Shown here: piece after piece, positions 1 to 40,063 of the stretch
Layout of the letters: every line of letters starts with the position of its first letter
How positions within the stretch are numbered: position 1 is the stretch's first letter
IMG/VR virus record: IMGVR_UViG_3300046535_001587
Location: 1 to 40,063 of that record
Direction: 5' to 3' (one strand)
DNA: 40,063 nt
Origin: a virus
Program-made: the position numbers and the translations under genes
Notes under the pieces: generated by a model
Databases searched by the model: none
The model's input: the letters and a program-made list of their open reading frames with translations, nothing else
Told to the model about the DNA's origin: nothing

Positions 1-52
1 CTCGATGGTGTCGGTATACACCACCGGGTGGGTGTATACCGACACCATCGAG
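1..52. repeat. Perfect terminal inverted repeat (22-bp arms, 8-nt loop)
   Basis: Positions 1-22 are the exact reverse complement of 31-52, with 23-30 as loop. The right arm lies in the reading frame of the first gene, so the left arm looks like a fold-back copy of gene sequence. The simplest reading is a chimeric end from amplification or assembly. A hairpin genome end is the alternative, but protelomerase hairpins normally have a palindromic centre and this loop is not palindromic. Confidence 0.9.
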
Positions 53-1636
53 GTGGGCTTCAAGTGCACGGCCGCGGCCACGCAGCGTGTTGCGAGCTGC
101 GGGGTGTATATCGAGCACGACACCGCGGACCCGGGCGCGCCCACCGGCAACATGAAGGTGCTCTCGGGCACCTATAGCGGAACCGGACTCCCCCAGGCTA
201 TCAGCTTTGGCGACTCCGACGTCACGCTGCTCCAGCCCGACTTCATCAGCTTCGTGCGCACCGACCTGAACGCACAGATGACTTGGTGGTGGGATTCAAA
301 GAACGCCACGCGTAAGAATCACAACTCGGACGACTCGCAAACGTTCGTGATTCCGGTGGCCGGGGGCTTCCAGATTAACGGACCCCAGGCATCGGTGAAC
401 ACCGCGGGCGGCACCTACAGCTACGTGGCGTTCTTCGACCCGAACAATCGCGGCTCGGAGCGCGGCGGCTGGGCGGCTGAGACAGTTGTCGACAACCTGG
501 ATGTGTCGATGCGCAACACCTCGTTTGCCATCGAGTCGATGATTGCCGAACACGAGATGTTCAACGCCACACTCAAGTCGAACACCTACTTCCGGGGTCC
601 CGGAATGTCGGGCGACCAGAGCGATGCGCTGAACCTCGGCACCGTTAGCTTCAAGGCCGATGGTGTGCAGAGCATCGGCACCGGCACGTTCCAAGCGGGC
701 ACCACGCTCAACTACACGCAGCCAGGGTCAAACTACATCGCGTTCCGCACGACCCAGTTCGGCTCGAAGAAACTGTTCGACACCGATACGTTCACCGGCA
801 ACGGCGGCGGCGCGCGCACCATTACCGTGGACCTGGGTGGGCTCACGCCATCGTTCGTGCTGCTCGCGACCAACCAGGCGGTTGGCCGTCTCATCTGGCA
901 GGGCGGCGTCTGCAAGAACATCAGCACCGGAGGCATCACCGCGGCCGGTGTGACCGCGGTTGGTGTCAACAGTTTCACGGTGGCCTCTGCGTATAACACA
1001 AACACCGCGATTTACTCGTTCCTGGTGTTCGCGAACGGGCTGGACCTCGACCCGGGGACCTTTGGGGTGACCCTGGTGACCGCGGCGAGCGGCCCCATTG
1101 TGGGCGGCGACTCGGTCACCGTCACGGGCGTGGGCTTCGAGTCGGGCGGGACCTTCAGCTTCGGGGGGAGCGCGCCCACCTCGGTCAACATCCTGAGCAG
1201 CACCTCGGCCACGATGGTGACGCCGGCTCACAGTGTCGGCCCGGTGGTGGTGACCTATACGTCACCGCTGTCGATTGTCGGGAGCCTGACGGGGACGTTC
1301 ACCTATCTCAACCCGACCATCACGCTCATCGACCCGAACAGCGGGCCGATTGCCGGCGGGACCGCGTTCACCATCACCGGGACCGTGTTCGAAGTTGGCG
1401 TGCTCGTCTACTTCGACGGCGTGCTGGCGACGTCTATTGTGCGCGTGAGCGACACGACCATCACTGGCGTAACCCCGGCACATGCGGTAGGATTGGTAGA
1501 CGTCCTGGTGCTCAACCCTGACACCACCAGCGTGACCGCGAGCGGCGGCTTCCAGTATGTGGCGCCGCACAGCTCAGTCGGTCAGTGGCGCGTGTTCCGG
1601 TTTGACATGCGCCCGGCGTCGGAGGCTTCCCAGTGA
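5..1636 (+). CDS. Virion surface/tail protein with two IPT/TIG domains, 5' end unreliable
   Basis: The product is 543 aa in the current frame. Roughly residues 1-345 are an unrecognised beta-rich virion-like region. Residues 350-435 and 436-530 are two IPT/TIG immunoglobulin-like modules with the usual PNSGPIAGG, TPAHxxG and GGFxY signatures. IPT modules on virions typically act as adhesive or spacer domains. The ATG at position 5 lies in the left arm of the terminal inverted repeat, so the true gene probably starts upstream of the window and the first 6-8 residues are artificial. The stop overlaps the next gene's GTG start (GTGA), showing a co-translated late operon. Closely similar IPT modules recur in the genes at 5983 and 6658. 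Confidence 0.75.
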   Translation: MVSVYTTGWVYTDTIEVGFKCTAAATQRVASCGVYIEHDTADPGAPTGNMKVLSGTYSGTGLPQAISFGDSDVTLLQPDFISFVRTDLNAQMTWWWDSKNATRKNHNSDDSQTFVIPVAGGFQINGPQASVNTAGGTYSYVAFFDPNNRGSERGGWAAETVVDNLDVSMRNTSFAIESMIAEHEMFNATLKSNTYFRGPGMSGDQSDALNLGTVSFKADGVQSIGTGTFQAGTTLNYTQPGSNYIAFRTTQFGSKKLFDTDTFTGNGGGARTITVDLGGLTPSFVLLATNQAVGRLIWQGGVCKNISTGGITAAGVTAVGVNSFTVASAYNTNTAIYSFLVFANGLDLDPGTFGVTLVTAASGPIVGGDSVTVTGVGFESGGTFSFGGSAPTSVNILSSTSATMVTPAHSVGPVVVTYTSPLSIVGSLTGTFTYLNPTITLIDPNSGPIAGGTAFTITGTVFEVGVLVYFDGVLATSIVRVSDTTITGVTPAHAVGLVDVLVLNPDTTSVTASGGFQYVAPHSSVGQWRVFRFDMRPASEASQ

Positions 1637-3378
1637 TTTCTCTCCGTAAGTTCCTCGGCGGCTCATGGGAAACCGTGCGCGACTACCTCCAGAGCGACCT
1701 GGAGGCCATCGAGACGAGCTTCAACACCCTGGTGGCGAACTCGTTCAACGACGACGGGACCATTGCCCCGAGCGCCTTCCCCGGGGAGTCCGACGCCGCC
1801 ACGCGCTACATCGCGAACACCGGCACCAACCACGCCCCGAAGTGGGACCAGGTCGAGCTGAGCAACGGTGTCAAGGGTCGACTGCCCTTTGCAAATCTCG
1901 TGCCAGCGTCACGCGGAGGCGTCCTGGTGGGGCGCCAGAACAACATCCGGGGCGATTTTGGCGAGATTTACCTCGGAGCAGGTTTGCGCATGTCGGGCAA
2001 CGTGCTGGAGGCAGTTCCGGCGCCGCCGGCAGCGTCCCCCGAAGAGAACTTCGCGACCGGGGGGATTCCTGGGCCGATGGGTCCGCAGGGGCCAGCGGGA
2101 CCGATGGGACCCCCGGGACGGGATGGGATGGACGGTGGCGGCGGCGACTGGTCCATGTCGAGCGTCAGCTCGGAGGGGAACATCTTCACCCCGGGCAGCG
2201 TTATCTTTGCCGGCGCCAGTGGCATCCTCGCCCAGGACAACGCGGGCCTCTTCTGGGACGACACGAACAACATACTGACGGTGGCCTCGGCGTCGGCGCT
2301 CGCCGCAGTCGAGACCGATGGCCTGGTGCTGTCCAATGCGACCGCGGCGACCGGTGGGGTGCTCGTCCAGATGCCGCCGCGCCTCAAGTTCGCCGGGTCC
2401 GCGTGGAACGGCGCGACTGCCGACGCGATGACGGCATACCTGGAATGGTTGCCCCAGTCGGGCACCACGCGCGGCCAAATCAAGTTCGGCGTGCAGCGCA
2501 ACGGCGCCTCGACCACCTATCCGGTTATCATCGACTCCAACCCCACCTCGGGTGCGGCCATTCTGACGCTGTCCTCGCCGGGCGCGTTTCGTGGCGGCGA
2601 CGGCAGTGCAGCTTCTCCCGTGTTCGGCTTCGTCAACAGTGGCGGTGGGAGCGCCATCGGCTTCTGGACGCCGGCCGCGAACGACATGGACCTGGTGTGC
2701 GGCGGGGCCAACCAGATTCTCTGGGGCGCCTCGCTCTGGCGCAACAGCGCAAACCTGCTGATGGGCTGGTCAAGCAACGCCGACCCGAACAATGCAGTGG
2801 CGGATACGGCGTTCATTCGCCAGGCCGCAGCGAAAATCAAGTTCTACAACAAGCCCGAGACGACACCGGACGCCGGCTTCACGCTCGACTTCTCGGTGGA
2901 CTCTGTGGCTCGCTTCCGCGACCGTGCGGACTCCACCGATGTGGTCGTCAAGGGCGCCGGCTACGCGTTCCCCGGGACCCAGATTGCCTCGGCCGATGCC
3001 AACACCCTGGATGACTACGAGGAAGGCACCTGGACGCCATCCGATGGGAGCGGCGCCGCATTGAGCTTCGCCGGGGTGAACGCCACCTATGTGAAAGTCG
3101 GCCAGGCGGTGCACGTGAGTTTCCAGTTCACGTTCCCGGCCACGGCCAGCGGCGCCGCGATTGTCATCGCCGGGCTCCCGTTCGCCGTCGAGAACTCGGG
3201 CGTCAGCGACTGGGGCGGCGCCTTCACCTACACCACACTGGCGCAAAGCAACACGCTACTCGCGGTCAACAACTCGACCACATTCGCCGTTTTCACCAAC
3301 GCTGGCGTCGGCGTCACGAATGCCGCTTACACCGGCCAGGTGTTCAACGGCTTCCTCGTTTACCGCGCCGCAGCCTAG
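1633..3378 (+). CDS. Tail fibre protein with collagen-like segment
   Basis: The product is 581 aa. An N-terminal region probably attaches to the virion. A short collagen-like run of about seven Gly-X-Y triplets follows at residues 144-166 (GPMGPQGPAGPMGPPG). A beta-rich middle and a C-terminal domain from about residue 457 begin with the phage-fibre signature LDDYEEGTWTP. Collagen-like stretches in phage fibres usually form trimers. The GTG start at 1633 overlaps the upstream stop and follows a GGAGG site 7 nt away. Role in host attachment is inferred from family and position. Confidence 0.8.
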   Translation: MISLRKFLGGSWETVRDYLQSDLEAIETSFNTLVANSFNDDGTIAPSAFPGESDAATRYIANTGTNHAPKWDQVELSNGVKGRLPFANLVPASRGGVLVGRQNNIRGDFGEIYLGAGLRMSGNVLEAVPAPPAASPEENFATGGIPGPMGPQGPAGPMGPPGRDGMDGGGGDWSMSSVSSEGNIFTPGSVIFAGASGILAQDNAGLFWDDTNNILTVASASALAAVETDGLVLSNATAATGGVLVQMPPRLKFAGSAWNGATADAMTAYLEWLPQSGTTRGQIKFGVQRNGASTTYPVIIDSNPTSGAAILTLSSPGAFRGGDGSAASPVFGFVNSGGGSAIGFWTPAANDMDLVCGGANQILWGASLWRNSANLLMGWSSNADPNNAVADTAFIRQAAAKIKFYNKPETTPDAGFTLDFSVDSVARFRDRADSTDVVVKGAGYAFPGTQIASADANTLDDYEEGTWTPSDGSGAALSFAGVNATYVKVGQAVHVSFQFTFPATASGAAIVIAGLPFAVENSGVSDWGGAFTYTTLAQSNTLLAVNNSTTFAVFTNAGVGVTNAAYTGQVFNGFLVYRAAA

Positions 3379-3386
3379 AGGAGCAC

Positions 3387-3641
3387 ATGGCACTTAGCAA
3401 GCGACAGGAGTTCGGGAAAATCGAGGTGCTGCCAGACGGGCAAATCCAGCTCCGCGAGGACCGTGTTATCGAGGAGGACGGCGTCGAGGTAGCTCGAACC
3501 TATCGGCGCTCGGTGCTCGAACCCTCGGCCACGCTTCCGACCATCGACCCTCGGGTGCGCGCTATCGCCAACGCCATCTGGACGCCGACCGTAGTCGCCG
3601 CCTATCTCGCCAAGAAGGCAGAGCCCATTCAGCTTCCGTAG
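3387..3641 (+). CDS. Small conserved phage protein downstream of tail fibre
   Basis: The 84-aa product has the pattern KIEVLPDGQIQLRE, then VIEEDGVEVARTYRR, then VRAIANAIWTP. This resembles a small family often encoded next to tail fibre or virion genes in phages; its function is unknown. An AGAGGAG site lies 4 nt before the ATG. It follows the fibre gene by 8 nt, so it belongs to the late operon. Confidence 0.75.
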   Translation: MALSKRQEFGKIEVLPDGQIQLREDRVIEEDGVEVARTYRRSVLEPSATLPTIDPRVRAIANAIWTPTVVAAYLAKKAEPIQLP

Positions 3642-3648
3642 GGGACAC

Positions 3649-3813
3649 ATGACACTCGAACAGCTCATCGAGGACATCAAACAGCTGACCGCGCAGCGCG
3701 ACCAGCTCATTGGGCAGACGAACCAAATCATCGGTGCGCTCCGCTACGCCCAGGGGCTCAGGGAGCAGATGGAGCACCCCGCGGACGTTGCAAAAACCGA
3801 GCCAACCACGTAA
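3649..3813 (+). CDS. Small coiled-coil protein, 54 aa
   Basis: The start is ATG after a GTAGGGGACAC leader, and the stop is TAA at 3811. The protein is almost wholly amphipathic helix rich in Leu, Ile, Gln and Glu (start MTLEQLIEDIKQLTAQRDQL), so a coiled coil is likely. It fits the 7-nt gap after the previous gene and the 21-nt gap before the next. Function unknown. Confidence 0.65.
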   Translation: MTLEQLIEDIKQLTAQRDQLIGQTNQIIGALRYAQGLREQMEHPADVAKTEPTT

Positions 3814-3834
3814 ACTATCCGGTAGGAGTCAGGA

Positions 3835-4188
3835 ATGCCGTCAACACCGAAACGCATCGCCGGCCCCGCATTCATTGCGGCGTCCGCGACCAACATCTAC
3901 ACGCCTCCGGCGTCGACCATTCTGACGCTGATTCGTGGTATCCACGTCACCAACAAGGACACGGTTCCCCGGACGTTCACCCTGTATGTGGGCGCCACGG
4001 GCGGCTCCGCCTCCGGCACCGAGCTGATTGCCTCGAAGGTGCTCCAGGCGGGCGAGAGCTACGACTGGTATGCGCCGGCCAGCGGGCTCCTGATGAAGTC
4101 GACCGACTTCTTGACGGGCATCGCGTCGAGCGCCTCGACGTGTGTCATCACCGTGATGGGCGAGACCTACACCGACATCTCGGCGTAG
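3835..4188 (+). CDS. Putative small virion (decoration-like) protein
   Basis: The 117-aa product is beta-rich, with a pattern (IRGIHVTNKDTVPRTFTLYVG ... GESYDWYAP) often seen in small phage head or tail accessory proteins that assemble on the virion surface. No catalytic motif is visible. A TAGGAGTCAGGA leader precedes the ATG. It is the last gene before the internal promoter at 4199. The virion role is inferred from position and composition. Confidence 0.65.
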   Translation: MPSTPKRIAGPAFIAASATNIYTPPASTILTLIRGIHVTNKDTVPRTFTLYVGATGGSASGTELIASKVLQAGESYDWYAPASGLLMKSTDFLTGIASSASTCVITVMGETYTDISA

Positions 4189-4198
4189 CGTCATTATT

Positions 4199-4227
4199 TT
4201 GACACCGGGACCCAGTGGGGCTATCAT
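4199..4227 (+). promoter_or_regulatory. Near-consensus sigma70 promoter within the late region
   Basis: TTGACA at 4199-4204 and TATCAT at 4222-4227 are separated by exactly 17 nt. An AT-rich run (TCATTATTT) lies just upstream. Transcription should begin near 4234 and read the gene at 4351 and those after it. The element lies in a 162-nt gene-free gap (4189-4350), unusual in this tightly packed block. Confidence 0.75.
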
Positions 4228-4243
4228 AGCTCTGCTGGGTCCC
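4207..4243. promoter_or_regulatory. Operator-like dyad centred on the -10 element
   Basis: GGGACCCAG (4207-4215) is perfectly inverted as CTGGGTCCC (4235-4243). A second inverted pair, GCTA (4220-4223) and TAGC (4227-4230), has the same centre at 4225, inside the -10 box. Only 4 nt per side break the symmetry. If transcription starts near 4234, the left arm is not transcribed, so a DNA-binding operator is likelier than an RNA hairpin. For read-through transcripts from upstream it would also form a strong hairpin. Confidence 0.7.
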
Positions 4244-4350
4244 CGGGGTTCTTGGTGACGTGCGACGCATGAGCGCAGCCCACCCCCGCTGACCCGGCTT
4301 CAACCCCGCCTGGTGGCGCGTAAGCCCCACCCAAACAAGGACTTACAGCC

Positions 4351-4626
4351 ATGATGTTCGACCCGGCCAGCCTCGGCCAAGCTCTCCAACCCGGCGACAA
4401 GATGAGCGTGACCTTCTCGAAGGGTCAGCCCAAGGTGCCCGGCGGTTCCTTCATGGACAACGCGACCCAGGCAGGTATGATTCCCGGGGCCTCCGGCCCC
4501 GCTGGCGCGCCTCCCGCGCCGATGGCTCCCCCTGCCCCTCCGGCGCCGATGGGCGCTCCTGGGGCCGGCGTAGACCCCGCGATGAAGGCTCAGATGATGC
4601 AAGCGCTGATGGCGCGCGGACAGTAA
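4351..4626 (+). CDS. Pro/Met/Ala-rich small virion-region protein
   Basis: The 91-aa product starts with a short globular-looking segment (MMFDPASLGQALQPGDKMSV), continues with a Pro/Ala/Gly/Met low-complexity region at residues 45-80, and ends in a short helix (AMKAQMMQALMARGQ). An AAGGA site lies 9 nt upstream of the first of two adjacent in-frame ATGs (4351, 4354). It is the first gene downstream of the promoter at 4199. Function unknown. Confidence 0.65.
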   Translation: MMFDPASLGQALQPGDKMSVTFSKGQPKVPGGSFMDNATQAGMIPGASGPAGAPPAPMAPPAPPAPMGAPGAGVDPAMKAQMMQALMARGQ

Positions 4627-4627
4627 C

Positions 4628-5770
4628 ATGGCCGACCAGACCACCGACCCGTGGGCGACGCAGGACAACTACCCGAACGGGGCTCCTGCCGGTAGCCCCA
4701 CGACGGAGCCCGTGCCCCCGACCAGCACGACCCAGGTCCAACCGACCAAGGCAGCGCTGCCAACCCCGACCGGGACCCTGGCGCGGCCCTCGACCGACCC
4801 GTGGTATATCGATGCGCAGAAGGACCCGAACAACCCCGACTTCTACCAGGGGCGCAAGTCCCAGCTGGACGACTGGGTGAACTGGGTCAAGGGCTCGCAG
4901 TTCTCGAACGGCACCGACGACGGACGTGGCACGGGTTTTGCAGGGGGCGCGGCCCAATACCGCAACCCACAGGGGCTCCAGGCGCTCGCGGACGCCTACA
5001 ACGCGTCGCACCCCGGCCAGAACGCCAAGCCGGTGTTCGACAGCGCGAACGACAAAATCGACTTCGGCTTCGGCCCGGTGGACGTCATCACCGCGGGCGG
5101 GCAGTATTGGTATGACAACGGCAATTCGGCGCTCGGGCCGTTGGCACAGCAGGGCAGCGGTGGCGGAGCCGGTGGTGGCAGCGCAGCCGGCGGCTCCGGC
5201 GGCGCGACGGGTAGCATCCCTGGCGGTCAGCTCGGCTACCAGGACCCGAGGATGCAGCAGCTCTACAACGAGCTGGTGGCTCGCTCGAACCAGTCGCTGA
5301 ACGTCGACCCGAACGACCCGATTATCAAGGCGCAGGTCGACGCGTTCCGCAACGCGCAGACGCGTGGACAGCGCGCCAACCTGGCGGCGCTCGCGGAGCA
5401 GGCTGGCCCGAACTCGAATCAGACGGCCGAAACCCGCCATGCGGGCGAAGTCGTCGGACAGCAGACCGCCGGCATGCAAGCCGAGCTGATGGGCCGCGAG
5501 GTCGATGCTCGACGCAAGGAAATCGCGGACGCGCTCAACGGTCGCTTCGGGGTGCTCTCGGCGGCTCAACAGGCGCAGCTGCACCGCGAGGACGAGCTGC
5601 TGCAGAGCCGGTCCCTGGACATCCAGTCGCAGCTCGGCAACCGTGGCTACGACGTGCAGAGCCAGCTGGGCAACCGCAACGCGGACATCAGCGCGAACGC
5701 GAACGACAACGCCGCGGCGCAGAACGCGTGGCAGAATCAATACGACATTCTGTTCGGGAAGGGCTACTAA
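4628..5770 (+). CDS. Putative internal virion/ejection-type protein, 380 aa
   Basis: The N-terminal 45 residues are disordered and Pro/Thr-rich. Residues 55-170 look globular, 175-200 are a Gly/Ser/Ala linker, and the C-terminal 170 residues are helical and rich in Gln, Ala, Arg and Asn. A tandem motif QSQLGNR occurs twice near residues 336 and 346. Long helical Gln/Ala-rich proteins in series after the tail genes are typical of podovirus internal or ejection proteins; the assignment rests on composition and gene order, not on a catalytic motif. It follows the previous stop by 1 nt. Confidence 0.55.
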   Translation: MADQTTDPWATQDNYPNGAPAGSPTTEPVPPTSTTQVQPTKAALPTPTGTLARPSTDPWYIDAQKDPNNPDFYQGRKSQLDDWVNWVKGSQFSNGTDDGRGTGFAGGAAQYRNPQGLQALADAYNASHPGQNAKPVFDSANDKIDFGFGPVDVITAGGQYWYDNGNSALGPLAQQGSGGGAGGGSAAGGSGGATGSIPGGQLGYQDPRMQQLYNELVARSNQSLNVDPNDPIIKAQVDAFRNAQTRGQRANLAALAEQAGPNSNQTAETRHAGEVVGQQTAGMQAELMGREVDARRKEIADALNGRFGVLSAAQQAQLHREDELLQSRSLDIQSQLGNRGYDVQSQLGNRNADISANANDNAAAQNAWQNQYDILFGKGY

Positions 5771-5983
5771 GTGGGCCGCTGGCGTGGATTCCTGGATTCG
5801 CTCGACTCAGACGGTGGGCACATGCTCGTGCTCGTCGCATTGATGGGGTTCGGCATCGTGATGTATCGCGACATCCCGATGGCTGGTGAATCGGTGCTCA
5901 TGGGCTCCTTCGCGGCGCTCCTGATGAAACTCAAGGATGCCGGTTCGAATCGTGAGCAGATGGACCCGAAGGACAAGTCGTAA
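5771..5983 (+). CDS. Small membrane protein, holin candidate
   Basis: The 70-aa product has two hydrophobic segments, about residues 17-33 (HMLVLVALMGFGIVMY) and 39-52 (ESVLMGSFAALLM), and a charged C-terminus (NREQMDPKDKS). Two membrane segments, small size and a position among late genes fit a holin, but similar small membrane proteins have other roles and no endolysin is visible nearby. GTG start directly after the previous stop; its own stop overlaps the next ATG (TAATG). Confidence 0.55.
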   Translation: MGRWRGFLDSLDSDGGHMLVLVALMGFGIVMYRDIPMAGESVLMGSFAALLMKLKDAGSNREQMDPKDKS

Positions 5984-6648
5984 TGGACCAATACTACGCG
6001 CGCAAGCGACAGCTGGGTGGCGGCTTCAACGTCACCATCCCGGTGGCCGTGGGCGACTCCGCACTCACGCTCAAGGCGGTCAAGAATCCGGTCACCTACG
6101 CGCAGCTGGACGACGTGGCGCGCTACACCATCCATGTGCAGCGGATTCAAATCACGGTGGTGACGGGCTCGGGCGGCAAGACCTGGAGCGTCGGCGCCTA
6201 CACCGGCACCGAGCCCCGCGACCTGACGGGGGCGAAGTCGGTGGCGACCTCGAACACGGTTTACACCTACGACTTCGGGCCGAGCGGCATGGACCTCGGG
6301 GAAGACCAGGACCTGGAGCTGCTGGCGAGCGCCGCGGGCGCGGTTGGCTTCATCACGGTCGAGGGCTACCAGAGCCGGCTCGAAATCGCGGCGAACATCT
6401 TCCAGGTAGACCTGGATACCGGGACGACTGCCGGCGGCGTCGACACCATCGTCAACGTCACGCCGACCGAGACCGGTTGCCGGGTGTTCTTCGGGGATGA
6501 CGAGGCGACCATCGTGTCGGTGGACGAGGCGACCGAGACCATCCATGTGCTGACCCCGGCGCACGCCGCGGGAGTCGTGGACGTCACCGTGCTGAACCCG
6601 TCGCGGCTCATTCCCATCGTGCTCGTAGACGGCTACACATACTCGTAG
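5983..6648 (+). CDS. Virion protein with C-terminal IPT-like domain
   Basis: The 221-aa product has an N-terminal beta-rich domain (about residues 1-130, ending DFGPSGMDLGEDQDLELL) and a partial IPT/TIG module at about 140-221 with TPAHAAGVVDVTVLNPS. The N-terminal domain is clearly paralogous to that of the next gene (shared YARKR/YMQPKR start, VQRxxxxVxTG, YDFGPxG). This looks like a local duplication with divergence of the IPT repeats. A surface or fibre-associated role is inferred. Confidence 0.65.
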   Translation: MDQYYARKRQLGGGFNVTIPVAVGDSALTLKAVKNPVTYAQLDDVARYTIHVQRIQITVVTGSGGKTWSVGAYTGTEPRDLTGAKSVATSNTVYTYDFGPSGMDLGEDQDLELLASAAGAVGFITVEGYQSRLEIAANIFQVDLDTGTTAGGVDTIVNVTPTETGCRVFFGDDEATIVSVDEATETIHVLTPAHAAGVVDVTVLNPSRLIPIVLVDGYTYS

Positions 6649-6657
6649 AGGATTCCA

Positions 6658-7587
6658 ATGTTTGACCGCTACATGCAACCGAAGCGCGCGTTCAGCGGGG
6701 GCTTCTCGTCCACGTTCGAACTGAGCACCGCGGCCGTCACCCAGACCCTGGTGGAAGTGAAGCGCACGACGCCGCTCTACGAGCCGAAGGAGCACATCAT
6801 CCGCGTGCAGCGCGTGACCGTCATCGTGACGACCGGCGCCGCGCAGACGTGGCAGCTGCGGAGCGCCACGACCCACACCATCATCACCCCGAGCATGTCG
6901 ATGCTGACGGCCGGCACCAAGTTCGAGTATGACTTCGGCCCCCAGGGTATCGAAGTCGACCAGAACGAGGACCTTCAGGTGCTCATCAGCGCCGCTGGCG
7001 CCGCGGGTATCGTCCTGGTCGAGGGCTTCTGGCAAATCACCGTGGACGACCTGGACCTCGGGTTCACGCTCAGCCCGACGAGCGGCGACGTGCACTTCGA
7101 CAAGGACGTCACGCTCACGGCTGCGGAAGGCACGACCTTCTTCGAGGGCGACGTCAGCGTCACGGTCGACGGTATCGATGCGACGGACGCTCTCTGGGTA
7201 TCCGAGACGTCCATCACGTGCACGTTCCCCCTGGTGGGCACGGGCAACACCGGAGCGGTCGACGTGGTCGTCACCCTGGCAGACGGCACGATTCTCACCC
7301 AGGCGGCTTCGTTCACCTGGACCGAGAGCGCCTACGCCATCACCGTGGTGGCACCGAACAGCGGCACGACCGCGGGCGGCGACGCCGTCACGCTCACCGG
7401 CTACTTCTTCGGCGCCTCTGTGGCTATCACGTTCGACGGCATCCCGGCTACCGCGATTGTGCCGAACGCCAACGGGCTGACGTGCACGTGCGTGACGCCG
7501 GCTCATGCGGCGGGCGCCGTCGACGTTGTGCTCCTGAATACCGACACCACCACCGCAACGGCGGCGGGCGGCTTCACCTACGCTTAA
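6658..7587 (+). CDS. Virion protein with two IPT/TIG domains
   Basis: The 309-aa product shares its N-terminal domain (residues 1-130) with the preceding gene. Two IPT-like modules follow at about 135-220 and 228-309; the second carries APNSGTTAGGDAVTLTGYFF, FDGIPAT, VTPAHAAGAVDVVLLN and GGFTY. The last segment is very close to the second IPT module of the gene at 5-1636, suggesting exchange between paralogues. Start ATG after AGAGGATTCCA. Likely on the virion surface. Confidence 0.7.
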   Translation: MFDRYMQPKRAFSGGFSSTFELSTAAVTQTLVEVKRTTPLYEPKEHIIRVQRVTVIVTTGAAQTWQLRSATTHTIITPSMSMLTAGTKFEYDFGPQGIEVDQNEDLQVLISAAGAAGIVLVEGFWQITVDDLDLGFTLSPTSGDVHFDKDVTLTAAEGTTFFEGDVSVTVDGIDATDALWVSETSITCTFPLVGTGNTGAVDVVVTLADGTILTQAASFTWTESAYAITVVAPNSGTTAGGDAVTLTGYFFGASVAITFDGIPATAIVPNANGLTCTCVTPAHAAGAVDVVLLNTDTTTATAAGGFTYA

Positions 7588-7597
7588 CGAGGGCTCA

Positions 7598-8869
7598 ATG
7601 GTTCCTCCGATTCCGCAAGTCGCACCCGGCACCGCGCCCCTGGACGAACTCGGCCAGTGGCGTGCGTGGCGCGCCGCGGTTGACGCCAGCGAGGGCGGCG
7701 CCGCGCAGCAGATGACGCCGGAGCAAGCGAAATACTACAACGGCCCGTCGCCGCGTCCGAACGACCCGCGCTTCGACAACCCCCAGTTCTCGAAGGAAGC
7801 CACCCAGACCTATGTCAACAAGGACACCCACTTCGACATCCCGACTGGAAAGGTCGTCAAGAACCAGTCTGGCTGGGACCTCCCCGAGACAAAGCTCATC
7901 GTCGCCCTCGCAGCCGGTGCTGCAGCAGGTTTCGCAGCTCCCGCAATCGCGGGCTCTCTCGGAGGCAGCTCAGCTGCAGGCGGCGCAGGCGCAGCAACGA
8001 TTCCGACGACGGCAGGCATTGAGAGCGCAACGGCTCTCGGGCTCCCGGTCACCGCAGGACTAGGCAGCGCAGGGACCGCAGCAGCGGCCGGCGCGGCGGC
8101 TATCCCGACGACGGCGGGTTTGACCGGAGCGGAGTTCGGCGGAGAAGCCGCGACGCAGGCATTGCCAGCACTGGCGGACACCAGCGGACTGGTAGCCGGC
8201 GGCTCAGGAGCCTTTGATGCGGCCGGAAGCTGGGTTCCCAGCGGCACCTCGGCGCCTGTGTCTGCGGGCTCGAAGTTCGCGCAAATCACCGATGCCATCA
8301 AGCAGGGCAAGGACCTGGCGGGCTCGTTTTCGAATGCCGGCGTCGGCCCGGATGGCAACGCGGCGCACGCGCCCCAGTCGTCAGCGGACGCCGCACGCGC
8401 CCAGGCGCTCACGAACAACCGGTTCCTCCAGACCTCGAAGGACCAGGCCGGTGTCGCGACCGACACCAATGTGATGCGCAACCAGATGCGTGCCGCGCTC
8501 ATCGCGCGCATGACGCCTGGTGGGTTCACGACGCCGGGGTATCGACTGAACAGCGGCGGCACCATCGCGCAGCCCGACCTCAGCGCGACTCAGAGTGCTA
8601 TCGACTTCAACAAGACCTACGCGGACAAGCTCCGGGAGCGTCAGCTCGCCGGACAGCCGATGACGCTGAGCGGAGTTCCCGAAGCCTCGCAAGAAGAGAA
8701 GGACGCCACCGCACGTGCGCTGAATAACAGCGGCACCGGCACGGGCCTCAACTCCGACATAACGCGTGTCGGAAACGCTATCGACACCGGGACGCGCTAC
8801 GCGGACCTGGGCCAGAACGCCTACACCAAGGGCAAGAGCATCTGGAACGTAGTCAAGGGGTTCTTCTAA
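7598..8869 (+). CDS. Putative internal virion protein with Ala/Gly-rich hydrophobic core
   Basis: The 423-aa product has a polar N-terminus (1-100), an Ala/Gly/Thr-rich hydrophobic region (about 105-215) containing the direct repeat A(T/A)IPTTAG twice, and a helical polar C-terminal half ending in an amphipathic segment (KGKSIWNVVKGFF). Such proteins are typical of ejected internal proteins that insert in the host envelope during DNA delivery. No catalytic motif is seen, and a structural scaffold role cannot be excluded. GAGGG lies 6 nt before the ATG. Confidence 0.5.
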   Translation: MVPPIPQVAPGTAPLDELGQWRAWRAAVDASEGGAAQQMTPEQAKYYNGPSPRPNDPRFDNPQFSKEATQTYVNKDTHFDIPTGKVVKNQSGWDLPETKLIVALAAGAAAGFAAPAIAGSLGGSSAAGGAGAATIPTTAGIESATALGLPVTAGLGSAGTAAAAGAAAIPTTAGLTGAEFGGEAATQALPALADTSGLVAGGSGAFDAAGSWVPSGTSAPVSAGSKFAQITDAIKQGKDLAGSFSNAGVGPDGNAAHAPQSSADAARAQALTNNRFLQTSKDQAGVATDTNVMRNQMRAALIARMTPGGFTTPGYRLNSGGTIAQPDLSATQSAIDFNKTYADKLRERQLAGQPMTLSGVPEASQEEKDATARALNNSGTGTGLNSDITRVGNAIDTGTRYADLGQNAYTKGKSIWNVVKGFF

Positions 8870-8870
8870 A

Positions 8871-10298
8871 ATGGCCGACCAATACGACGTGCCAGAGCTT
8901 CAGGGTGGCTCGGGAGCCGTCAACCCGGGCGCCGCAGCCTACTACGGGTTCCAGCGTGAGCTGATGCGCCGGCAGCAGGATGCCGCCGCGAAGGCGGAGG
9001 TGCAGCGCAAACTGGCGGCTGACGCCGTGGCTGCGGACGTGGCGCGCGCACAGATTGCCAACAGCACCGAGGCCACCAAGGCGCTCAGCGAGCAGCGTCA
9101 GGCGGCGACGGCGAAGACGGCGCTCGACAACATCACCTCGCAGATGCAGCCGGGCGCACAGCTCGCTCCCGAGCAATCCGCGGTGCTGCGCAAGAACGGC
9201 GGCGCGGCCATGATTCTTGGCAAACCCGCCACACCAGAGATGACCGCCGGGGTTCCGTCCCAGTTTGCAGCGGCGCCCGATGCGGCAGCTGCGTCCGAGG
9301 TTCCCATCACCCCGGCGGCTCCGGCTACCGAAGTCTACAAGGGTGACGCGAAGCAGCAGGAAGACGAGCAACAGAAGGCGTTCGCCCAGGATGTGCTCGA
9401 TGGCAAGCATGCCACGGGCAACGACCGGGTAGACCAGTTCCTCAAGGCCCAGGCCACGCAGATTCTCGGTGGCGGCAAGTTCGGCACGATTCCAGCGGCC
9501 ATCATCAACGAGCCCAAGGCGGGCACCGAGGAGAACACCCCGGAGAAGCGTTACCTGGGGCTCATCTCCAAGCAGGACAGCGGCACCGCGCTCACGGCGG
9601 ACGAGGCGTCCTACGTGAAGCACTACAAGGAGCAGCACCCCGACGAGGCGACCAAGGTCAAGGCAGCGGCTGACGCAGCCGAGGCCGCGGGTGTTCGCGC
9701 CACCGACCGTCAGAACGCTGGCTACGCGGAGGCGGCGCGCACCAAGTTCCGCACGCTGCTCAACACCGAGGATGCCAAGTCCGCAGACGGACTCGAACGC
9801 GTCGCCCGCGCCAAGGCCGTGCTCAACAGCCCCAGCTTCCTGGCGGACGCGCTCGCGGCTCCCGAAGTCCTCCAGATTGTGGCCGGCGGCATGGGCTCCG
9901 GTCTGCGTATGACGGACGCCGAGCTGAACCGCGTGAACAGCGCGCAGAGCTACATCGACCAGCTCAAGGGCAAGCTCGCGAAAGCCGGCATCGGTGAACG
10001 CGTCACCATCCAGGAAGAGCTGCGCAAGTCGATGAAGACCATCATCGACGTGGTCGAGAAGGCGAAGACCCGGTTGGAGACAGTGCGCGGCGACTTCCGC
10101 AAGCAGATTGCCGGCGCCAAGACACCCGAGCAAGTGGATGCGCTTCAGGCCGAATACGGCGCGGCGCGCATGGAAGCACTGAGCGGCGAGGACAAGCCGA
10201 AGGGCAACGCGCCCGCCGAGGGAACCCAGGGCACCGTGAACGGTCGGCCCGCTGTGTGGAAGAACGGCTCGAAGGGACCAGGTTGGTATGCCCGATGA
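8871..10298 (+). CDS. Putative internal virion/ejection protein, helical, 475 aa
   Basis: The protein is almost entirely helical and rich in Ala, Lys, Glu and Gln, with long heptad-like stretches at 20-90 and 245-420 and a short beta-like C-terminus (GTVNGRPAVWKNGSKGPGWYAR) that resembles a tail often found on phage virion proteins. There are no Cys-rich or catalytic motifs apart from one isolated Cys-free core. It lies between two other candidate ejection proteins, and its stop overlaps the next gene by 11 nt. The role is inferred from composition and order. Confidence 0.5.
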   Translation: MADQYDVPELQGGSGAVNPGAAAYYGFQRELMRRQQDAAAKAEVQRKLAADAVAADVARAQIANSTEATKALSEQRQAATAKTALDNITSQMQPGAQLAPEQSAVLRKNGGAAMILGKPATPEMTAGVPSQFAAAPDAAAASEVPITPAAPATEVYKGDAKQQEDEQQKAFAQDVLDGKHATGNDRVDQFLKAQATQILGGGKFGTIPAAIINEPKAGTEENTPEKRYLGLISKQDSGTALTADEASYVKHYKEQHPDEATKVKAAADAAEAAGVRATDRQNAGYAEAARTKFRTLLNTEDAKSADGLERVARAKAVLNSPSFLADALAAPEVLQIVAGGMGSGLRMTDAELNRVNSAQSYIDQLKGKLAKAGIGERVTIQEELRKSMKTIIDVVEKAKTRLETVRGDFRKQIAGAKTPEQVDALQAEYGAARMEALSGEDKPKGNAPAEGTQGTVNGRPAVWKNGSKGPGWYAR

Positions 10299-12672
10299 AC
10301 TGTTGAGCGCGGACCCTCACGCTGACGAGCTGCTGTCCGCTGACGCGGGCGCCGGCACGCGTGAGCCGTTCGACGTCAAGAAGCAGAACGAGCAGATGCG
10401 CGCCAACATGGCGAAGCAGGCGGGCGCCGGCAAGCAGGACCTCCTGGCCGACTTCGCCACGTCTGGGCCGATGGGCGTGAACCTGGAGGGGCTGAACGCC
10501 GCCCACGAGGGGAACAACGCCAAGGCCGCGCACAAAATCATCATGGGCTCCGGCATGGTTGCGGCTCCCGCGATGCTGCCGGCGCTCGGCTCAGTGGCCG
10601 GCGTTGCCGGCCTCGCGGCTGGGTTGGCGGGCGGCACCGCAGGCACGGGCCTGGCGCGCGGCGCGGCTGGCCTGGTGACCGACAACCCCGACTACATCGA
10701 CCTGGCGGGGGATGTCGGCGGGCTCGCGGGCGGCATTGGCGCGGCCAAGGCTGGCGCGGCCGCTCCCGGGCTCGTGGGGCGCGGTATGACCGCTGCCGGC
10801 GACATCCTGGAGTCTACCCCGACTGTCAAACAGACCATCGGGACCTTGCTCAAGAAGGGCGGCGCCAAGCTCGCCACCGGCACCAAGACCGCTCCGGTTC
10901 CCGGGCTCGAACGCAACATGCCGAACGTCTCGCCACAGCGCCCGGCGGTGACCCTCTACGGCCCGAGCGCCGAGGGTATCGGCGTCGCGCCGGAGGCCGC
11001 TCCGGTAGCCGTCGAGCCCCACATGCCCAACGTCAGCGCGGGCAGCACGGGTGAGTATGCCCCGAGCGCCGAGGGCATCCAGGGCTCCGTCGAGCCCCAC
11101 ATGCCGAACACGAGCGCCGGCCCCGAGGGCTCGCGCCTGTTCGCGCCGAGCGCGGCGAACGTTCCGAGCGCCCCCGTAGTCGAGGGCAACGTCGTGCCCC
11201 CATCGAAGACCAACGAGATGCCCGACGCCTACCGCGCCGAGCTGCTCAAGGCGCTCGAAGCGCGACGTGCGTCGAATAACGCCGCATTCGACGCAAAGGT
11301 TGCGGAGCACGGCGCCGCGCCGCTCTCCCCGGGCGCCTCGCCCCAGGACGTCGCCAACAGCTACGCCAAGTCCAAGACACTTGAGGCGCCGGTTCCGCAC
11401 GAACCCGTCAAGGTGGATGCTGAGCGCGGCAAGCTCATCGCGGACGCCTACGAGGCGATGAAGCACGACCCGACGAACCCCCGCGTGAAGCAGGCGTATG
11501 ACGCGCTCGCACGCGAGACCGCGGACCAGTTCTACTACATCAAGGCGCACACGGGGCTCCAGACCGAGGCGTATACCGGCGAGGGCAACCCCTACAAGAG
11601 CTCCGCCGCGATGATGAAGGACGTCAAGGAGAACAATCACCTGTTCTACGAGCCGACCTCGAAGACGGGCGCGCTCCCTGAGGACCACCCGATGGCGGGC
11701 ACGGTTCCCACGTCGCCCACTGGCGGCGAAGGCGAGATGCCCATCAATGACATGTTCCGCATCGTGCACGACTACTTCGGGCACGCCAAGGAAGGGCACC
11801 AGTTCGGGGTGCACGGCGGGGAGAACGCAACCCTCGCACACTCGAAAATGTTCTCGCCTGATGCGCGCGCCGCGCTGATGACCGAGACGCGTGGGCAGAA
11901 CAGCTTCGTGAACTTCGGACCCGGCTCGAAGGCTCCCCAGGGGCAGCGCCCATTCGCCCCTCAGAAGGCCGGGCTGCTTCCGCCGGAGCTGCGCGGGCTC
12001 AAGCCGGAGAACGTGAACCCGGGCATCGAGCAGAACAACGCCGCTGAGCTGCGCACCCCGGAAGGCAAGGCCCAGGTCGCAGAGGCCGGCGCGACTCCGA
12101 CGACACCGGCCACGGGAGCTAGCCGCGAGAACGTCCCCACCTCGGAGACGGTCAAGAAGGCTATCAACCACGCGGTCAATTTCGAGACCGCGAATACGCC
12201 CACGATGGAAGTCGTGGACAACGGCGGCAACCGCATCGACATCAATGGGAGCGGCGAGGGCAATGGCATCTCGAAGGAAGCCATCGGACGGGCCAACGCC
12301 AATGCCGCAAAAGGCGAGCGCATCGCCTACATGGACCGAGCTGGCAAGATTCAGGAAATCGCAGACCAGGTCAACGCCGAGGACCTGAACCCGAGCAAGG
12401 GCCAGAACCTGGTGAGGGTGGACAAGGCCGGCAACGCCGTTGTGCTCAAGGAAAACGGTGGACGTTCACCAGTGGGCGCTGGCAACAAGGCGACGTCGTT
12501 CGACGCGATTGCCAAAACCGCGGCCGAGCACCTTCGGTCGGGCAAGAGCGACGCCGAAACCACCGACATTATTCGTGCTGCCCTGGAATCTGAGCGCGCG
12601 AAACGCCTCCAGAAGGCCGACAAGGCAACCCTCACGCGCCAAATTCTGCGCGATGCGAAGGACATGTTGTGA
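10288..12672 (+). CDS. Large virion protein (794 aa) with repeat region and HDxFGH / TETRGQN domain
   Basis: Residues 85-155 form a Gly/Ala-rich hydrophobic segment. Residues 205-305 contain three degenerate repeats (EPHMPNVSAG, then APSAEGI) at about 211, 246 and 272. Residues about 380-560 form a conserved-looking domain with VHDYFGHAKEGHQFG at about 492 and TETRGQNSFVNFG at about 532; the His/Asp/Glu pattern looks enzymatic, but I cannot name the reaction. The C-terminus is helical. Size and order fit the largest ejected internal protein of a short-tailed phage, or a tape-measure-like role. Confidence 0.55.
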   Translation: MPDELLSADPHADELLSADAGAGTREPFDVKKQNEQMRANMAKQAGAGKQDLLADFATSGPMGVNLEGLNAAHEGNNAKAAHKIIMGSGMVAAPAMLPALGSVAGVAGLAAGLAGGTAGTGLARGAAGLVTDNPDYIDLAGDVGGLAGGIGAAKAGAAAPGLVGRGMTAAGDILESTPTVKQTIGTLLKKGGAKLATGTKTAPVPGLERNMPNVSPQRPAVTLYGPSAEGIGVAPEAAPVAVEPHMPNVSAGSTGEYAPSAEGIQGSVEPHMPNTSAGPEGSRLFAPSAANVPSAPVVEGNVVPPSKTNEMPDAYRAELLKALEARRASNNAAFDAKVAEHGAAPLSPGASPQDVANSYAKSKTLEAPVPHEPVKVDAERGKLIADAYEAMKHDPTNPRVKQAYDALARETADQFYYIKAHTGLQTEAYTGEGNPYKSSAAMMKDVKENNHLFYEPTSKTGALPEDHPMAGTVPTSPTGGEGEMPINDMFRIVHDYFGHAKEGHQFGVHGGENATLAHSKMFSPDARAALMTETRGQNSFVNFGPGSKAPQGQRPFAPQKAGLLPPELRGLKPENVNPGIEQNNAAELRTPEGKAQVAEAGATPTTPATGASRENVPTSETVKKAINHAVNFETANTPTMEVVDNGGNRIDINGSGEGNGISKEAIGRANANAAKGERIAYMDRAGKIQEIADQVNAEDLNPSKGQNLVRVDKAGNAVVLKENGGRSPVGAGNKATSFDAIAKTAAEHLRSGKSDAETTDIIRAALESERAKRLQKADKATLTRQILRDAKDML

Positions 12673-12947
12673 AGACCGAGACTCTACTCCTGGAGATGCG
12701 CAAGGAGCAACGCGAAGACCTGCAGCGGCTCATGGAGCGCATGGACGCCGGGTTCACCCAGTCCCACACCGCGTTCGCCGCGCACACCATCGATGACGTC
12801 AAGGCATTCGCAGAACTCAACCGCCGGCTCGAACCCGTCGAAGAAGCTCGGAAGCTCTACAAGCGCGCCGCGTTCGCCATCTTCGTTGCACTCATCCCGG
12901 TGCTGATGGACGCCTGTGCCCACGCCACCAAGTATCTCAAACCCTAG
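12669..12947 (+). CDS. Coiled coil plus C-terminal membrane segment, XhlA-like lysis accessory candidate
   Basis: The 92-aa product begins with a charged amphipathic helix (residues 1-65) and ends with a hydrophobic segment (about 68-84, FAIFVALIPVLMDACAHA). This topology matches small XhlA-type haemolysin or spanin-like accessory proteins that phages encode near lysis genes. GTG start overlapping the previous stop (GTGA). The lysis role is inferred only from topology and late position. Confidence 0.5.
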   Translation: MKTETLLLEMRKEQREDLQRLMERMDAGFTQSHTAFAAHTIDDVKAFAELNRRLEPVEEARKLYKRAAFAIFVALIPVLMDACAHATKYLKP

Positions 12948-12973
12948 GAACCGAACCCCCGGAGGCCGTCGTC

Positions 12974-13573
12974 ATGCGTAACCTAGTCACCCTTCTACTC
13001 CTCAGCATGATGGCCCTCTTCATCGGGAAGCCGCATGTCACCGAGTATCTCGCGGAGCGCGCCGCGAACTCTGTTGTGTTTGTGAGCATTGACGGGCCAA
13101 GCCAGCGGGGCTCGTGCTCGGGTGAAGTCGTCGCGCACAATCGCGTGCTGACGGCGCATCACTGCATCGGGGAGAAAATGTGGGCGGACGGGAAGCCGGC
13201 CAAGGTGCTATCGAGCGACGAATACTTCGACCTGGCGCTGCTCAGCGTGGACACGGGCGACCGGCCGTTCATCTCTCTCAGCGACCACGGCATCGAACGC
13301 GGCGACAATCTCATTGGTATCGGCTACGCGTTCGGCTGGGACCAGCTGAGCTTCATTCATCTTCGCGTGACGCTCGCCAACATCATCCCGGACCCGCAAA
13401 TTTCGCCGCGCATCGCCACCGAGGGCGAGGTCATCATGGGGATGTCGGGTGGACCCGTGGTCGACTCGATGGGCCGCATGGTCAGCATAGTCCAGCTCGG
13501 CGCCGAGAATCTCTCGATGGGCGTCTCGGTCCCCATCATCCGCGCATTCCTGCTCCAGACCGATGTGAGGTAA
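12974..13573 (+). CDS. Secreted trypsin-like serine protease
   Basis: The 199-aa product has a short N-terminal hydrophobic signal or anchor (residues 4-18, LVTLLLLSMMALFIG) followed by a chymotrypsin/DegP-like fold. The triad is visible: His63 in LTAHHC, Asp86 in FDLALL and Ser158 in GMSGGPVV. Cys48 and Cys64 can form the disulfide next to the catalytic His. The domain is compact, with no PDZ. It has its own strong GGAGG site. In a late operon it may process virion or envelope proteins in the periplasm; the substrate is unknown. Confidence 0.8.
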   Translation: MRNLVTLLLLSMMALFIGKPHVTEYLAERAANSVVFVSIDGPSQRGSCSGEVVAHNRVLTAHHCIGEKMWADGKPAKVLSSDEYFDLALLSVDTGDRPFISLSDHGIERGDNLIGIGYAFGWDQLSFIHLRVTLANIIPDPQISPRIATEGEVIMGMSGGPVVDSMGRMVSIVQLGAENLSMGVSVPIIRAFLLQTDVR

Positions 13574-13576
13574 GAC

Positions 13577-13795
13577 ATGGCTCAGCTAACAACGGCCACA
13601 CGCAACGCGCTCCCGACTAAGGTGTTCGCACTCCCGGGGCGGCGCTATCCCATCCACGACGAGAACCACGCACGCGTGGCTCTGTCGTTCGTGTCGCGCT
13701 ACGGCTCCGCGGAAGAGAAGGCCAAGGTGCGGGCAGCGGTGCACAACCGCTACCCGGGGATGGGCGCAGACAAGCCTACAGCTGATACCCAGTAG
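13577..13795 (+). CDS. Small DUF6582-like protein
   Basis: The 72-aa product shows the pattern LPTKVFALPGRRYPIHDENHARVALSFVSR followed by EEKAKVRAAVHNRYP, a recurrent phage and prophage motif corresponding to DUF6582; molecular role unknown. A GAGGTAAGAC leader precedes the ATG. It is the last plus-strand late gene and its 3' end overlaps the last minus-strand gene by 20 bp, tail to tail. Confidence 0.75.
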   Translation: MAQLTTATRNALPTKVFALPGRRYPIHDENHARVALSFVSRYGSAEEKAKVRAAVHNRYPGMGADKPTADTQ

Positions 13796-14111
13796 CCATT
13801 CGCTTCACCACGTCTTCGCGGGTGAACTCGATGCTCGCGAAGACCACACCGCTCTCGGCGCGTGTGGGCACGTGGTTGCTGAGCAGCTTTCCGAGCAGGG
13901 TCCCGTCCTCCGCGTGGACGAGCATTTCCTCGGCGTAACGTCCGCGAGCAAAGAACCCCACGTGGTTCGCTGCGGGGCGTTTGTCCTGCGCATCCTCACT
14001 CATGGGACCCACCTCTCTCCAGGGAGTGCCGACGTCGCTCGTCCAGCCGCACTTGTGACAGCGCTTGCCGTCGAACCACTCGGTCGGGCAACTACACGGA
14101 TAGCTTGGCAT
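13776..14111 (-). CDS. Small Cys-containing protein at end of minus-strand operon
   Basis: The 111-aa product begins with a zinc-ribbon-like segment (CSCPTEWFDGKRCHKCG) and continues with a small alpha/beta region ending TREDVVKRMATGYQL. The ATG at 14111 overlaps the upstream gene by 20 nt but has no clear ribosome site. An in-frame ATG at 14003 follows AGAGGTGGGTCCC, so a shorter 75-aa protein (start MSEDAQDKR) is a real alternative. Function unknown. Confidence 0.55.
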   Translation of the reverse strand: MPSYPCSCPTEWFDGKRCHKCGWTSDVGTPWREVGPMSEDAQDKRPAANHVGFFARGRYAEEMLVHAEDGTLLGKLLSNHVPTRAESGVVFASIEFTREDVVKRMATGYQL

Positions 14112-14238
14112 GGCTCGCACACACCGCGCAACTTTCGACGTATTCGATGACGTGGCCGCTCTCGGGGCATGACGCGGGGCACCCCGAGACCAGGCGCTTG
14201 CACGTGAGGCACATGAAGAATCGGTGTGCGAGGCTCAC
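14092..14238 (-). CDS. Cys-rich microprotein, 48 aa
   Basis: The GTG start overlaps the stop of the gene upstream (GTGA). The protein contains CLTC, two further Cys (SGCPASC) and CAVC, spaced as in a small zinc ribbon or finger. It fills the gap between the neighbouring genes exactly. Coding is supported by the coupled start and Cys pairs; function unknown. Confidence 0.55.
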   Translation of the reverse strand: MSLAHRFFMCLTCKRLVSGCPASCPESGHVIEYVESCAVCASHAKLSV

Positions 14239-14828
14239 AGGGTTGCCAGTGCCAGCATTGCATCGATGCGAGCCCACAGCTCCCCCATGTCCTCGTCCTT
14301 GACGTAGCGCATCACAGTCTTGGCGTTGAGGCCGGCACCAACCGGGAGCAACACGTTGTAGTCGACGGGCGCATCGGGCCACAGCTTCAGATAGGTGATG
14401 GTCGGCACGCTGCAGCGCGTGAAGTGGTAGTCCCCCAGGCCCATCTCATATACGTCCCCGGCGCGCATCGTCTCCACGGCATCCTCGTAGGCGTGCATGC
14501 GCTGCTCGGTCGACTTGAACACCACATCGCGCGCTCCGTCTGCCTCGTGGACCGTGTGGAGCATGAAGGCGCCCTCGGGGTGCGGTTCCGCACTCAGCCG
14601 CACGTTGGTAATCTCGCCCAGCAGAATCCGGCTCGTGAACCCCAGGTCGTGCGTGTGGGGGTTGGTGCGGATACTCGGCATCTCCAGCGTCGGATGACCC
14701 CAGAAATTGAGGTGATACCCCTCCATCACCAGCTGTGTGAACCACTGGCCGTGCTGCCGAATGTTGCCCAGCTTCCCACGGCACGCCGCAATCTGCTCCG
14801 CCAGTAACGAGGTATCGAGATGTGGCAT
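14235..14828 (-). CDS. Cupin-like protein, 197 aa
   Basis: The segment NPHTHDLGFTSRILLGEI (residues 56-73) followed by GDYHFTR near residue 132 resembles the two metal-binding His motifs of small cupins (HxH ... H). Cupins bind metals and act as dioxygenases, isomerases or binding proteins; no substrate can be assigned. The start is well defined by AGGAGGTCATT directly upstream of the ATG. The product lacks a signal peptide. Confidence 0.55.
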   Translation of the reverse strand: MPHLDTSLLAEQIAACRGKLGNIRQHGQWFTQLVMEGYHLNFWGHPTLEMPSIRTNPHTHDLGFTSRILLGEITNVRLSAEPHPEGAFMLHTVHEADGARDVVFKSTEQRMHAYEDAVETMRAGDVYEMGLGDYHFTRCSVPTITYLKLWPDAPVDYNVLLPVGAGLNAKTVMRYVKDEDMGELWARIDAMLALATL

Positions 14829-14837
14829 AATGACCTC

Positions 14838-14954
14838 CTAGCGTGTGCTTTGAACGAATAGTCCGAGCTGATACAGGAACCAGAGAGTCGCCGCGGTCGC
14901 TATCCATCCGAGTAACGAGGGGACCGGCCAGCCGTAGAATTGCTTCTGTGACAT
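14838..14954 (-). CDS. Single-pass membrane microprotein, 38 aa
   Basis: An ATG at 14954 opens a 38-aa frame with a hydrophobic stretch (residues 9-34, including LLGWIATAATLWFLYQLGLF) and stops with TAG at 14838, which abuts the AGGAGGT site of the next gene. The upstream leader has only a weak GGGACCGG site. The hydrophobic profile and exact packing between neighbours support it. Confidence 0.5.
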   Translation of the reverse strand: MSQKQFYGWPVPSLLGWIATAATLWFLYQLGLFVQSTR

Positions 14955-14973
14955 GACCGGTCCCAGCGTCAGG

Positions 14974-15045
14974 CTAGACGCCCCAAATGACGACGAAGTC
15001 AACGACTTCGCCCTCGGTCGACGGAACGATGGGTGTTCTGTTCAT
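14974..15045 (-). CDS. Possible 23-aa leader-like peptide
   Basis: A very strong ribosome site (GAGAGGAGGACAGA) precedes an ATG at 15045 that opens only 23 codons (starting MNRTPIVPSTEGEVVDF) before TAG. The strong site argues for translation; the peptide may be functional or a leader for the genes downstream. Evidence is limited to the start signal and position. Confidence 0.4.
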   Translation of the reverse strand: MNRTPIVPSTEGEVVDFVVIWGV

Positions 15046-15073
15046 TCTGTCCTCCTCTCGGGATAGTGTAGCA

Positions 15074-16042
15074 CTACCGAGTCAGTTCCCGAATGACTTC
15101 CTCGATGCTCCCGAACTGCTCGACTTGCGGGAGGTCGTAGAACACGTTTGTGTCGCGCGGTCCCACCAGCATCACGCGATGCCCGAGCGCGAGCGCCATG
15201 CCCATCTCGCACGCCTTGCCTTCCGACTTCATCAGGTTGACGATGACCAGGGTGTTCGCTTTCTGCACCTCGGCGTAGTCGAGCGTCGCGGCCTCTTGCC
15301 GGCGAATCAGCTGGGAGTCCTCGTCCGCCTCGCGCTCGGTCCAGCCGCTGACCACTTCGATGCCGGCGTCGAGCAGCTGGCGCTTGTAGAATCCCATGAC
15401 GTCGATGAGCTTCCACGAGCCCGCCAGGTAGACGCGCGGCTTCTCGGTTACGCCGATGGAGATAACCTCGGTGCGGTTGTTGAAGTCGTAGTAAGCGTTC
15501 ATCACCGCTTCGTAAAGCTCGGGGAGGCTCGTCGCTGTGATGTCCAGGTCGACCCGCAGGCTGGCGATTTGCGCCTCGCTCGGGTGCGGGTCGTTCCCGC
15601 CGTAGCCGGGCCGGCTGATGCGAATGACGTAGCCACCGGCTTTCTTGATAGCCTCCGCCTCGTTGGGGAATCGAACGTCGCTGATGACCACGTTTGGGAA
15701 CTCGCTAGCGATGCGCATCGCGCGCTCGACCCACACCTGGTGCCCGAACACGTCGCGCCCGCCTTCGGTGCCGCAGCGCTGCAGCAGCCGACGCACGTCC
15801 GGCATCGCCTTCGCTTCCTCGTAGCCGGCCGATTCGAGCACCTCGGAGTAGCGCATGAAGTGTGGGCGCCCGTTCAGCCCGTAGCCGTCGCTGTCGACCG
15901 TGTGCACATACGGGTCGATGCCCTTCGCCATTTCACGCACGCCGTCCGCGAACGCCACCTTGGCGAACCCGTAGTTGTTCACCAGGTAGTTCGCCGCCGA
16001 GTCCTTGCCGCTGCGCGCGTAGCCACAAAAGCCAATCAGCAT
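15074..16042 (-). CDS. dNMP kinase fused to nucleoside 2-deoxyribosyltransferase-like domain
   Basis: The 322-aa product joins two nucleotide enzymes. Residues 1-195 resemble phage deoxynucleoside monophosphate kinases, with P-loop GYARSGKDS (7-15) and DVRFPNEA (122-129). Residues 200-322 resemble nucleoside 2-deoxyribosyltransferases or the related DUF4406 fold, with YLAGSW (205-210), a conserved-looking acidic LDYAEVQKA and the catalytic-Glu context GKACEMGMALALG (E279). The first domain would phosphorylate dNMPs; the second would swap or remove nucleobases on deoxyribose. ATG at 16042 follows GAGGAG and overlaps the upstream stop (TAATG). A longer frame upstream overlaps the SPFH gene and is rejected. 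Confidence 0.8.
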   Translation of the reverse strand: MLIGFCGYARSGKDSAANYLVNNYGFAKVAFADGVREMAKGIDPYVHTVDSDGYGLNGRPHFMRYSEVLESAGYEEAKAMPDVRRLLQRCGTEGGRDVFGHQVWVERAMRIASEFPNVVISDVRFPNEAEAIKKAGGYVIRISRPGYGGNDPHPSEAQIASLRVDLDITATSLPELYEAVMNAYYDFNNRTEVISIGVTEKPRVYLAGSWKLIDVMGFYKRQLLDAGIEVVSGWTEREADEDSQLIRRQEAATLDYAEVQKANTLVIVNLMKSEGKACEMGMALALGHRVMLVGPRDTNVFYDLPQVEQFGSIEEVIRELTR

Positions 16043-16590
16043 TAGTTCTCCTCGTTCGAAAGGGACTGGGACACCTTCAACACGCGACACCGCGCCAACG
16101 TGTTGAGCTGGAGCTTGATGACCCGAATCCCGTATTCGCCCAGCTGGTGCTGGGCCTCATTGCGGAGCTTCGTTTTGAGCGTTCCCCTCTGCTGCTCCCG
16201 CTGCAGCTCAGCCCAATCGAAGTCGCAACAGACGTCGTGGAGCGCTGTCATCGCAATGTCGATGGTGTTGCGAGTGGCAAACGCGACGACTGGGAGCAGT
16301 TTGGACAGGTCCTCCACACAGTAGGTCAGCGTGCCACTGACCAGGAACGTTTTGCCATCCTTCGATTCCATCGTCTGGGTTTCCAGACGGTCAGTCTGGC
16401 GCGCCGTGGGATACGTCTCCCACGTAGTCACGAGCGGCCAAAAGAAGTGCAGACCCGGCCCGTAGGCGACCGGGGTCTTGCCGTGCTTGTATTTGATAGC
16501 ACCCTGTGTGGTGTCGAGAATCACCAGGCGCGGGATGAACCGCCCCAGCCACTCGACAATCTGTCCAATCCAGGCAAAGGCGGTTTCCAT
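16042..16590 (-). CDS. SPFH/band 7 (stomatin/prohibitin-like) protein
   Basis: The 182-aa product has an N-terminal hydrophobic segment (residues 5-25) followed by the band 7 pattern: VILDTTQGAIKYKHGKTPVAYGPGLHFFWP, then ETQTMESKDGKTFLVSGTLTYCVED, and a helical C-terminal part. SPFH proteins oligomerise at the inner membrane and organise proteases or ion channels. This copy lacks the long coiled-coil tail of typical bacterial members. A GGAGAA site lies 7 nt upstream. Neighbouring tiny membrane proteins suggest a membrane-directed module, perhaps protecting or remodelling the host envelope (inference). Confidence 0.75.
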   Translation of the reverse strand: METAFAWIGQIVEWLGRFIPRLVILDTTQGAIKYKHGKTPVAYGPGLHFFWPLVTTWETYPTARQTDRLETQTMESKDGKTFLVSGTLTYCVEDLSKLLPVVAFATRNTIDIAMTALHDVCCDFDWAELQREQQRGTLKTKLRNEAQHQLGEYGIRVIKLQLNTLARCRVLKVSQSLSNEEN

Positions 16591-16593
16591 CTC

Positions 16594-16824
16594 TTATTCT
16601 CCTGCAATCGGCATGCCGTCTGGGAGGAACTGCTTCCAGCTGTCGGGGAACGGCAGCGGCTCCTGCTGCTCGTAGTGGACCCGGCGCTTGTCGGCGTGGA
16701 TGATGTGGAAGCGCTCCCCCTCAGACTCAAAGAACCCCGGCACCTCGGCCTCGGCCTCGATGGTTCCCTGGATGACGTCAATGCCGTTGCGCATGCGCAC
16801 CACGAGCCGGCGCAGGGCGCTCAT
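16594..16824 (-). CDS. Hypothetical protein, 76 aa
   Basis: The protein has a beta-rich small domain (IDVIQGTIEAEAEVPGFFES, then FHIIHADKRRVHYEQ) and a C-terminal segment (FPDSWKQFLPDGMPIAGE). No family is recognised. The ATG overlaps the upstream stop (ATGA), and its own stop sits inside the ribosome site of the SPFH gene, so it is co-translated with that gene. Confidence 0.7.
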   Translation of the reverse strand: MSALRRLVVRMRNGIDVIQGTIEAEAEVPGFFESEGERFHIIHADKRRVHYEQQEPLPFPDSWKQFLPDGMPIAGE

Positions 16825-17045
16825 CGGATACGCTGCCTTTCGGGCTTGAAGGGAAACTCACGCCACGGGTTAGGGTAAAGGTCTCGATGGTTCGCCCGGA
16901 AGTGCGCCCACTCGATATCGCCGGGCAGATGCCCCTCGCGTTCGAGATGCTGTCGACAATCCCGACAGCCGCACTGAGCATATTCGATGGGCTCGGGTCC
17001 GTAGTTCGGTGAGTCGCAATCGAGAATGCAGTTCTCCCTTAGCAT
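16821..17045 (-). CDS. Small Cys-rich protein, 74 aa
   Basis: Cys residues at CILDC and CGCRDC near the N-terminus suggest a zinc site; the C-terminal half is Arg/Pro/aromatic-rich (WAHFRANHRDLYPNPWREF). The ATG at 17045 shares bases with the upstream TAA (TAATG) and follows AAGGAG. Function unknown. Confidence 0.65.
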   Translation of the reverse strand: MLRENCILDCDSPNYGPEPIEYAQCGCRDCRQHLEREGHLPGDIEWAHFRANHRDLYPNPWREFPFKPERQRIR

Positions 17046-17152
17046 TAGGGCTCCTTGTTGGTCAGGGCCAGGAGCGCGCTCGCCACCAGGAAGATGGCGA
17101 GCAGCACCCCGAGCGATTCGAGCAGATTCCCGGGCGTGAAGGTGGGCATCAT
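17045..17152 (-). CDS. Single-pass membrane microprotein, 35 aa
   Basis: A GAGAGG site precedes two adjacent ATGs (17152, 17149). The protein is a short polar N-terminus plus one long hydrophobic helix (LLESLGVLLAIFLVASALLA) and a charged end (TNKEP). The start overlaps the upstream stop and the end overlaps the next start. It is probably an inner-membrane peptide associated with the SPFH cluster (inference). Confidence 0.6.
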   Translation of the reverse strand: MMPTFTPGNLLESLGVLLAIFLVASALLALTNKEP

Positions 17153-17307
17153 GGGTGCCTCTCGCGACACTTGCATGTTCGTCCGACCGCATCGCGCCAT
17201 CGGTCCTCGGTGTCCTGCACACCCATTTTGTAGTAGCCCATCGCGCTGAGGAGAAACATCATCCCCACCAGGCCCAGCGAACCGATAGTGCACATTATGT
17301 AGAACAC
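17149..17307 (-). CDS. Membrane microprotein, 52 aa
   Basis: A GTG at 17307 follows TAAGGGGTTACT, which also contains the stop of the metallophosphoesterase gene. The product has a hydrophobic segment (CTIGSLGLVGMMFLLSAMGY) followed by a charged tail with Cys-x-Cys (TCKCRERHP). The stop overlaps the next ATG. An internal ATG at 17295 is an alternative start giving 48 aa. Confidence 0.55.
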   Translation of the reverse strand: MFYIMCTIGSLGLVGMMFLLSAMGYYKMGVQDTEDRWRDAVGRTCKCRERHP

Positions 17308-17316
17308 AGTAACCCC

Positions 17317-18450
17317 TTAGAGCAGAATCGGAACCGTGAACGTGCGCCCACGCTTGCGGTCCATGAGGAACAGCGCCTGCTTGGGTTTCTCGTAGCTCGC
17401 CTTGATGCTCAGTGCGAACGAGTCGTAGCCGATGAGGGAGCCGTTGACGATGAAGCGCCCGCCGTCGAACAGCTGGTGGAAGTGGCCGAGCACATCCAGG
17501 TCCGCGTGCCGGCCCTGGTTCCACTGGGCAATCGCCTTGTTCAGCGGGATGGTGAGCCCGCCCACGCCGCCGCCAAACTTGACCATGTGGCCATGCTGAA
17601 ACCGGATGACGGTCCCATACACATCCAGGTAGCTGTGCGGCGCCTCGGGCACAATGAACGTCACGCGCGGCTCGTTCCTGAAATGGTTCTTCAGGTTGAT
17701 GAACATCAGGTATTCGAGGGAGTGGCCGTTCTCGGCGCCGAAGCGCGTGGTCTTCGTGGTGCGCGCGTGGTTGCCGCTGTGGCAGGGAATCGTCAGGTGC
17801 AGGTCGCTGTTGTCGAGCAGATACTGGATGCCGCTCGCAATCTGGCTCTGCACCGCGATAACCTCGAACATCGGCGGCAGCGTGTTGGTCTCCTGGAACT
17901 CCTCATGGATGTGCCCGGTGATGAAGTCGCCCAGCAGCGCCAGCACCATGTGGTGGATGGGCACGCCAGTCGCCAGCAGCCCGGTCAGGCTGAGCGCCTT
18001 GCGGAAGAACCTTAGGATGCGCTCGTCGGCCACTTTCACATTGAAGGTGTTCAGCCCACCCACCTCGGGTCCCACGTGGCCGGCGTAGTGCCAGTCGGAC
18101 GCCACGACCACCACGGTCGCCTCGTTGCCGCCAGAGGACTCCACGGGCTCGATGACCCGCACGTCCATGCCATCCTGGAGTTCCTGGACGATATGCAGCT
18201 CCTGCTCCAGGCGCTCGATGGTGGCTTGCGCCGCCTTGTAGCGCTCCTTCAGACCGCGCTTCTCGGTCTCGCTGCGGGCCTTCTCACGGTCAGCGGCAAG
18301 CATCGCCGCGGGGCTGGGCTCGGGTGCGGCCTGGACGGGGAACTTCGGGGCGTTGCCGGGTCTGCCGGCGCACACCGCGCAGCGCTTCGATTGCGAATGC
18401 CGCAGGTTCGCGCAGCCGGGAGTCGGGCAGGGGAGCTTGGTTGATGACAA
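17317..18450 (-). CDS. Calcineurin-like metallophosphoesterase with N-terminal zinc motif
   Basis: The 377-aa product starts with a Cys cluster (C8, C13, C24, C27) typical of a zinc finger and a coiled coil (residues 55-95). The phosphoesterase core follows: DWH (119-121), GD (174-175), GNH (226-228), a GH at about 287 and GHFH (322-325), so all metal-binding motifs are present. Related phage and bacterial enzymes act as DNA exonucleases or phosphatases (SbcD-like). The start codon appears to be TTG after GGAGGCCCATT. It sits in the replication block, so a DNA-processing role is likely. Confidence 0.8.
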   Translation of the reverse strand: MSSTKLPCPTPGCANLRHSQSKRCAVCAGRPGNAPKFPVQAAPEPSPAAMLAADREKARSETEKRGLKERYKAAQATIERLEQELHIVQELQDGMDVRVIEPVESSGGNEATVVVVASDWHYAGHVGPEVGGLNTFNVKVADERILRFFRKALSLTGLLATGVPIHHMVLALLGDFITGHIHEEFQETNTLPPMFEVIAVQSQIASGIQYLLDNSDLHLTIPCHSGNHARTTKTTRFGAENGHSLEYLMFINLKNHFRNEPRVTFIVPEAPHSYLDVYGTVIRFQHGHMVKFGGGVGGLTIPLNKAIAQWNQGRHADLDVLGHFHQLFDGGRFIVNGSLIGYDSFALSIKASYEKPKQALFLMDRKRGRTFTVPILL

Positions 18451-18482
18451 AATGGGCCTCCAGGGAACGGGGTTTGGTTCGG

Positions 18483-18698
18483 CTATTTTACCACGCCGGG
18501 CTCGGTCACCCTAGCGCCGCTCTCGGTCTCGTAGTCCATGCGCTCGCCCGTATACCTCGTCATGTAGGGGCGCCAGCGGTTCGTGCACTTGACGCAAATC
18601 TTGACAATTGTGCCGTCAATGAGGCAGACGGCCGGCGTGATGCCGGCGCGCTGCCCACAGTCCCAACACTTACCGGTCAACGTGCTGCTCGACAACAT
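18483..18698 (-). CDS. Small zinc-ribbon protein, 71 aa
   Basis: Two Cys pairs, CWDC (about residue 10) and CVKC (about residue 34), form a classical zinc ribbon. The tail is charged. The chosen ATG at 18698 has GGAG 4-5 nt upstream and overlaps the previous gene by 29 nt. Function unknown; such small ribbons often bind nucleic acid or host proteins. Confidence 0.6.
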   Translation of the reverse strand: MLSSSTLTGKCWDCGQRAGITPAVCLIDGTIVKICVKCTNRWRPYMTRYTGERMDYETESGARVTEPGVVK

Positions 18699-18954
18699 CC
18701 CACTCCAGGCGCTCGCGTGCGCCCTCTTCGCTGTCGCGCACACTCAGCTTATGGATATAGGCTTGCGCGGCCTCTCGGGACGCCAGCTCCACCGGGGGCT
18801 TGAACTTTACTTCCTCGTCGCAAACCAGCTCCCAGAAGCCTAGAGTGGTGAGTATTGGTCCCTTGTAGCCCTCATCATACAGAGAGACCCGCTTCTCGAT
18901 GCGGAACACCCGGTGGTTCCTCAGCTGCAGGATGCGATACTCAGTCTTCGTCAC
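18670..18954 (-). CDS. Hypothetical protein, 94 aa
   Basis: The GTG at 18954 follows a strong GAGGAGGACTACC leader embedded in the end of the upstream gene, overlapping it by 14 nt. The product (start VTKTEYRILQLRNHRVFRI) is a compact alpha/beta protein with no recognised motif. A longer frame extending upstream would run through the previous gene and is not supported. Confidence 0.65.
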   Translation of the reverse strand: MTKTEYRILQLRNHRVFRIEKRVSLYDEGYKGPILTTLGFWELVCDEEVKFKPPVELASREAAQAYIHKLSVRDSEEGARERLEWDVVEQHVDR

Positions 18955-19372
18955 GGTAGTCCTCCTCGTCGCGCTCGTCGCGCGGTGCACCCTTGCGAGC
19001 CGCCATCGCCGCTGCGGCCTTGGCACGCTCCCCGGGCAGGTAGAACCGGGTGTGCCCTTTCTTCGGGCTCGTCTTGTAACAGTTGTCGAGCTGGGCCTTG
19101 GTGATGCCCAGGGCGTAGACCAGTTTCTTCTGCAGCTTCGAGCTGGTCCCGCCGTCCACCCTCGTGATGCCATAGTCGCCAGGCAGCTCGATTTTCTTGG
19201 CGCCGGCTTCCTCGCGAATCGCTTCGATGCGCGCCTCGATGGCGCTGACGTCCGACTGCGCCGCCGCCAGGTCCGCCTTGGCCTCGGCGTAGATTCGCAT
19301 CTCCTGGATGAGCAGTTGTTCGAGCGCCGGGTCGAGCTTCTCTTCGACTACCACGGTGGCCTGGAGTTTCAT
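18941..19372 (-). CDS. Coiled-coil protein with acidic/basic tail, 143 aa
   Basis: Residues 10-60 form an amphipathic helix rich in Ala and Glu (coiled coil). Residues 65-115 look globular (LPGDYGITRVDGG, then TSPKKGHTRFYLPG), and the tail is highly charged (RDERDEEDYRDED). The arrangement resembles small phage recombination or DNA-metabolism accessory proteins, but no family is certain. The start overlaps the upstream stop (ATGA). Confidence 0.65.
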   Translation of the reverse strand: MKLQATVVVEEKLDPALEQLLIQEMRIYAEAKADLAAAQSDVSAIEARIEAIREEAGAKKIELPGDYGITRVDGGTSSKLQKKLVYALGITKAQLDNCYKTSPKKGHTRFYLPGERAKAAAAMAARKGAPRDERDEEDYRDED

Positions 19373-19704
19373 CGGTCCATCTCCACAAATAGGGACCCGT
19401 CAGCCGTCCGGTGCACGCGCCCCGGGTGGTCCTTCTCGCGCACGCACCGAGCGTAGCCGTCGCGGGAGAAGTGGCATTTGACGTAGTTGTCAGGGTGCTG
19501 GGCGCACGCGTGATTCGCGCCGGCATCGCAGCCGCAGGGCTGGGTGCTCTGGTCCTGCCAGCCGGGGTTGTGCTCGTTGCTATGCGCACCCGTGTGGTTT
19601 TTGCTCAGCCAGCAGCGCTCGCCGCCAGGGCCAAGATTGTAGCAGCTGGTCGCCTCGGCAAACGCTGCCTGCGCCGCGCGAACCTTGTCCTCCTGGCAGC
19701 TCAT
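19369..19704 (-). CDS. Cys/His-rich protein, 111 aa, repeated C-x-L-x3-HxGxH motif
   Basis: Two copies of a CysHis motif occur: CWLSKNHTGAHS (about 31-42) and CVREKDHPGRVH (about 87-98), with further Cys/His (CGCDAGANHACAQH) between. This CxLxxxHxGxH pattern recurs in small phage and actinobacterial proteins and probably binds zinc. ATGA overlaps on both sides. Function unknown. Confidence 0.65.
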   Translation of the reverse strand: MSCQEDKVRAAQAAFAEATSCYNLGPGGERCWLSKNHTGAHSNEHNPGWQDQSTQPCGCDAGANHACAQHPDNYVKCHFSRDGYARCVREKDHPGRVHRTADGSLFVEMDR

Positions 19705-19871
19705 CGCGCCAGCCTCTCCAGCGACCGCTTGTGCCGCTTTTTCATGCGTTCGATGCTTTCCTGCAGCCGGCGGTTTTCCTCCACAAGCCGCTCGCGCTCC
19801 GGGTCGGGGCAGCTGTGCACGTCATCGAAGCCGTCCGAGTAGCTGTTGCCGCACTTGCCACAAGTGGTCAT
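19701..19871 (-). CDS. Zinc-ribbon plus coiled-coil microprotein, 56 aa
   Basis: The N-terminus (MTTCGKCGNSYSDGFDDVHS) carries CxxC plus one further Cys and a His; the C-terminal 35 residues are a charged coiled coil (RERLVEENRRLQESIERMKK). The ATG overlaps the polymerase stop (ATGA), so it is translationally coupled to the polymerase. It could be a polymerase accessory peptide (inference). Confidence 0.6.
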   Translation of the reverse strand: MTTCGKCGNSYSDGFDDVHSCPDPERERLVEENRRLQESIERMKKRHKRSLERLAR

Positions 19872-22507
19872 AGCTCCACCATTTCCGACCAGTTCATGCC
19901 CGCCTCGGGCTTGGTCTCCAGCGGCACCGAGAAACCCTCGGGCGCTCTCGTCATAATCTCTTGCAAGCGTGGGGCCACGTCGAGCAGGCGCCCGCTCTCC
20001 ACCTCGGACAGCAAGTCGTCGTGCGTCCACAGCAGCGGCTCGACCCAGTGCCCCTGTCGCCGTTCGGGGACATAGACCTCTTTCCAGGACGCTGCGAGCA
20101 CCTGCTTGCCAATGAACTGGGCGCCCTCCTGGATGGGCGTCGAGTAGGCGAAGCGCTCGGCCTCGGCGCGCACCCGGGAGTCCTTCGAGCGAATCCCGCC
20201 CACGTAGCGAATCCGCCCGCTCATGCAGCGGATAAAGCCGTTCTTCTCGGCCTCGGCCACCATCTTTTGCTTGTAGATGCCGGCGCCCACATAGAGCTTG
20301 TTCGCCTCGTCTATCATCTTCTGCGCGTCGTCGTCATCGATGTCGAGGCCGGCTTTCCTCAGTTCGAGCGCCAGGCCGATGTGCGTCTGGCCCATCCAGT
20401 ATCCGAAGTTGATAGCCTTCGCCGCGGTGCGCTCGCCACTGTTCTTCTCGGGGCGCCCGTAGATGCGCTGGCACATGTTCGTGTGCAGGTCGATTTGCGA
20501 GCCATCGGGGTTGCGCCGCTCGCCCCGATAGATGGCGAGCATCACGGGGTCTTGTGACAAATGTGCTCCGACGCGCAGCTCGACCTGCGACTCATCGAGT
20601 GACAGAAACAGGCACCCCTTGCGTGGAATAAAGCAAGCACGAAATGCCTTAGCAAACTTACCGTGCTTGGGCATGGCGAGCAGGTTTGGGTTCTTCGCCG
20701 CCAGGCGTCCACTTGGTGTGCGGTTAAGGAGTAGCTCGCAGTGGATGCGCTGGTCGAACGGCCAGCGGTCGACAAGGTCAGGGAGGCGCTCAACGAACGT
20801 CCATCGCAGCTTAAAATATTCACGGTAGCTCCTCACATTGGCAATGGCTGGGAACTCGGGATACATGCGCTGCAGCGCTTCGAGCACCTTGTCGTTGGTG
20901 CTGCCGCGCCCGCCCTCGGTCTGCTTGCCCAGCTGCTCAATCTGCAGCTGGTTATACAGGTAGTCGGCTACCTGGTCGCCGCTGTTCGGGTTGAAGTCTT
21001 CTCTCCCGGTGTCCGCCTGGAGCTTCGCGAGCAGCACGGCCAGTTCCGCATCGAGCTTCGCGCCGAGCCGCTGGAACGCCGCGGGGTCTGGCGCCAGGCC
21101 GACGCGCATCATGCGGTCAAGTATCGGATACGTCCCCAGGTCGAGTCGGTAGACGGGCTCCAGACCCATCGCCTGGATTTGGGGCAGCAGCTTGTGCTTG
21201 AGGCGCAGCGTCGCATCCGGGTCCCGGCTGGCGTAGCGCAGCGCCACGGCCGGGTCGACATCGCTCAGCGACGCCTCGGGAATCTCGCTCCGCATCACCG
21301 CGTAGCCGGCCACCTGGATATCTTCGTTCTGGTCCTGCCACAGTCGGTAGGGTTCCTTCGAGCCGAGCACACGAGCGGCCGCTTGCATGAGCGCCGGCTT
21401 GGGCAGCTTGGGGAGCACCTTGATACGGCGCTTCCTCACATTGCGCTGGAAGTCGAAGTCCTCCTGGCGCATCGCTTGGTAGCGTGTGTTCTGCTGCTCC
21501 CACAGCTTGTGCAGATAGTCTCTGGCGTGCTTGTCTTGCGCGTCCCCCAGGACGTCCTTGTAGTCCTGCATCTCCATGCCGCACTCGCGCACCGCGAGCG
21601 GCTTGAGCCCCTGGGGAATGACGCCCAGCTCATACGCCATCAGCATCGTATCCTCGATGGGGAGCCCCTCATCGAGGTAGTCGATGCCGCCGATGATGCG
21701 GGACAGCTTGCAGTCCCACAGTGCATTGTGGAAGACGGTTACCGGCCGCGCTTCGCGCGTCCACTCGACGTAGGCGTCGATGACGTCTTTCGAGCGGAGG
21801 AGGATGCCGTCGCCCGGCGCTTTCGAGAGCTGGACGCTCCACGGCGCGTGCGGGTAGCCTTCGGTGTCGTTGGCAACTTCGAGGTAAGCGCGGTAGTCGT
21901 CGGCCCAGGCGTGAAATGCACCGGCACTGTGAAGCTCGGCATAGTTAGTGTCGACGGCGTCGGAATGTAGCCCTCGGGCTGGGGTGAGTCCTCGAAGAAT
22001 ACGCCCGAGGCGTTCAAATCCGACCAGAACTCGGTTTCCGTCTTCGGGGCTATGGAATCCGCTGGCGGGATGGACCTGGGGTGCAATCGTGCAGTCTGCT
22101 CGGAGGCCACATCGAGACACAACTTCTGGAGGGGGGACAAGGTGGAGTCCCCATACTTCATCGACGTCGACATCCCCGAGGAAATAGCGAATCGCTTCGC
22201 GACCGAGCGCCACAATGATTTTAGGTTGAACACGTGCAATCTCCTCCTTGAGGTTGTGACCCGCTTCCTCGTAATCTTCCTTCGGGTGCGGGATACCCTT
22301 GCCCGGCGCCGGCCGGCGGAAGTAGTTGGTCAGAAACCAATGCTTCCGCGGCCAGCCGATGCGCTCAAGAAGTCGGTCAACCTCTTCACCGACTTGCCCG
22401 ACGAACGGTTCGTGCTTCTGCCAGTCCTTCCAGCCAGGCTCCGACCCGACGAGCATGCGCTCGTTGGGGACTCTGCCTATTCCGTTGACTGGCCGGTCGG
22501 ACGCCAC
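19868..22507 (-). CDS. DNA polymerase, family A, with N-terminal uracil-DNA glycosylase-like domain
   Basis: The 879-aa replicative polymerase has three parts. Residues 1-175 resemble family 4 UDG (GSEPG 21-25, PFVG 34-37, HPAS 146-149) but lack the N-terminal iron-sulfur Cys pair. Residues 205-435 are a 3'-5' exonuclease (DTEG 214-217, HNALWD 260-265, YASRD 425-429). The polymerase domain has motif A DESQVELR (638-645), motif B R693..K697..F701 and motif C HDD (829-831). The position equivalent to E. coli Tyr766 is Met705. UDG-like domains on phage polymerases are known, for example in SPO1. GTG start; coupled to the microprotein downstream. Confidence 0.93.
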   Translation of the reverse strand: MASDRPVNGIGRVPNERMLVGSEPGWKDWQKHEPFVGQVGEEVDRLLERIGWPRKHWFLTNYFRRPAPGKGIPHPKEDYEEAGHNLKEEIARVQPKIIVALGREAIRYFLGDVDVDEVWGLHLVPPPEVVSRCGLRADCTIAPQVHPASGFHSPEDGNRVLVGFERLGRILRGLTPARGLHSDAVDTNYAELHSAGAFHAWADDYRAYLEVANDTEGYPHAPWSVQLSKAPGDGILLRSKDVIDAYVEWTREARPVTVFHNALWDCKLSRIIGGIDYLDEGLPIEDTMLMAYELGVIPQGLKPLAVRECGMEMQDYKDVLGDAQDKHARDYLHKLWEQQNTRYQAMRQEDFDFQRNVRKRRIKVLPKLPKPALMQAAARVLGSKEPYRLWQDQNEDIQVAGYAVMRSEIPEASLSDVDPAVALRYASRDPDATLRLKHKLLPQIQAMGLEPVYRLDLGTYPILDRMMRVGLAPDPAAFQRLGAKLDAELAVLLAKLQADTGREDFNPNSGDQVADYLYNQLQIEQLGKQTEGGRGSTNDKVLEALQRMYPEFPAIANVRSYREYFKLRWTFVERLPDLVDRWPFDQRIHCELLLNRTPSGRLAAKNPNLLAMPKHGKFAKAFRACFIPRKGCLFLSLDESQVELRVGAHLSQDPVMLAIYRGERRNPDGSQIDLHTNMCQRIYGRPEKNSGERTAAKAINFGYWMGQTHIGLALELRKAGLDIDDDDAQKMIDEANKLYVGAGIYKQKMVAEAEKNGFIRCMSGRIRYVGGIRSKDSRVRAEAERFAYSTPIQEGAQFIGKQVLAASWKEVYVPERRQGHWVEPLLWTHDDLLSEVESGRLLDVAPRLQEIMTRAPEGFSVPLETKPEAGMNWSEMVEL

Positions 22508-22511
22508 GCGC

Positions 22512-22838
22512 CTAGTTGACCTTCCCGAAGATGTCGTCCATCTCGCTCAGGTCCACAGTCTGGATGAGCTTGGCTTTCGCCTCTTCGAGCTGCACATCGA
22601 GGCGCTTGTTCAGCTCCTCCAGCTCCTCGGCCTCGGGCACCGACGCTTCCATGAGGTCGTAGCTTGAGTAGGGAATCGAGGCGACGATGTAGCCCATGTT
22701 CCCGCGGTAGCGGACGAGCGATACCGCACCTGGTCCCTCGCGCAGCTCCTGCGCCTCGACCAAGATGGGCTCTTTGTGCTCCGAGTAGAACTCGAACGTG
22801 CGCATCGGCGCGTCCTCGTTGGTCAGCGGCTTGTTCAT
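22512..22838 (-). CDS. Hypothetical protein, 108 aa
   Basis: The N-terminal two thirds look like a small beta-rich domain (MRTFEFYSEHKEPILVEAQ, then YIVASIPYSSYDL); the C-terminus is an acidic coiled coil (EAEELEELNKRLDVQLEEAK) ending MDDIFGKVN. The ATG overlaps the ERCC4 nuclease stop (ATGA), and the stop lies 4 nt before the polymerase start. An in-frame ATG at residue 12 is an alternative. Position suggests a replication accessory role; no motif confirms it. Confidence 0.65.
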   Translation of the reverse strand: MNKPLTNEDAPMRTFEFYSEHKEPILVEAQELREGPGAVSLVRYRGNMGYIVASIPYSSYDLMEASVPEAEELEELNKRLDVQLEEAKAKLIQTVDLSEMDDIFGKVN

Positions 22839-23611
22839 CGGACCCTCCTCAATGCGTCAATGACGCGGATAGCCTTCGCGGTTCCCAGCCGGCGCGGGCC
22901 GGAGGGGGTTTCGACTTCGAGGTCTTCCCAAGCGCTCAGGGGCATTGCGAGCATCGCGGCGAGACTCCCTTTGCACCACTTCTCCACCGCTTTGGACGCT
23001 GCAAGACCGATGCCAGGGCACAGGTCCATCACCGCCAGGCGGAACGAGGACACCGGCTTGATGCCCATCTTCTCGGGGCGAATCATCGTCTTCATGGTGG
23101 TGTGCTGGTCCCACTGCTTATCGGTGAACGACCGATACAGGGAGACCAGCCAGCGCACGCTCTGCGCCTGGTTGGACGTCTGCTTAAGAATCATGCCGCC
23201 GCGCAGCGTGAGGCTCAGGAGCGCCTTTTCGAGCGTGTCCTCCGAGAACCCACCGGGCACCGAGCGCCGGCCGATACCCTGCGAAACTAGATGCCCGGCC
23301 CGGTCTGTCGAGTATGCGCCCTCCACGAGCAGGAACACGAAGTCGTATGTATCGTGGAGACGCGAGAGCTGGGATTCTTGCCCGGCCTCAGTAGACATGC
23401 CTTGCAGGCGCCCACTCCTGAGTGAGCCAACGAGGTCGTTAAGCGCCTTCCGCTCCACGCCGACTTCGCAATCGCCGTCGGGGCCATTGCCGGTGAACGC
23501 GAAGTCAGCTGAGTCGAGAATCGCGGGTTTCGCATCAATCCCCGCTCTTCGCAGCGCCGGCAGCATTTCCTTCGAGCCCACTCGACTGTCGACCCACATC
23601 GTTGATGCCAT
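22835..23611 (-). CDS. ERCC4/XPF-like structure-specific nuclease with C-terminal HhH
   Basis: The 258-aa product has the XPF/MUS81 nuclease signature: MWVDSRVGS (D8, R10), Asp36 and GVERKALND (51-59, the GxERKxxxD motif). A C-terminal helix-hairpin-helix region includes LCPGIGLAASKAVEKW (197-212) and LGTAKAIRVIDAL. Such enzymes cut flaps, forks or recombination intermediates. The ATG at 23611 has GGGAGAACC directly upstream; the earlier in-frame ATG at 23638 lacks a site. It sits with Sak4 and the PD-(D/E)XK nuclease, consistent with recombination or repair. Confidence 0.85.
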   Translation of the reverse strand: MASTMWVDSRVGSKEMLPALRRAGIDAKPAILDSADFAFTGNGPDGDCEVGVERKALNDLVGSLRSGRLQGMSTEAGQESQLSRLHDTYDFVFLLVEGAYSTDRAGHLVSQGIGRRSVPGGFSEDTLEKALLSLTLRGGMILKQTSNQAQSVRWLVSLYRSFTDKQWDQHTTMKTMIRPEKMGIKPVSSFRLAVMDLCPGIGLAASKAVEKWCKGSLAAMLAMPLSAWEDLEVETPSGPRRLGTAKAIRVIDALRRVR

Positions 23612-23729
23612 CGGTTCTCCCACAGAAAATGCAGCCACTGACGCACACGCCGCCCAGACACGCGTCGATGCCGTTCTCCAGGAGCCGCAGCACCAGGTCC
23701 TCGCGCCGGGCGCGCTCAGCGGGACTCAC
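23535..23729 (-). CDS. Possible Cys-rich microprotein overlapping the ERCC4 gene
   Basis: A GTG at 23729 follows GAGGACAGAACC and overlaps the preceding stop. The 64-aa product contains CLGGVCVSGCIFCG, a compact four-Cys cluster, and then runs 77 nt into the ERCC4 gene in another frame. The Cys cluster and strong site favour a real gene; the long overlap is against it. Confidence 0.4.
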   Translation of the reverse strand: MSPAERARREDLVLRLLENGIDACLGGVCVSGCIFCGRTDGINDVGRQSSGLEGNAAGAAKSGD

Positions 23730-24216
23730 GGTTCTGTCCTCGGATGCGCACCGCTTGGGCCTGCTCATCGGGCACCCATCGCCACGCGTCCAGCTCCTCA
23801 CGCGTCATCGCCTGCACGCGCTCCAGGAGCGCCGCACGCTTCTCCTCGGCCTTGAGTGTCGAGCCGGTCATCAGGTTGTTGAGCGGGTCCAGCATCTCGA
23901 CCCACGGGCCAACCTGGCGCTGCTCGACGCGGACGTATTCGAGCCGCGGGAACGAGTCCCGCAGCCGGAACAGAATCTCCCGCGGCTCGATGTGGGACAC
24001 CGCCTCGAAGCCCACATCCAGCCGGCGCGCCAGCCACGCCCAGGAGCGCTTGAGCTGGGTCGGGGTGACGCCCAGCTCCGGCTTGTCGCTGCCTACGCGC
24101 CGCAGCATACGCCGGATGGCGTTCGGCCGGTCGGACACGAGAAGCCTCGCGCGCTTCTCGGCCCGATACTTCCAGACCAGCCGATACTGGTAGCTAAACC
24201 GCCGAATGCGGCGCAT
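23716..24216 (-). CDS. Hypothetical basic protein, 166 aa
   Basis: The N-terminus is strongly basic (MRRIRRFSYQYRLVWKYRA) and Arg is high throughout, which suggests nucleic-acid contact. Central segments (TPTQLKRSWAWLARRLDVGF) look helical. No family is recognised. The ATG follows GAGAGGGGCT and overlaps the end of the upstream wHTH gene by 23 nt. Confidence 0.65.
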   Translation of the reverse strand: MRRIRRFSYQYRLVWKYRAEKRARLLVSDRPNAIRRMLRRVGSDKPELGVTPTQLKRSWAWLARRLDVGFEAVSHIEPREILFRLRDSFPRLEYVRVEQRQVGPWVEMLDPLNNLMTGSTLKAEEKRAALLERVQAMTREELDAWRWVPDEQAQAVRIRGQNRESR

Positions 24217-24400
24217 AGCCCCTCTCGGGAATCAGCAGGTAGACGTTGCCGACTCTCTCGATGTTGTAGCCGTCCGCACGCAGCTCCTGCACCACGCGAC
24301 GCAGCGAGGCGCTCGGGATGTCAAGCGCCCTCTCCAGGTTGCGGATGCTGAGTGCACCCACACCGCGCAGCGCTCGAACGACCTGCTCTTTTTGTGTCAT
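24194..24400 (-). CDS. Small winged-helix DNA-binding protein
   Basis: The 68-aa product is essentially one winged helix-turn-helix: helices at 2-12 and 17-28 (SIRNLERALDIPSASLRRVV as helix-turn-helix) and a beta wing (YNIERVGNVYLLIP). It may be a regulator or a DNA-binding accessory of the Sak4 gene that starts the subcluster. It is 3 nt from the Sak4 stop. Confidence 0.65.
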   Translation of the reverse strand: MTQKEQVVRALRGVGALSIRNLERALDIPSASLRRVVQELRADGYNIERVGNVYLLIPERGYAPHSAV

Positions 24401-24403
24401 GGT

Positions 24404-25165
24404 CTACTCCCAGTCGCTGTCGTCGCTGTCCGGGAAAATCATCATCCCCAGCTGAGCGAACGTGAGGTTCTCGAATGTCTTGTCCTGGACCAGTGCGCTG
24501 CCCTCGCCGCGGGCCTTGTTGACCGTGGTGAAGAACTTCCCACCCTCGCGATAGTGGAACAGGTCCACGTGGACGAGCCCTTCCAGCTCGCGGAAGCCGG
24601 CACGCTTGACGGCGCCCGACTTGTTGTTCTGGGAGACCCACTCATCGCGGACGTCCTCGATGAACACCATATTGATGTTCAGCTTTTTGGGCCAGTTGAC
24701 ATACTTGCGCATCGCCTGGTTGGCCTTGTCGAAGTCGCGCGCCTTGTCGCCCTTGGGCGCGCCGAACTCGGCATACCTGAACAGGTTCCACACGTCGGTC
24801 TCTTTGTCCCAAATGACGGTGCGGGCCGCGCTGCACGCCAACACGTAGTCATCGATGAACTGGTCTCGCAGCTCCTTGGCCTTGAGCTGGAAGCCCTCGG
24901 ACTGTTCGTCTTCTTTCGTGGGCGCCCAGTCGTAGTCGACCACGCGAATCTCTTTCTTGTCGTGGAACTTCTCGATGACGCCTTCGTGTCCCCAGTCGAG
25001 CGACTGGAGCACGATGGGACCAGGTCCCGTCAGCGCGAACTGGGTCTTGCCGGAGCCCGGGCCACCCACGCTGGCACAGATGAGGCGCGGCACCGAGGTC
25101 ACGGTGGCGGAGGATGAACGACGAAAACGGTCGAGAGCGTTCTTTCCGGGGCTCACTATAGCCAT
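24404..25165 (-). CDS. Sak4-like/AAA_24 ATPase, predicted single-strand annealing protein
   Basis: The 253-aa product has a RecA-type fold with Walker A GGPGSGKT (34-41), a hydrophobic Walker B strand ending RTVIWDKETD (115-124) and the ordering typical of phage Sak4/AAA_24 proteins, which anneal single strands with an SSB partner. The tail is acidic (FPDSDDSDWE), reminiscent of SSB-type tails. AAGGAGCAAC precedes the ATG. The neighbouring PD-(D/E)XK and ERCC4 nucleases complete a recombination set. Confidence 0.8.
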   Translation of the reverse strand: MAIVSPGKNALDRFRRSSSATVTSVPRLICASVGGPGSGKTQFALTGPGPIVLQSLDWGHEGVIEKFHDKKEIRVVDYDWAPTKEDEQSEGFQLKAKELRDQFIDDYVLACSAARTVIWDKETDVWNLFRYAEFGAPKGDKARDFDKANQAMRKYVNWPKKLNINMVFIEDVRDEWVSQNNKSGAVKRAGFRELEGLVHVDLFHYREGGKFFTTVNKARGEGSALVQDKTFENLTFAQLGMMIFPDSDDSDWE

Positions 25166-25440
25166 GTTGCTCCTTGTGATGGTGGTCGCTTATTCTCTTG
25201 CAAGAGTCGCTCCATGTGGCGCAAGAGCGCTTTGGCCCTCCACAGCTGGTCCTGGACTGGCTGCCAAATACGCCAGAAGATGAATGAATCCTCACGCTGT
25301 GTCGGCACTGGCAGGCGCATATTCTTGCTGTCGTCACGGGGGTCGGCCGGCGTGACGATGTCAACCACGTCGAGCAGCGCGCCCGAGTCGCGTTTCCAGT
25401 CTGCAGCGCGCATCACGCGGAACCACTCGCGAGTCGTCAT
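25156..25440 (-). CDS. Hypothetical protein, 94 aa
   Basis: The product (start MTTREWFRVMRAADWKRDSG) appears helical, with a basic C-terminal helix (RAKALLRHMERLLQENKRPP). The ATG overlaps the upstream stop (ATGA), and the C-terminus overlaps the Sak4 start by 10 nt. The longer frame upstream is a shadow of the previous gene. Confidence 0.65.
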   Translation of the reverse strand: MTTREWFRVMRAADWKRDSGALLDVVDIVTPADPRDDSKNMRLPVPTQREDSFIFWRIWQPVQDQLWRAKALLRHMERLLQENKRPPSQGATWL

Positions 25441-25733
25441 TCTGACTCCGAATACTCGACCAGGTCGCTGGCCGAGTGCATGGTATTCTCCAGCAGCTGA
25501 CCCACCAGGTTCGATGCTTGCTCTGGCGTGTCGGCTCCTGCGAGCCAGCAGAACGCACGCCAGAGCCACTGGGGAAAGAATCGGCGCTGTGGCCCGAAGG
25601 CGCGCAACGTCCACAACGTGGGGAACGTGAGCACCTCACCATCGCTCAGGGTCAGCTCATGGCGCACCAGCCGCGCGTCGGGCATGCTCGGCAGCTGCTT
25701 ATAGCTCGACTCCATCCTGACAATGCTTCTCAT
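25437..25733 (-). CDS. Hypothetical protein, 98 aa
   Basis: The protein has a beta-rich start (KQLPSMPDARLVRHELTLSD) resembling small phage tail-assembly-chaperone-like or host-takeover proteins, a Trp/Phe-rich middle (FFPQWLWRAFCWLAGADTP) and an acidic end (LVEYSESE). No family can be named. ATGA overlaps on both sides. Confidence 0.65.
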   Translation of the reverse strand: MRSIVRMESSYKQLPSMPDARLVRHELTLSDGEVLTFPTLWTLRAFGPQRRFFPQWLWRAFCWLAGADTPEQASNLVGQLLENTMHSASDLVEYSESE

Positions 25734-26389
25734 CGGAACTCCTCCGCTAATCCCAGCAGCGCACGCCAGGTGTCGCCGCGCTCCTGCTCGGTGAACTCCA
25801 GTTCCCACCCGTGGACCTGGGGAATCTTCGCGCCCTCGTAGTCGCCGTTGACGAAGTAGACGAGAATCACCGCGCTGCACGTGTCGAGCGGCGTCGCGTA
25901 TGCCACACACTGGTCGAGGCGATACGGCCACTTGGTGGGCGACCCCGGGAATGCGTCCTCGCCCTCCTCGTGTATCGGCAGGCGCCGGCAGCTGTCCCAG
26001 CCCACTTTCAAGGACAGCTCCTTCATCTCACCGTCCTCCTTGGGCGACAGCATGATGTCAGGCGAGCACGCGATACCATCACAGCTCACCTCGCCCGGCC
26101 GGAAGCAGCGCCACGGCCAGTCGGCCTCCTCACTGAGCGAGAGCAGCGCCAGCTCGGCGCGGTCCTCGAAGGCGAGCCCCATCAGCCCGTAGAGCCGCAG
26201 CTGTTTCTCACTAATCTCTGTTCCCTCGGCACGCTTGGGCCGCGGATGTAGCTCGTGCAGCAGCGTCGAGCAGTGGAGCCCCTCGGAGCGCGGCGGGCGC
26301 CGGCTCAGCTCGAACCCCTGGTCGAGCAGGGAGCTGTCGGCCATGCGCTCGATAAGTCGGTCGGTGTAGGGCCAGGGTCGGTGAATCAT
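25730..26389 (-). CDS. PD-(D/E)XK nuclease, Cas4/RecB-like
   Basis: The 219-aa product shows the ordered motifs of a RecB/Cas4-type nuclease: GLAFEDRAEL (E75 region), SPDIML (D111), ELSLK (E124, K128) and the trailing YRLDQCVAYA (Q160, Y164). It lacks a Cys cluster for an iron-sulfur centre. The ATG at 26389 is fixed by the ATGA overlap with the gene upstream. Next to Sak4 it probably supplies the resecting exonuclease for annealing recombination (inference). Confidence 0.75.
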   Translation of the reverse strand: MIHRPWPYTDRLIERMADSSLLDQGFELSRRPPRSEGLHCSTLLHELHPRPKRAEGTEISEKQLRLYGLMGLAFEDRAELALLSLSEEADWPWRCFRPGEVSCDGIACSPDIMLSPKEDGEMKELSLKVGWDSCRRLPIHEEGEDAFPGSPTKWPYRLDQCVAYATPLDTCSAVILVYFVNGDYEGAKIPQVHGWELEFTEQERGDTWRALLGLAEEFR

Positions 26390-26682
26390 CGTGGGTGGCC
26401 TATTCCTATTGTATGCACAGAGCCGACAAGTAGCTCTTTCCACGCATCCTCAAGGATGTAGGGCGGAACGACGTCCGGCTTGGGCGCCTCGAAGTCCCGA
26501 TTGCGGTATGTCGACCAGGACCTCTTTCCATCGATGCGGAACTTGTGGCGCAGCGTTTTGCGCTCCATCACTAGCACCATAGAAAGGCGCAGGATAACCC
26601 GACATGAGCCCGTGTCAACCACGAAGCGCCACGTCGTGCATCTCAGTTTTGACTCTGTTGTGCGCGTGATGTCGATTGTCAT
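26386..26682 (-). CDS. Hypothetical protein, 98 aa (start uncertain)
   Basis: The C-terminal 60 residues (LRHKFRIDGKRSWSTYRNRDF, then PPYILEDAWKELLVGS) look like a real small domain coupled by ATGA to the nuclease. The first 34 residues are less convincing: there is no ribosome site before the ATG at 26682, and a plausible promoter lies inside that segment. A start at 26580 (MVLVMERK, 64 aa) is the alternative. Confidence 0.55.
   Translation of the reverse strand: MTIDITRTTESKLRCTTWRFVVDTGSCRVILRLSMVLVMERKTLRHKFRIDGKRSWSTYRNRDFEAPKPDVVPPYILEDAWKELLVGSVHTIGIGHPR
26591..26618 (-). promoter_or_regulatory. Candidate sigma70 promoter for the recombination/polymerase block
   Basis: On the minus strand TTGACA (26618-26613) and TATCCT (26596-26591) are 16 nt apart. 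It follows the terminator at 26695-26710 and precedes the recombination-polymerase gene run, which is where a fresh promoter is expected. Confidence 0.5.
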
Positions 26683-26694
26683 ATATCAATGGGC

Positions 26695-26710
26695 GGGGGC
26701 CGAAGCCCCC
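26695..26710 (-). terminator. UUCG-tetraloop hairpin, probable terminator
   Basis: On the minus strand GGGGGC-TTCG-GCCCCC forms a perfect 6-bp GC stem closed by a very stable UUCG tetraloop, 12 nt after the stop of the lipoprotein gene. There is no U run, so it may act with Rho or as a 3'-end stabiliser. Confidence 0.7.
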
Positions 26711-26721
26711 ACCCCTCCAGA

Positions 26722-27771
26722 CTACGGCTTACCGTTGCCGTTGCCGTTGCCGTTGCCACCACCGTTACCGGGCGGCGTTGTCGGCGGCGTCGGGTTATTC
26801 GGCGTCCCCGGCGTGCCTCCACCAGGCGGCGTCGGCGGCGTCGGCGTGGTGACGTGAGTCGTGCGCCCGTCGCACTTGCCGGCGTAGTCCCGGGTGTGCC
26901 CAGCGTGCGCGCTGTCGATGGCCTGCTGCGTGATATTCAGGTCCTGTTCCTTGTCCGCGCTGTCGACGTGGCACCAGTCGACTTTCTTCGGAGCCGGCGG
27001 CGGGATGTCGACACACTGGCCGTCGACCAGCTGCTTCCCATCGGGCATCGTCGCTTGTGCTCCCGGAATGTTGGGGCACACGTCAACGACCGGGGGCGGC
27101 GGCGGCGCGTTCGGCACGCAGACCGGCGTTCCCTGGCCCAGCTCAGGATGCTGTCCCGGAGGGCAGCTCAGCGGCGGAGGCGGCGGAGGCGGCACCACCA
27201 CAATCACGCGTGTCCCGGTGCGCTTCAGCAGGAACGTGCCCCGGTCTCCGTCCTTGGCGTTCTGTGAGTTATGACATGTCGCCTCGTAGTTCCCCCTCAG
27301 AGTGTCGAACCCATCAGGCGTCCCCTGGGCGAATACCACGTTCGTTGCGGTCCACGTCGTGCAGCTGCCGTTCTCTCCGAAGTGCAGCCCGCCGTAGTGG
27401 ATGGTAATCGTGCCGCTCAGGCTTCCACTGATGTCGGTTGTCTGGAAGTTGAACGCATACGCGCCGACGCTGAGCTGCAGAGCCGCCGCGACGCTCGCGG
27501 TGCTGTTGCTGCTGAAGGTAACAGTTACGTTACCGTTGGCGTTGCTCGGCATAACCAGCACGGGCGACGTCGGACCCACAAACGGGGCGCCGATGAGGAC
27601 AATGGCGTCCTCCGCGGACAGCTTCCCACTGGTCGGGGGCGCTGCCGTGTCACTGGGTCCCGTGATGGTCACCTGGCCGAGGCTGCTATCGCCCGGGCCG
27701 ACGATGTGACGACTGTTACAACCAACGAACGCGAGCGACGCGAGCAATACCGCAACGAACTTCATTCTCAT
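26722..27771 (-). CDS. Proline-rich lipoprotein, 349 aa
   Basis: The start is fixed by a perfect GGAGGTGAGC site before ATG 27771. Residues 1-18 are a lipoprotein signal (MRMKFVAVLLASLAFVGC). After a Ser/Thr-rich domain (20-190) comes a Pro-rich region with several Cys (SCPPGQHPELGQG, VCPNIPGAQATMPDG), then a segment WCHVDSAD...AHAGHTRDYAGKC that resembles the bacterial CHxPPGN...HLxHGD surface motif, and a Gly/Asn tail (GNGNGNGNGKP). It is exported and lipid-anchored. Its role is unknown; a surface-exclusion or host-modifying function would fit. It is followed by a terminator. Confidence 0.75.
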   Translation of the reverse strand: MRMKFVAVLLASLAFVGCNSRHIVGPGDSSLGQVTITGPSDTAAPPTSGKLSAEDAIVLIGAPFVGPTSPVLVMPSNANGNVTVTFSSNSTASVAAALQLSVGAYAFNFQTTDISGSLSGTITIHYGGLHFGENGSCTTWTATNVVFAQGTPDGFDTLRGNYEATCHNSQNAKDGDRGTFLLKRTGTRVIVVVPPPPPPPLSCPPGQHPELGQGTPVCVPNAPPPPPVVDVCPNIPGAQATMPDGKQLVDGQCVDIPPPAPKKVDWCHVDSADKEQDLNITQQAIDSAHAGHTRDYAGKCDGRTTHVTTPTPPTPPGGGTPGTPNNPTPPTTPPGNGGGNGNGNGNGKP

Positions 27772-27784
27772 GCTCACCTCCAGG

Positions 27785-28651
27785 TTAGGGTTTCGCCAAC
27801 TGATGCGCCGAAATCCACGCAATGAGTGGTGGTGCAATATACTTGCCAACAAACGTCATCACCGTGCCGAACTGCTGGGTGAACGTCCGCACCTCGCCCC
27901 GAATCTCGGTCACCTTCTGGTTGGTGTCCAGCTCCAGCCGCATCAGCTCGGCTACCTGGGCCTGGAGCGTCGTGTCGACTACTGGCGGCGGCGGCGGGAC
28001 CGGGGTCGGTGTGGGCGTCGGGGTCGGGGTCGGTGTGGGCACGGGTGTCGGCACGGGCGCCGGCACGAGCTGCCCCTCGCGCCACACAATCGGCAACGGG
28101 TGCTGTCCGTTGGCGTCGGGCCACACGACTTCCAGGATGTTGGTCCGCGCGTGCAGCGGCGTCTGGTTGTCGCTGCGCGTCGAGCCGGCCACCACCATTA
28201 CGCCGATACGTTCACCAGGGAACGGATTATGGCCGCTCATCTCGTGCCAGCGGCCCGGGTCATACAGCCACCCGGTGCCAATCAGGTCGCTCGGGGAGCC
28301 CTCGGGCTTCGAGCCGTTGGTCTGGCTCGGCCGCAGGCGCTCGGCGCCCGTGGCGAACCACTGGCCGTTGATGTTCAGGAACACCCACAGCGTGCCCGAC
28401 TGGCTCGGCGGGCCGGCGTCGATGCTCACAGACGGCCAGTTCTCGGTGTTGCTGGTCTGGAGGTCCATGTGCCCGCCGCCCACGCCGAAATTGTCGAGCG
28501 TCGCGGATACTGGGAAGCCGAGAATCGCCGGGTCACTGCCTACGACCACCACGCAGCCCGGGCCACGGTCGCCGCACGCGACGGTGGGAATCTGGGCCGA
28601 CGCCGACGCCGACACGAGCAACGCCACCAAGATGGCGAGTGCAGTTCTCAT
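27785..28651 (-). CDS. Exported protein with Pro-Thr repeat linker and C-terminal membrane helix
   Basis: The 288-aa product starts with a signal peptide (MRTALAILVALLVSASASAQ, cleavage likely after ASA). Residues 25-190 form an unrecognised beta-rich domain (WVFLNINGQWFATGAERLR, then WLYDPGRWHEMSGHNPFPGE). A PT/PV repeat linker spans about 195-225, then a coiled coil (TTLQAQVAELMRLELDTNQK) and a hydrophobic end (VMTFVGKYIAPPLIAWISAH). The topology suggests a periplasmic domain tethered to the membrane. ATG overlaps the helicase stop (TGATG). Its function is not known. Confidence 0.7.
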   Translation of the reverse strand: MRTALAILVALLVSASASAQIPTVACGDRGPGCVVVVGSDPAILGFPVSATLDNFGVGGGHMDLQTSNTENWPSVSIDAGPPSQSGTLWVFLNINGQWFATGAERLRPSQTNGSKPEGSPSDLIGTGWLYDPGRWHEMSGHNPFPGERIGVMVVAGSTRSDNQTPLHARTNILEVVWPDANGQHPLPIVWREGQLVPAPVPTPVPTPTPTPTPTPTPVPPPPPVVDTTLQAQVAELMRLELDTNQKVTEIRGEVRTFTQQFGTVMTFVGKYIAPPLIAWISAHQLAKP

Positions 28652-30249
28652 CAGAATTTCTCCTCGATAAACGTCAGGGTTTCCTTCGCACGGGTGACCG
28701 CCACATAGTAGATGTTCTCTTCCTCTTTCCGCTTCATCTCGTCCACCTCGAACTCGCGGCACTTGCACTGGCTCGGGCGGCGCTTGCAATTCACACAGGG
28801 CGCCGGCAGGAAGAACGTCGACTCCAGCAGGAACACGTTGGTGGCTTCGAGCCCCTTGGCCTTGTGCACCGAGCTGCAGATGACATACGCGCCGGGGTCC
28901 GCCACGAACAGGTTGTCAATTTCAACCACCAGGGACGGGACCGAACGCGCGCCCTCGGCCAGGATGCGCAGCGTCTCGCACTTGTCGACCATCTCATCGA
29001 TGCGGTGCTCGTGCTTCTCGGCAATGAGGCGGGCGCGCTGCTTGTTCTCATACGACTGCAGACGCGCCAGGAACTCGGGGACGCTGTCGGCGGCGCTGCC
29101 CACTGCGAGCTGCTTGACCAGCTGCTTGAGTGCGGCGCCGATGTCACGCCCGACAATCCGCGCTGGGATGCCCCTCATCAGGAACCGGAGCGCGGTCCTC
29201 GCGAGCGGCGCGTTGCGCCGGCTGAGCACGAAGTCGCCGGCCTTGGCTCGGGATACCAGGTCATCAAGGGACGCGATGCGGGAGACCACACCAGCCGGCG
29301 CGCTAGCGTCGACCTCGTAGTCTGGGACGAAACGCTGGGCGATGGCGTGGACCTTCTGCGGGCAGCGATACGTTTTCGAGAGCGGGAGTTCGTCGGCATC
29401 GAGCACACCCTTGAGCCGGTCCAGGGAGCCGCTGTCGGCGCCGCGGAACCCGTAGATAGCCTGGCGGTCGTCGCCCACGAGCACCACGCGTCCCTCGGGC
29501 TTGCACGCACGCATGGCCAGCGTCAGCTGCGAGGCGCTCATGTCCTGGGCCTCGTCCACCACCACCATGTCGAAGTCGGGGCTCACCATGCCGTTGACCA
29601 GCGGGAGGAAAATCATGTCCGCGAAGTCGATGCCGGTGAACTTCGCGCTCTCGGGGTTCGCGGCCCAGCGCAGCCCGTGCAGCGCGGCGCCGGCCAGCTG
29701 CTCGATGGTGAAGGTGTCGTTGAAAGATGGCGTGATGTCGAACTCCTCCGCCAGGTCCACCATCTGGTCGAGGGTGTTGTCGAGGCTCGGGAGAATCTCG
29801 CGCGCCTTGGTGACGAGGCGCCCGACCAGGCGCTTGGCGCCGTAGCCCAGACCCTTGGACACCATGTCAGCAATCGCTTCCTCACGCTCCGAGCGCTTGC
29901 AGGTTGCGATGTAACCCACATGCTTGCGGAGCATGCGGTAGCCCAGCGAGTGCAGGGTGAGCGCGGTGGCGTTCGGGTTGCTGAGGCGCGCCGCCAGCTC
30001 CTCCTGGATGCGCTTGTTGAATGCCGCAATGAGAATGGCGCGCTCGGGGGCGAAGTCCACGGCTCGCAGAATCGTGGTCGTCTTGCCCGTGCCGGCGCGC
30101 GCACGCACAATCAGGTTGCCCGCCTCGGGACCACGCTTGAACCACTCGAAAATGGCAAGCTGCAGCTCGGATGGGGTGAACTCCCGCAGCACAACGGCGG
30201 CGGGAGTCGGGGTGTTATCGACGGCGGCGGACGCTCTGGATGATGGCAT
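28651..30249 (-). CDS. UvrD/Rep-like superfamily 1 DNA helicase
   Basis: The 532-aa product carries the full SF1A set: Walker A ARAGTGKT (50-57), DEAQD (232-236), GDDRQAIYGFRG (259-270), TYRCP (293-297), VHKAKGLE (461-468) and VAVTRAKE (516-523). A Cys cluster CVNCKRRPSQCKC (485-497), probably zinc-binding, is inserted just before motif VI. It is shorter than cellular UvrD (about 720 aa). The N-terminus MPSSRASAAVD matches those of two other proteins in this window. No ribosome site is visible before the ATG. Confidence 0.92.
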   Translation of the reverse strand: MPSSRASAAVDNTPTPAAVVLREFTPSELQLAIFEWFKRGPEAGNLIVRARAGTGKTTTILRAVDFAPERAILIAAFNKRIQEELAARLSNPNATALTLHSLGYRMLRKHVGYIATCKRSEREEAIADMVSKGLGYGAKRLVGRLVTKAREILPSLDNTLDQMVDLAEEFDITPSFNDTFTIEQLAGAALHGLRWAANPESAKFTGIDFADMIFLPLVNGMVSPDFDMVVVDEAQDMSASQLTLAMRACKPEGRVVLVGDDRQAIYGFRGADSGSLDRLKGVLDADELPLSKTYRCPQKVHAIAQRFVPDYEVDASAPAGVVSRIASLDDLVSRAKAGDFVLSRRNAPLARTALRFLMRGIPARIVGRDIGAALKQLVKQLAVGSAADSVPEFLARLQSYENKQRARLIAEKHEHRIDEMVDKCETLRILAEGARSVPSLVVEIDNLFVADPGAYVICSSVHKAKGLEATNVFLLESTFFLPAPCVNCKRRPSQCKCREFEVDEMKRKEEENIYYVAVTRAKETLTFIEEKF

Positions 30250-30260
30250 TGTGGATATAG

Positions 30261-30464
30261 CTATTGCACTCGGCGTGCCAAGGGCACAATGCGCAGCGGG
30301 TTGCCGGGAGTGCCAGTTGGCCAGAGTTTATAGCTGTCGCCGTGCTCATCAGTGAAGACGAAGTAGTCCTCTCTTGAGGTCATCTGCCGGTGCTCTGTCC
30401 GAATCAGAGGACAGCCCGTCCAACAACCCTGGTCGTCGGGCGCTCCACAACCGCGGCAAACCAT
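30261..30464 (-). CDS. Small zinc-binding protein, 67 aa
   Basis: The N-terminus has CRGCG...GCWTGCP, a four-to-five Cys zinc site, and the rest is a small beta domain (EDYFVFTDEHGDSYKLWP). The ATG at 30464 has a strong AGGAGGTCCA site, which ends the structured gene-free region upstream. It precedes the helicase by 11 nt and may be co-translated with it. Confidence 0.7.
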   Translation of the reverse strand: MVCRGCGAPDDQGCWTGCPLIRTEHRQMTSREDYFVFTDEHGDSYKLWPTGTPGNPLRIVPLARRVQ

Positions 30465-30519
30465 TGGACCTCCTGGGGAAGAATGGAGCGGCCACCAGGA
30501 ATCCCTCCCAGCCGTTGCC

Positions 30520-30763
30520 CGACCCGGTGCTGAGAACAGCGAGGGTCGAGAGCCGCATGTGTAAGCCAAGCCCCGTGCGGATTGACCGCCTTAGATGCCA
30601 GCCGCCGCATCCCCGTGGTGCGGCTGGTGCGTGCCCTGCTAGGCTTGTCACCACGAGTAGCTATCAACCCGCGGGGCGGCGTTCCGCACGCTCCATCCCC
30701 GCGGGAGACTCGGCACGGCTATGTCCCCTTATCGAGGAGTTTACCGTGCCGAACCCGGAGTCT
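30520..30763 (-). ncRNA. Candidate multi-helix structured RNA
   Basis: This lies in a 297-nt gene-free stretch, the longest in a block whose other junctions mostly overlap. Helices (plus coordinates): A 30711-30718 with 30744-30751, extended by 30706-30710 with 30759-30763; inner 30725-30729 with 30735-30739; B 30668-30676 with 30697-30705, with inner 30679-30682 and 30688-30691; C 30598-30605 with 30620-30627; F 30577-30580 with 30586-30589; D 30567-30572 with 30642-30647, enclosing C and F as a three-way junction; E 30520-30525 with 30543-30548, inner 30529-30532 with 30537-30540. The inner pair in A contains a G-U that only the minus strand can form. No known RNA family was recognised. Confidence 0.65.
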
Positions 30764-31643
30764 AGCCCAGCGTCACGATGTCGCTGGTCTTGTCGAAGTT
30801 GACACCGTCCAGGGTGCCGAGCTTCTCGACGTCGAGCGCGAATGCACGAACCGCCTCACGCAGGTTGGCGTCCATGCTGTCCATCGCCTGGAGGAGCTTC
30901 ACGCTGAGCTTGTTCCGCGTCAGCTTGTTCTCTTTCGCAGCCTTCAGGACCTGGGCCACCATCGTCTCCGCGGTCGCTTCGACAAGCGCCGCATCGACCG
31001 CAACGGACGCGCCGGCCTTCGAGCTGCCGGTGTTCGAGCTGCCGGCGAGCTTCGGCTGCGCCAGCTTCGTGATGTCTTCCTGGCCGTAGTAGTTCGCGAT
31101 GACCAGGTTCTCACGCTTGAACGTGCCACCCGGCTTGCCGTCCTTCGGAGCCACCACACGCGGGTGGTCGACGGACCACTTGTCGGTTGCCGCCGCCCAG
31201 TCGAACATGGCGCGCACGCCGCGAATGTTCGAGTAGTCCGCCACGAGACCCGCGGGGTCCTCCGGGAAGTTCTCTTCGCTGAAGCCGTCCCCGCCGTCGA
31301 CCGGCGCCGACAGGGAGTTCAGGAAGATAATCCACGGGGAGTCCTTGTAGAACCCCTTGGTGCCCTTGAGACCGCGGCCGTCCGCCACAATCTCGTAGTC
31401 CTTGGCGTCGCCCACCTTGATGGGCTGCAGCGAGGGACCCTGTTCCTGCCGGCCATCTTCCTGGATGGTCAGCACCGCGAACAGCGCCTTGTAGGTGGAC
31501 GGCTTGCCGTCCTTGCCGAGTGCCTGCCGTTCTTCCTTGAAGAGCGGGTTCTTGGTGGTGAAATTGATGTCGAGCACCACCCCGTCCTTGCGACGGAGGA
31601 TTCCGCCGCCACCGACTGCTTTCGACGCGCGAGCTGAAGGCAT
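30762..31643 (-). CDS. Replication-associated protein, possibly an ssDNA-binding-type protein, 293 aa
   Basis: The N-terminus MPSARASKAVG matches the helicase and RepA-like ATPase. A beta-rich region follows (residues 20-110, LDINFTTKNPLFKEE, then TYKALFAVLTIQED), then DWAAATDKWSVDHPRVV and a Ser/Gly/Ala linker (about 195-215, SSNTGSSKAGASVAVD), and a helical C-terminus (ETMVAQVLKAAKENKL). The beta-rich body and location between replication genes suggest an SSB-like or Sak4-partner protein, but no motif proves it. GAGGAG lies 8 nt before the ATG. The stop marks the 5' edge of the structured RNA. Confidence 0.6.
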   Translation of the reverse strand: MPSARASKAVGGGGILRRKDGVVLDINFTTKNPLFKEERQALGKDGKPSTYKALFAVLTIQEDGRQEQGPSLQPIKVGDAKDYEIVADGRGLKGTKGFYKDSPWIIFLNSLSAPVDGGDGFSEENFPEDPAGLVADYSNIRGVRAMFDWAAATDKWSVDHPRVVAPKDGKPGGTFKRENLVIANYYGQEDITKLAQPKLAGSSNTGSSKAGASVAVDAALVEATAETMVAQVLKAAKENKLTRNKLSVKLLQAMDSMDANLREAVRAFALDVEKLGTLDGVNFDKTSDIVTLG

Positions 31644-31647
31644 TCTG

Positions 31648-32175
31648 TTACTCCTCTGATTCGAGTTGACTGACCGGGTTCACAGGTTCTTCTGCAAGCG
31701 GCGTGCCAGTGGCCTGCACCAGCTCCCGCAGCTTCACGAGCGCCTCCGGGGAATACTCGCAGCCACATGTGGGCAGGAGGTTGTCCCCGATGGCGTGCCG
31801 GTGCCCCGGGAGCACCGGCAAGAGGTCGATGATGGGCTGGAGCGCCTTGCGCTCCGCCTCGCGCCGCGCCCGCATCAGGGCTTTGCGCCCCTTGCGAAAC
31901 TGGCGCCCGCTGAGCCCCGGCATTCGCTGCCAGGTGTTGCGCACCGAGCCGTCATCGTAAATCATCTGGACGGTGCCCCGAGCCGAGCGCATGTGGACTT
32001 CGGTGGGCTGGGGCGCACGGTTGGGGACCCGGAGGGAGATGGCGCGGCGCACCTTGCGCAGCGTGTTCTCCTCCTGGAGCCGGGCCTGGGCCGCAGCCAG
32101 CTCGGCGTCACCTACCGGGGACACCTCGTTGGCCTCGAACGGGGACACTTCCCCTTTGGTCGTTTCATCGTTCAC
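31648..32175 (-). CDS. Hypothetical protein, 175 aa
   Basis: An acidic N-terminus (MNDETTKGEVSPFEANEVSP) is followed by an Ala/Glu helix, a basic middle (RQFRKGRKALMRARREAERK) and a segment with CGCEYSPEALVKLRELV. No recognised family; the charge pattern suggests nucleic-acid or protein interaction. The ATG at 32175 overlaps the preceding gene by 11 nt. Confidence 0.65.
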   Translation of the reverse strand: MNDETTKGEVSPFEANEVSPVGDAELAAAQARLQEENTLRKVRRAISLRVPNRAPQPTEVHMRSARGTVQMIYDDGSVRNTWQRMPGLSGRQFRKGRKALMRARREAERKALQPIIDLLPVLPGHRHAIGDNLLPTCGCEYSPEALVKLRELVQATGTPLAEEPVNPVSQLESEE

Positions 32176-32455
32176 CCAACACCTCCTCGAACATCACGCA
32201 ATGACCGGCGCGGCACAGCTTCACCCCGGTCCAGTCGCCGTTGAAGTGGAGCACCGCGGCGCAGCCCAGGCGCGTCCACTTGCTGTCCACTCTACAGGAC
32301 GGCTTCAGCACCAGGAGGATGTCCCTTAACGAGGACACCGAAACGTCCTCCGCAGCGGACACCGCGGCGCCGCCCAGCACCATCACCGCGGCAAGCGCCA
32401 GGCAACCCAGGAACACGCGCAGCGCCAGAGCTCCCACGAGCCTATTGAATTTCAT
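32165..32455 (-). CDS. Small exported/membrane protein, 96 aa
   Basis: The AGGAGGACCCG site fixes the ATG at 32455. Residues 5-38 form a long hydrophobic signal (LVGALALRVFLGCLALAAVMVLGG in two parts, then AAVSAAEDVS), so the product is exported or anchored. The mature part (about 60 aa) has three to four Cys (SCRVDSKWTRLGC, LCRAGHC) that may form disulfides in the periplasm. Function unknown. Confidence 0.65.
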   Translation of the reverse strand: MKFNRLVGALALRVFLGCLALAAVMVLGGAAVSAAEDVSVSSLRDILLVLKPSCRVDSKWTRLGCAAVLHFNGDWTGVKLCRAGHCVMFEEVLGER

Positions 32456-32837
32456 CGGGTCCTCCTGCGAGCACCAGCCGGTGCACCGTGCTCCGCTGCT
32501 GCTCGCCAACCACGGCCACCTCGTAGCGGCCGGCGTGCTCCAGGTGAAACACCCGGGTGATGAGCGCCGGCCCGGTGCCGTCCTCAATCCAGCAGCTGGT
32601 GTGGTCCTCAGCGCCATTGATGACGATGCAGACGACGCCCCGCACGGTCTCGTGGTCGTAGCGCACGCGCACGCTGAGCGGCGCCTCGCGCTGCATGTAG
32701 AACCCTTCAGGCGTCATCGTCATCGAGAAAGGTGTCCGCTGAACCGTAGCCGCTGTCGGCGCTGTCGTCCTCGTCGTCACACACGCTGACAGCGTCACGC
32801 TCAACGCGACACACGCCAGGTCCCTCGAATACTTCAT
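32442..32837 (-). CDS. Lipoprotein, 131 aa
   Basis: The N-terminus (MKYSRDLACVALSVTLSAC) is a lipoprotein signal with an LSAC lipobox, so Cys19 is the likely lipidated residue. The mature domain is beta-rich (VRVRYDHETVRGVVCIVIN, then YEVAVVGEQQRSTVHRL). The first 131 nt lie inside the upstream gene in a different frame. A GGAG site 7 nt upstream supports the start. It may be an outer-membrane partner of the exported protein encoded next to it. Confidence 0.65.
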   Translation of the reverse strand: MKYSRDLACVALSVTLSACVTTRTTAPTAATVQRTPFSMTMTPEGFYMQREAPLSVRVRYDHETVRGVVCIVINGAEDHTSCWIEDGTGPALITRVFHLEHAGRYEVAVVGEQQRSTVHRLVLAGGPDEIQ

Positions 32838-33102
32838 GGGTCAGCTCCAGTTCGAGGTCTCGCACGGCCTCGATGATGATGGCCTCGTCGCTGGTCAGCA
32901 GTCGGTCTTCCTTGGCGTGCCGCAGCAGCTCCCGACAGAGCGCCAGGCGCTCACGGGCGCCACGGGCGCCGTCGAGCATGCTGAGCCCCAGGCGCCACGC
33001 CTTGGCCTCCTCAGCGGTCACCGGGTCGGCTGCGGTCGCCTTGGCGTGGGCGGCGTGTATCGCGCGCTCACGGTCGCTTTGTGCTTTCGGTAGTCGGCCC
33101 AT
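32707..33102 (-). CDS. Hypothetical acidic-tailed protein, 131 aa
   Basis: The N-terminal part (MGRLPKAQSDRERAIHAAHA) is helical and basic; residues 30-95 are helical (LCRELLRHAKEDRLLTSDEA); the tail is strongly acidic (CDDEDDSADSGYGS ... FLDDDDA). The start overlaps the preceding stop (TGATG). The last 131 nt share DNA with the lipoprotein gene in another frame, so this C-terminus is constrained by overlap. Confidence 0.6.
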   Translation of the reverse strand: MGRLPKAQSDRERAIHAAHAKATAADPVTAEEAKAWRLGLSMLDGARGARERLALCRELLRHAKEDRLLTSDEAIIIEAVRDLELELTHEVFEGPGVCRVERDAVSVCDDEDDSADSGYGSADTFLDDDDA

Positions 33103-33335
33103 CAGTTCCTCCGTTCCCTCTCTTGCAAGTATGACTCCAGCCTCCATTGGCCTAGCTCTCGGAGACGCTGACTCTCGACAGCGAGGCTCCGGTGCTCGCT
33201 ACAGTAGCCGCCCTTGCAGCCGAGAGTCTTATACCAGGCGCCAGGGTTGCGATAGAGCGCCTTGCCCTTGCAGCCGACAACCATGCAGCGTCCGGTGCTC
33301 GCTTTGTTCTTGTCGACGCCGGTTTGATTCCTCAT
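33102..33335 (-). CDS. Small zinc-finger-like protein, 77 aa
   Basis: Cys and His at CMVVGCKGK, LGCKGGYCSEH form a plausible four-ligand zinc site; the C-terminus is a charged helix (RLRELGQWRLESYLQERERR). The ATG overlaps the upstream stop (ATGA) with no independent ribosome site, so it relies on coupling. Confidence 0.65.
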   Translation of the reverse strand: MRNQTGVDKNKASTGRCMVVGCKGKALYRNPGAWYKTLGCKGGYCSEHRSLAVESQRLRELGQWRLESYLQERERRN

Positions 33336-33661
33336 AACTTGACAGGTTTTTCTTTTCGAGCAGATAATGGCAGGACGACATCGCGGGAAACAGGAGCCTC
33401 ACTTTGTGTTATGCCCACATTGCCACACACATCCACTCGGTTGTTACGCAAGGGGCGTAGCGAAGCGAAGCCCCCACTCACCCATGTCCACAGGGCTCCA
33501 CGTATGGACGTCCGGACGTCCATTGGATATACAGGGGAATCGGTTGGTTCCACGTGTGCCGCCAGCAGTCGCCGCAATGCTTCCGCCTTGGTGAGCTCGG
33601 GCAGCGGGGAATCGGCCGGCGAGCGGTAGTAGTCGGTGGTTTCGCGCACCGTGTGAATCAT
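33332..33661 (-). CDS. Hypothetical protein, 109 aa, C-terminal half atypical
   Basis: The first 45 residues (ETTDYYRSPADSPLPELTKA, then LLAAHVEPTDSP) look like a normal phage protein. The second half (about 50-109) has unusual composition and covers an AT-richer patch with a palindrome, a hairpin and a plus-strand promoter. It may be a gene whose end was extended by inserted DNA. ATGA overlaps on both sides support translation through it. Confidence 0.5.
   Translation of the reverse strand: MIHTVRETTDYYRSPADSPLPELTKAEALRRLLAAHVEPTDSPVYPMDVRTSIRGALWTWVSGGFASLRPLRNNRVDVCGNVGITQSEAPVSRDVVLPLSARKEKPVKL
33339..33368 (+). promoter_or_regulatory. Candidate antisense sigma70 promoter
   Basis: TTGACA (33339-33344) and GATAAT (33363-33368) are 18 nt apart, with a T-rich spacer. 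It points rightward, against the minus-strand genes. A transcript would start near 33375 and pass a GC hairpin at 33452-33474. No convincing plus-strand gene follows, so a small antisense RNA is possible. Confidence 0.5.
33452..33474 (+). promoter_or_regulatory. GC hairpin in atypical patch
   Basis: GGGGC (33452-33456) pairs with GCCCC (33470-33474) around a loop containing GTAGCGAAGC. It could end the antisense transcript started near 33375. There is no U run. The TAGCGAAGCG core recurs near 36450 on the minus strand. Confidence 0.4.
33504..33523. repeat. Perfect 20-bp palindrome
   Basis: ATGGACGTCCGGACGTCCAT is its own reverse complement and contains GGACGTCC twice in tandem. It lies in the atypical patch within the gene at 33332-33661. 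A protein-binding or restriction/recombination site is possible. Confidence 0.6.
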
Positions 33662-33921
33662 CGGGTCACCTGGTCGGCCCTTCGGGCCTCCTCTGCAACG
33701 GGATACGCCGCCAGCGGGTCGAACGGCTTCTCGATTTCATGCGCGAAGATGGCCTCGATGTGGAAGTTGATGTCATCGAGTAGCACAAAGACCACCACAT
33801 TCGGCTTCCCGTGATGCCGCCACACCTGGATGTGTAGCTTGTCTTCGGTGAAGAGGTCCATCACTTCGCCCAGCTCGGGCCAGCGGTTGATGCGGCGACG
33901 CGCCCAGTCTGGGAAGCTCAC
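33658..33921 (-). CDS. Hypothetical protein, 87 aa
   Basis: The product has a compact alpha/beta pattern (MDLFTEDKLHIQVWRHHGKP, then VVVFVLLDDINFHIEAIFAH) suggesting a small globular domain. The GTG start overlaps the nucleotidyltransferase stop (GTGA), so the two are coupled. No family recognised. Confidence 0.65.
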   Translation of the reverse strand: MSFPDWARRRINRWPELGEVMDLFTEDKLHIQVWRHHGKPNVVVFVLLDDINFHIEAIFAHEIEKPFDPLAAYPVAEEARRADQVTR

Positions 33922-34328
33922 TGCTGCACCACGAACACGTCCACTGACGTGTGCTGCCGGGTCTTGTAGTTCAGCGAGTGCGCGAACCAGGTGTTCTGGT
34001 CCCAGCTGCCGGCGCCGTGCACCCGCTCGAACTCCTGGACAGATTCGGCGTCGCCGTCATAGCTCGTGCCGATGATGCCGAAGTAGTCGTTCAGCTCCAG
34101 CACCACGTAGTCGGGGTCCTTCGAGAGCGTCTTGCCCAGGGGCAGGACATACAGGTCCACGTCCTTGTCGCTGTAGCCGTGGTTCAGCACGCCGCCGCCC
34201 AGGGCCACGTGGTAGCCCAGGGGCCACACGCGCGCCTGCAGCTCGCGCACGAGCACCAGGGCATCCGCGAGATACCACGCGTGGCGCGGCTTGTAGCGTT
34301 CGAGGTCCTTCTTGACAATCGGGCTCAT
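33918..34328 (-). CDS. Nucleotidyltransferase-fold protein, 136 aa
   Basis: The segment LGGGVLNHGYSDKDVDLYVL (about residues 43-62) matches the nucleotidyltransferase signature GG/GS...DxD; Asp56 and Asp58 would be the metal ligands and Asp130 in TSVDVFVV a third. The protein is close to the minimal size for this fold. GGAGGGTGAAAGC precedes the ATG. Substrate unknown; related minimal enzymes transfer nucleotides to proteins, RNA or small molecules. Confidence 0.65.
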   Translation of the reverse strand: MSPIVKKDLERYKPRHAWYLADALVLVRELQARVWPLGYHVALGGGVLNHGYSDKDVDLYVLPLGKTLSKDPDYVVLELNDYFGIIGTSYDGDAESVQEFERVHGAGSWDQNTWFAHSLNYKTRQHTSVDVFVVQQ

Positions 34329-34426
34329 GCTTTCACCCTCCAGGTGGTCTTGCCGCTCGGCGCGATAACGCGCGTGTTGCCGGCGATGAGCTTCTCGCGG
34401 GGCGTCTGGGGCACAGGCTTGGCCAT
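34325..34426 (-). CDS. Basic microprotein, 33 aa
   Basis: ATG 34426 overlaps the upstream TAA (TAATG) and follows AGGAGGTTCGCTA. The peptide (MAKPVPQTPREKLIAGNTRV, then ending TTWRVKA) is basic and its stop overlaps the next ATG. Perfect fit between neighbours and strong site support it. Confidence 0.55.
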   Translation of the reverse strand: MAKPVPQTPREKLIAGNTRVIAPSGKTTWRVKA

Positions 34427-34875
34427 TAGCGAACCTCCTGATAGCGCTCACGTCTCAGCGTGGCGTGGTTGTCGTCCTTGTGATTGAGATACACCGTGCG
34501 CACCGTCAGCGGGCTTACCATCCCGGTGCCTAGCGCGAGCACCACGTCGTAGTCGGTGCGCTCCAGGTGCATCAGCTTGATGCCCTGGGCATTGCTCGAA
34601 CCCACGAGCACATGGAGCGGGAAGCGCACCAGCCAGTGTGCCGGCATGCCCCCAAATGTGGACACCTCGATGACCTCGAACGAGGACGGCAGGCGCTCCG
34701 GGAGCGCGTTCAGCAGCTCGCGTGCCGCCGTCTTGTCGAGTGCACGCGGCAGGCGCTCCAGTGCCGCCTCGCGAGCATGCTTGGAGTAGCTCAGGCGCAC
34801 GCACGGCTGGGGCATCGGGTGCCCCTTGGGGAACCCCATATCACGATGGTAGAGTTTCGACAGCATGGTTGGCAT
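34426..34875 (-). CDS. Hypothetical protein, 149 aa, possibly DUF4258-like
   Basis: The pattern SYSKHAREAALERLPRAL near residue 29, a central beta region with FEVIEVSTFGG and WLVRFPLHVLV, and VRTVYLNHKDDNHATLRRERY at the C-terminus recall small DUF4258/RelE-like phage proteins, though this is a weak resemblance. ATG 34875 overlaps the ATPase stop (TGATG) after GAGGAGG. Role unknown. Confidence 0.6.
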   Translation of the reverse strand: MPTMLSKLYHRDMGFPKGHPMPQPCVRLSYSKHAREAALERLPRALDKTAARELLNALPERLPSSFEVIEVSTFGGMPAHWLVRFPLHVLVGSSNAQGIKLMHLERTDYDVVLALGTGMVSPLTVRTVYLNHKDDNHATLRRERYQEVR

Positions 34876-35933
34876 CAATCCTCCTCAGTTGGCTCAGTCT
34901 TGTGCAACGCGCGTGCCGGCTTGATGACAAAGGTCGAGTGTCGCTTTGTGATGACAGTGTCCGCGTCGATGCGCTCGATGCCGTATTCGAGCACCAGGTC
35001 GTCGGCCCCGCCCACGGTCTCCAGCCCGCCAAAGCTATTCTTGCGGTTGGTCAGCATCAGATGGCCCGGGTTGACCGCCTCCAGATACCATGTCGCTCGC
35101 GCGTAGTTGTGCCAGAACGCCGAGCCGAATGGCTTCATCACGTCGCCGGCTCGGTTCATGTGGGCCAACACCAGGGCGCCGCAGCGTAACCGGCGAAGCG
35201 CACCGAAGAACTCGGTGGGTATTTCAGCGCCCTCAGTGGCTGCTGCCGGCGCCGCTGAGTCGACCACCATGAACTCGATGCCCAGGCGCTTGATAACTTC
35301 GCGCAACGAGTCCTCGATAACCGCCAGCGGCGCGCGTGCCGTCATGTAGTAGAGCCCCGGGAATACCTGGTCATCGAACAAGCTGGTGAGCCGTTCCTTG
35401 TGGTCCTCTGCGCGCATTTCCCAGTCGAGATACAGTGTGGGTGTGTCGACGCTGAGCTGCGCCGCCCACCACAGGGAGAGAAGCGACTTGCGCGCGCCGC
35501 CATCGGCAAACAGGATGGTGACGTCGTCGGTGAGAATGGGGAAACCCTTGATGTCAGCAAAGCGCTCGCTCTCGCGCGGCGTCACCTCATCGAGCACCAC
35601 GGGCGCTTCGGTGCGCGCAATGTGGAACGACACACGGGCCAGGAATGAGTGAATGAGCGGCGCCCAGTTGTCCTCCTCAGTCGCAAACGCATTGAGGTAG
35701 CGAATGAGGCGCTCTCGATGCGCCAGGTCCGCGATGTCGACTTTGGCGCTGAACAGGTTGGTGCGCCGCACGGGGTCGTGCAGCATCGCCTTGGTGTTCA
35801 GGCGCTCACCGGTCCAATAGGGTTCCGTCAGCCTCAGCAGGTAGTCGCCCAGGCGCTCGTGGAACGAGTAGTCCTCTTCAACGCGTATGTTGTCGATGAC
35901 GTCGAGCGCGTAGCTGGCGCGGGGTGATGGCAT
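34875..35933 (-). CDS. RecA-fold ATPase, RepA/AAA_25-like
   Basis: The 352-aa product has an N-terminal helical region (1-125), then a RecA-like core: P-loop FADGGARKSLL (142-152), LDWEM (168-172), Walker B FMVVDSA (221-227), LAHMNR (256-261) and GSAFWHNYARATWYL (270-284), all typical of RepA-type hexameric helicase/primase-associated ATPases. The P-loop is unusual: Ala and Arg replace both conserved Gly around Lys149-Ser150. The N-terminus MPSPRASYALD matches the helicase and the 293-aa protein. A replicative or loader helicase role is likely. Confidence 0.8.
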   Translation of the reverse strand: MPSPRASYALDVIDNIRVEEDYSFHERLGDYLLRLTEPYWTGERLNTKAMLHDPVRRTNLFSAKVDIADLAHRERLIRYLNAFATEEDNWAPLIHSFLARVSFHIARTEAPVVLDEVTPRESERFADIKGFPILTDDVTILFADGGARKSLLSLWWAAQLSVDTPTLYLDWEMRAEDHKERLTSLFDDQVFPGLYYMTARAPLAVIEDSLREVIKRLGIEFMVVDSAAPAAATEGAEIPTEFFGALRRLRCGALVLAHMNRAGDVMKPFGSAFWHNYARATWYLEAVNPGHLMLTNRKNSFGGLETVGGADDLVLEYGIERIDADTVITKRHSTFVIKPARALHKTEPTEED

Positions 35934-36160
35934 CAGTCCATGCTCACGTTGTAGAAGATGGCGTCGCCCGAGATGGGCATAATCGCGCGCCGCGGAATAC
36001 CCACCTCAGCGCAGTAGGCGTAATAGTCGGCGCGTGTGGCGACACCGAGCACGTGGACGCGCACCTGGGGATGCTCCCGTCTGTCTCGGTCGGTCAGGCT
36101 CTCCAGCGTGACAGTCTTTCCGACTTCGAGTGGCGTCTGGTCTTCGGTGTAGATAACCAC
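35933..36160 (-). CDS. Hypothetical protein, 75 aa
   Basis: A small beta-rich product (VIYTEDQTPLEVGKTVTLES, then VRVHVLGVATRADYYAY) with no recognised motif. GTG start overlaps the upstream TAG (TAGTG) and the stop overlaps the ATPase start (TGATG), so it is coupled to the ATPase. Confidence 0.65.
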   Translation of the reverse strand: MVIYTEDQTPLEVGKTVTLESLTDRDRREHPQVRVHVLGVATRADYYAYCAEVGIPRRAIMPISGDAIFYNVSMD

Positions 36161-36360
36161 TAGGTTCTCGGCGCGCTGTTGCTCATCCGCCCCGCATACA
36201 TGTTCGTGCGGAAGTTGGTGACCGGCAGCTTGGGTGTGTCGCTCCGCAAGCCGGCGCTCGCCATACCAGGGACCGTGGTGGCGAATGCTTCCGCCAGGAT
36301 GCCGACGCGAATCGGTGTGCGTGCGAGCGCAGCGCGCTCCTCATGGGTCAATGGCTTCAC
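36160..36360 (-). CDS. Hypothetical protein, 66 aa
   Basis: The product (KPLTHEERAALARTPIRVGI, then FRTNMYAGRMSN) starts with a helix and is otherwise unremarkable. GTG start after GAGGAGGCCCA. Function unknown. Confidence 0.6.
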   Translation of the reverse strand: MKPLTHEERAALARTPIRVGILAEAFATTVPGMASAGLRSDTPKLPVTNFRTNMYAGRMSNSAPRT

Positions 36361-36413
36361 TGGGCCTCCTCGTGATAGATGCGGCGATGAACGAGTTTCT
36401 GCAAGAGTCGGGA

Positions 36414-36433
36414 GCGCCGCTCAGCTGCGGCGC
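36414..36433 (-). terminator. GC-rich hairpin between genes
   Basis: GCGCCGC (36414-36420) pairs perfectly with GCGGCGC (36427-36433) in the 87-nt gap between two minus-strand genes (36361-36447). There is no U run; it may attenuate transcription or protect the RNA. I see nothing else in the gap except a weaker stem (GCCTA/TAGGC) over the upstream stop codon. Confidence 0.45.
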
Positions 36434-36447
36434 GCCTCTCGGCTCGC

Positions 36448-36615
36448 CTACGCTTCGCTAGGCGGCGGCGTCTCGACTTCGTTGCCATCGGTGGTGACCT
36501 CCTGTGCGGCGGCGTGCGCCTTCTGCTTCTCTTCGCGCGCCTTGAAGCGCTTGTTCCAGGACGGCTTCTCGCGCTTGTCCTTCGGGTCGAGCTTGCGCTT
36601 GGTGCCCTGCTTCAT
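36448..36615 (-). CDS. Highly basic small protein, 55 aa
   Basis: Lys/Arg-rich first half (MKQGTKRKLDPKDKREKPSW) and an acidic tail (VTTDGNEVETPPPSEA). Probably disordered and nucleic-acid-binding. GGAGGG site upstream; start overlaps the previous stop (ATGA). Confidence 0.6.
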   Translation of the reverse strand: MKQGTKRKLDPKDKREKPSWNKRFKAREEKQKAHAAAQEVTTDGNEVETPPPSEA

Positions 36616-36779
36616 ACGCGTTTCCCTCCGTTGCGGCGGTTCACGAGCACGCCGTATGCCAGCTTTCGCAGATGTTTGACCGTCGAGTGGCGCATGATGC
36701 GACGGAGCGCGACGTCGGGCCACGCGCGGAAGTCGCGCACGAATGACTGGCGCTCGGGAGTGTCGTTGTTGGTGCTCAC
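36612..36779 (-). CDS. Small basic protein, 55 aa
   Basis: The GTG at 36779 overlaps the upstream stop (GTGA) after GGTGGAGAA. The product (STNNDTPERQSFVRDFRAWP, then LRKLAYGVLVNRRNGGKRV) is helical and basic at its end. Function unknown. Confidence 0.55.
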   Translation of the reverse strand: MSTNNDTPERQSFVRDFRAWPDVALRRIMRHSTVKHLRKLAYGVLVNRRNGGKRV

Positions 36780-37114
36780 TTCTCCACCCCTTTCGACGGG
36801 CAATCGTCTGTCACGCAGACGCCGCAGCTGGTCTTGACAAGTTTTCCGGTGTATTCGTCGTAGGCACTGTAGCGCGGCGTGCGCTGGACGAGCTTATACC
36901 CGCAGTCGCCGCAGAACGTGCGCACGCGCGGGCCAGGGTCCGGTGCCGGCGGCTCCACAGGTGGCTCCACGGGCGCCTCGTATTTGCCCGGCGAGAAATG
37001 TGCGAGCTTGCTTTTGACCACGGCGCCGTCCACGTAAATGACATCCGCGTGGAGCACAGCGTTGTCCGGCAGGTAGTTGTATTCACGTTCGTTCGAGCAG
37101 AAAATCGTAATCAC
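36776..37114 (-). CDS. Two-part protein with zinc ribbon, 112 aa
   Basis: The N-terminal half is a small beta domain (MITIFCSNEREYNYLPDNAV, then VIYVDGAVVKSKLAHFSPGK). After a Pro-rich linker (APVEPPVEPPAPDPGP) comes a zinc ribbon with CGDCG and CGVC, plus one more Cys (DDCP). GTG start with a strong AAAGGAGGG site. Function unknown. Confidence 0.65.
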   Translation of the reverse strand: MITIFCSNEREYNYLPDNAVLHADVIYVDGAVVKSKLAHFSPGKYEAPVEPPVEPPAPDPGPRVRTFCGDCGYKLVQRTPRYSAYDEYTGKLVKTSCGVCVTDDCPSKGVEK

Positions 37115-37203
37115 TTGGTCCCTCCTTTGGCGACGAAGTAGTAGAGCAGCGAGCCGGCGGCGTAGAGCAGCGCGCCGCTGAAGTAGAGCACGGGCGCGCT
37201 CAT
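37111..37203 (-). CDS. Membrane microprotein, 30 aa
   Basis: ATG 37203 overlaps the upstream stop (ATGA) after GGAGGACCG. The peptide is one hydrophobic helix rich in Tyr and Leu (VLYFSGALLYAAGSLLYYFV) and a basic end. The stop overlaps the next GTG. Confidence 0.55.
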   Translation of the reverse strand: MSAPVLYFSGALLYAAGSLLYYFVAKGGTK

Positions 37204-37418
37204 CGGTCCTCCTGATTCAGGGTGACAAGGTTGAGAGGGTAGAAGGACAGCAGCAGCGAGCCATCCAGGCGCACAGCGGCGCGCATGCCGTCGCGCTCGT
37301 CGCTGCAGCGGTCGCAGCCGGTGTTGACGTCGTGGAACCCCACGAGCACACCATACAGGTAAGTCGGTAGCTCGGCGCCGTAGGGCGAGCTTTCGATGCG
37401 AACACGTTTGTCTAGCAT
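37200..37418 (-). CDS. Hypothetical protein, 72 aa
   Basis: A beta-rich product (MLDKRVRIESSPYGAELPTY, then CDRCSDERDGMRAAVRL) with one CxxC. GAGGAGACC precedes the ATG; the longer frame upstream is a shadow. No family recognised. Confidence 0.6.
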   Translation of the reverse strand: MLDKRVRIESSPYGAELPTYLYGVLVGFHDVNTGCDRCSDERDGMRAAVRLDGSLLLSFYPLNLVTLNQEDR

Positions 37419-37425
37419 GGTCTCC

Positions 37426-37647
37426 TCAGTTGCAAAAGGCACACCAGGTGCCGCTGTCATCTCGTTCGGCCGCATCGACCGCTTTCGAGGACACACCCTC
37501 GACGGGCTTGTAACCATCGACGTCGAAGGTCTCATCCTCCAGCCGGTCAGCGTGCAGCCAGCACGCGTGGAACGTCGCGGTGTAGCCCTCGGGGCTCACG
37601 ACTTGGCGCTTCACGCACGCGGGGCGAGGTCCGCTGATAGGTGTCAT
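37426..37647 (-). CDS. Hypothetical protein, 73 aa, C-terminal CxxC
   Basis: The product has a beta-rich start (KRQVVSPEGYTATFHACWLH), an acidic middle and ends WCAFCN. Start overlaps the upstream stop (ATGA) with a GAGGCACCG leader. Function unknown. Confidence 0.6.
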   Translation of the reverse strand: MTPISGPRPACVKRQVVSPEGYTATFHACWLHADRLEDETFDVDGYKPVEGVSSKAVDAAERDDSGTWCAFCN

Positions 37648-37922
37648 CGGTGCCTCGCAATCTCGCGCATGTTGTGCTGCACGACATAGGCGCGAACCCC
37701 CACCAGGCCGGCGCCCATCGCGAGCGCGAGACGCGGGTGTGTCGCATGCAGCCGGCGCAGCGAGCGGTCAGCCGCCCATGCTTGCGCGCCCAGGATGCCA
37801 TCAATCGCCACCGGGTTCTGTGTAGGCAGAAGCACCTCGCGCCCGCCAGTGTTCAGCATGTAGTGGGTGGTTGCGGCGTCCGAGCCGGCGAGAATCCACC
37901 AGGACAATAGCAGGGGCTTCAT
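37644..37922 (-). CDS. Small membrane protein, DUF5658-like, 92 aa
   Basis: The pattern GSDAATTHYMLNTGGREVLLPTQNP resembles the DUF5658 membrane family signature (D..TT..L..G..E.NP). Hydrophobic stretches at 3-13 and 65-80 suggest two membrane segments. Start coupled to the upstream stop by ATGA. Role unknown. Confidence 0.55.
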   Translation of the reverse strand: MKPLLLSWWILAGSDAATTHYMLNTGGREVLLPTQNPVAIDGILGAQAWAADRSLRRLHATHPRLALAMGAGLVGVRAYVVQHNMREIARHR

Positions 37923-38281
37923 CGGCGGCTCAGCGTCAGCACGCCATAGGGGCCGATGCAGCGCTCCCAGGTGGACGCGTCGAAGATGTTCCCGCGCACC
38001 GTGGTTGCCTCGCTCTTGCCGATGAACGGCTTGGGACCGCCCGCATAGAGCACGGCGCCGTCGCTGTTGCGGATGAAACCGTAGTAGGACGAGCCCTTGT
38101 AGCCCTGCGGGCCGGTCTCGACGCGCATGAGCTTGGTGTATTTCGGGCCAGCGCTGGCCTCGATGTGCGTGACGTAGAGTCGCACGCTATCGCCCGCATG
38201 GGTCTTGTTGGTGACGCGTTCGACTTCCGCGATGAAGTCTTCGAGCGCGGCGTCGAACGTCTGCTTCTGTGTGGTTTCCAT
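37919..38281 (-). CDS. Hypothetical protein, 120 aa
   Basis: The ATG at 38281 is defined by an AGGAGGGCACA site that belongs to a repeated leader module. The product (FDAALEDFIAEVERVTNKTH, then YYGFIRNSDGAVLYAGGPKP) looks like a compact alpha/beta domain, with a beta hairpin near GFIRNSDGAVLYAGG, as in small phage proteins of unknown function. The longer frame upstream is rejected. Confidence 0.65.
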   Translation of the reverse strand: METTQKQTFDAALEDFIAEVERVTNKTHAGDSVRLYVTHIEASAGPKYTKLMRVETGPQGYKGSSYYGFIRNSDGAVLYAGGPKPFIGKSEATTVRGNIFDASTWERCIGPYGVLTLSRR

Positions 38282-38310
38282 TGTGCCCTCCTGATGTGCA
38301 ATCACCGTGC
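38279..38310 (-). repeat. Leader/ribosome-site module, copy 1
   Basis: The 32 nt up to and including the ATG at 38281 contain GATTGCACA, then TCAGGAGGG, then CACAATG. They match copy 2 at 38691-38722 in nearly every position, with single-base gaps. Confidence 0.7.
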
Positions 38311-38493
38311 CACCCGCATCAGCATCTCTTCGGCGCCCATCACCGCCGGCTCGCCGCAGCGCTTGCACGGGTAGCCCTTGGCGTCGGGCTCCACGAACGT
38401 CTGGCGCCCGTGGCAGGCGACGCAGAACCCCGTGCCGTTGTCCTTCTCGACTGCCGTCATTATCGCCTTGATGGTGAGCTTCAGCTTGGTCAT
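38302..38493 (-). CDS. Zinc-ribbon protein, 63 aa
   Basis: Two Cys pairs, CVAC (about residue 24) and CKRC (about 43), define a small zinc ribbon (with GRQTFVEPDAKGYP between). AGGAGGGCGAA precedes the ATG at 38493, which overlaps the upstream stop (ATGA). Function unknown. Confidence 0.65.
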   Translation of the reverse strand: MTKLKLTIKAIMTAVEKDNGTGFCVACHGRQTFVEPDAKGYPCKRCGEPAVMGAEEMLMRVAR

Positions 38494-38693
38494 TTCGCCC
38501 TCCTGATTCGGACGATGTTGTCTTCCGTCGCGACGCCAGGCGTGCCGTAGCGCCCGCCCATGTTCAGCACCCAGCCGTAGGGTCCGCGCATCACCGCCTT
38601 GCCCGACTTCTCCGCCCACTCCTGGCCGTCGCGCCCGATGCCGGCGGGCACGAGGATGGTGACGCGGTCGCCGTGTCGAATGGTATCAATCAT
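38490..38693 (-). CDS. Hypothetical beta-rich protein, 67 aa
   Basis: The product (MIDTIRHGDRVTILVPAGIG, then YGWVLNMGGRYGTPGVA) looks like a small SH3-like barrel. AGGAGGCACA precedes the ATG, and both ends overlap neighbours by ATGA. No family assigned. Confidence 0.65.
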   Translation of the reverse strand: MIDTIRHGDRVTILVPAGIGRDGQEWAEKSGKAVMRGPYGWVLNMGGRYGTPGVATEDNIVRIRRAK

Positions 38694-38872
38694 TGTGCCT
38701 CCTGATTGTGCAATCGCTGTGCCACCAGCCAGCCGCGCACGCCTTGGCGTGCGGGACCGAGCAAGACGGGGCGTTTGGCTGCACGTTTCGCGCGGCGTGC
38801 CCGTATCCACGCGTATAGCTCCTCCGGTGTCATCGTCGCGTTGCGTTTCGCGCGGGTCATTCTCGCCATCAT
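38690..38872 (-). CDS. Small basic protein, 60 aa
   Basis: Arg/Lys-rich helical product (MTPEELYAWIRARRAKRAAK) ending in a stretch encoded by the leader module. The ATGATG at 38872 overlaps the upstream stop, and the second ATG is an alternative. Probably DNA- or RNA-binding (inference). Confidence 0.55.
   Translation of the reverse strand: MMARMTRAKRNATMTPEELYAWIRARRAKRAAKRPVLLGPARQGVRGWLVAQRLHNQEAQ
38691..38722 (-). repeat. Leader/ribosome-site module, copy 2
   Basis: Matches copy 1 (38279-38310): GATTGCACAATCAGGAGG followed by CACAATG on the minus strand. Here it also encodes the end of the preceding small protein. Confidence 0.7.
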
Positions 38873-39102
38873 TCACCGTCCTGATTCGGGGACGACTGTC
38901 CTGATTTGCCGTCCTGATTCGGGGACGAGAACCGCCCGCGAGCGTCGCGTAGCGCGTAGAACCGCTCGCGAGCGTAGCCACCTATCTCGGCACGAATCTT
39001 GCCCAGCAGGCGCGTCTCGTGCAAGTCCGACCGCTTTGGTCCGGCATGGACTATGCTGTCATCAGCGAAGCGCGTGCCGCGTTCCCGATTACGTTTTCGC
39101 AT
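38869..39102 (-). CDS. First gene of the minus operon, 77 aa with SPNQDG repeats
   Basis: Basic N-terminal half (MRKRNRERGTRFADDSIVHA, then LLGKIRAEIGGYARERFYAL) and a polar C-terminus with two SSPNQDG copies encoded by the 20-bp direct repeat. The ATG at 39102 has no clear ribosome site, so the start is provisional. Function unknown. Confidence 0.5.
   Translation of the reverse strand: MRKRNRERGTRFADDSIVHAGPKRSDLHETRLLGKIRAEIGGYARERFYALRDARGRFSSPNQDGKSGQSSPNQDGE
38876..38928. repeat. 20-bp direct repeat, period 33 nt
   Basis: CCGTCCTGATTCGGGGACGA occurs at 38876-38895 and 38909-38928, with a partial third unit (TGTCCTGATT) between. The 33-nt period is a multiple of three, so the repeats stay in frame and encode repeated SPNQDG peptides. 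Confidence 0.75.
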
Positions 39103-39200
39103 GGGCCGTGCGATTGCAAGCGAGATGCCGGCGAGTGTTCCACAAAAATAGGACACGAAGTATCGATAGTGGACATTCGGAGCACGGGAAACGCGAAAAC

Positions 39201-39237
39201 GCCAGTGTTTACGCTGGCACGCCGCGTGCTCTATTGT
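39201..39237 (+). promoter_or_regulatory. Divergent-region promoter with overlapping inverted repeat
   Basis: In the 140-nt gap between divergent genes (39103-39242), a plus-strand promoter is suggested by TTTACG (39208-39213) and TATTGT (39232-39237) spaced 18 nt. GCCAGTG (39201-39207) and CGCTGGC (39212-39218) form a one-mismatch inverted repeat over the -35 element, like an operator. The -10 ends 5 nt before the ATG, implying an almost leaderless transcript. A TATCGATA palindrome near 39160 lies further upstream. Confidence 0.45.
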
Positions 39238-39242
39238 CTGGC

Positions 39243-39449
39243 ATGCCCACCAAAACCGCCGATTACGATAAGCGCTATTCCGTTCTATGGCTATCGCGTG
39301 ACGGAGAGCCCGAACTAGTCGCGCGTCCAGTCGCGCGGTTTCGCACGCTACAGAACGCGCGAGACTTTGCCACAGAATATGCTGCCGATACATCGGGCGG
39401 ATTCGTGGCGATTCGCGACAATGAGACCGATACGTTCATCGAATCGTAA
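39243..39449 (+). CDS. Hypothetical small protein, 68 aa
   Basis: The product (MPTKTADYDKRYSVLWLSRD, then RTLQNARDFATEYAADTSGG) is a small alpha/beta domain (the ARDFATEY and GGFVAIRDNE segments). No ribosome site precedes the ATG, consistent with a near-leaderless message. First gene of the right-hand plus-strand set. Confidence 0.6.
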   Translation: MPTKTADYDKRYSVLWLSRDGEPELVARPVARFRTLQNARDFATEYAADTSGGFVAIRDNETDTFIES

Positions 39450-39476
39450 ACCGCAGCCTATCAGGAGATTACAAAA

Positions 39477-39878
39477 GTGAAAAACCACGGCCAGTCGAAC
39501 AACACCATCACGCGCTCACTCGCAAACGCGCAGATTGCGCATGCGGCATCATCGGTCGTATTCGACGCGCGCGACGTCGCCAGCGTCGACGCGTTGTCCA
39601 CGGTTTTCCGTATCTACACTGAGGACACGGGCGACGATTTCCCGGAGCATGTGACCCGCATCGGCTTTGATGGCGCGACGATGTTCAGCGCGACCGGCAT
39701 TTACAAGGGCCAGACGGAGCGTTCCGCCGTGCTCGAAATCATCGCCCCATACGGGCGTCGCGCCGATGTGCTCGCGCTCACGGTCGCCCTTGTTGATGCG
39801 CATCATCAGGAGTGCGCTATTCTCTCCTGGCAGAACGCCCGCGTGTTCGATTCAACGTTCGTCTTCGGCTCGCGGTAA
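39477..39878 (+). CDS. Hypothetical protein, 133 aa
   Basis: GTG start after CAGGAGATTACAAAA. The N-terminal 40 residues are Asn/Ala/Ser-rich; the rest (VFRIYTEDTGDDFPEHVTRI, then RADVLALTVALVDAHHQECA) looks like a small alpha/beta fold. No family recognised. Probably an early host-takeover gene given the position (inference). Confidence 0.65.
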   Translation: MKNHGQSNNTITRSLANAQIAHAASSVVFDARDVASVDALSTVFRIYTEDTGDDFPEHVTRIGFDGATMFSATGIYKGQTERSAVLEIIAPYGRRADVLALTVALVDAHHQECAILSWQNARVFDSTFVFGSR

Positions 39879-39904
39879 CCACGGCATTTCAGGGAGAACG
39901 GGCA

Positions 39905-40063
39905 ATGAAGCTTTATAGCTGGTATGGACTAGACGGGCGAGATTACGGGGTAGATGTTGTTGCCGTTATGGCGACCAGCTATACCGCGGCGCTCAAAAAG
40001 GCAACCAAGGTAGTGGAAGCACGGCACGCCTACGATGATGAGCGCCGCGTGCAAGCCATTGCA
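39905..40063 (+). CDS. Partial hypothetical gene, cut by the window end
   Basis: ATG 39905 after CAGGGAGAACGGGCA opens a frame that runs off the end. The visible 53 residues (MKLYSWYGLDGRDYGVDVVA, then AALKKATKVVEARHAYDDER) begin with a small beta strand and continue as a helix. Function unknown. Confidence 0.6.
   Translation, partial: MKLYSWYGLDGRDYGVDVVAVMATSYTAALKKATKVVEARHAYDDERRVQAIA

Follow-up and report, generated by a model that had tools for sequence, protein, structure and literature searches.

A hairpin-rich, fast-changing noncoding gap follows a 293-aa gene in a phage minus-strand gene block

Does a long gene-free gap among the replication genes of a phage encode a structured RNA of its own, or is it the end region of an mRNA? 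The question is raised by a 297-nt gap on the minus strand of IMG/VR record IMGVR_UViG_3300046535_001587, the 40,063-nt stretch of which was analysed as a whole (hereafter, the window). The gap runs from the stop codon of an ORF of 293 aa to the ATG of a 67-aa zinc-ribbon-like ORF, followed by a helicase gene (Table 1). A first-pass annotation, made from the letters of the sequence, had read it as a multi-helix RNA made of two adjoining long hairpins (A and B), a three-way junction (helix D enclosing C and F) and a 3' hairpin.

Coordinates and codon scores agree that the gap is free of genes. GC3 bias is absent and the codon score is negative in all six frames, unlike in the large neighbouring genes, and these codon statistics rule out a coding sequence. 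The gap, with a GC content of 66%, is not the only long one of its minus-strand block, as had been claimed: other gaps of 160-330 nt are found under the same gene model, and some of them may hold small genes.

Table 1. Features of the gap and of its neighbouring genes in the window; MFE, minimum free energy.
Feature	Position	Strand	Basis or remark
293-aa ORF (P0001)	30762..31643	-	no Pfam/PHROG/NCBIfam match
Gene-free gap rich in hairpins; proposed 3' UTR or spacer between cistrons	30465..30761	-	codon statistics and folding
Hairpin B: 11-bp stem UUCGGCACGGU/GCCGUGCCGAG and inner 5-bp stem, 8 nt past stop	30709..30753	-	z -5.0 (first 60 nt)
Helix A: CCCGCGGGG/CCCCGCGGG (30705-30697/30676-30668)	30668..30705	-	alternative fold or partial transcripts only
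Long-range helices 30700-30696/30479-30475, 30695-30690/30489-30484, 30689-30683/30581-30575	30475..30700	-	MFE fold, alternative to A
Hairpin C: CCAGCCGC/GCGGCTGG	30598..30627	-	z -2.25
3' hairpin, 6-bp (CGACCC/GGGTCG) and 4-bp (GCTG/CAGC) stem	30520..30548	-	z -3.6
Shine-Dalgarno AGGAGG of zinc ORF	30469..30474	-	mostly paired in prediction (sequence and fold prediction)
67-aa zinc-ribbon-like ORF, CxxC-type motifs	30261..30464	-	strong Shine-Dalgarno, weak codon bias
UvrD-type helicase	28651..30249	-	phrog_1967, PF00580

The replication genes around the gap are the helicase and a DNA polymerase. The latter (19868-22507, minus strand) is a family A enzyme with an N-terminal domain of the uracil-DNA-glycosylase superfamily (PF03167 and PF00476), encoded in one 879-aa frame. 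The window is 99.98% identical to a second IMG/VR contig of the same phage (G1, 56.7 kb), and its positions 36370-40063 overlap both G1 ends (1-3694 and 56598-56754). The terminal overlap of G1, 157 bp with two mismatches, indicates a circular or circularly permuted genome of about 56.6 kb. Elsewhere in the window, a 162-nt gap on the plus strand (4189-4350), past a 117-aa ORF (3835-4188), holds a 19-bp hairpin (z -6 to -7 for the first 60 nt), stronger than the one at 30709-30753; this long hairpin is missing at the aligned place in the related genome G2, described below.

The stability of the gap was compared with that of dinucleotide shuffles. On the minus strand, the folding energy is -148.4 kcal/mol vs -128.9 kcal/mol for the shuffles (z -3.85, 0 of 200), and the plus strand gives a z of -2.83. 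Among 200 minus-strand windows of equal length the gap ranks third, and both better-ranked ones overlie called genes; since genic windows fold equally well, a low fold energy is no proof of an RNA class. When the gap is split into segments, numbered from the stop codon, the first 60 nt reach a z of -5.0 and positions 1-107 a z of -3.65, while positions 108-296, the 3' 189 nt, score +0.18: the excess is carried by the 5' 107 nt. In a ranking of 62 genes by fold excess of the 60 nt past the stop, the 293-aa gene comes second. What stands above chance is mainly this 5' segment with its post-stop hairpin, and less the multi-helix whole that had been drawn. The G-U in the inner pair of helix A, taken earlier as a pointer to the minus strand, is a weak argument for direction, because the strand asymmetry of the gap (-15.3 kcal/mol) is equalled by 18% of windows.

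Complementary segments are present for all the named helices, but helix A lies outside the MFE fold. Its equilibrium probability is 0.001, the best fold forced to include it is 5.6 kcal/mol above the MFE, and only some incomplete transcripts, of about 100-180 nt as they would arise during transcription, favour it. The long-range helices of the MFE fold are made of pairs with probabilities mostly of 0.8-0.99, and comparative support was found for none of these helices. The proposed three-way junction scores z -0.68, and its helices C, D and F show no covariation. The 3' hairpin with its two stems is present as described. Hairpin B is the robust element of the gap; the structure first drawn is one among several folds, and its conspicuous parts are mainly the hairpins at the 5' side and a single one at the 3' side. 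A translational coupling, by pairing of the zinc ORF Shine-Dalgarno with a CUCC just past the stop codon, was considered and dropped: the pairing is context-dependent (P about 0.88 in the isolated gap, about 0.34 in a longer context), and in the predictions masking of the stop-proximal bases leaves the Shine-Dalgarno still paired.

The window was searched with Rfam, and no match was found at the gathering threshold; under relaxed conditions the best sub-threshold match, on the plus strand, reached 15 bits (E 1.1). No tRNA or tmRNA was detected. A search for DNA homologues of the gap returned none beyond the second contig of the same phage, comparison with INPHARED and plasmid DNA gave only chance-level stretches of 25-50 nt, and two 16-nt core motifs, scanned across IMG/VR, produced only matches lacking flanking similarity. 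No further close relatives came from searches with the zinc ORF, with a clade-specific helicase profile or with the 293-aa protein, the last run against collections of viruses and of genomes. A terminator and a promoter were looked for in the gap, and neither was found; the gap does not qualify as an intrinsic (Rho-independent) terminator, because it lacks a GC-rich hairpin followed by a U-tract.

Outside the same species, only two phages share the gene order, G2 (L017) and G3 (L016), so that the comparison rests on three close genomes in the collections searched. Their helicases are about 61%, and their 293-aa proteins about 52%, identical to those of the window. The gap is syntenic and shorter (about 170-180 nt), and the zinc ORF, for which no relatives were found, is missing. 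G2 and G3 are about 95% identical, yet the 70-85-nt middles of their gaps are unrelated to each other, enclosed by near-identical borders that comprise a hairpin past the stop codon and the 30 nt ahead of the helicase start. The middle may be a short noncoding module that is exchanged or hypervariable. Positions 172-280 of the window gap show a weak alignment to G2 (p 0.006 in a shuffling test) and none to G3 (p=0.35). The first-pass annotation had itself stated that unrelated sequence in the gap of related phages would speak against its RNA, and this is largely what is found, the G2 and G3 middles being unrelated and the similarity to the window marginal.

The border hairpin of G2 and G3 has 14 strict pairs and starts about 11 nt past the same stop codon; the post-stop fold excess amounts to z -4.2 in G2 and z -3.0 in G3. 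It carries a UUCGUUU tail and was scored terminator-like in a loose scan. Between the two phages, it differs by one two-sided change (G-C to A-U) and by one A-U to G-U change, with no broken pairs; with two sequences, the lone compensatory pair is not significant (260 of 500 shuffles). Covariation as a whole is confined to this single pair, and none was seen for A, C, D or F. The window hairpin could not be aligned with those of G2 and G3, and the consensus fold of the 3' part of the window gap with G2 and G3, obtained from an unreliable alignment, breaks many pairs and has a covariation term that is positive, hence unfavourable.

A profile search of the set of phage contigs used here recovered three genes distantly homologous to the 293-aa one (in L021, L029 and L013). 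In these genomes a different gene comes next, and the gap before it is noncoding and no shorter than 131 nt. In L021 the gap (10257-10393) is almost wholly one inverted repeat (GTG.CGTGTGTAGTAGG / CCTACTACACACG.CAC), with z -5.1, the first of the 14 gaps of its genome; in L029 it holds two adjoining long hairpins (z -4.8, first of 21 gaps). The L013/G48 gap is long and without excess structure (z about -0.3 to -1.2). Hairpins thus follow the homologous gene in most relatives, excess structure being found in the window, G2, G3, L021 and L029 and not in L013. The gap is long behind every homologue. With the genomes combined, its length exceeds expectation (Fisher p 0.015, or 0.036 when the window is left out), and its structure does so marginally (p 0.049, or 0.07 when the window is left out). 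These values are approximate, since small genes escape the simple gene caller that was applied. These marginal statistics suggest that the feature tracks the 293-aa gene and not the helicase, and across the sequences compared the hairpin directly past the stop codon appears as its most constant part. A structural model of the protein (mean pLDDT 71, medium confidence) joins an N-terminal part rich in beta structure to a C-terminal part that resembles a winged helix; fold searches with it gave no significant match, only partial, winged-helix-like ones. The protein is a putative nucleic-acid-binding protein, and that it binds ssDNA is only a guess.

How far the gap is anything other than sequence that folds as its base composition dictates has to be weighed against these data. 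A doubtful but serious candidate is a GC-rich spacer that is neutral for the most part, possibly the remains of a gene or the site of a recombination, subject to small cassette swaps and folding as 66% GC gives except for one hairpin. It accounts for the chance-level stability of the 3' 189 nt and of the junction, for the called genes that fold as strongly, for the unrelated middles inside conserved borders of G2 and G3, and for a zinc ORF restricted to the window phage; it does not account for the stability of hairpin B, for the long structured gaps that recur after the L021 and L029 homologues, or for the compensatory pair in G2 and G3. A DNA-level element acting through inverted repeats, such as a replication origin or a recombination or packaging site, would suit the surrounding replication genes and the inverted repeats of several relatives. 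It is very improbable, however: no GC-skew extremum was found at 30.5 kb, the gap is not AT-rich, the hairpins of the window, G3 and L029 contain sense-strand wobble pairs, and no repeat family common to different genomes was seen.

A discrete structured noncoding RNA of 250-300 nt (a processed sRNA, a decoy or an architectural RNA) would agree with the excess stability of the whole gap, with its low-energy fold and high-probability long-range pairs and with the weak similarity to G2. Phage sRNAs from such a location are known: sRNA1 and sRNA2 of the virulent phage PAK_P3 were detected by RNA-seq as abundant late transcripts of about 100 nt, and the intergenic region they come from measures about 200 nt (PMC4933390). 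The gap shares with them the intergenic location but has no promoter of its own and is known here from its sequence. With the large ornate RNAs GOLLD, ROOL and OLE (PMC12286853) it shares a complex multi-branch predicted fold, but it has no Rfam match, measures about 300 nt, is unconserved and folds for the most part within chance. Against a discrete RNA stand also the lack of a terminator of its own, of a homologue beyond chance in the IMG/VR motif scans, INPHARED and plasmids, of a middle common to the nearest relatives, and of covariation in A, C, D and F. We regard it as unlikely, and a new RNA class is not supported. The regulatory RNA, processed sRNA or architectural RNA of the first-pass annotation survives as a recurrent post-stop stem-loop region, and not as a defined multi-helix class. 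The elaborate RNA was over-read; the gap is probably an ordinary, fast-changing mRNA end region.

The reading that we prefer, and to which we give about an even chance, is that of a rapidly evolving stem-loop 3' UTR, or intercistronic spacer, that uncouples the 293-aa gene from the downstream genes. It fits a feature that comes after the 293-aa gene and whose hairpin directly past the stop varies least. In bacterial and phage operons, stem-loops between cistrons or in 3' UTRs act as weak terminators, or as hairpins that protect or process 3' ends. As in these, a strong hairpin, above chance, lies directly past the stop codon, within about 12 nt of it, the downstream gene has its own Shine-Dalgarno and, in G2 and G3 only, the tail is terminator-like; unlike in these, the window hairpin has no U-tract, the gap is unusually long, and its sequence is not shared even by near relatives. 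Within a minus-strand operon, the gap would be transcribed as the 3' UTR or spacer of the 293-aa gene. Its working part would most likely be the stable stem-loop 8 nt past the stop, together with the adjoining hairpin. The stem-loop would act either on RNA polymerase, by stalling or partial termination, or on the mRNA, by protection or processing of its 3' end. The tail in G2 and G3 suggests that partial termination may be the route there; the window has no such tail. The 293-aa message would then be more abundant than the downstream cistrons, which would restart from their own Shine-Dalgarno site, and the remaining gap would be a fast-changing GC-rich spacer in which small genes like the zinc ORF come and go.

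A bolder proposal, which we hold to be a long shot, is that the 293-aa family carries a structured 3' RNA, conserved in position and hypervariable in sequence, with an action in trans or on the encoded protein (e.g. as a binding or decoy RNA for the product of the same gene), and with a middle module exchanged between close phages.

For GC-rich phage genomes in general, neither a strikingly low fold energy nor a set of nested helices drawn by hand counts by itself as evidence for an RNA class. For the 293-aa family, a testable pattern emerges: its gene would regularly precede a long, usually hairpin-bearing spacer, whatever the next gene, and the interior of this spacer would change very quickly.
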